Shown here one piece after another: positions 1 through 33,649 of a DNA stretch of 33,649 bases (positions are counted from its first letter, which is position 1; every line of letters begins with the position of its first letter). Made by a program: the position numbers and the translations under genes. The notes beneath the pieces are model-generated. The model was not told the DNA's origin, ran no database searches, and saw only the letters and a list, made by a program, of their open reading frames with translations. The stretch comes from a virus: IMG/VR virus record IMGVR_UViG_3300049218_000114, positions 1 through 33,649 of that record. One strand, given 5' to 3'.

Positions 1-116
1 GCCGGGCAATGCGCCGCCGCCGCCGCCGCCGAGCTGAATTTTTCCCCCGCCGGAAATTTTGCCCCGCTCGCCACCGCCATCACCGGCACAAACACCGCCA
101 AAACCACCCACCGCAT
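1..116 (-). CDS. Host secreted small protein, 5' part (runs off the window)
   Basis: Read on the minus strand, an ATG at 116 opens a frame that stays open to the window edge. It encodes a typical signal peptide: MRW, a hydrophobic core VVLAVFVPVMAVA, then a small-residue cleavage region near ASG-AK. A mature segment with six alanines (the GCC run at 11-30) follows, ending HCPG at the edge. A GGGGGG tract 5 nt before the ATG could serve as ribosome-binding site. The HCPG ending after a lysine/glycine-rich start resembles small secreted alphaproteobacterial proteins with a CPGDTVVW-type motif, but only the first two residues or so of such a motif would be visible, so the family is a guess. It lies outside the prophage end; the insertion falls 11 nt upstream of the start, so its native promoter is probably displaced. 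Confidence 0.5.
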   Translation of the reverse strand, partial: MRWVVLAVFVPVMAVASGAKFPAGEKFSSAAAAAAHCP

Positions 117-127
117 GGCAACCCCCC

Positions 128-134
128 TGTAGCG
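128..134. other. Putative prophage right terminus (attR side, TGTA...)
   Basis: Sequence character changes here: GC-rich coding-like DNA to the left, A/T-tract DNA to the right. Mu-family genomes begin and end with TG...CA, and reading inward from 128 the sequence is TGTAGCG followed at once by two 21-bp direct repeats. The five bases just outside (123-127, CCCCC) would be the 5-bp target duplication. The other end is not in the window, so the duplication cannot be confirmed. All phage genes point towards this end, as expected for the Mu right end. Confidence 0.6.
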
Positions 135-176
135 TGCCACCAAAAATTTGAAAAATGACACCAAATTTTTGAATTT
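135..176. repeat. Two abutting 21-bp direct repeats, likely transposase-binding sites at the phage end
   Basis: Positions 135-155 and 156-176 are head-to-tail copies matching at 15 of 21 positions, sharing TG-CACCAAA and TTTGAA blocks. In Mu the right end carries abutting 22-bp MuA sites R1 and R2 starting a few bases inside the terminus; the geometry here (first copy 7 nt inside the putative TG end, 21-bp period, abutting) is very similar, although the base sequence is unlike Mu's. I infer these are the binding sites of this phage's A transposase, whose gene is outside the window. Confidence 0.55.
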
Positions 177-322
177 CCGAAAATCCGCACGAATCACTAA
201 CCCACATCACCCCCGCCAGCTAACATAACAACCTGAAATCCCGAAATCTGGCCGCTTTACAGGGGATCAAAGCGCCCTCTAAACCCCCTCAAACCGGCGC
301 CTTAAAACCACCCTTAGCGCCC
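177..322. other. Non-coding stretch between truncated transposase and phage end
   Basis: No supportable gene. Just after the transposase stop (minus strand) there are several GGGCGCT repeats at 260-325, and an inverted repeat CGCTTT/AAAGCG with a 10-nt loop at 253-274. That hairpin has no U-tract, so I do not call it a terminator. Confidence 0.5.
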
Positions 323-955
323 TCAGCGCCCGCTAATCAGCAGCTCGGTGCGCTTCGTGTTGATCATTTGCCGCGCCAGCGCCTCAAGATCAGTGCCGGT
401 CATTTTCGCTGCGTCCACAGCTTTGACCTTAACCCGGCCGCCGCGCTCCACTGCTCCGACAACGGAAGTCTTGCTAGTACCGCGCCCACGAGACTTCGGG
501 TCGTTATCATCCTTGCGATTAGTCCGGCGCGGCTTGCCGCCAACATACGCCTCATCCATTTCCACGAGACCGGACAACAACGCGCCATCATCCACAAGCG
601 CGGCGCGAATCCGGTGCATCATCGACCAGACCGTAGGCCGCCGCATTTCCAGATCGCGCGCCGCCTGCATCGCGGAAAGCCCTTTTTTGGCGTTAAGCAT
701 CAGGGAAATCAGCAAAAACCACCGCTGCAAATCAATGTGGCTGTTATGGAAAATCGTGCCAACGGTGGCGGAAAAGGATCGTTCGCATGACCAACATTGC
801 AGCCGATCAAGCTGCGATTTTTCCGCCTTGCGCGCCACTGTATCGGCACCGCAGGCGGGACAGTGAATGCCATTTGGCCAGCGCACTTGCTCCAAATGAG
901 CAATCGCCGCCCCCCTGTCCGGGAAGCGGCGATAAATCTCTACCAATGATGCCAT
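323..955 (-). pseudogene. IS1595-family (ISXO2-like) transposase, C-terminally truncated
   Basis: The 210-residue product begins with the family's N-terminal zinc ribbon (C32-x2-C35 and C54-x2-C57), continues through the helical region around LQRWFLLISLMLNAKKGLSA, and enters the DDE-type nuclease domain at VEMDEAYVGGK, where D134 is the first catalytic aspartate. It stops at LLISGR. Family members run to about 300 residues and carry further acidic/histidine catalytic residues after this point; none is present and no other frame continues the match. It is therefore almost certainly inactive for transposition. ATG at 955 follows the previous gene's stop by 3 nt, so it is co-transcribed with the two genes upstream. 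I could not find inverted terminal repeats. Confidence 0.8.
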
Positions 956-958
956 GGC

Positions 959-1171
959 TTAACCTCTGTTTATTCGAGCGTTTGGGAGCTTACGGGCCAA
1001 TTCTCGCGCCAGCGGGGCGTCTGCCTCGTGTAATTCAGCCCATAAGCGGACGATCCGTGCCACAAGTTCTGGTAATTCGGTCGGCTCAGGGACGCGGATC
1101 ACATTCGCGCTGAGGCTTTGGAGGCGGTCGCCGGGTCTATCCCGGCGACTTCTGTTCGGGTGATTTGTCAC
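959..1171 (-). CDS. Hypothetical protein, 70 aa, right-end cassette
   Basis: GTG start at 1171 overlaps the stop of the upstream gene (GTGA), so the two are translationally coupled. The product is highly charged, with an Arg-rich N-terminus and a helical middle (LPELVARIVRLWAELHEADA). No family recognised, no signal peptide and no membrane segment. It lies between the 124-aa unknown and the truncated transposase, downstream of a strong sigma-70-like promoter, so it may be expressed in the lysogen. An Arg-rich, helix-forming small protein could bind nucleic acid or a protein partner, but nothing in the sequence decides this. Confidence 0.55.
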   Translation of the reverse strand: MTNHPNRSRRDRPGDRLQSLSANVIRVPEPTELPELVARIVRLWAELHEADAPLARELARKLPNARINRG

Positions 1172-1542
1172 TCGTCCTCTTTGCTCGCCGCGACAAAGGC
1201 CCGCGCCTCATCAATCATGCTGTTAATGTCGGGGCCGTAGCCGTTCGGCGCAGGGCCGACATGGGCATACATTTCGACCACGTATGCGTAAAACAATGCG
1301 ATGTTTTCGGCGCGAGCCTGAGCGACCTGGCTCTTGATCCAGTTCGGATGCTGGCCTTCTGTGCTACAGAAAACCTTGAACGCCGCGCCTTCAACGCAAT
1401 CCGGCGTGCCGTCGAGTTCCAGATAGACGTTAAGGTGCTTCTGTGTTTTTGCGTAAATGCGGAGTTTGTCGCTCTTCTGCCAAACACTCGCCTTGATTCC
1501 GAGTTCGCCCGCGAGGGCGATGATGTCGGTTACTGTCGTCAT
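1168..1542 (-). CDS. Hypothetical protein, 124 aa, first gene of the right-end cassette
   Basis: ATG at 1542 has a GGAG ribosome-binding site 7 nt upstream. The product looks like a compact alpha/beta cytoplasmic protein: an N-terminal helix (TDIIALAGELGIKASVW), strands around KLRIYAKTQ and LNVYLELDG, then an Asn/Trp-containing helix (NWIKSQVAQARAENIALFYAYVVEMYAHV) and an acidic tail. It has no transmembrane segment or signal peptide and I recognise no family. It is the first gene after the 1603-1631 promoter and overlaps the next gene by 4 bp. Its position at the phage right end with its own promoter is typical of a moron (a lysogen-expressed cargo gene), for example immunity or exclusion, but function is unknown. 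Confidence 0.65.
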   Translation of the reverse strand: MTTVTDIIALAGELGIKASVWQKSDKLRIYAKTQKHLNVYLELDGTPDCVEGAAFKVFCSTEGQHPNWIKSQVAQARAENIALFYAYVVEMYAHVGPAPNGYGPDINSMIDEARAFVAASKEDE

Positions 1543-1602
1543 GGTCTGTCTCCGCCCCTGATCCCCGAGGCGCGGGCTGAACTAAACCGGCTCAGTGATA
1601 TG

Positions 1603-1631
1603 GATATAGAGGATCAACAGATAGATGTCAA
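1603..1631 (-). promoter_or_regulatory. Near-consensus sigma-70 promoter of the right-end cassette
   Basis: On the minus strand, TTGACA (1631-1626) and TATATC (1608-1603) are separated by exactly 17 bp. Transcription would start near 1596, giving a leader of about 55 nt before the 124-aa gene. It is the only near-perfect housekeeping promoter I found in the window, and it lies in a locally AT-richer patch. It would not need a phage activator, so the cassette may be transcribed in the lysogen. Confidence 0.65.
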
Positions 1632-1771
1632 GCCTTAAAACGTACAATTCCGTAGCATTCATGCGCCACCCCCCCGAGCCGCGCGATGATTCGCGGCGCC
1701 AGCCGCCGCTTGCCGCCCAGGTATGGTGCGGCCGGCTTCACCGGCGCCGCTGGTGCCAATATAGACTCCAC
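1628..1771 (-). pseudogene. Phage DNA adenine methyltransferase (D12/Dam class), N-terminal remnant
   Basis: A GTG at 1771, preceded by GAGGGG, opens a frame with VKPAAPYLGGKRRLAPRIIA, the N-terminal substrate/AdoMet-binding segment of D12-class N6-adenine methylases (GGKR is the conserved core). Homologues next show a histidine/tyrosine pair and then the AdoMet motif EPFVGxGG. Here the frame reaches GGVAHECY and then diverges into GIVRFKA and stops, so the AdoMet motif and the catalytic DPPY are missing. The break falls near 1651, just before the cassette promoter. Mu-like phages often carry a DNA-modification gene at this end; here the incoming cassette appears to have beheaded it. Confidence 0.6.
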
Positions 1772-1891
1772 CGTAATAATCCCCTCAGATACGCCCGCCT
1801 CCGGCCGGAGGTGCGGGGCCGTTAATCCGGTGCGGGCTACAACCCCGCGGCTTGAGCTGTTCCACCAGCTCAACCCCCGCGCTCGGCGGCC
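1772..1891. other. Intergenic hairpin cluster behind the esterase gene
   Basis: Reading the minus strand after the esterase stop: a perfect 8-bp inverted repeat with a 6-nt loop at 1852-1873 (TTGAGCTG...CAGCTCAA), a GCGGG/CCCGC hairpin just after it, and a perfect 14-bp palindrome CCTCCGGCCGGAGG at 1798-1811. None is followed by a U-tract. They may mark the 3' end of the late tail transcript (processing or factor-dependent termination). Confidence 0.4.
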
Positions 1892-3268
1892 TTACGAAAG
1901 CGCAATCCCAAACGTCGCGGACGCGCTTGAACCCGAACCCGTGATCGTCATCGGCGAGCAGATCGGATAATTCCCGTTCCACGCCGCACCCGCCACACTC
2001 GGCAGCGTCATCCCCTCGGCCGCCAGCACCGTCGCAAAATTATCCGTCACCGCGCACCCCCGCCCAATCGGCTGCAAAGGCTGCGCCGCGTTTGCGGCAC
2101 CCTGCGGGTAAAACAGCGTGCACGATGCCGCCGGATTCACTGGCGCGGAGGCCAGCGTGATCTCGATATGCGTTGCATCCACCCGCGCGCACGCCGTCGC
2201 CTGAATCTGCGTCGACGGCGCCCCGGCCGTGCCGCCATCCATGACCGAAAAACCAACCCCTTGTGACGCCAGCAGCGGCACAATCAGATCGTTCCCCGCG
2301 TCGTGTTGAATCGTGCACGTCACCGTCGCGCCCGACAGATGCGCCGCGACGATTTTCGGCCCAATCCCAGCCCCAAGAACAGATGGTATATTCCCGGCCG
2401 GCAATCCCTGGCTCGCCGCGATAATCCGCGCAAACGCCAGGCTGGACCGCCCCGCGAAAATCAAATTCGTGGTGTTATCCACATGCCCGTAAAGGATGCT
2501 CGTGCCGGCCGTCACCAGCCCGGTGGAAGAATTCCAGTTGTCGCCGCGCGTTATGTCATCGCCAGTCTGCTGCAACCCCCACACCATGTTATTCGCCGGG
2601 TCCGCCGCAAGCTCTGCCCAAGCCTCGCGCACCATGGCGTAGCCTTGCGAGCTGCCATACGTCACGCCAAAAATCAAAATCGGTAGCTGCGCCGCCGTCT
2701 TCCCAAATGCTGCGCGAATCTGCGCAAAATCATTCTGGAGCGCGGCCTTATAGACGGGCTTGTCACCGTAACCGAAACCGCCGATCCCGGCATACCCGGT
2801 CCCAGCAAACAAACTGTCCGCCTCACCCCAATCCACCAGCATCCCCAGCGTCGCGGCCTTCTGCCCGCTTGTCAGGGCGTTGATCGCGGCCATCATCGCC
2901 GCACCTTCCCCCGAATAAACCGCCGCCTGCGCCGCCCCCACAGTGTCAGCCGTGTACGTCAGATAACTCCCATACCCGCTTATCCCGCAGTAAACGGCGG
3001 TCCCTTCAACGCAGGACGCCATCTGCCCGGTAATCGCCGGCGTACCCGCACCGCCCAACCACGCCGAAACGCATTCCGCCTGCAACAGCGCAGCACCATC
3101 CGAGAAGGTGAAGAAATTGGAGTTACTCTGCCCGTGCTGAAACAACGCAATCTCGCTCAGCCCACTCGGCTCAATAATTCCGCCGCCGCCCATCGACGTG
3201 GTGCCCAGCAGCAACAACCGCCCGCCCGCCAGAAGCCCCTTTCCGCCAGCCGTCAAAATCGCTGTCAT
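1892..3268 (-). CDS. Putative SGNH-type carbohydrate esterase of the tail tip
   Basis: The 458-aa product has a Gly-rich N-terminus, then ALFQHGQSNS, the block-I motif of SGNH/sialate-O-acetylesterase-type hydrolases (S48 the candidate nucleophile). An alpha/beta segment follows with KTAAQLPILIFGVTYGSS and MVREAWAELAA. Where the family usually has DxxH near the C-terminal side, the best candidate is VDNTTNLIFAGRSS (about residues 265-280), with Asn in place of His, so the triad is uncertain. The last 150 residues are beta-rich and Thr/Ala-rich. ATG at 3268 shares one base with the fibre's stop. Deacetylation of host surface polysaccharide during adsorption fits its place among tail-fibre genes. 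Activity is inference. Confidence 0.55.
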   Translation of the reverse strand: MTAILTAGGKGLLAGGRLLLLGTTSMGGGGIIEPSGLSEIALFQHGQSNSNFFTFSDGAALLQAECVSAWLGGAGTPAITGQMASCVEGTAVYCGISGYGSYLTYTADTVGAAQAAVYSGEGAAMMAAINALTSGQKAATLGMLVDWGEADSLFAGTGYAGIGGFGYGDKPVYKAALQNDFAQIRAAFGKTAAQLPILIFGVTYGSSQGYAMVREAWAELAADPANNMVWGLQQTGDDITRGDNWNSSTGLVTAGTSILYGHVDNTTNLIFAGRSSLAFARIIAASQGLPAGNIPSVLGAGIGPKIVAAHLSGATVTCTIQHDAGNDLIVPLLASQGVGFSVMDGGTAGAPSTQIQATACARVDATHIEITLASAPVNPAASCTLFYPQGAANAAQPLQPIGRGCAVTDNFATVLAAEGMTLPSVAGAAWNGNYPICSPMTITGSGSSASATFGIALS

Positions 3269-5457
3269 CAGGTCACCGTCACCGCCTGGCTGACAAACAC
3301 GCCCATCAGCGTCCCCGTGCCACCTGGGCCAGAGTAAATCGCCAATTTCCCGTAGAAGGTGCCAGCCGCCGCCGGTGCAACGCCTGGGTTAAATGAAAAC
3401 ACCACACCGCCTGGCGTCCCGGCTGATGTGTTTACCGTGCCGGACGCAACGCTCCCAGCACTCGACGATGTGTTGCTGGCGGACGTGTCAAACCAGAACA
3501 CCGCCGATTCCACGCTCCCGCTATTGGTGCCGCCAAAGTACAGACCCGGCTGAACTTCCGCGCCATGCGCCACCGGCGTTCCGAGGTTTACATCCCCCGC
3601 GCTCCACGGCGAGAATGATAGGCCAGACCCGGCATCAGCGCCCGAAGACGGGCCGGAGCCGCTGATATACGTCCAGGTCAATGCCGAGCCAGGCGCAGCG
3701 CCCACCGTCACCGCCCCGCTCACCGCCGTCACCGCCGTATCCGCCGTCAGCTCCGCCCAGAGGTAGAACGTTCCGGCGGCCGAAGGTGTGAGTGAAGCCG
3801 TCCACCCCGTGCCGCTCACCGTCGCCGCCGTCCAGCTCGTCGGCGCCACCGTGGCGCTGCTGGAAAGCCCCACATTCACCGCCGCCCCGCTCGGCGCCAG
3901 CGTGCCAGCCAGGTTCAACGCCGTGCCCACCGTGCCCGTGCTGGGCGGCGAGGTAATCGTCACCGCCGAAGCCGTAACGGTAATCACCCCGCTCACCGCG
4001 GTGATCGCCGAATTGCCCGTCTGCTCTGCCCACAAATAGAACGTCCCGGCCGCGCTCGGTGTAACCGAACCGCTCCACGTCCCGCTTGTAACCGTCGCCG
4101 CCGTCCAGCTGCTCGGCGGCACCGTCGCACTGCTGGAAAGCCCAATCTGCACTGCCGTGCCGCTCGGCGATACCGTGCCGCTGGCGGAAAGCCCAAAGCC
4201 GGTAGAACCACTGGACGGCGCGGAGGTAATCGCCACCGCCGCCGTATAAACGCTCACCGCCCCGCTCACCGCCTGCACCGCGGTATTTGCCGTCTGCCGC
4301 GCCCAAACATAATAAGTCCCGGCCGTGCCCTCGGTAATCGAGGCCGTGAACCCGGTCCCGCTCACCGTCGCGGCCGCCCAGCCGGTGGAAGGCGCCGCGG
4401 TGGCCGAATTGCCAATCGCCACCTGCACCGCCGTGCCGGATGGCCCCACGGACCCCACAATCCCAATCGCCGCCCCCACTGCGTAGCTGTTCGCCACCGT
4501 GCCCACAGACAAGCCGGAGCCGGTCAACGCCCCCGCCCCGCCACTGATGCTGGCATAATACCCATTCCCGCCCGAATAGGTGTAGCTGGTCAATTCCGCG
4601 CCCTGGCCTACAGGAATCGTCTGCACCCCGCTGGACGTAACAATCCCGCCCCCCAGCGTCACCACGCCGGACGAAAGATTGAGTATCTGGCACGTCAGCC
4701 CGGACCCCAGAAACGTCACCGGCGGCGATATCGTCACCGGCTGCGAGCAGATCAAAATCTTGTCGTTATGGACTGACCCATCCAGCGCCAGATTCGCCGT
4801 CACCTCAATCACGCCAGTCCGCAGCTGCGGCACCTGCGTCGCAAAATACGTCCACATGGCTGACAGTGTCTGCAACAACGCCGCGCCACCCTGCAACGTA
4901 ATCACCGTATCCGTCGCGGCCGCCGCCGCGGCAGCACTCAGCGCCGAAACATTGGTGCCGACGTCCGAAAGAAAATTAGAAACCTCAATCTGCGCCGGCG
5001 TCCCGCCAATCACCGCGACGATAAAATCCGTCAGCGCCATCGACGAATCCTGCGGCAGCGAAACAAGGTTCGCGGCGCTCCCCGCCGGCCCCTGCGCGCC
5101 CGTCGCACCCGCGGCGCCCGTCGCACCAGCCGGCCCCTGCGCGCCGGCAGCCCCCGCCGGCCCTACCAGCGAAAGCCCGGTCGAGGGCCAGGCGCCCCCC
5201 GTCTTCGGCCCAAAAAACACCACCGAGCCGCCATTAACCTCGAAATAAAAATCGCCGTTATTCCCGGTCGACTCGCTCGGCGGCGTCACCCCGCTCCAGA
5301 TCGTCGCCCCGGCACTCGCCGTCGCCATCGCGATCAGCGCCGAAATCAGCACCGCGCCGTTCTTCAGCCCGGTGCCGGCGGCCGGGTCCATCACCGGTAT
5401 CAGCATCCGCCCCGCCGGCTGGAATTGCGTCAGCGCTGATATCGGGTCCGAGGCCAT
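3268..5457 (-). CDS. Large tail fibre with collagen-like stretch and three Ig-like repeats
   Basis: 729 residues. The N-terminal 100 residues probably attach to the baseplate. Residues about 99-127 are a Gly-x-y collagen-like run (GPAGAAGAQGPAGATG...), which would trimerise. A helical/beta linker follows, then from about residue 312 three similar modules of roughly 90 residues, each with SGTAVQ/SGAAVN, SSATV-PSSWTAATV and AAGTFYLWAE signatures, likely Ig-like beta sandwiches. The C-terminal 140 residues (from ALTWTYISG) look like a distinct head domain, FSPWSAGDVNLGTP to the end, probably the receptor-binding part. The gene has no chaperone gene next to it, but is directly followed by the putative esterase. 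It is the longest protein in the window. Confidence 0.75.
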   Translation of the reverse strand: MASDPISALTQFQPAGRMLIPVMDPAAGTGLKNGAVLISALIAMATASAGATIWSGVTPPSESTGNNGDFYFEVNGGSVVFFGPKTGGAWPSTGLSLVGPAGAAGAQGPAGATGAAGATGAQGPAGSAANLVSLPQDSSMALTDFIVAVIGGTPAQIEVSNFLSDVGTNVSALSAAAAAAATDTVITLQGGAALLQTLSAMWTYFATQVPQLRTGVIEVTANLALDGSVHNDKILICSQPVTISPPVTFLGSGLTCQILNLSSGVVTLGGGIVTSSGVQTIPVGQGAELTSYTYSGGNGYYASISGGAGALTGSGLSVGTVANSYAVGAAIGIVGSVGPSGTAVQVAIGNSATAAPSTGWAAATVSGTGFTASITEGTAGTYYVWARQTANTAVQAVSGAVSVYTAAVAITSAPSSGSTGFGLSASGTVSPSGTAVQIGLSSSATVPPSSWTAATVTSGTWSGSVTPSAAGTFYLWAEQTGNSAITAVSGVITVTASAVTITSPPSTGTVGTALNLAGTLAPSGAAVNVGLSSSATVAPTSWTAATVSGTGWTASLTPSAAGTFYLWAELTADTAVTAVSGAVTVGAAPGSALTWTYISGSGPSSGADAGSGLSFSPWSAGDVNLGTPVAHGAEVQPGLYFGGTNSGSVESAVFWFDTSASNTSSSAGSVASGTVNTSAGTPGGVVFSFNPGVAPAAAGTFYGKLAIYSGPGGTGTLMGVFVSQAVTVT
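3697..4515 (-). repeat. Three tandem ~270-bp repeats inside the tail fibre gene
   Basis: Three consecutive units of about 270 bp (roughly 4515-4241, 4240-3968 and 3967-3697) encode the Ig-like modules. Blocks for SGAVTV/SGVITV and TSWTAATV are nearly identical between the second and third units, while the first unit is the most diverged (YYVWARQT instead of FYLWAE). Such repeats can gain or lose units by recombination and change fibre length. Confidence 0.75.
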
Positions 5458-5458
5458 C

Positions 5459-5743
5459 TTATTGCTCCATCAGGAGCACGCCGGCCCCGTCTTCCAGCAG
5501 CAACACGCCGCCGGCATCCTCAAGTCCAAAAGCGCACTGCCCTGGCGGCGCGGTAAACTGCACCCAGGTCAAAACCCCATTCACGTCCTGTAAATCCCAC
5601 GTCTGCCCAGGGCTGGACGCCAGCGGATAAACCGGTACCCCGGCCGGCAATGTCACGCCACCGCTCGCCACGATACTCACGCTCGGCCCCAGATCGTTCT
5701 GGGTAACGCTGACACTCGCGGGCAGGGAAATCGTCCCGCTCAC
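5459..5743 (-). CDS. Small tail-associated protein with C-terminal LEDG repeats
   Basis: GTG at 5743 overlaps the previous stop (GTGA) and the stop is 1 nt before the fibre start, so it is coupled to both. The 94-aa product is beta-rich, begins SGTISLPASVSVTQNDLGPS, and ends with two copies of a short unit, LEDAGGVLL and LEDGAGVLL, then MEQ. Family unknown; the context (between the 116-aa tail protein and the fibre) suggests a minor tail or fibre-attachment protein. Confidence 0.6.
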   Translation of the reverse strand: MSGTISLPASVSVTQNDLGPSVSIVASGGVTLPAGVPVYPLASSPGQTWDLQDVNGVLTWVQFTAPPGQCAFGLEDAGGVLLLEDGAGVLLMEQ

Positions 5744-6090
5744 GACGCCACCGGATCAAACGGCGCCGGGCCAGGCAGCAGTTGCGTTATCGCATGGTCG
5801 ACATAAATCCCGACGGTCTGCGAAAGGCTCTGCGGCCCACCCGCCGGCTGCACCAGGACATCCATGCGCAACAGCCCCTCCGGCCAGGCGGAGGTATCCT
5901 GCACGTAAAGCGAAGCCAGCCCCGGCGTCATCGTCGCCAACGGCGTCACCGTCGCCACCAAATTCTCCTCCGCATCCCGCACATGCGCCAGCAGCGTCAC
6001 GCCAGAAAGCCCATAGGCGCTGCCATCCGCATTCGAAAATGCCAGGGTGAGAGAAAGCGTCGCCCCGCGCTTGATGCGAACGGCGCTCAT
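5740..6090 (-). CDS. Tail-associated beta-sandwich protein, 116 aa (unknown family)
   Basis: Start chosen at ATG 6090, which overlaps the fibre stop in an ATGA; the longer reading to 6111 lies inside the upstream gene. The product has alternating strands (KRGATLSLTLAFSNADGSAY, VTLLAHVRDAEENLVATVT, LLRMDVLVQPAGG) typical of a small beta-sandwich, and no membrane or signal segment. Similar short proteins sit between the fibre and downstream host-range genes in many Mu-like and P2-like tails. Function is not known; a structural role at the tail tip is inferred from position. Confidence 0.6.
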   Translation of the reverse strand: MSAVRIKRGATLSLTLAFSNADGSAYGLSGVTLLAHVRDAEENLVATVTPLATMTPGLASLYVQDTSAWPEGLLRMDVLVQPAGGPQSLSQTVGIYVDHAITQLLPGPAPFDPVAS

Positions 6091-7046
6091 CAGAACTCGT
6101 ACCCACTGCACGCGATGTAGTTCTGAGGACCGCTCGTCAAGCTAATAGCAATATAATATGCCTGCTGTGATCCTTTGATAATTGGAAAATTGGAAAATTC
6201 GTAGCCCAGGTTTGCGATTGAGGACGAGATATTAAATCCCACAACTTGCAGGCCGACGCCAGATGAAGTGCTTGCTAATTGGACATCGCACGCCGTAGCC
6301 GCAGCCCCTGAAAGATTTATGGACCCCGAGAAGCTTATGGCATTCTTAGGAATGTTTGTTATCGAAAACGCCGTTAAAGAGGCGGCGTTGGGCAGGCTCG
6401 AAACGACATTCACTTGAGAGATTGAGACCCGGCGTCCATTCTGGAGTCCGACCGCAAACCGGCCGCTGCTATCAGTCGGCCACACGCTTACCAGCGCGGA
6501 ATACGCGTACCCCGCCGGCATGTACGCGCCACCATAAACCTCCGGCGCGACGACCCCGGTCGCATCTTGCGCCAGCAGCCCCGCTGCACCCGTCGTCGGA
6601 TTATAAATCGCATAAATCGCCACAAAGCTGGAATGCGGCGCGCTTCCGGTATCCATCCCGCCGGCGCCGGTCGTCGCCAGATTCAGCGGCTCATTGAAAG
6701 CCCCAATCTTGCAGGAAAATCCACCAAGCGATTTCGAAACGATTAGCTCATCAGCTGTGAACGCAACGGTCGTCCCGGCCGCCGCCACATTCATCGCGGC
6801 ATTCCGCGCCGTGCCCACAAGCGCGCCGGCATACATCAGCCCCAGCGCAATCTCCAGCTGGTTCTGCACACCGGCCGTCGGCACCAGCCCGGCCGCCTCA
6901 ATAATCCCGTGGACCAGCTCCTCCTGCAGATCATTCATATAGGTCGCATTGATCTGCGTACCTGGAATGCCGCCCAGAAGGTTCTTATTCACCCATTGCC
7001 GGATGCCGCCGATAAGCTGAGTGCCAACGCTGTTAATCCGGTCCAT
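6090..7046 (-). CDS. Tail fibre protein, 318 aa, with compositionally foreign C-terminus
   Basis: It follows the gp48-like gene by 3 nt, the position of the Mu S tail-fibre gene. The N-terminal 70 residues (RINSVGTQLIGGIRQWVNKN, then NATYMNDLQEELVHGI) match the baseplate-binding start seen in many phage fibres. The middle has Gly-rich segments such as VYGGAYMPAGYAYSALVSVW. Residues from about 190 on are beta-rich and Ser/Asn/Ile-rich, and the DNA coding them (about 6093-6480) is clearly more AT-rich than its surroundings, pointing to a swapped receptor-binding tip. I recognise no enzymatic motif. Confidence 0.7.
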   Translation of the reverse strand: MDRINSVGTQLIGGIRQWVNKNLLGGIPGTQINATYMNDLQEELVHGIIEAAGLVPTAGVQNQLEIALGLMYAGALVGTARNAAMNVAAAGTTVAFTADELIVSKSLGGFSCKIGAFNEPLNLATTGAGGMDTGSAPHSSFVAIYAIYNPTTGAAGLLAQDATGVVAPEVYGGAYMPAGYAYSALVSVWPTDSSGRFAVGLQNGRRVSISQVNVVSSLPNAASLTAFSITNIPKNAISFSGSINLSGAAATACDVQLASTSSGVGLQVVGFNISSSIANLGYEFSNFPIIKGSQQAYYIAISLTSGPQNYIACSGYEF

Positions 7047-7049
7047 CGC

Positions 7050-7604
7050 TCACCCCGTGTAACTGAAAACAGGCTGCGTATGCGCCGGCGCGTCGGCCGT
7101 GATCAGTGCCTGCACCGCATTACCGGTAAACATGCCAGCGCTCGATGCCGGCATCGTCACCAGCCATGAAAATTCCTGTGGCGAGCAGGAAATCGCATCC
7201 CCGCACACCGCGTTACCACATTCCCATATCGGCTGGTCAGCCACCGTAATGGTCAACCCTATCGCCGCCGCCTGCGCCTCGAAATACCCGGCCGATGCAC
7301 CACCCGTCGCCGTCCACCGCTGCAACGCCAGCGCCTGTTCCTGCGCCGTCGTCAGCGTCACCGCATCTCGCCCATAAGGGTCCGGCCCCAGCACGCGGAT
7401 ATAATCCGGCAACAGATAATTCGCGGCACCCGGATCAACCTCAACCAGCATCTCCTCGGCATAGCCTTCAAACCTGGAAATCTCGGCCGCCAACGGCGCC
7501 AGCCATTGCGGCCACATCGCACCCGGCACATTCCCCGGCACGGCACACCCCGGCGGATCAATCTGTAAAAGCTCGCTCAAAACAGTGGCCTGGCTGCGGC
7601 TCAT
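7050..7604 (-). CDS. Mu gp48-like baseplate/tail protein (DUF2313)
   Basis: The 184-aa product has the family layout: an N-terminal VLSELLQIDPPG segment, LAAEISRFEGYAEEMLVEVDPGAANYLLPDY, then VTLTTAQEQALALQRWTATGGASAGYFEAQAAAIG and a cysteine-containing IWECGNAVCGD loop. DUF2313/YmfQ-type proteins follow the J-like baseplate protein in Mu and lambda-like tails and help assemble the baseplate hub periphery. ATG at 7604 overlaps the gp47 stop by 4 nt. Confidence 0.8.
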   Translation of the reverse strand: MSRSQATVLSELLQIDPPGCAVPGNVPGAMWPQWLAPLAAEISRFEGYAEEMLVEVDPGAANYLLPDYIRVLGPDPYGRDAVTLTTAQEQALALQRWTATGGASAGYFEAQAAAIGLTITVADQPIWECGNAVCGDAISCSPQEFSWLVTMPASSAGMFTGNAVQALITADAPAHTQPVFSYTG

Positions 7605-8707
7605 ACGAAGGTCACCGTGCCCAGCGTGTTAATCGCAAGCTGGCTCGGCGCCGCCACATCCGCCGAAGGCACGCTCAGCACGTAGGACGTCAAACCCGCA
7701 GTGCTGGCAACCGCGTTTTCCAAACTCGCAAACGTCGTCGTGCTCCCAATCGTCGCGTTCTGCTGAAACGATAGCGCAAGTGCTGCCGTCGCCGCCGTCC
7801 GCAGCGCCGGCGTATCCGGCACCAGGTGCAGCGTGACCGCAATCGGGTTCAGCGTGCACGCCAGCACCACCGGCACCGCCGTCACGGGCTTGATTGAAGG
7901 CTCGTTGAGATACGCCTGCACCGTCGCCACCTGCCCGCTGGTCGGCACCGCTGGCCCCGCCATGGCAAACACCACGCCCACGTTCGGCAGGCCGCCATAG
8001 CCGGAGATAACATTCACATCCGCGACACCCACCAGTGCGGCCTTCGTCCACGTCTCATAGTCGTTAACGCTGCCGCCCATCGCCGGCAGCCGGATGCGCG
8101 CCAGAATGCGCGAGCGCCAGCTCGACGTGCTCTCCAAATCCACGCCGCCGGTAATGCCGTTCGAATCCACAACGCCGGTCTGCGACGTCAAACCGGAAAC
8201 CGGCGTCGTCACCGTCAAATTCGTCCCGGCCGCCAGGTTCCCGCCCGTCCCCGCCGGGGTTGCCACCACCGGCACGCTGATCGTCCCGCCGGACTCAATC
8301 GTGCCGCCGGCCGTACTTTCATAGGTGATGTTTGTGCCTGGATAACTCAGCACAATTTCACTCGGCACCACATCGCCCACGGTGCCCGTCAGGATAACAT
8401 TCCCCTCGGCCGCGGCCGCCTGGTCCTGCGGCACACCCCAGATCGAGCCAAATCGTGACAGGTTGTTCACGGCCGTATCCGGCATCAGCTCAACCGCGAT
8501 ATTGCCCTGGTAATAATACAGATCGAGCATCGCCATTTCGGTCACGCGGCAATTCACCGTCGCCACCGTATTCGGGTTGCGCGCATCAATCCCCGTCAGC
8601 CCCAGCGCCGGGTTCGGCGGAAACACCGCCTCGTAAACCGCGGCGCACCGCCCCGCTATATCGCCAGGTGCCGGTATCGGCCAGGTCGTGCCAACCGTCG
8701 CGCTCAT
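7601..8707 (-). CDS. Mu gp47-like baseplate J protein
   Basis: 368 aa, about the usual length for baseplate J-like proteins that form the baseplate wedge. Visible features are the N-terminal DIAGRCAAVYEAVFPPNPALG, the central PSEIVLSYPGTNITYESTAGG beta domain, LESTSSWRSRILARIRLPAMGGSVNDYETWTKAALVGVADVNVISGYGG (the conserved J core), and a C-terminal domain ending in SLENAVASTAGLTSYVLSVPS. It overlaps gp46 and gp48 genes by 4 nt at each side, so translation is coupled. Confidence 0.88.
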   Translation of the reverse strand: MSATVGTTWPIPAPGDIAGRCAAVYEAVFPPNPALGLTGIDARNPNTVATVNCRVTEMAMLDLYYYQGNIAVELMPDTAVNNLSRFGSIWGVPQDQAAAAEGNVILTGTVGDVVPSEIVLSYPGTNITYESTAGGTIESGGTISVPVVATPAGTGGNLAAGTNLTVTTPVSGLTSQTGVVDSNGITGGVDLESTSSWRSRILARIRLPAMGGSVNDYETWTKAALVGVADVNVISGYGGLPNVGVVFAMAGPAVPTSGQVATVQAYLNEPSIKPVTAVPVVLACTLNPIAVTLHLVPDTPALRTAATAALALSFQQNATIGSTTTFASLENAVASTAGLTSYVLSVPSADVAAPSQLAINTLGTVTFV

Positions 8708-9162
8708 CCGCCCACACTCTGCGAAAGCTCAACCACCGTATTTCCCGCCTGCACCCGGTAGCCGAGTATCTGCGGCGCCACCCACCGCACCAGCACCGTC
8801 AGCGCGAAGCCCCGCACGGTTTCGAGCCACTGCACCGCCTGCGCGACCGCTTGCTCAACCCCCTGCCGCGTCTCCTCATCCGCCAGCGCCCGGTCATAAA
8901 GCCACAACCGGCTGCCCGTAAGCTGCCCCGTAGCGTCAAGCGCATCACCCGGATAACCCCGCCTGGCCGTCACACTCACCGGCTCGCTCCAATCCGGCAC
9001 CAAAACCGGCAGAACATCACCAGCCTGCGCCCGCCGGTCCGCCAGCAGGCTCATCAGCATCGCGGAAGCCGGCGTGTTATCGACGGCAAAATCGGTTCCG
9101 GCCGCATTCAGCGCGATATCGCAACAGCGCAAAGCCGGGTTATATTGCAAGGCTATATCCAT
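8704..9162 (-). CDS. Mu gp46-like baseplate wedge protein (gp25/GP46 family)
   Basis: 152 aa with the family's N-terminal DIALQYNPALRCCDIALNAAGTDFAVDNTPASAMLMSLLADRRA, a proline-rich bridge and a helical region (VEQAVAQAVQWLETVRGFALTVLV) before the closing beta segment. These proteins are the gp25/lysozyme-like wedge components of contractile tails. It is the first gene after the 58-nt gap that holds one copy of the late palindrome; its ATG at 9162 has no Shine-Dalgarno and lies 43.5 nt from the palindrome centre, suggesting it is the first, possibly leaderless, gene of the last late operon. Confidence 0.82.
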   Translation of the reverse strand: MDIALQYNPALRCCDIALNAAGTDFAVDNTPASAMLMSLLADRRAQAGDVLPVLVPDWSEPVSVTARRGYPGDALDATGQLTGSRLWLYDRALADEETRQGVEQAVAQAVQWLETVRGFALTVLVRWVAPQILGYRVQAGNTVVELSQSVGG

Positions 9163-9217
9163 GCTGGCAGCATCCGCGCGCGCGCAACGCCCCGCACGCT
9201 AGACATGTCTAGCGCCG
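9163..9217 (-). promoter_or_regulatory. Putative late promoter 1 with palindrome CGCTAGACATGTCTAGCG (9197-9214)
   Basis: The 18-bp perfect palindrome is centred at 9205.5 within a 25-bp block (9193-9217) identical at the two other sites. Downstream, a GGATGCT element puts its AT 32.5 bp from the centre, as at the other two sites. ATG 9162 lies 43.5 nt from the centre. No ribosome-binding site precedes it. The region is the gap between the gp45-like and gp46-like genes; Mu's PP promoter is a few genes earlier, before P. Confidence 0.65.
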
Positions 9218-9220
9218 CAC

Positions 9221-9760
9221 TCATTCAGGGTCCGGCGCGGACGGTGTCGCTCCGCCGGTCCCATGCCCAACATGCTGATTGTAATGCCCGCGCAGCCGGT
9301 CCAGGCTGCCATGGCTGTCCGAAAGCGTGCCTGTCGTCGCCAGGTTCCCATTCACGGTCACATTGCCATCCAGCGCGATGTTGGTAGCGTTCACCGTGAC
9401 GTTAGCGCCCCAGATTTCCACAGCACCCGGCCGCACCTTCACCCGCGTCCCGTCGCCCGCGTAAATCACCGCCTCGCCAGCCGCCAGCCCGCCAAACCGC
9501 GCCGATGGATTGCCCAGCGGCAGCACCATCAAATTCCCCGCATCGCCGCCGATCTGGATCACAATCCCAATCGCCCCATCCGCCGGCGGCACGGATGAAA
9601 AGCCAAACGGCCACGCCACCTCCACATCCGCCCGGTTCACATCCGTGCCGGTCGAAAGATTCGCCGTCTGCGCCTGCCCCGAATCATTGACGGATGAAAC
9701 CACCCCCAGCGCCAGCAGGCTCCGCAAATTCCCCACCGCCTGGCGCAGCATATGCATCAT
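9221..9760 (-). CDS. Mu gp45-like baseplate spike protein (phage baseplate assembly V family)
   Basis: Product about 180 aa. The characteristic spike-protein core is visible: MLRQAVGNLRSLLALGVVSSV, then VEVAWPFGFSSVPPADGAIGIVIQIGGD, LPLGNPSARFGGLAAGEAVIYAGDGTRVKVRPGAVEIWG and a repetitive beta-helix-like tail, NVTVNATNIALDGNVTVNGN, ending in PSAPDPE. I start at ATG 9760; a GTG at 9808 would add MDGRFRGHDGMARVGA, which is the translation of a palindromic repeat and looks spurious. The spike protein punctures the outer membrane at the tip of the contractile tail. It lies between P (gp44-like) and the late palindrome, so it is the last gene of the preceding operon. Confidence 0.82.
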   Translation of the reverse strand: MMHMLRQAVGNLRSLLALGVVSSVNDSGQAQTANLSTGTDVNRADVEVAWPFGFSSVPPADGAIGIVIQIGGDAGNLMVLPLGNPSARFGGLAAGEAVIYAGDGTRVKVRPGAVEIWGANVTVNATNIALDGNVTVNGNLATTGTLSDSHGSLDRLRGHYNQHVGHGTGGATPSAPDPE

Positions 9761-9776
9761 CGCGCCCACCCGCGCC

Positions 9777-9808
9777 ATCCCGTCATGGCCGCGAAAGCGG
9801 CCATCCAC
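9777..9808. repeat. REP-like palindromic repeat, copy 1
   Basis: ATGGCCGC/GCGGCCAT form a perfect 8-bp stem with a GAAA loop (9785-9804) flanked by CCCGTC and CCACG. A second copy with the same flanks lies at 11276-11307. Translated, these give the DGRFRGHDG-type peptides that are scattered through many proteobacterial genomes as dispersed repeats. Its overlap with the 5' end of the gp45-like gene explains the apparent N-terminal extension there. Confidence 0.65.
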
Positions 9809-9830
9809 GCCTTCCTTGCTTGCTTAAACA

Positions 9831-11066
9831 TCAACCATTCCGCGTCGGCCCAAAACTCTTCGGCCGCCTCCCAACAATATACCGCGGGTCATCCGCCGGC
9901 TCGTCAATCCGGTCGAACGCGGTGCGTCCCGCCAGCTCCAGCTGCGTCCACTCGCCGCTCTGGTCGTACCGGTAACTCACGCCGGAAATCAGCCAGTCCT
10001 TATCGGTGCCGATAAACGCATCTGTTACGCGCGAGAGCGCATTCGGCAGCCACAGCGCATTTTTGCTCCCAGCCCGCCAATCCATCACCTTCAGCTGCAA
10101 CGTCTCGCCCATGCCTTTGGCAATTCTTAAGCCCCAATCCGCCTGCGCCTGCACGCTCGCCGCGCCACTCTGCGTTTTCACCTGCCGCACCGTCGGCCGG
10201 TAGCGCGTCACCTCCGGGTCACTCACATGCCCGGTCATGATCGCACTCACGCTCTCCGTGGTCGTCGCCGTGGTGCTGGTCTCCGCCGGAAACGTCAGGC
10301 CATCGCGCGGGTCCGTCGCATCCACGATCAGCGGCACCTGGCTCTTGCGCGCCACCGTCCGGTTCGTCTGTCCCTTCACGTAGTAATCCGAAAACCGCTC
10401 CGCAAAACTGGATTTTATGCCGCCGCCCCAAATATTCCCCGGCCTGGTCAGCGGCGCCGGCGCCCGGCTGGAGCCACCTTGCGTCAACAACAATCCACCC
10501 ACGCCGTTGCTCACCGCCAGCAGCGCATTCTGCCGGCACGCCTTCTCAATGGCGCTCATCGCCAGCTCATCAACATCGATTCCGAATACCGGGAACGCCG
10601 CCCCCACATCCACATCGGCCGTCACTGGAATTCCAAACGGCTTCGCAATCGCCTGCGCAATTTGCAGCGTATTTAAGCCCCGCCACTCCACCGGCCCATT
10701 CGGTGAGGCCGCGCAATCCACCAGGTCACAAGTCGCATCCCGCCCGGTGATGGTGCAGGTGAGCTGATCGCCCTCCCAGCTCGCATCCACCTCATCGATC
10801 CAGCCTTTCAGAACCATCGTGCCATCCAGCGTCACGCTGCACGGCATTCCGGCGCTTACGACACCTATGATCGGTTGCGGGTCCAGGTCCAGATCAAAAG
10901 CCAGCGCCTCCCGCCCGCTATCCCGGTACGTCACTGAAAAACTTCCAGCGATATCCCGCAGATTCCGGTCCACCTGCACGCTAACCCACCGGCTGATCAC
11001 AGCCCCGGAAACCGACAAACTCAACCGCCGCGTCGCCCTCGCCGCTGCCGGAATCCCCCCGCTCAT
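9831..11066 (-). CDS. Mu P (gp44)-like baseplate hub protein
   Basis: Start chosen at ATG 11066 (ATGA overlap with the upstream gene); the product is 411 aa. Visible family features: SVSGAVISRWVSVQVDRNLRDIAGSFSVTYRD at the N-terminus, WEGDQLTCTITGRDATCDLVDCAASP, LNTLQIAQAIAKPFGIPVTADVDVG, and a C-terminal WLISGVSYRYDQSGEWTQLELAGR. Mu gp44 is a trimeric hub related to late-control D proteins; it binds the spike (gp45) and tape-measure end. Preceded by three small genes of unknown role. Confidence 0.85.
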   Translation of the reverse strand: MSGGIPAAARATRRLSLSVSGAVISRWVSVQVDRNLRDIAGSFSVTYRDSGREALAFDLDLDPQPIIGVVSAGMPCSVTLDGTMVLKGWIDEVDASWEGDQLTCTITGRDATCDLVDCAASPNGPVEWRGLNTLQIAQAIAKPFGIPVTADVDVGAAFPVFGIDVDELAMSAIEKACRQNALLAVSNGVGGLLLTQGGSSRAPAPLTRPGNIWGGGIKSSFAERFSDYYVKGQTNRTVARKSQVPLIVDATDPRDGLTFPAETSTTATTTESVSAIMTGHVSDPEVTRYRPTVRQVKTQSGAASVQAQADWGLRIAKGMGETLQLKVMDWRAGSKNALWLPNALSRVTDAFIGTDKDWLISGVSYRYDQSGEWTQLELAGRTAFDRIDEPADDPRYIVGRRPKSFGPTRNG

Positions 11067-11263
11067 GCCGCGATGTTCCTGTTGTAATAGGCCCACTGCC
11101 GCTCACGGGCGCGATTCAACTCAACCCGGCGCTTCGCCGCAGCCACCAGAATTTTCAGATCCTGCGAGTCGATGCACCGCCGGATCGCCTGGCCACAATC
11201 AAGGCAGCAAACGTTGCCGCGATCATCCACCCAAATCAGATCATGCGGGCATAACGCGCTCAC
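11063..11263 (-). CDS. Small zinc-ribbon-like protein, 66 aa
   Basis: GTG at 11263 overlaps the previous stop (GTGA); its own stop overlaps the P start. CPHD near the N-terminus and CLDC at about residues 20-23 form two cysteine pairs suited to binding zinc (C5, C20/C23 with nearby H7), followed by a basic helix, LVAAAKRRVELNRARERQWAYYNR. It is the third of three small genes between N and P. Function unknown; similar short CxxC proteins occur in accessory positions of Mu-like phages. Confidence 0.6.
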   Translation of the reverse strand: MSALCPHDLIWVDDRGNVCCLDCGQAIRRCIDSQDLKILVAAAKRRVELNRARERQWAYYNRNIAA

Positions 11264-11496
11264 GGCGCCACAACCCCGTCATGCCCGCGTATGCGGGCAT
11301 CCACGACTTCTTTCTGATCGCGCGACCGATTAATCCGAGCCTGAATCGCAATCGAATGCTCGCCAAGAACCGTGCAGAATTCGCACAGCGGCTCGCGCCC
11401 TTGAAACGCGAAAGAGATAACGTGCGAGCCACACTGCATGCATTCAAACTCCGCTGTCCCATCCTTCCGGCGCAGCGCGACCATATCGGCACTCAT
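11260..11496 (-). CDS. Small zinc-ribbon protein, 78 aa, C-terminus formed by a palindromic repeat
   Basis: ATG 11496 overlaps the stop of the 61-aa gene (ATGA), and its TGA overlaps the next GTG. CMQC and CEFC (about residues 19-22 and 37-40) make a classic CxxC...CxxC zinc ribbon, followed by a helix, LGEHSIAIQARINRSRDQ. The last 15 residues, VVDARIRGHDGVVAP, are encoded by the REP-like repeat at 11276-11307, so the original end of the protein was probably different. Unknown function. Confidence 0.6.
   Translation of the reverse strand: MSADMVALRRKDGTAEFECMQCGSHVISFAFQGREPLCEFCTVLGEHSIAIQARINRSRDQKEVVDARIRGHDGVVAP
11276..11307. repeat. REP-like palindromic repeat, copy 2
   Basis: ATGCCCGC/GCGGGCAT form a perfect 8-bp stem around a GTAT loop (11281-11300). 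Flanks (CCCGTC before, CCACG after) match copy 1 at 9777. The fourth stem pair is C-G here and G-C in copy 1: a compensatory double change, so structure rather than sequence is conserved. It falls within the 3' end of the 78-aa zinc-ribbon gene. Confidence 0.65.
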
Positions 11497-11678
11497 GCTT
11501 CGCGCCAGATGCGTTTCACCAACGACGCTACGGCGGCAAAAGCCTCACAACCAGCATCGATCACCGCCTCGACCTGCGCATTGGTCGGCTGAGGGCCGCC
11601 AGCAGCATCAATCTCGTGAAACAATTTCTTCGCCGCACGCTTCAGATTATCTAAACTGTCCATTTTGTCCCCGCTCAT
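11493..11678 (-). CDS. Hypothetical protein, 61 aa
   Basis: ATG 11678 overlaps the N-gene stop by 4 nt (a second ATG, 5 codons in, is possible). The product is a helical, acidic/basic protein: LDNLKRAAKKLFHEIDAAGG, then TNAQVEAVIDAGCEAFAAVASLVKRIW. No domain recognised, no membrane segment of normal length. Co-translated with two zinc-ribbon genes between N and P. Confidence 0.55.
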   Translation of the reverse strand: MSGDKMDSLDNLKRAAKKLFHEIDAAGGPQPTNAQVEAVIDAGCEAFAAVASLVKRIWREA

Positions 11679-12952
11679 TGATTCAAAACCTCCAACGCCC
11701 CCGGCGGTACCAGCGCCGGGTGCACAACCTGGTTGCGCGCAATCAAATCCTGGTACGTCGCGAAAACCTCGCCCGGCGTGTCGCCCGAAATATATTGCGC
11801 CAGCACCCAGGCCGGCAGCGTCGCGCGGGTGGTGATCGTCACCACCGCCGGCAGCCGGCCGATCTGCGCATTCAAATCCGCCGCTAAAGCGGATTTAAGG
11901 CTCACCAAAGCCCGCCATACGGGTGCCGCATTCGCCGGGTCAGTCTGCGCCTGCGCCCCCGCCGCCACGGCCGCCGCGTCAATCGCGGCAAACAATGTCG
12001 CCCCCTCCGCCTCGGCCGCCTGCTGGCTGTCATAGCTGATACCGCTCGCCGCCCGCACCGCGCTCGCCACCAGCAGCGCGGTCATCGCCGCACCCATCGC
12101 CAGCCCCGGCGCCGGCGTGCGAGCAGCCACCGTGGCGCCCGCCACGGCCGCCAGCAGCGTGCTTGCGGTATCCGCCGGGTCCGCGGCCGCGGCCGCCGCC
12201 ACCGCCCCGCCGGGCGCCACGGCGGACGGCACCGTGGGCGTGCACGCCCCCGCAATCGCCGCCGGTACCGCAACCATCGCCGCCGCCGTATTGCCCGCCC
12301 AGCCGCTCGCCGCGCCGGTGATCGTATCCGCCAGCCCGGCAATCGCGCTGGTGGACGCCGCCAGAATCGCCGGGCCGGAAACGGTGCTGGAAATCGCCGT
12401 CTCAACCACCCCGGTCAAATTCGTCAGATACCCCTGCGCGTAGCTCAGCGCACCGGTCAGCTCGGCAATCGGCGCCAGCGCATTGGCCAGCCAATTCTGC
12501 GCCTGCGCGGTCACCGCATCGCACGCCGTCTCCAACTGGGTCAGCGTATCCAGCCCGGCCGAGGCCGAAGGGTTGTACGGGTAAAGCTGCATCTCAAACC
12601 GCGCCACCCGCAGCTCATTCGCCGCCAGGGAAAAGCGCGGCCGGGACCCCGGCACGAAAATTACCTGCAAACTGCGCAGCCACGGATGCACCAGCGTATA
12701 CGGCCCCGGCTGCCGGCACGCCGCCTGCATCGTTTTCATCTGGGCAACGTAATCATCACCCACCATCAGCCCGCGCAGCGCAATCGGCCCGTCATCCGCG
12801 CCCAGGTCCTGGTAGCTGGCGTCATCAATCCCCGGAAACACAAACCGCTGCACCCGCCGCCCGGTTTCCTGGGAGGTATCGATCACCGCAAACGGCACCC
12901 CCGCAAACGTCGCCTGCAACAGCGTGTTATAGAGGCCTTGGATATCGATCAT
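11675..12952 (-). CDS. Mu N (gp43)-like DNA circularisation/tail protein
   Basis: 425 aa. The N-terminal half shows the family core: YNTLLQATFAGVPFAVIDTSQETGRRVQRFVFPGIDD, QDLGADDGPIALRGLMVGDDYV, then LVHPWLRSLQVIFVPG and ELRVARFEMQLYPYNP. The C-terminal half is Ala-rich and helical, ending with YISGDTPGEVFATYQDLIARNQV and ALEVLNQ. In Mu, N forms part of the tail/baseplate hub and protects injected DNA ends. ATG at 12952 overlaps the tape-measure stop by 4 nt. Confidence 0.85.
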   Translation of the reverse strand: MIDIQGLYNTLLQATFAGVPFAVIDTSQETGRRVQRFVFPGIDDASYQDLGADDGPIALRGLMVGDDYVAQMKTMQAACRQPGPYTLVHPWLRSLQVIFVPGSRPRFSLAANELRVARFEMQLYPYNPSASAGLDTLTQLETACDAVTAQAQNWLANALAPIAELTGALSYAQGYLTNLTGVVETAISSTVSGPAILAASTSAIAGLADTITGAASGWAGNTAAAMVAVPAAIAGACTPTVPSAVAPGGAVAAAAAADPADTASTLLAAVAGATVAARTPAPGLAMGAAMTALLVASAVRAASGISYDSQQAAEAEGATLFAAIDAAAVAAGAQAQTDPANAAPVWRALVSLKSALAADLNAQIGRLPAVVTITTRATLPAWVLAQYISGDTPGEVFATYQDLIARNQVVHPALVPPGALEVLNQ

Positions 12953-14670
12953 GGCTGGTTCAGCATATTACCAGGGTTGACCGGCGGAACGTTAAAGCCA
13001 AATCGTGACCGCTGCGCGCCGTTCGGATATTGGTTCATCTCATGCGCCGCATAAGCCGCCGTCGTGCCTAACGCCGTGCCGAGAGGCGTCGCCACCAGGT
13101 TGTTAAATATACCGCTTATCGTCTGAAGACCCGCGGTGAAAGCGCGAAGCGCGGCGCCAAGCAGCTCGAAATCCGGAATCAATATCTGACCGATTTCCCG
13201 GTTGAATTGGCTCAGACTTTCATCAAACCGATTCAACCCAGCTTGCGGCGCCGCATTTGCTGAATTGAAATCGTCATTCAGCTGACTCTGCCCGATATTG
13301 CGTAGCGTCGAGTAATCCGTCTGGTAAGTGTCCCAGTGCTGCATGATGCTGCGGACCGCGTCGCCGCCCTGCTGGTTCGTGAAGTAATCGCTGATCACAG
13401 CATTCCGATCAGTCGGCGTCATGTTTTTTGTCGCATCATGAACGAAGTCCAGAACGGTCTGAATCGGGTCTTTACCCTCAGCAACCGCTTGATCTTCCAT
13501 CGCGTAAAGATCGGCAGGCTTGACGCCATATTTGTCAAAAATCGCCCGCATCTGCGGCATCAGCATCCGGCTCATCTGCAAGAACGACCGCTCAGCATGT
13601 GTCGTGCCGATATAGTGGATCATGTCTGTGTCATCGGTAGCGGCTTCGCTGGGGATCGAAACATTCTTGATGATGGTTTCCATCGCCGCATAGGTGTAAT
13701 CAGCCACGTCCGGCCCGGTGTCGCCGGCAGTCGCCAGCGCCCCGCCAATCACCGGCAGAAATTGCCCGAAACTTTCCGCCGAAAAATGCCCCAGCTTCGT
13801 CGCATACCCCAGTTGCCCAAGGGCAGCGCCCATCTGGTCAGGCGATATTTTGAAGCTGTCGGCCAAAGCAAAAACGGCGCCCTGCATATCCGTCACGTCA
13901 ATCGCGTGCGCAGTCGCAGCTTCAGCGAGGCTCGGCATAAGCGCGTCGACTTCAGCCGGTTTAAGCCCGGTCGTGATCAAAAACTTGTAAGCGTTCACCA
14001 AGTCTTCCGAACTTGCAGAATACTTCAGCGCCAAGTCATCAACCATAGCGGCGATGCGCGATTGTTCATCCGCCGCCGTCGGCCCATGCAGCTGCTCAGT
14101 GTTGGTGATTTGGGTTAGAGTCGAACTAAAACCGGCGTATGTCTCAGCAGACTCCTTTCCGAGCGCCAGCTCCAAGCCGGCATACAGCAGATGCGTCATG
14201 GCATCGCCATGGGCACCATCTTTCTGCGGGCGTTTCGGATCGTCCGTATCCTCATCCGGCTCCGGCAACTGCGTCCCCGGCGGAATAAACGCCGGCGCGC
14301 CATTATCCTCGGCCGAAGGCCCATACGGATTCGGCACAAATGTATTCTCAAAACTATAAGGCCCAGAGCCGCCATAGCCGGCAAACGCCGTCTTCAGATC
14401 ATCCACCTTCGCGATTTGCGCTTCGGCCGCGGCGCCAATGCCGCCCACCGCATCGATCACCCCTTTCACATCGCCGGTGATCGCCTCGAAATCCGCCCCC
14501 AGCTGCGCCGGCCCGCGCATCGCCGCCAGCTCGCCGGTCAAATCCCCCAGCACATCCCGCAACCCCTGCAACGTACTCTCAAGGCTGCCAAACTCGCCGC
14601 GCACCTCATCCAGCCCGGCATTCATTTCATTGCGCAGTTTCAGCGTCAGTTCGGCAACAAGATCATCCAT
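12949..14670 (-). CDS. Tail tape measure protein
   Basis: 573 aa, with an N-terminal coiled-coil (LVAELTLKLRNEMNAGLDEVRGEFGSLESTLQGLRDVLG) and a central tape-measure core, KYSASSEDLVNAYKFLITTGLKPAEVDALMPSLAEAATA, followed by PDQMGAALGQLGYATKLGHF. A hydrophobic/helical C-terminus precedes FGFNVPPVNPGNMLNQP. At 573 residues the implied tail is short compared with many Mu-like phages, whose tape measures often exceed 700 aa. Its ATG lies 1 nt after the TGA of the frameshifted chaperone extension, so translation may be coupled to that frame. Confidence 0.82.
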   Translation of the reverse strand: MDDLVAELTLKLRNEMNAGLDEVRGEFGSLESTLQGLRDVLGDLTGELAAMRGPAQLGADFEAITGDVKGVIDAVGGIGAAAEAQIAKVDDLKTAFAGYGGSGPYSFENTFVPNPYGPSAEDNGAPAFIPPGTQLPEPDEDTDDPKRPQKDGAHGDAMTHLLYAGLELALGKESAETYAGFSSTLTQITNTEQLHGPTAADEQSRIAAMVDDLALKYSASSEDLVNAYKFLITTGLKPAEVDALMPSLAEAATAHAIDVTDMQGAVFALADSFKISPDQMGAALGQLGYATKLGHFSAESFGQFLPVIGGALATAGDTGPDVADYTYAAMETIIKNVSIPSEAATDDTDMIHYIGTTHAERSFLQMSRMLMPQMRAIFDKYGVKPADLYAMEDQAVAEGKDPIQTVLDFVHDATKNMTPTDRNAVISDYFTNQQGGDAVRSIMQHWDTYQTDYSTLRNIGQSQLNDDFNSANAAPQAGLNRFDESLSQFNREIGQILIPDFELLGAALRAFTAGLQTISGIFNNLVATPLGTALGTTAAYAAHEMNQYPNGAQRSRFGFNVPPVNPGNMLNQP

Positions 14671-14671
14671 C

Positions 14672-15255
14672 TCAGCCTCCCTTCAATCGCTCGTTCAGCC
14701 GGTGCGCGGCGGCATTCCAGAACCGCACCTGGTCAAGCCCCATCGCCTCAATCTCGGAAATCGGCGTGTTGTAATACCGCGCCAGCCCGGCCAGAATTAC
14801 CGGCCAGTCTTCCGGCCAGGCGTCGTAAAAAAACGCACCACGATCAGCGCGGCCGCGATATCCGAAGCATCCATCGCATCATGCACCAGCCGCGCCCGCC
14901 CCAGCGACATCCCCGTCGAGCTCGCAATCATCTGCGGCCGGAAATCATCGCCCGTCGCCTGCGCAATCTCCCGCTGCGCCTTGCCGTTCAACCGCTTCAA
15001 ATGCAGGCTCGGATATTTCTCTTCCGTCACCGCCCCGGCCGCATCGCGGAAGCGCAGCGTCACCGGGTAATCCAGCGTCAGCACAAAGCTGCCATCGCCC
15101 TGCGCCAACGCATTTTCCGGGAAGTCCGGCGGCAGCACCGGCGCTCGTGACGTCACCGTGCCGCCGCCCTCTTCCAGCACCGGAAGCGCCGCCGAAACCG
15201 GTGCCGAATCAATCTTGTCCGGGTCATTGAAAACCACCACGTTATCAATACCCAT
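14672..15255 (-). CDS. Tail assembly chaperone frameshift product (gp41-42'-like)
   Basis: A -1 slip at TTTTTTT (14833-14827) would join ALIVVRFF to a second frame that is open from 14827 to the TGA at 14672-14674. This adds 51 residues beginning YDAWPEDWPVILAGLARYY and including PISEIEAMGLDQVRFWNAAA, the Trp/Met-Leu-Asp pattern of the short T (GpE-like) partner in tail chaperone pairs. Mu, lambda and P2 make the long chaperone the same way. The extension has no plausible start codon of its own near its beginning and ends 1 nt before the tape-measure ATG, which supports a frameshift over an independent gene. Confidence 0.8.
14797..15255 (-). CDS. Mu gp41-like tail assembly chaperone, short form
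   Basis: Start at ATG 15255, 1 nt after the tube stop; product 152 aa. An Asp/Pro-rich N-terminus (DNVVVFNDPDKIDSAPV) leads into FVLTLDYPVTLRFRDAAG, then KYPSLHLKRLNGKAQREIAQATGDDFRPQMIASSTGMSLGRARLVHDAMDASD, the helical core of phage tail chaperones. The zero frame ends at TTPGRKTGR 10 codons after the slippery run. It binds the tape measure during tail assembly and is absent from virions, as known for the family. Confidence 0.8.
   Translation of the reverse strand: MGIDNVVVFNDPDKIDSAPVSAALPVLEEGGGTVTSRAPVLPPDFPENALAQGDGSFVLTLDYPVTLRFRDAAGAVTEEKYPSLHLKRLNGKAQREIAQATGDDFRPQMIASSTGMSLGRARLVHDAMDASDIAAALIVVRFFTTPGRKTGR
14827..14833 (-). promoter_or_regulatory. Programmed -1 ribosomal frameshift slippery site TTTTTTT
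   Basis: In the zero frame the run reads CGT TTT TTT ACG, i.e. a T-TTT-TTT heptamer in the right phase for simultaneous -1 slippage of both tRNAs. The -1 frame then reads TAC GAC GCC TGG and stays open for 51 codons. A GC-rich segment with CTGGCCGG and CCGGCCAG-like elements follows and could form the stimulatory structure. Confidence 0.78.
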
Positions 15256-15256
15256 G

Positions 15257-15634
15257 TTACACTCCCGCTTCCTGCGCCGGCTGGCCGGACCACTCGGCGG
15301 AAACATTGCTCCCGCCGCCGCCCTTCACCGCCGGGTCCTTCGAGAAGAACGCGCCATTGATGATGTAAGTCTGCCCGGTATCGCACTTCACCTGCAGCTC
15401 GCTCCCGTTCAGCGCCTTCAGCGCGGCAAGGGACATGCCGGCGGTCAGCGGAAAGCTCGCCTTAACCGACGCCGGCATCATCTGCTGGGAATTGGTAATC
15501 TGCCGCCCGGCCACCACCGGCGTGCTAATCAGCCCGCCCGTCATGAACGAAGCGCCCTTATCGACAGCCAGCTTCGTGCCGCCGAAAATCAAGTCGATAA
15601 TCCCAAGCGATTGCGCGGTCGTGCTGCCTGACAT
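15257..15634 (-). CDS. Mu M (gp40)-like tail tube protein
   Basis: 125 aa, with LGIIDLIFGGTKLAVDKGASFMTGG near the N-terminus, VAGRQITNSQQMMPASVKASFPLTAGMSLAALKALNGSELQVKCDTGQTYIINGAFF, and a Gly-rich tail. This matches the size and motif order of Mu-type tube proteins, which stack as hexamers inside the sheath. It follows the sheath gene by 9 nt and precedes the chaperone by 1 nt. Confidence 0.85.
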   Translation of the reverse strand: MSGSTTAQSLGIIDLIFGGTKLAVDKGASFMTGGLISTPVVAGRQITNSQQMMPASVKASFPLTAGMSLAALKALNGSELQVKCDTGQTYIINGAFFSKDPAVKGGGGSNVSAEWSGQPAQEAGV

Positions 15635-15643
15635 GTTCCTGCC

Positions 15644-17155
15644 TCAATTATTCGAAATGAATTCGAGAGAACCGGCCAGCACCATCAGGTTGCCCATCAC
15701 CTGAATTTGCTGCCGCGCATTCACCCGGTTGCCGTCATTCGGATCGATGGCAAAGCTGGAATTCTTCGCCGTCGCCGCCGAATTCTGTATCCAGCCGTTC
15801 TGCTCATAAACCGCGCTGCGCCCCGTCCAGCTCGCCTTCAGCGTGCCGGGTGTGACCGCATCCGGGTTATACGCCGCGGCAATCGTGCCGTCCTCGGTCA
15901 GCAGATTGCGCGGATACAGCAGGGAGATATACGCATCCCAGTCATACCGCACCCGCGTCGGCACCTTGGTATCCTGCAAGTCGAACCACGCAAAATCCTG
16001 GATGCTCCCGGCGTCAAGCCGGTACGTCGTCGTCACCCGCTCCAGCACAATCCCGCCATAGCCATCCGGGTCGTAAGTCGACAGCCCGGCGATCAGCAAG
16101 TTCTCCCGCTCCGCCAGCGTGAACACATCCGCATCCGCCGGGCACACCACGCCGGCCAGCGGCACGGTGCGCATCTGCAACGCCGGCTGCTGCGCGGTGG
16201 AATAGCAGCACGCCGCCGCCAGCGCCGCCGCAACCTCCCAGCTCGGCGTCAGCGAATTCTGCAGCGGCAGCGCGCAGAGATATTTGCAGTTCGGCCCAAA
16301 GGTCAGCGCCGTGCCGTAGGTCTGCGATAGCGCCACATACCCCTGCGCATCCTTCTTCACCATCGCGCCATACAGCCCGTTCAGCCAGCTGGCGAACGCG
16401 CCGATATTCGTCGTGTCGGTCCAGGCAAACGCCACATCCGTGTACCAGGTGGCAATCCCGGCCAGGGCCGATGCAATCGTCGTCGTCGGGTCCGTCGCCC
16501 CGCCGGCCATCGCGGTCACCGTCACAGCCAGGCCGGAAGGCGTCAAATCCCCACACTGCGCATTCAGCCGGATATCGATCTGGTTGCCCAGCGTCCCGCC
16601 ATGCGCGGCATTCAGCGTCACCGTCCCGCTCGCCACGGTCACCGTGCCAATCGGTATCGGTGTCTGCCCGGTCACCGCACTGGCGGCAAGCAGCGCCTGC
16701 AAATTCCCCGCAACCACCGCCGCCGTATCGCCAACATTCACCGCCACCGGAAACCGCTGCCCGGCCACATAGGCCACCAGCGTCCCCGCGGCCGTCGCCG
16801 TGCCGGTCAGCGCAATCGTCCCGCTCGCCTTCGTGGCACCCGTCGCATCGGCAATGCCCATCGCATCAACCGGCGTGTACGGGTTGTTTTTCAGCCATTT
16901 ATGGCACATCCGCGCGGCAATGCTTCCGGTCCCGAACAGTGCATTCGCTTGCGCGCCGGAGTTGATCGGGTAAATCCCGCCCGCCGCCGCTTGCCCAGCC
17001 GCCAGCATCTGCCCAATGATCAGCCCGCGCGCCGGAAACGGCAGCACCGCGTTTTCGTTGATGGCGGCTTTCACCTCCATGTAATTGCCTGGCACCTTCC
17101 AGGTGTAGGGAATTTCCGCGAAGTTGATCACGCCCGGTGAAGTGGTTCCGCTCAT
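15644..17155 (-). CDS. Mu L (gp39)-like contractile tail sheath protein
   Basis: 503 aa. The family N-terminus (GVINFAEIPYTWKVPGNYMEV), ALFGTGSIAARMCHKWLKNNPYTPVDAMGIA, the central inserted beta domains around SGTIALTGTATAAGTLVAYVAG, and the C-terminal strand-exchange region (KVPTRVRYDWDAYISLLYPRNLL, then NARQQIQVMGNLMVLAGSLEF) are all clear. Sheath monomers contract to drive the tube through the outer membrane. ATG at 17155 lies 3 nt from the upstream stop. Confidence 0.9.
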   Translation of the reverse strand: MSGTTSPGVINFAEIPYTWKVPGNYMEVKAAINENAVLPFPARGLIIGQMLAAGQAAAGGIYPINSGAQANALFGTGSIAARMCHKWLKNNPYTPVDAMGIADATGATKASGTIALTGTATAAGTLVAYVAGQRFPVAVNVGDTAAVVAGNLQALLAASAVTGQTPIPIGTVTVASGTVTLNAAHGGTLGNQIDIRLNAQCGDLTPSGLAVTVTAMAGGATDPTTTIASALAGIATWYTDVAFAWTDTTNIGAFASWLNGLYGAMVKKDAQGYVALSQTYGTALTFGPNCKYLCALPLQNSLTPSWEVAAALAAACCYSTAQQPALQMRTVPLAGVVCPADADVFTLAERENLLIAGLSTYDPDGYGGIVLERVTTTYRLDAGSIQDFAWFDLQDTKVPTRVRYDWDAYISLLYPRNLLTEDGTIAAAYNPDAVTPGTLKASWTGRSAVYEQNGWIQNSAATAKNSSFAIDPNDGNRVNARQQIQVMGNLMVLAGSLEFISNN

Positions 17156-17158
17156 GGT

Positions 17159-17362
17159 CTACCCCTTTTCTTTCATGGCCGCCGCCGGCTCGGCTTTCGG
17201 CGGTTCGGGCACCACCAGGTCACCGGAAGCAATCAGCCGCTCCACGGCCACGGTGCGCGTCACCAGTTTGCCAAGGCCATGAATAATCTCCCCGCCCGCA
17301 ATCGGCAGCGGCACTTTCCGCCCCTCGCCGGGCTTCACGAAAACTTTCGGCAGCTCATACAT
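17159..17362 (-). CDS. Mu gp38-like DUF2635 protein
   Basis: Start at ATG 17362, within the last codons of the gp37-like gene (8-nt overlap). The 67-aa product reads YELPKVFVKPGEGRKVPLPIAG then GKLVTRTVAVERLIASGDLVV, the typical DUF2635 arrangement of VxPxxGRKVPxP and a V..WxxRxxxGDVV-like end. These small proteins lie just before the sheath gene in Mu-like phages; their exact role is unknown. Confidence 0.78.
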   Translation of the reverse strand: MYELPKVFVKPGEGRKVPLPIAGGEIIHGLGKLVTRTVAVERLIASGDLVVPEPPKAEPAAAMKEKG

Positions 17363-17966
17363 TCGGATTTTCCCAATCGGAGGTGAAAACATCAGTGCTG
17401 CCGTTCGCTGTGGGAAAATTCCACGTCTCGGCCATTTCCTCAAAAATCCCGCATCCAGGGTTCTGGATCGTATCCGCCAGCGTGATCCGCAGCGGCACCG
17501 CCAAATCCAGCGCGATCACCGCGCAATCATCCGCCCACGCCTCGGAAACCGCGTTCGAGACTTTCCGCACCTCAACCGCGCCCGTCGCCGCATTGAACCC
17601 TTGCAGCACCGCAACAGCGACGCCGGCCATCTTCAAAACGCCAATCCCCTGCGCATCGCCATAAAACAGTGAGCGCGGCGTGCCCGTGGCCTGGCGCACG
17701 GAAAGCAGCAGCATCCAGGACGCAACTCCCAGAAATATCCGCCCATCCATTTTCGGCGCAACACCCACGAAGCCGAGGCCCAGGAACGGCTGGTTGCCTT
17801 GCGTCAAGCTCTGCCACGCCTTGCGGTCCGCATTCGCCGGCATGTATTTGAACTGAAACAGCGAGGCCGGAAACGCCAGCTGCAGCCGCGCCGCAATCGC
17901 CCGCCCCTGCGCCGCCAGGCTGTCCCACTCCGTCATCGCCAGGCGGGAAACCGCAACCTCGCTCAC
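17355..17966 (-). CDS. Mu gp37-like DUF1834 protein (tail completion)
   Basis: GTG at 17966 overlaps the previous stop (GTGA), giving 203 aa starting SEVAVSRLAMTEWDSLAAQG. Family features: LQLAFPASLFQFKYMPANADRKAWQSLTQGNQPFLGLGFVGVAP, VQ-containing hydrophobic strand FLGVASWMLLLSVRQATG, and a C-terminus with FEEMAETWNFPTAN. DUF1834/gp37 proteins lie between the DUF1320 and DUF2635 proteins in Mu. A longer frame from 18008 overlaps the upstream gene and is not needed. Confidence 0.8.
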   Translation of the reverse strand: MSEVAVSRLAMTEWDSLAAQGRAIAARLQLAFPASLFQFKYMPANADRKAWQSLTQGNQPFLGLGFVGVAPKMDGRIFLGVASWMLLLSVRQATGTPRSLFYGDAQGIGVLKMAGVAVAVLQGFNAATGAVEVRKVSNAVSEAWADDCAVIALDLAVPLRITLADTIQNPGCGIFEEMAETWNFPTANGSTDVFTSDWENPNV

Positions 17967-18427
17967 GGCCAGCCGCTCCCGTAAAATGCACCGCCAAACC
18001 CATCGCAAACCGGCGCCTGGTCCTGGTAAACCTGCGGCCGGGATTGGAACGTCGCAAAGCTCTCATCGCCTGGCGCCACCTCGGCCAGGTCGAGCACAAC
18101 CTCGCCCCGCGCAATCTTGCCCAACCAGGAAATCACTTCCTCGCGGTCCGTGCGCACCAGTTCGGAAGGCTGGCGCTCCCCGCCAGTCGAAAGATCATAC
18201 CGCGCCAGCAGGCAGCACGCCCGGCTAACCTCCGCCGGCGCCACGTCCAGCGGCACCCGGTACCGCTTGCGCAGATACGTGTCGATCAGCGCGCTCGCAT
18301 CATCCAGCTTCTGGCAGATCGGCGCGTCCACCACCGCCACCGCCTCGGCGCCATCCGGCGTGGAAGCGCGGATCATCTCCGCCGCCCCAAACCGCAACAC
18401 CATATCGGCAACGGTGGCATAGGCCAT
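17963..18427 (-). CDS. Mu gp36-like DUF1320 protein (head-tail joining)
   Basis: 154 aa, opening AYATVADMVLRFGAAEMIRAS, then CQKLDDASALIDTYLRKRYRVPLD and CCLLARYDLSTG, exactly the order of DUF1320 (gp36) proteins, which resemble head-completion/adaptor proteins of other tailed phages. It starts 3 nt after the gp35-like gene and ends in a GTGA overlap with gp37. Confidence 0.85.
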   Translation of the reverse strand: MAYATVADMVLRFGAAEMIRASTPDGAEAVAVVDAPICQKLDDASALIDTYLRKRYRVPLDVAPAEVSRACCLLARYDLSTGGERQPSELVRTDREEVISWLGKIARGEVVLDLAEVAPGDESFATFQSRPQVYQDQAPVCDGFGGAFYGSGWP

Positions 18428-18429
18428 GG

Positions 18430-18657
18430 TTAAGCCGCCTTACCCTTCGAAGTCTCGGCAGCCTTCAGAAAGGCGTCGACCCCATCCGCTTCCAAAACCT
18501 CGCCAACCACGACGGTCAGCATCCGGTCAGCGATAATCGCCTTCAGCTGCTCGGCCGTGAAAGTGTCGGCCGGATATGCCTTGGCGCCGGAAAACAAAAC
18601 CCCGCCGCACATGCGCGGCATCGGCGAGGAACACGTAACGACAATCTGCTTTTTCAT
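18430..18657 (-). CDS. Mu gp35-like small head-region protein (HI1506-related)
   Basis: Start at ATG 18657 (KKQIVVTCSSPMPRMCGGVLFSG) rather than at 18708, which would run back through a hairpin. The 75-aa product continues YPADTFTAEQLKAIIADRMLTVVVGEVLEADG, resembling HI1506/gp35 proteins encoded after the major head protein. Function not established. Confidence 0.7.
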   Translation of the reverse strand: MKKQIVVTCSSPMPRMCGGVLFSGAKAYPADTFTAEQLKAIIADRMLTVVVGEVLEADGVDAFLKAAETSKGKAA

Positions 18658-18681
18658 GATACCCTGGATGGTTCGAGAAAC

Positions 18682-18705
18682 CCCGCCAGGCGCCAGCCAG
18701 GCGGG
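18682..18705 (-). promoter_or_regulatory. Hairpin between the major capsid gene and the gp35-like gene
   Basis: On the minus strand CCCGCC-T-GGC, loop TGGC, GCC-T-GGCGGG forms a 9-bp stem with one T-T mismatch, followed by GTTTC. It lies 18 nt after the major head stop. The lack of a long U-tract argues for a leaky terminator or a 3'-end stabiliser that keeps capsid mRNA more abundant than the genes behind it. Confidence 0.5.
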
Positions 18706-18722
18706 CACATCATTCAGCCGCC

Positions 18723-19628
18723 TCAGTTGAGCCAGACGTTTTCGACTGCGGTCGAAAGCCCCTTGAACGTGTTCGGCGTCAGGTTGCTGGTCACCAGCGG
18801 ATCATAGTCATTTTCGCAATACGCCCGCGCCGTCGGATACAGCGATGTCGGCACGATCAGCTTCGTCGGCTTGATCCCCATCGGCGAGCCATCCGGCCGC
18901 TTCCAGGAAGCCATGGTCGCCCGCGCCGCATTCAGGTTCGCCAAGTTCAGCGTGGCGTCGGAGCGGAAGATCAGCTGGTACAGCCCATACCCCGCGGCGC
19001 AGCGCATATCGCCGCCCCACTGGAATTCGTTCCGGTCGAACACGGACGGGTCCGTGAGTGACGTGCGCGGCGTGATCACCGGACGGCGGCGCCACTGGAA
19101 CACGAACGGCTTCAGCACCTTGCCGTCATCAACCAGGTACCAGCTGGTGGACGAACCGGACTGATAATTCGCGGTCGTCGAGCTGGAGCTGGTATTCGGG
19201 AAGCTCACATGGCTGGCGGAGAAGAAATCCTGCCCATCCACCCAAAGCGTCGTCGTGCCGTTCTTGAAAAGCTGCGCCACCAGCAAATCCGCCTTGTTGC
19301 CGAAATCCTGACCGATCTGCGCCGCCGCCGGCGCCAGCATCCCGAACTTGTCATCCTCCAGCTGTTCGCGCCGGATCGCGATGGTCTCTTCATACGTCTT
19401 GTTGGAGATCGCGAAGGTTTCCTGGGAGAGCGAATACGCCAGGCGCTCGCCAATCCACTCGCGCACGCCGGGCAGCATGTCCAGGCGCGGATAAACCTCG
19501 GTATCGCCCGTCGAATTCACCTCAAGGCAAAAGCTCTTATAGATGGATGGCGCGGCAAACAGCTGCTGGTTGAACGCCTTCTGCACATTGTTGTTCAGCG
19601 TCTGGAGCGCCGGAAATGTAATATCCAT
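18723..19628 (-). CDS. Mu T (gp34)-like major head protein
   Basis: 301 aa. The family pattern is visible throughout: DITFPALQTLNNNVQKAFNQQLF, YPRLDMLPGVREWIGERLAYSLSQETFAISNKTYEETIAIRREQLEDDKFGML, QIGQDFGNKADLLVAQLFKNGTTTLWVDGQDFFSASH, then FQWGGDMRCAAGYGLYQLIFRS. HK97-fold major capsid proteins of Mu-like phages lack a long cleaved delta domain because scaffolding comes from the separate I/Z gene. It follows the decoration-protein gene by 2 nt and is followed by a hairpin. Confidence 0.92.
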   Translation of the reverse strand: MDITFPALQTLNNNVQKAFNQQLFAAPSIYKSFCLEVNSTGDTEVYPRLDMLPGVREWIGERLAYSLSQETFAISNKTYEETIAIRREQLEDDKFGMLAPAAAQIGQDFGNKADLLVAQLFKNGTTTLWVDGQDFFSASHVSFPNTSSSSTTANYQSGSSTSWYLVDDGKVLKPFVFQWRRRPVITPRTSLTDPSVFDRNEFQWGGDMRCAAGYGLYQLIFRSDATLNLANLNAARATMASWKRPDGSPMGIKPTKLIVPTSLYPTARAYCENDYDPLVTSNLTPNTFKGLSTAVENVWLN

Positions 19629-19630
19629 GA

Positions 19631-20044
19631 TCAGTAACCCTTCACTTCAACATAGGTCTGACCGTTATCGATCCCGACCAGATAACCGATAATGCCGGTG
19701 AACCCGCTGCCCGGCTGGGTCAGCGTCAGCGTGCCGTCATCGGTCGCGTAAACCTTGGCGTTGACGTTCGCATCGGTGGCGGACGGCACGGTCAACGCGA
19801 ACGTATCGTTCGCCGCCGTCACCGTGGCGCCGGCGGAGGCATTGCCGACGTTATTCACGCCATTCATCGCCAGGCCCACGAACGCCACGATCCCACTGGT
19901 CTGAATGCGCACCGCCTGGCCGGAGGAATTCACCCCCACCAGGCCGCCAGCATAAATCGTCTCGCCCGGCGCCACCGGGTAGCCGAACGCATTGCCGCGC
20001 GCCGGCCCGCGCCGCGCAACGGTGATATTGCCTGTCAGCGCCAT
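19631..20044 (-). CDS. Putative capsid decoration protein (gp33-position)
   Basis: 137 aa, beta-rich: ALTGNITVARRGPARGNAFGYPVAPGETIYAGGLVGVNSSGQAVRI, then ASAGATVTAANDTFALTVPSATDANVNAKVYATDDGTLTLT and a closing GYLVGIDNGQTYVEVKGY. This fits small DUF2190/D-like capsid cement proteins encoded between protease and major head genes. Its ATG shares one base with the protease stop. The identification rests on position and fold pattern. Confidence 0.65.
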   Translation of the reverse strand: MALTGNITVARRGPARGNAFGYPVAPGETIYAGGLVGVNSSGQAVRIQTSGIVAFVGLAMNGVNNVGNASAGATVTAANDTFALTVPSATDANVNAKVYATDDGTLTLTQPGSGFTGIIGYLVGIDNGQTYVEVKGY

Positions 20045-20553
20045 TACGCCGCACTCCCTTCAGTCGTGACGGCCTGCTTTTTCTTGAAGGCCTTATATTC
20101 CTCAAGGTCCGTCCCCATCACCGTGCAGATCGCCACTTCCTCGGCGGTCAGCGCATCATCCGACGCGTCATGCAGCGCAACGCGACGCTGGCCGCCGGCG
20201 CCATTGATGCTCGGCAGTAAATTGACCAGCGTCTCCGTCCCCGCCGGGTCCGCCACGTGCTGCGCGATATACGCATCGCGCGCCGCGGCAATCGGCTTGC
20301 CGGCTTTGATCGCCGCGTCAACAAACGCCACCGCCGCCGCCCTCTTGCCCTCGGCCTGCAGCGTGTTGAGGCTGGTCTCCAACGCCGTCACCCGCTCGAT
20401 GGGCACGTGCGTCAGTTTCAGCGCCGCCAGCTCGGCCTTCACCGTCGCCAGCTCCGTCCCGGCGGCAACCGCCGTCTGCAACGCCGTCATCACGGCGGCA
20501 TCATCCACCGTCCCGGCAATGCCGAGCGCGGTGCAAATCGCAATTTTGTCCAT
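20044..20553 (-). CDS. Possible internal scaffold product of the protease gene (gpZ-like)
   Basis: In-frame ATG at 20553 (M149 of the protease), with GGGA 8 nt upstream, would give a 169-aa protein: DKIAICTALGIAGTVDDAAV followed by helical coiled-coil-like sequence (ELATVKAELAALK, VTALETSLNTLQAEGKRAA). In Mu the scaffold Z is made from an internal start inside I; the domain boundary falls in the corresponding place here. Confidence 0.5.
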   Translation of the reverse strand: MDKIAICTALGIAGTVDDAAVMTALQTAVAAGTELATVKAELAALKLTHVPIERVTALETSLNTLQAEGKRAAAVAFVDAAIKAGKPIAAARDAYIAQHVADPAGTETLVNLLPSINGAGGQRRVALHDASDDALTAEEVAICTVMGTDLEEYKAFKKKQAVTTEGSAA

Positions 20554-20997
20554 GTCATTCCCGTTCGTATGAAGTGCGGTCAGTTGCGTGAGGTTCGGGT
20601 TATTGGTCAGCGCCGCGGATAAAATCGCGATCACCGTGCCATCCGCCTTGTCGTAGGTAAAAACCGGGCTGATGCCCTTGTAAGCCTTGTCGGTCATCAG
20701 CGCCGTGCCGGACTCGTTCCATTCCGAACGCCCCCAAATCCCGTCCGCCCGGTTCTGCAGCTCCACAATCCAGCCGCGCGCCGGGCTGGGCGCCCCAGCC
20801 GCCGGAGCGCGCTGGGTGGAGTGGTTCTCATCAACGGGCAGCTTGCCCGCGGTCATCGAGGCCGCGATCACTTTTTCCGCGTCACGCAGCACGTAGGGCT
20901 TCCCATCCACACCGGAAAATGTCCCGGCCGGAATCAGATGTATCCATTCGGGCACCTGCCCGGCCGGGAAAGAGACAGTATGGGAGGAAACGTCCAT
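20044..20997 (-). CDS. Mu I (gp32)-like prohead protease/scaffold
   Basis: 317 aa. The N-terminal half is the protease (EWIHLIPAGTFSGVDGKPYVLRD, KLPVDENHSTQRAPAAGAPSPARGWIVELQ, with the conserved H59 in DENHS; then AYKGISPVFTYDKADGTVIAILSAALTNNPNL). The second half is a helical scaffold domain ending ISVMGTDLEEY-like CTVMGTDLEEYKAFKKKQ. The first gene behind the second late palindrome: ATG 20997 lies 43.5 nt from the palindrome centre, with no Shine-Dalgarno. This is the position of Mu's PI promoter. Confidence 0.9.
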   Translation of the reverse strand: MDVSSHTVSFPAGQVPEWIHLIPAGTFSGVDGKPYVLRDAEKVIAASMTAGKLPVDENHSTQRAPAAGAPSPARGWIVELQNRADGIWGRSEWNESGTALMTDKAYKGISPVFTYDKADGTVIAILSAALTNNPNLTQLTALHTNGNDMDKIAICTALGIAGTVDDAAVMTALQTAVAAGTELATVKAELAALKLTHVPIERVTALETSLNTLQAEGKRAAAVAFVDAAIKAGKPIAAARDAYIAQHVADPAGTETLVNLLPSINGAGGQRRVALHDASDDALTAEEVAICTVMGTDLEEYKAFKKKQAVTTEGSAA

Positions 20998-21052
20998 GCC
21001 CGGACCATGCCGGTGCCAATCCGCCCCCGCACGCTAGACATGTCTAGCGCCG
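20998..21052 (-). promoter_or_regulatory. Putative late promoter 2 with palindrome CGCTAGACATGTCTAGCG (21032-21049)
   Basis: The 25-bp block 21028-21052 is identical to those at 9193 and 32589. The palindrome is centred at 21040.5; a GCATGGT element has its AT 32.5 bp downstream, and ATG 20997 is 43.5 nt from the centre. An intrinsic terminator lies 31-62 bp upstream, so transcription is stopped and restarted here, the strongest context for a promoter among the three copies. Confidence 0.75.
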
Positions 21053-21079
21053 AAACATTTTTCGGCCAGGTTGTGCAAG

Positions 21080-21111
21080 AAAAAGGCGCCCGGCAGGTGA
21101 TGCCGGACGCC
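21080..21111 (-). terminator. Rho-independent terminator before the protease operon
   Basis: On the minus strand GGCG-T-CCGGCA, loop TCACC, TGCCGG-G-CGCC forms a 10-bp stem with one mismatch, followed directly by TTTTTC. It lies about 120 nt after the stop of the 153-aa gene and ends the accessory/packaging transcript just upstream of the second late palindrome. Confidence 0.85.
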
Positions 21112-21148
21112 TGATGTTAACCCCCAAATCGGCTAAAAAGCCACCACC

Positions 21149-21180
21149 AAAAAAAACGCCTCGAGGAGCGCCGTAGAGGC
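21149..21180 (-). terminator. Possible additional weak terminator with T8 tract
   Basis: GCCTC and GAGGC (21180-21158 on the minus strand) could pair around a 13-nt loop and are followed by G and eight T residues; a GGCT/AGCC mini-hairpin with TTTTT loop comes next (21131-21142). The short stem makes it a weak call, but the U8 tract is conspicuous in this GC-rich DNA and it is in tandem with the clear terminator at 21080-21111. Confidence 0.4.
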
Positions 21181-21229
21181 AGTCCAACCAAGAGGGGTAT
21201 CCTCAACCCCGCCCCGATTTTTAAGGCCG

Positions 21230-21691
21230 TTAAGGCCGAGTCGCGGTGCGTAGAAGTTCGCGATTATCGTTCGCTGCGCCGGGCATTCCCGCACACGCGA
21301 GGCAAACGTCCTTGAACAGCCGGTACCTATCCCCGCAGGTCGCACAGCAAGTCGTATCACCTGCCGCAATGAAGCGGCGCCACCTGTCGAAATAAGTGCC
21401 CCGATCATTTTCCTTGACCGTCATCAAGGCCGCACGACGGATTGACCTTCCGGCCAGTGACGGCCGGCGCGGCAGCCAGAACGACTCCCACGGCTGGTCA
21501 GGCACGCCCAGCACAACAAGCTCCCGGCAAAGCTCGAATATCGCGCCATTATTATGTTCAACGTAAAGCCTGCCCACGTTATTGTCGTTCACGAAGTCAG
21601 GATTACCCCCCAAAAGGGCATCATCAACATAGGTCCAGGCCGCCCAGCCACTACTTCCTTTCTTGGCCTTTGAAACAAAAATCTCAATCAT
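21230..21691 (-). CDS. Hypothetical protein, 153 aa, with C-terminal zinc ribbon
   Basis: ATG 21691 has a strong GAGGGGG ribosome-binding site 8 nt upstream. The N-terminal part begins IEIFVSKAKKGSSGWAAWTYVDDALLGG and contains LYVEHNNGAIFELCRELVVLGVPDQPWESFWLPRRP; the C-terminal part has CCATCGDRYRLFKDVCLACAG, two cysteine pairs for zinc. Unknown family; last gene before the terminators at 21180-21080. Its better-than-average ribosome-binding site suggests substantial expression. Confidence 0.65.
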   Translation of the reverse strand: MIEIFVSKAKKGSSGWAAWTYVDDALLGGNPDFVNDNNVGRLYVEHNNGAIFELCRELVVLGVPDQPWESFWLPRRPSLAGRSIRRAALMTVKENDRGTYFDRWRRFIAAGDTTCCATCGDRYRLFKDVCLACAGMPGAANDNRELLRTATRP

Positions 21692-21702
21692 AACGTTCCC
21701 CC

Positions 21703-21966
21703 TCAATTCAAATTCGCCGGCACCGGCAGTCCAGCGCGTTGCTTATAAAGCTGCACATTCCGCGCGCCGACGGCGTTTTCCACATCCTCGCAAACGCCCT
21801 GGCACTCATGCAGCAGCCTCACCAGGCCATCCAGCCCGCGCTCGCTCAGTTGAAAATCGCAGCCGCCGGCCGTTCCGCAGAACAAATCCGCCAGCATCGC
21901 CAGCTTCGAAGCCGTGGCGGCCACGGCGTTTTGGTCAATCTCAGTCTCATCTTCAATTTTCAGCAT
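21703..21966 (-). CDS. Hypothetical protein, 87 aa, accessory island
   Basis: ATG 21966 (LKIEDETEIDQNAVAATASK) with AGGAGCC upstream; longer readings to 22152 overlap the small zinc-ribbon gene and lack a ribosome-binding site. The product is helical and acidic, with AMLADLFCGTAGGCDFQLSERGLDGLVRLLHECQGVCEDVENAV and several cysteines. This looks like a small helical regulatory or adaptor protein; no family recognised. Confidence 0.6.
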   Translation of the reverse strand: MLKIEDETEIDQNAVAATASKLAMLADLFCGTAGGCDFQLSERGLDGLVRLLHECQGVCEDVENAVGARNVQLYKQRAGLPVPANLN

Positions 21967-21967
21967 T

Positions 21968-22081
21968 TTAGGCTCCTGTTTGCTTTTGAAGGCATCGGCA
22001 GCGCGCGGGAATCGCGCGTGCCGGGAGTTCAAAACTGCAACAGGTACAGCGCCAATGTCTTTGGGCTTTCGCCTTGGACAT
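21968..22081 (-). CDS. Tiny zinc-ribbon-like protein, 37 aa
   Basis: An ATG at 22081 preceded by GGGAGG (9 nt) encodes SKAKAQRHWRCTCCSFELPA followed by a second cysteine cluster, CRC, and ends with TAA 1 nt before the next gene's ATG. The Cys/Arg/Lys-rich content (CxC-C...CxC) suggests a metal-binding knuckle, in the style of Mu's small zinc-finger translational regulator Com, although the spacing differs. The ribosome-binding site and exact fit to the next gene support it being real. Confidence 0.5.
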   Translation of the reverse strand: MSKAKAQRHWRCTCCSFELPARAIPARCRCLQKQTGA

Positions 22082-22199
22082 TCACATCGGCCTCCCGGCA
22101 AAGCGTTAACTCGCATGTTCGGTATCCTGTTGCAAAAGGCGTTTTGAAGCACCCGGATTCAACCTAAATGGGCTTTCGCCCCGCCGTTAAGCACATTCA
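22082..22199. other. Intergenic region between G-like gene and accessory island
   Basis: 118 nt without a convincing gene. A 13-codon frame overlaps the G stop (TAATG) but has no support. The minus strand has GGGC-GAAA-GCCC, a small GNRA-type hairpin, 20 nt after the G stop (around 22165-22178). No promoter of housekeeping type was recognised. Confidence 0.4.
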
Positions 22200-22709
22200 T
22201 TACAGCAGCGTCCGGATGTAATCCCCGGCGATCCGGGGAATCTCCACCCGGTCCGCCGCCGAAAGCCCCAAATAAGGCCGCGCCGGAATCGTCACGGATT
22301 TCGCAAACACCTCCCGCACCCCGCCCAGCCCAAGCTGAAAATGCAGCGCCTTGGCGGACTTGGGCACAATTGTCGCCCCGAACTGATGCACGGCGGCATA
22401 GATCATCCCGCTGCCCCACTGCACTTCGCCGGCGCCAACCACAAAATGCTGGCTGGTTCGAAGCGCTCCCGTCAGATACAGAATGTCGTATCCCGAAGGC
22501 TTAAGGCTGGCATAAGCCGGCATCAGCGGCGCCCAGGGCGATCCATCCGGCGCCGCCTGCTCCCCAAACCGCCGCACCGTGCTATCCACGCCATAAGCGC
22601 CCAGCCGCCACAGCAACCCCGCCGGCCGCGCCAAATCCGCCTCAACCCGCGCGAACGCATTCATCACCAGGCTATCGTCAAACGTCACCTCAAACGAAAC
22701 GCCGGTCAT
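22200..22709 (-). CDS. Mu G (gp31)-like virion morphogenesis protein
   Basis: 169 aa with the family pattern: an N-terminal VSFEVTFDDSLVMNAFARVEAD, LLWRLGAYGVDSTVRRFGEQAAPDGSPWAPLMPAYASLK, LYLTGALRTSQHFVVGAGEVQWGS, YAAVHQFGATIVPK and a closing IPARPYLGLSAADRVEIPRIAGDYI. The PDGSxWxPL and IPxRPFLG motifs are diagnostic of phage virion morphogenesis (tail/neck completion) proteins. ATG 22709 has GAGGAA 9-10 nt upstream; a 125-nt gap separates it from F. Confidence 0.87.
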   Translation of the reverse strand: MTGVSFEVTFDDSLVMNAFARVEADLARPAGLLWRLGAYGVDSTVRRFGEQAAPDGSPWAPLMPAYASLKPSGYDILYLTGALRTSQHFVVGAGEVQWGSGMIYAAVHQFGATIVPKSAKALHFQLGLGGVREVFAKSVTIPARPYLGLSAADRVEIPRIAGDYIRTLL

Positions 22710-22734
22710 AGTGCTGGATTCCTCGTTCTAAATC

Positions 22735-22748
22735 GCCTATGTATAGGC
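22735..22748. repeat. Inverted repeat GCCTATGTATAGGC between F and G
   Basis: A near-perfect 14-bp dyad (GCCTAT/ATAGGC arms) 26-39 nt upstream of the G start. With its AT centre in GC-rich DNA it could be a protein-binding site or a small hairpin near the G ribosome-binding site. Confidence 0.35.
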
Positions 22749-22800
22749 CGGGTGCGCTGCGACACGGTGATATCTGCCGTAGCACGGTCGCAAGATCGGA

Positions 22801-22832
22801 GCGCCATGTGGGGGTGATAGTCCCACCGGCGC
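22801..22832 (-). promoter_or_regulatory. Strong hairpin just after the F stop
   Basis: On the minus strand GCGCC-G-GTGGG pairs with CCCAC-AT-GGCGC around a 9-nt loop: ten base pairs with a small internal asymmetry, starting 3 nt after the F stop codon. No U-tract follows, so it is more likely an RNA stabiliser, processing signal or translational spacer than a terminator. Confidence 0.5.
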
Positions 22833-22834
22833 AC

Positions 22835-24031
22835 CTAATCCTCCTCCAACGATTTCCGCACCACGGCCGCCGAACCCAAAACCACCTTGGCGTTCCGCAA
22901 CATCGCGATAAAGCTCTTCAGCCCAATACGATGCAGGCTTACCACATAGGTTTCCCGGCCTTCATCGGCTTCCTTAACCGTGGCGCGCATCATCTCGCCA
23001 TTGATCACGCCGAACACCGCCAACTGTCGCGGACGGCCCAAATCCAGCACGAGCAACGGCGCGGCCAGCAGCTCGGCCAGGCCAGCATAAGCCGCCGGCT
23101 TTACCTCCGGGTGGCGCGAAATCTGCTTGGCCAACGTATCGGCGGAAAGCAGGGCCGCCCGTGATTTTGTTTTTAGCCGCGCGGCCGTTTTCGCGGTCAG
23201 CGTGCCCACCTGCACCGAGCCCTTCGGTGCCGCAATGAATTGGTCCAGCACTTCCGGCTTCACGGCCGTCTCGCCCGGCGGCGCCAGCACCGGCGCCGGC
23301 GGCCCGTACAGCTTCACGCGCGGCGCCTTCATCGGTTGTTTCTTGCCCTCCAGCCACGCCTTGCCGGGGTTATACGCGAAGCCAGGGTCAACACCCGCCG
23401 GGTATTTCGTCACCACGCCAGTCGTCCGGTCAATATAAGTCTGCCAGGTCAAATCCGGCGCCTTATCCGGCCCGCTCTTGCCACGCGCTGCCAGGCCGCG
23501 GTCATTCACCAGGCCGACAATGCAATGGCAATTCCAGCCATTGGGCGGATAATTCGTGTTCCACCACGGATCATCCGCCCGCAGCACCATGCCGCTCCAC
23601 GCAACGTGCTGCAGTCTCGGGTGCGGGCAGTTTACGTGCAGGTATTCCCAGTAGGGAAAAGCATCGAGCACGTCCGGATTCGTCGCCTGGGCATAGCGCC
23701 CCGCCGAGAACGCATTCGCCATATTGGTATTGTAGATGATCTTCGCCCGCCAATCCGCCGTGCCGGTATGGCTCCAGCCATGTTTCCGCACGATGGCGTC
23801 AAAATCACCGCGAAATTCCTTAAAGCCGGTTCCCTGGGCAATCGCCTTGTCGATGGCCTGCCGGAAATCTTCCAGCAGCGCGTCACTGGTGGCGCCGGCG
23901 ACCATGAAGCTGCGCGCATGCGCTTCATCCATGATCGCCGTCCAGTGCTTGGTCGGCACGTTCACCTTCTGGCGAAAATAATCAATCGCGTCCTGAAACG
24001 GCATCGCCACCGCCTTTGCGGTCGTTGTCAC
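22835..24031 (-). CDS. Mu F (gp30)-like minor head protein with extra C-terminal domain
   Basis: GTG start at 24031, with AGGA upstream; 398 aa. The Phage_Mu_F core occupies about residues 60-200: FRQAIDKAIAQGTGFKEF, IIYNTNMANAFSAGRYAQ, then CPHPRLQHVAWSGMVLRADDPWWNTNYPPNGWNCHCIVG with the conserved W and NC-HC cluster. After a basic, proline-rich linker (residues 235-285) a separate domain spans about 300-398: LLAAPLLVLDLGRPRQLAVFG, then ATVKEADEGRETYVVSLHRI. Such C-terminal domains on F-like proteins are often predicted nuclease-like (Barnase/EndoU-type) folds; the match here is only by pattern. F is a portal-proximal head protein injected or needed early. Confidence 0.85.
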   Translation of the reverse strand: MTTTAKAVAMPFQDAIDYFRQKVNVPTKHWTAIMDEAHARSFMVAGATSDALLEDFRQAIDKAIAQGTGFKEFRGDFDAIVRKHGWSHTGTADWRAKIIYNTNMANAFSAGRYAQATNPDVLDAFPYWEYLHVNCPHPRLQHVAWSGMVLRADDPWWNTNYPPNGWNCHCIVGLVNDRGLAARGKSGPDKAPDLTWQTYIDRTTGVVTKYPAGVDPGFAYNPGKAWLEGKKQPMKAPRVKLYGPPAPVLAPPGETAVKPEVLDQFIAAPKGSVQVGTLTAKTAARLKTKSRAALLSADTLAKQISRHPEVKPAAYAGLAELLAAPLLVLDLGRPRQLAVFGVINGEMMRATVKEADEGRETYVVSLHRIGLKSFIAMLRNAKVVLGSAAVVRKSLEED

Positions 24032-24034
24032 CGT

Positions 24035-25720
24035 TTAATCCTGGCGTGGCTTCGCAAGCGGCGCAATCTCATCCAGCAACGCCGCGCGCCCAGCCAAATC
24101 CGCCAGCGCCATGCCCTGCATCATCGCCGTCGCAAACGCCGTATCATCCAGCTTCAGCTTGCGGAGCCGTTCCGCCAGGTCAGCAAAATCCGTCGCCGCC
24201 TCAAAGCACGCGCGCACCTGCGCCGTCATCGCCCCCAGCGCCGCGCCGGCCTCGCGCTCTAGCCTGGTATTCAGCGCATCCAGCACCGGCTCCGCATCCG
24301 CCGTATGCATCGCAATCAGCCGCCCGAACAACTTGCCCGGCGCGGTCAGCAATGCCCGCGAATCGGACGTCGGGTTAATCTCCGGATGCGGATTCGCCTT
24401 GATCTTCACATCATCCTGCGCCAGCGGATCATTCCCGCCGGCAGCGCCCGGCACCGGCGCCGGCACGCCGATCACCTCATCCCCATCCTCCGGCGCCGTC
24501 AGCTGCAACCGGTCGCGGATCTCCGATGCCTTTACCTTGAATCCGAGCGGCCCCAAGTCGGCCACCGCCGCGATCACATCGCTCATCGGCGCCTGTTCCT
24601 GCTGGCCGATCACAATGCGTGGATAAGCGCTCTGCGGTCCAAACGTGAACGCCACCATCGCCTGCACAACCTGCCGGTTGATGCTTCCCGCCAGCAGCCG
24701 CGCATCAAACTTCTCCACATCCTGCTCGGCGGACCGGTGCTCCTGCCCCACCGCATGCCCGCCGGAAATCGCATCCGTCCCGGCCGTGCTGCCCAGCACC
24801 AGCTTGCTCACCTCGTAATTCAGCCAGTTCGCCCGCTCGGAAAACAGCTTAGCGCCATCATTCGCACCCTTGGCCTCGACGAATTCCATTTCCATCGACT
24901 TCGGGATAATCGCCGCCAGGTCGCCGGCGATGCCGCGCACCGCCCGCCACAGTGTCCGCTTGTCGCCATCGCTCGCCTCCGCGCCATACCGCCCCAGCCG
25001 CACCGGCAAACCATACCCCTGCACAAACAGCGCCCAATCTTTGAGCGTAAAAGTCGAATACATCCACAGCCAGGCCACCAGCCTGGTCAGCCCGCTGCGC
25101 ACCGGGTTGCCGGATTTCGTCGGGTGCGCGTGGAGAAGAAATTTATGCGCTGGTAGGCTGGTATAACCGGCCATGTCGCGCAGCCAGATTGTCTGCCCAT
25201 CATCCCAGGACACTTCAAAGTCCCGCGGATTCCGCCACAGAATTTCCGCCGGCCACACCCCGTCCGGCCGGGTATCCCACATGATTTCGTTGGCCGAATA
25301 GCCTTTGCCCATCGCGTCCGTCACGTCATACATCACGCGCTCGAGCACTTCGGTATCCAGCCATTTGCGGACAAAGTCGGCGTGCTTCTCGCCGTCCTTC
25401 ACATCCTCCGGCGCCTCGACCGTCATCGGCAGCAAACAAACCTGCCGCCGCCGCTTCGACAGCACGGAGGAATAATGGCTGAAAAGCTCCTCGATCTCCT
25501 CCGCCAGAATCATCCACTCCCGCGTCTGAAAATTATCCGCCGCCCGGATCACCATGCCCAGCCGCCCCGGATCGATCCCGAACGCCAGATGCCCCGCAAA
25601 CGGCGGCCGCCCGGAAAACCCGGACGGTGCGGCCATCTCCCCCTTCAGCTGCGCAATATCGCTCGCCTTGATCGTGTACCCGAACTGATCAACCAGGCCG
25701 CTGTTATTACTGTCCGCCAT
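24035..25720 (-). CDS. Mu gp29-like portal protein (DUF935)
   Basis: Start at ATG 25720 (ADSNNSGLVDQFG), 561 aa. DUF935 landmarks: GHLAFGIDPGRLGMVIRAADNF, RQVCLLPMTVEAPEDVKDGEK, MYDVTDAMGKGYSANEIMWDTRPDGVWPAEILWRNPRDFEVSWDDG, SGNPVRSGLTRLVAWLWMYSTFTLKDWALFVQGYGLPVRLGRYG, and LVLGSTAGTDAISGGHAVGQEHRSAEQDVEKFDARLL. A longer reading to 25909 is Arg-rich frame noise overlapping the previous gene. The portal forms the DNA entry ring and docks TerL. Confidence 0.92.
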   Translation of the reverse strand: MADSNNSGLVDQFGYTIKASDIAQLKGEMAAPSGFSGRPPFAGHLAFGIDPGRLGMVIRAADNFQTREWMILAEEIEELFSHYSSVLSKRRRQVCLLPMTVEAPEDVKDGEKHADFVRKWLDTEVLERVMYDVTDAMGKGYSANEIMWDTRPDGVWPAEILWRNPRDFEVSWDDGQTIWLRDMAGYTSLPAHKFLLHAHPTKSGNPVRSGLTRLVAWLWMYSTFTLKDWALFVQGYGLPVRLGRYGAEASDGDKRTLWRAVRGIAGDLAAIIPKSMEMEFVEAKGANDGAKLFSERANWLNYEVSKLVLGSTAGTDAISGGHAVGQEHRSAEQDVEKFDARLLAGSINRQVVQAMVAFTFGPQSAYPRIVIGQQEQAPMSDVIAAVADLGPLGFKVKASEIRDRLQLTAPEDGDEVIGVPAPVPGAAGGNDPLAQDDVKIKANPHPEINPTSDSRALLTAPGKLFGRLIAMHTADAEPVLDALNTRLEREAGAALGAMTAQVRACFEAATDFADLAERLRKLKLDDTAFATAMMQGMALADLAGRAALLDEIAPLAKPRQD

Positions 25721-25922
25721 TCTGCACCTCCCGCGTATCCAGCAACTCGAGCCGCCGGTCGATCTCCTTTTCCACCGCAACCCGCCGCTCCCGCGCCGCG
25801 TCCTTCGCGGCCTGCCACGCCGCCAGCCGCTCCTGGTACTCCGCGGCCTGGTCAGCCCGGATCGCGTCCTGCAATTCCGCCTGCAACTCGGCATAAGACA
25901 TTTGCTCAAGCGGCTTGCTCAT
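25707..25922 (-). CDS. Small coiled-coil protein, 71 aa
   Basis: ATG 25922 lies inside the end of the upstream gene, and its TAA overlaps the portal start by 14 nt. The product is almost entirely helix: MSYAELQAELQDAIRADQAAEYQERLAAWQAAKDAARERR, with a likely coiled-coil. Unknown family. One of four tiny genes between TerL and portal. Confidence 0.6.
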   Translation of the reverse strand: MSKPLEQMSYAELQAELQDAIRADQAAEYQERLAAWQAAKDAARERRVAVEKEIDRRLELLDTREVQNGGQ

Positions 25923-26103
25923 CGCGCTCCTCCGGCCAAACGAACTCAACGCGCCCATCCGGAAAACGCCGCATCAGCATATCCCCTGCGCGTGGCAGAT
26001 AAATGATCATCCCGCTTGGCAGCTCCCACGCCGCCTGCGGCCCAGCATACAGCTCCGGCCGGCGCAGTATCCCAAACGCATGCAGCGGCAGCGCCTCAAC
26101 CAT
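25906..26103 (-). CDS. Hypothetical protein, 65 aa
   Basis: ATG at 26103 (VEALPLHAFGILRRPELY) with a second in-frame ATG 3 codons earlier at 26112. The product is beta-rich (ELPSGMIIYLPRAGDMLMRRFPDGRVEFVWPEE). It overlaps the neighbours on both sides. No family recognised; conserved spacing with overlapped neighbours supports translation. Confidence 0.5.
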   Translation of the reverse strand: MVEALPLHAFGILRRPELYAGPQAAWELPSGMIIYLPRAGDMLMRRFPDGRVEFVWPEERDEQAA

Positions 26104-26320
26104 GGTGGCCAACCAGATGCGCCGGCATCTGCCGCCGGTATTTCTTCACCAGCCGCCGCACATTGTTCCGCTGGTTTTCCGTCAGCGTCGCCGGGTCCCG
26201 CTGCCAGATGTCGGAGACAAACCGTTTATCCCAACTCCCAGGCAGCATGTTCGCACTCTGCAAATGCCGCAGCATGTCCCGCAGCGTATCAATCTCCGCC
26301 ATATCCACCAGGTCAGCCAT
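26096..26320 (-). CDS. Hypothetical protein, 74 aa, KYRR motif
   Basis: ATG 26320 overlaps the previous gene by 8 nt. Begins ADLVDMAEIDTLRDMLRHLQ and ends LTENQRNNVRRLVKKYRRQMP. The closing motif matches the end of the upstream protein (RIKDLAWKYRRKLP), a motif seen in phage proteins that use a short helix before a basic KYxxxLP tail. No catalytic features; function unknown. Confidence 0.5.
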   Translation of the reverse strand: MADLVDMAEIDTLRDMLRHLQSANMLPGSWDKRFVSDIWQRDPATLTENQRNNVRRLVKKYRRQMPAHLVGHHG

Positions 26321-26621
26321 GGTTGCGCTCCATCTCCTGCACAATCGGGTCATGCGGCGGCAGCACCGGCGCTCTCCCTTTCGGTAATTTCCGCCGGTAT
26401 TTCCAGGCCAAATCCTTAATGCGCCGCACATCCGCATCGTTCGGCGCGCTGCCGGCGGCCAGCAGCAAATCCATCCGCTCGACGAAACTCCGCTCCTCGC
26501 GCAGCTCGAACATCAGCGTCTTAAGGGCAGACACAGTCGGCCTTAAGAACACGCAAAGCGCCTGTGCAATGCGCCGCGCATCATCCTCCTCATTGTCGTT
26601 ATCCGGAATATGATAGGCCAT
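26313..26621 (-). CDS. Hypothetical protein, 102 aa, KYRR motif
   Basis: ATG at 26621 shares one base with the TerL stop (TGATG). The product has an acidic N-terminus (IPDNDNEEDDARRIAQALCVFLRP), helices around ALKTLMFELREERSFVERMDLLLAAG, then NDADVRRIKDLAWKYRRKLPKG. The paralogous ending in the next gene suggests duplication of the short helix motif. Placement between terminase and portal suggests an accessory packaging or early-lytic role, unproven. Confidence 0.5.
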   Translation of the reverse strand: MAYHIPDNDNEEDDARRIAQALCVFLRPTVSALKTLMFELREERSFVERMDLLLAAGSAPNDADVRRIKDLAWKYRRKLPKGRAPVLPPHDPIVQEMERNHG

Positions 26622-28228
26622 CAGTAGACCCTCCGCGTCAGCGCCGGCATGAACCCGGCATCGTTGCGTTCCGCATCATCCTGCGCCCGGTCCGCCTCTT
26701 CCGCCGTCCGGTAATAGTCTTCGGCTCCATAGTCCGCAGTCACCCGCCGCGCTGGCGCTGGCTCGTAACCAAACTCCTCCACATCCGCCCTGGCCGCCGC
26801 CTCGCCTAGCGCCCCTGCAATCGCGCTGTCGCCATGACGCTTCTTGCCGATAATCCCGGTCCGCTCCTCCGGAATTCGCCCCACGCCGCGTATCAACTTC
26901 AGCAGCCGGTGGTCAGCCTTGATGTCGCTGTCCAGCGGCAGCACAATGGTTCCGTCATCGAACCGTGCGCGATATTTCGGCATATTTTCGCGATACCAGG
27001 ACTCGGTCAGCATCACCGCCTCGATCCGATAGTCGCCGTATTTCTGGATCGAAACTTCGGCCAGGTAGCCGCCATTTCCGCCCGCGTCGAACTTGCCCGC
27101 GCGGAATCGAGGCAACCGGTCGATGATATAAAACACCACCTGCTTTTGCGCCTCGTAAGGCACGTTGCGCATTTCCAGCACGAAGGGTGTGCGGATCGTC
27201 AGCGTCTTGGTGATCTCGAAAGGCATAAAGACCGAAAGATCGCGGATACGCGCAAAATCCTGCCCGAACACATGCGGCCGGTCCGCCTTCAGCGTGTTGA
27301 GCACCGGTAGCAATTCACTCTCGCAGAAATCCTTAATTTCCGCGATGCGGAGATGCTCCGCCATCATCATGAAACTGTCGTCTTTTTCCAGCCGAATGAC
27401 GGGAATTTCCTTCTCCATCCGCGCCTCGATCAGCGCGCCGGAAAGATACGCCCCGCTCCCCGCCGTCGGGATGCAAAACAACTCCTCATCCGCATCCGTG
27501 CCATAATCCGCGATGATATCAGCCCGGAATTTTGCCTCGCCCTCCGGCGTCCACTCCTGTCCCAGCTTGGTGCAAATACGCTTGTAAAGACCTTCGCCAA
27601 TCGCATCATCCAGCGTCACCCGCATCAGCGCGTAGGGCTTTTTGCCCGCGCGGATATCGTTCACCAGCTCGTTGAACGGGTTGTCCGTGCCTTTATGGGT
27701 GGAGATAATCACCACCTTGCCGCCCCAGATCAGGTACGCCATCGCGGCCTTGATGATCTCGTCCAGCTTGTCGGCAAACGCGGCCTCGTCGATGATCACC
27801 AGCCCTTGCTTGCTGCGCAGCGTCCGCGCGACGGACGGCAGCCCAACGATTTCAAACCCGGAGCTGAAGGTGATGCGGAATTTCAGTAGCAGCTTATCGG
27901 GGTTTTCGGGGTCTTCAAAAAAGCTTTCCTCGACTTCAGATGCCGCGCGCTCCAAGGCCTTGGCCCAGTCGGTGCAATAGCCGATGAACTCGCGCGTCAC
28001 CTCCTTGTCATAGGCCATGTAGTAAACATCCATGCCGCCGGCATCGCGGGAGGCCGCCGCGTACAGCGTCGCCACGGCCGCGGCCGACCAGGAGAAGCCG
28101 ATGCGGCGGGATTTCTCAACCACCACCACGCGGTTTTCATCCACGGCGCGCATGAATTTCTGCTGGCTGGGCAGAAACACATCCGGCAGGTCGTCCGCCT
28201 CGATCAGGTCCGTGGTGCTACCGTCCAT
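26621..28228 (-). CDS. Mu gp28-like terminase large subunit
   Basis: 535 aa. Walker A-like VVVVEKSRRIGFSWSAA at about residues 35-50, Walker B LVIIDEAAF (142-150), and the coupling motif VVIISTHKGTDN (171-182) define the packaging ATPase. The C-terminal nuclease domain starts with VFGQDFARIRDLSVF, whose D323 is the first metal-binding residue. Mu gp28 cuts and translocates host-flanked phage DNA headful by headful. ATG 28228 lies within the end of the 62-aa gene. Confidence 0.92.
   Translation of the reverse strand: MDGSTTDLIEADDLPDVFLPSQQKFMRAVDENRVVVVEKSRRIGFSWSAAAVATLYAAASRDAGGMDVYYMAYDKEVTREFIGYCTDWAKALERAASEVEESFFEDPENPDKLLLKFRITFSSGFEIVGLPSVARTLRSKQGLVIIDEAAFADKLDEIIKAAMAYLIWGGKVVIISTHKGTDNPFNELVNDIRAGKKPYALMRVTLDDAIGEGLYKRICTKLGQEWTPEGEAKFRADIIADYGTDADEELFCIPTAGSGAYLSGALIEARMEKEIPVIRLEKDDSFMMMAEHLRIAEIKDFCESELLPVLNTLKADRPHVFGQDFARIRDLSVFMPFEITKTLTIRTPFVLEMRNVPYEAQKQVVFYIIDRLPRFRAGKFDAGGNGGYLAEVSIQKYGDYRIEAVMLTESWYRENMPKYRARFDDGTIVLPLDSDIKADHRLLKLIRGVGRIPEERTGIIGKKRHGDSAIAGALGEAAARADVEEFGYEPAPARRVTADYGAEDYYRTAEEADRAQDDAERNDAGFMPALTRRVY

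Positions 28229-33649: not shown

Follow-up and report, generated by a model that had tools for sequence, protein, structure and literature searches.

The window analyzed here, a linear viral contig of 33,649 bases from IMG/VR, very probably includes the right terminus of a Mu-like transposable phage, which we place at position 128 on the strength of its sequence and that of its relatives. The terminal TG, CA on the other strand, would represent the strand-transfer end, the two repeats just inside it (R1 and R2) would be MuA-type sites acting with an inverted L1 site at the left end, and the CCCCC just outside is the predicted target-site duplication. We take 128 to be the phage/host boundary because a weight matrix derived from relatives alone selects both repeats, the ends of relatives correspond to it, 5-bp duplications adjoin those ends, joining the flanks of relatives restores reading frames, and the flank of the window is host-like.

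Gene content of the contig

Mu-type phage genes, from the tail fibre to GemA, extend over 1653..33473 on the minus strand, with Pfam and PHROG matches including Mu gpT, Mu-like_Pro, Portal_Mu, Phage_Mu_F, Mu Gp27, Gp45, GP46, GpP, Baseplate_J and GemA. Read from right to left, these head, tail and early genes follow the order seen in Mu, which places the contig among the Mu-like phages. GemA (33024-33473, minus strand) and a regulator with a weak, below cut-off match to Mor (32605-33090, minus strand) are followed by lysozyme, a Mu Gp27-type small terminase, the large terminase, Portal_Mu, Phage_Mu_F, a Mu-like protease, the gpT head protein, sheath, tape measure, DNA_circ_N, GpP, Gp45, GP46, Baseplate_J and the tail fibre. 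The record carries neither transposase genes nor a left end, both being off its high-coordinate side, and the link of the window to a MuA therefore runs via its relatives. Rfam gave no matches in the window, and positions 100-330 showed no DNA similarity among phage records.

The right end and its two repeats

The initial annotation had described TGTAGCG at 128 followed by two abutting 21-bp repeats identical at 15 of 21 positions, and the letters are as it had them. TGTAGCG occupies 128..134 on the plus strand, with the TG at 128-129; the left ends of relatives likewise start with TG. The first and second predicted transposase-type binding sites, R1 (135..155) and R2 (156..176), abut in the same orientation on the plus strand, and the predicted copy of the duplication, CCCCC (123..127, with no strand assigned), is part of a run of six C at 122-127.

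By itself, the 15/21 identity of the repeats is weak evidence for transposase sites. The window has nine merged places where abutting 21-bp repeats reach at least 15/21 identity, several lying in repetitive coding sequence, against a mean of 0.57 in 30 Markov copies, while the 58-bp stretch itself has a P of 0.0035 under a local Markov model. The motif CACCAAANNTTTGAA, with up to two mismatches, is found at only two places in the window, namely the two repeats, where shuffling predicts 0.30. The decisive check on the repeats is the ranking given by a weight matrix based on 12 sites taken from relatives, with the window left out, and scored on both strands: the sites at 135 (29.4) and 156 (22.0) are the top two of the entire window, the next best scoring 17.2, and the same matrix applied to 40 Markov copies yields a best score of 21.7 and a mean of 13.4.

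Corresponding ends in related phages

The head protein of the window has counterparts of 61-80% identity in six viral contigs. Five of these, together with two contigs sharing only the insertion-sequence transposase described below, formed the set searched for MuA, and Mu-transpos_C was found in four of the seven. The two MuA proteins of relatives that were scanned possess both Mu DNA-binding domains, DDE_2 and Mu-transpos_C; MuB was found in the one relative examined for it, and the MuA of G008 matches the solved Mu transposase chain 4fcy (2.2e-94). An alignment of MuA from four relatives led to 44 genome loci and the best 80 of 152 viral-contig loci. The first matrix used for locating ends in the relatives, which included the two sites of the window, identified left ends in G005, G008, G009, G010 and L107, more weakly in L104 and L113, and right ends in G005, G008, G009 and G010. 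G005 (head protein 61% identical) has both its left end, TGTGCGGTGACACCAATAATTTGA, and its right end, TGTAGCGCGCCGCCAATAATTTGATTTTTGTCGCCAATAATTTGA, on a single contig. An inverted L1-type site is present at the left ends of G005, G008, G009 and G010; the paired same-orientation sites of a right end are seen in the window as R1-R2, and the inverted left site is known only from the relatives.

TGTAGC or TGCAGC opens the right end in all seven relatives in which it was located, with base 7 differing in G012 and G016; the right end of G011 was looked for and not found. Over the first 50 bases the window agrees with G008 at 42 positions, G010 at 41, G005 at 35, G009 at 27, G012 and G016 at 26 each, Mu at 23 and G013 at 21, the value for G009 being so low because of one extra base between R1 and R2. 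The window has an R1-R2 spacing of 21, as do G005, G008 and G010; in G009, G012, G013, G016 and Mu it is 22. G009 (L060; JAKBBM010000066.1, 1-11810) is a deleted prophage, with both ends and the duplication intact and the genes between transposase and baseplate missing.

Pattern searches of the viral contigs gave five matches to TGNNGCGNNNCACCAAANNTTTGAA, none followed by a second repeat and all taken as chance. The two-repeat pattern matched twice, once at the end of G005 and once in L057, inside genes of an A/T-rich 125-kb contig, the latter also being taken as chance; a further end-anchored pattern had G005 as its sole match. A separate peculiarity is seen in L164, which has two left ends in inverted orientation near the contig end (3-38, minus strand, and 191-226, plus strand), perhaps an assembly fold-back.

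Target-site duplications and the probable host flank

Five identical bases are found outside the TG and CA in five of six left/right pairs of relatives, namely GCGGT in G008, CCGGT in G009, GCCGG in G012, ACGTG in G013 and GGGGT in G016. In G008 and G009 both ends had been placed before the flanks were inspected; in G012, G013 and G016 the duplication itself was used in finding the right end, which was accepted because it starts with TGTAGC and continues into two repeats. The flanks of G005 are unlike (GCCAT left versus GCGTT right) and show no duplication, none was obtained for G011, and the contig of G010 starts exactly at TGTAGCG, so that its right flank is missing. When the flanks of G009 are joined so that a single copy of the duplication remains, the frame is open again and gives a continuous Hint_2 match (E 2.6e-17, profile 18-109); in G008 the same operation reopens a frame with a YHS match (E 7.5e-6, below the Pfam cut-off). 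The window has a flank on record at its right end only, and the evidence for its duplication comes from these pairs. Taken together, the homologous right ends in four close relatives, the inverted related site at the left ends of relatives and the 5-bp duplications uphold the earlier proposal of a right end, a phage/host boundary and transposase-site geometry at this position.

Outside the end, 1..116 on the minus strand reads as the start of a host-type secreted protein gene that runs off the record (ATG at 116-114; MRWVVLAVFVPVMAVASGAKFPAGEKFSSAAAAAAHCP). Similar stretches, ADQKFSTASAAAAHCP in a small protein of G212 (E 0.005) and EFNSVAAAAEHCP in one of G009 (E 0.9), stand before HCP in both. 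Matches to the flank protein were found in 6 of 12 genomes at E up to 1 and in 3 of 200 at E up to 0.05. The signal is weak but consistent, and suggests that these 116 bases may be the start of a secreted host protein. As the six C at 122-127 are just upstream of the ATG, the insertion would sit near the gene start. A search for an empty site of the window's own host locus found none, the 116-base flank giving weak protein matches only.

In Mu, the transposase MuA occupies its end sites and brings the two ends together, then frees the 3' ends at the terminal CA and attaches them to target strands at points separated by 5 bp (PMC3362531 and PMC3562280); the stagger is 5 bp in Mu and 6 in phage B3 (PMC8705779 and PMC3562280). 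By the same scheme, a MuA-type transposase of the phage would bind R1 and R2 as two same-orientation sites, synapse the two ends through these and the inverted L1 at the far left end, cut at the terminal TG/CA (128-129), the strand-transfer end, and join the ends to target DNA at positions 5 bp apart, whereby the host bases just outside, predicted to be CCCCC, would be repeated outside the left end. We infer the binding by MuA, the window's own duplication and its activity from this correspondence.

An insertion-sequence remnant inside the right end

A decayed IS1595-type element occupies the cargo region at the right end, between the tail genes and the phage terminus, and seems to have taken the place of most of a D12 methylase gene. 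The remnant (341..1652, minus strand; Pfam DDE_Tnp_IS1595 and Zn_ribbon_IS1595) retains an N-terminal part of the transposase and a passenger ORF at 1168-1542. Toward the phage end it extends to about 341-351; on the other side the homology to insertion sequences stops at 1652 and phage homology begins at 1653. Most homologues of the transposase match no further than about residue 205, and those of L002, L003 and L005 run to 293-302 aa. The codons at 323..355 on the minus strand (KRTELLISG..) look like the last ones of a gene for a D12-class adenine methylase, judging from L060, where the methylase ends GKRVTELLISG; the D12 methylase gene is whole in this phage (G009).

Alternative explanations

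The transposase of this remnant (323-955) is the gene nearest to the repeats, which might therefore mark the end of the insertion sequence lying just inside rather than that of the phage. This is most improbable, given that the insertion-sequence homology ends at the limits just described, that the motif, with up to two mismatches, occurs in none of 33 loci with related transposases, that G005, G008, G009 and G010 share the end of the window, and that the duplications found are of 5 bp and adjoin MuA-bearing elements. We regard it as equally far-fetched that the repeats are chance or low-complexity A/T-rich intergenic sequence and the phage end lies elsewhere: the nine places with abutting 15/21 repeats show that such pairs are not rare in the window, but the relatives-only matrix puts both repeats on top, and 41-42 of 50 bases are common to the ends of G008, fixed by its duplication, and G010, whose contig breaks there.

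A further possibility concerns the flank alone, and we give it appreciable weight without favoring it, namely that the end is real and 1-127 is virion-packaged or chimeric host DNA instead of a stable prophage junction, CCCCC then belonging to one of many insertions. Host DNA is described at the ends of Mu-type virions in PMC4406740 and PMC5557969, the flanks of G005 disagree, and the record is a viral contig; on the other side, G008, G009, G012 and G013 are in genome assemblies with matching duplications, which does not decide the matter. As Mu virions carry host DNA (PMC4406740), the contig alone cannot tell a prophage from packaged virion DNA. This alternative is compatible with a Mu-like right terminus at 128, which remains our preferred interpretation, and bears only on the word prophage.

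Other conserved signals at the ends

The pentamer CTAAC occurs on the plus strand at bases 70 (197..201) and 93 (220..224) from the right end, and this pair, 23 bp apart, is conserved in all five right ends of the clade (the window, G005, G008, G009 and G010). It is absent as a pair from the right ends of G012, G013, G016 and Mu, with G016 having CTAAC at +93. A GTTAG pair, 12-13 bp apart, is seen about 466-535 bp inside the left end in seven of the eight left ends examined.

At the left end, four GGGA at exactly +28, +38, +48 and +58 from the TG are shared by six of eight left ends examined; L111 (G016) has the four at +29 to +59, and L104 has three of them. A census covered 124 MuA loci (44 genome loci and the best 80 of 152 viral-contig loci), some being duplicates of one phage, of which 86 had at least 2,500 bases upstream. 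A four-GGGA array with a 10-bp pitch was found upstream, within 8 kb, in 41 of these 86 without mismatch, in 52 with up to one and in 59 with up to two, while the remaining 3.16 million bases of the same loci gave a single match at up to one mismatch, this being the second, inverted left-end copy of L164. Arrays are seen at 152-185 in L054, 6202-6235 in L059, 154-187 in L060, 112-145 in L061 and, with one mismatch, 33-66 in phage Mu (L205). Fourteen other phage left regions were compared, and in just four of them is a TG end visible at the start of the record: in PhiR68_1 and Vibrio 1.028.O the array is present with two mismatches, and the Sinorhizobium phages StopSmel and Aussie lack it. Stray two-mismatch matches were also seen in L209 and L222.

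The array falls where we take the packaging site of Mu to be, at 32-54 of the left end, a site with which a 1985 paper by Groenen and van de Putte reportedly deals, and it is a candidate packaging signal. More broadly, Mu-type ends may carry more conserved, end-specific signals than the transposase sites: in this clade a rewritten site (about CRCCAWWAATTTGA, with a 21-bp pitch) and CTAAC-N18-CTAAC at +70/+93 of the right end, and a left GGGA array, shared with Mu, that might serve as a packaging signal recognized by the small terminase of the Gp27 type, with each GGGA one helical turn from the next. We advance this composite proposal tentatively, as possible rather than probable.

Palindromes in the late operons

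A perfect 16-bp palindrome, GCTAGACATGTCTAGC, occurs three times in the window (9198-9213, 21033-21048 and 32594-32609), each copy being approximately 35 bases before the likely start of a gene leading a gene group, respectively those for GP46, the protease and lysozyme. G004 and G005 have their own, different palindromes, GCTGACATATGTCAGC and GCTAAACCGGTTTAGC, also three times each and in matching places, preceding a lysis-type gene (identified by eye in G004), the protease gene and a tail or baseplate gene at a distance of about 35 bases, with 56 in one case. A search of 13 other relatives' loci for repeated palindromes of the form GCT..AGC found none. These phage-specific palindromes are candidate operators for the late activator.

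Implications and comparison with Mu and other transposable phages

With the terminus at 128, the phage/host boundary is fixed to the base in a metagenomic contig, and the combination of TGTAGC, paired sites and a 5-bp duplication offers a usable rule for the exact ends of many uncultured Mu-like phages. The variation of the sites beside an enzyme that is still Mu-like provides a data set on specificity change in the transposase family, and, were the GGGA array a packaging signal, a poorly defined part of Mu biology would become testable.

The arrangement of the end is ordinary for a Mu-like phage, and it is the site sequence that is locally rewritten. The right end of phage Mu (R1-R2, NC_000929.1) shares with the window the terminal TG, a CAC beginning 10 bases inside the end, two abutting sites in the same orientation and the frame CACnAAAA....GAAA. 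The geometry of Mu R1-R2 claimed by the initial annotation accordingly holds for the position of the CAC but not for the spacing of the sites, which is 21 in the window versus 22 in the Mu record. Its further claim of a sequence different from that of Mu is borne out in the core after the A run, CGCG in Mu R1 versus TTTG in the window, and in the overall agreement of only 23/50 bases, but the two are not unrelated, as 18 of the 27 terminal bases are identical (shuffle P 5e-5 for the 25 after TG); from this agreement the site of the window is predicted to be a diverged MuA-type site.

The closest counterparts are G008 (JAJZCG010000001.1), G009 (JAKBBM010000066.1), G010 (PLSD01000062.1, an Acetobacteraceae MAG) and the viral contig G005, which share TG(T/C)AGCG, an R1 and R2 close to CRCCAWWAATTWGA and the CTAAC pair at +70/+93, and differ in having 27-42 of 50 bases identical to the window and, in G009, the 22-bp spacing. 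G012 (Pseudoroseomonas cervicalis), G013 and G016 resemble the window in a TGTAGC right end with two repeats, accompanied in these three by a 5-bp duplication, but have another site sequence, a 22-bp spacing and no CTAAC pair. Burkholderia phage KS10 is alike in that its predicted transposase sites are direct repeats, with those on the left inverted relative to those on the right (PMC2628397); it differs in that these are 15-nt repeats described as unlike those of Mu, and the available text of PMC2628397 reports no flanking duplication.
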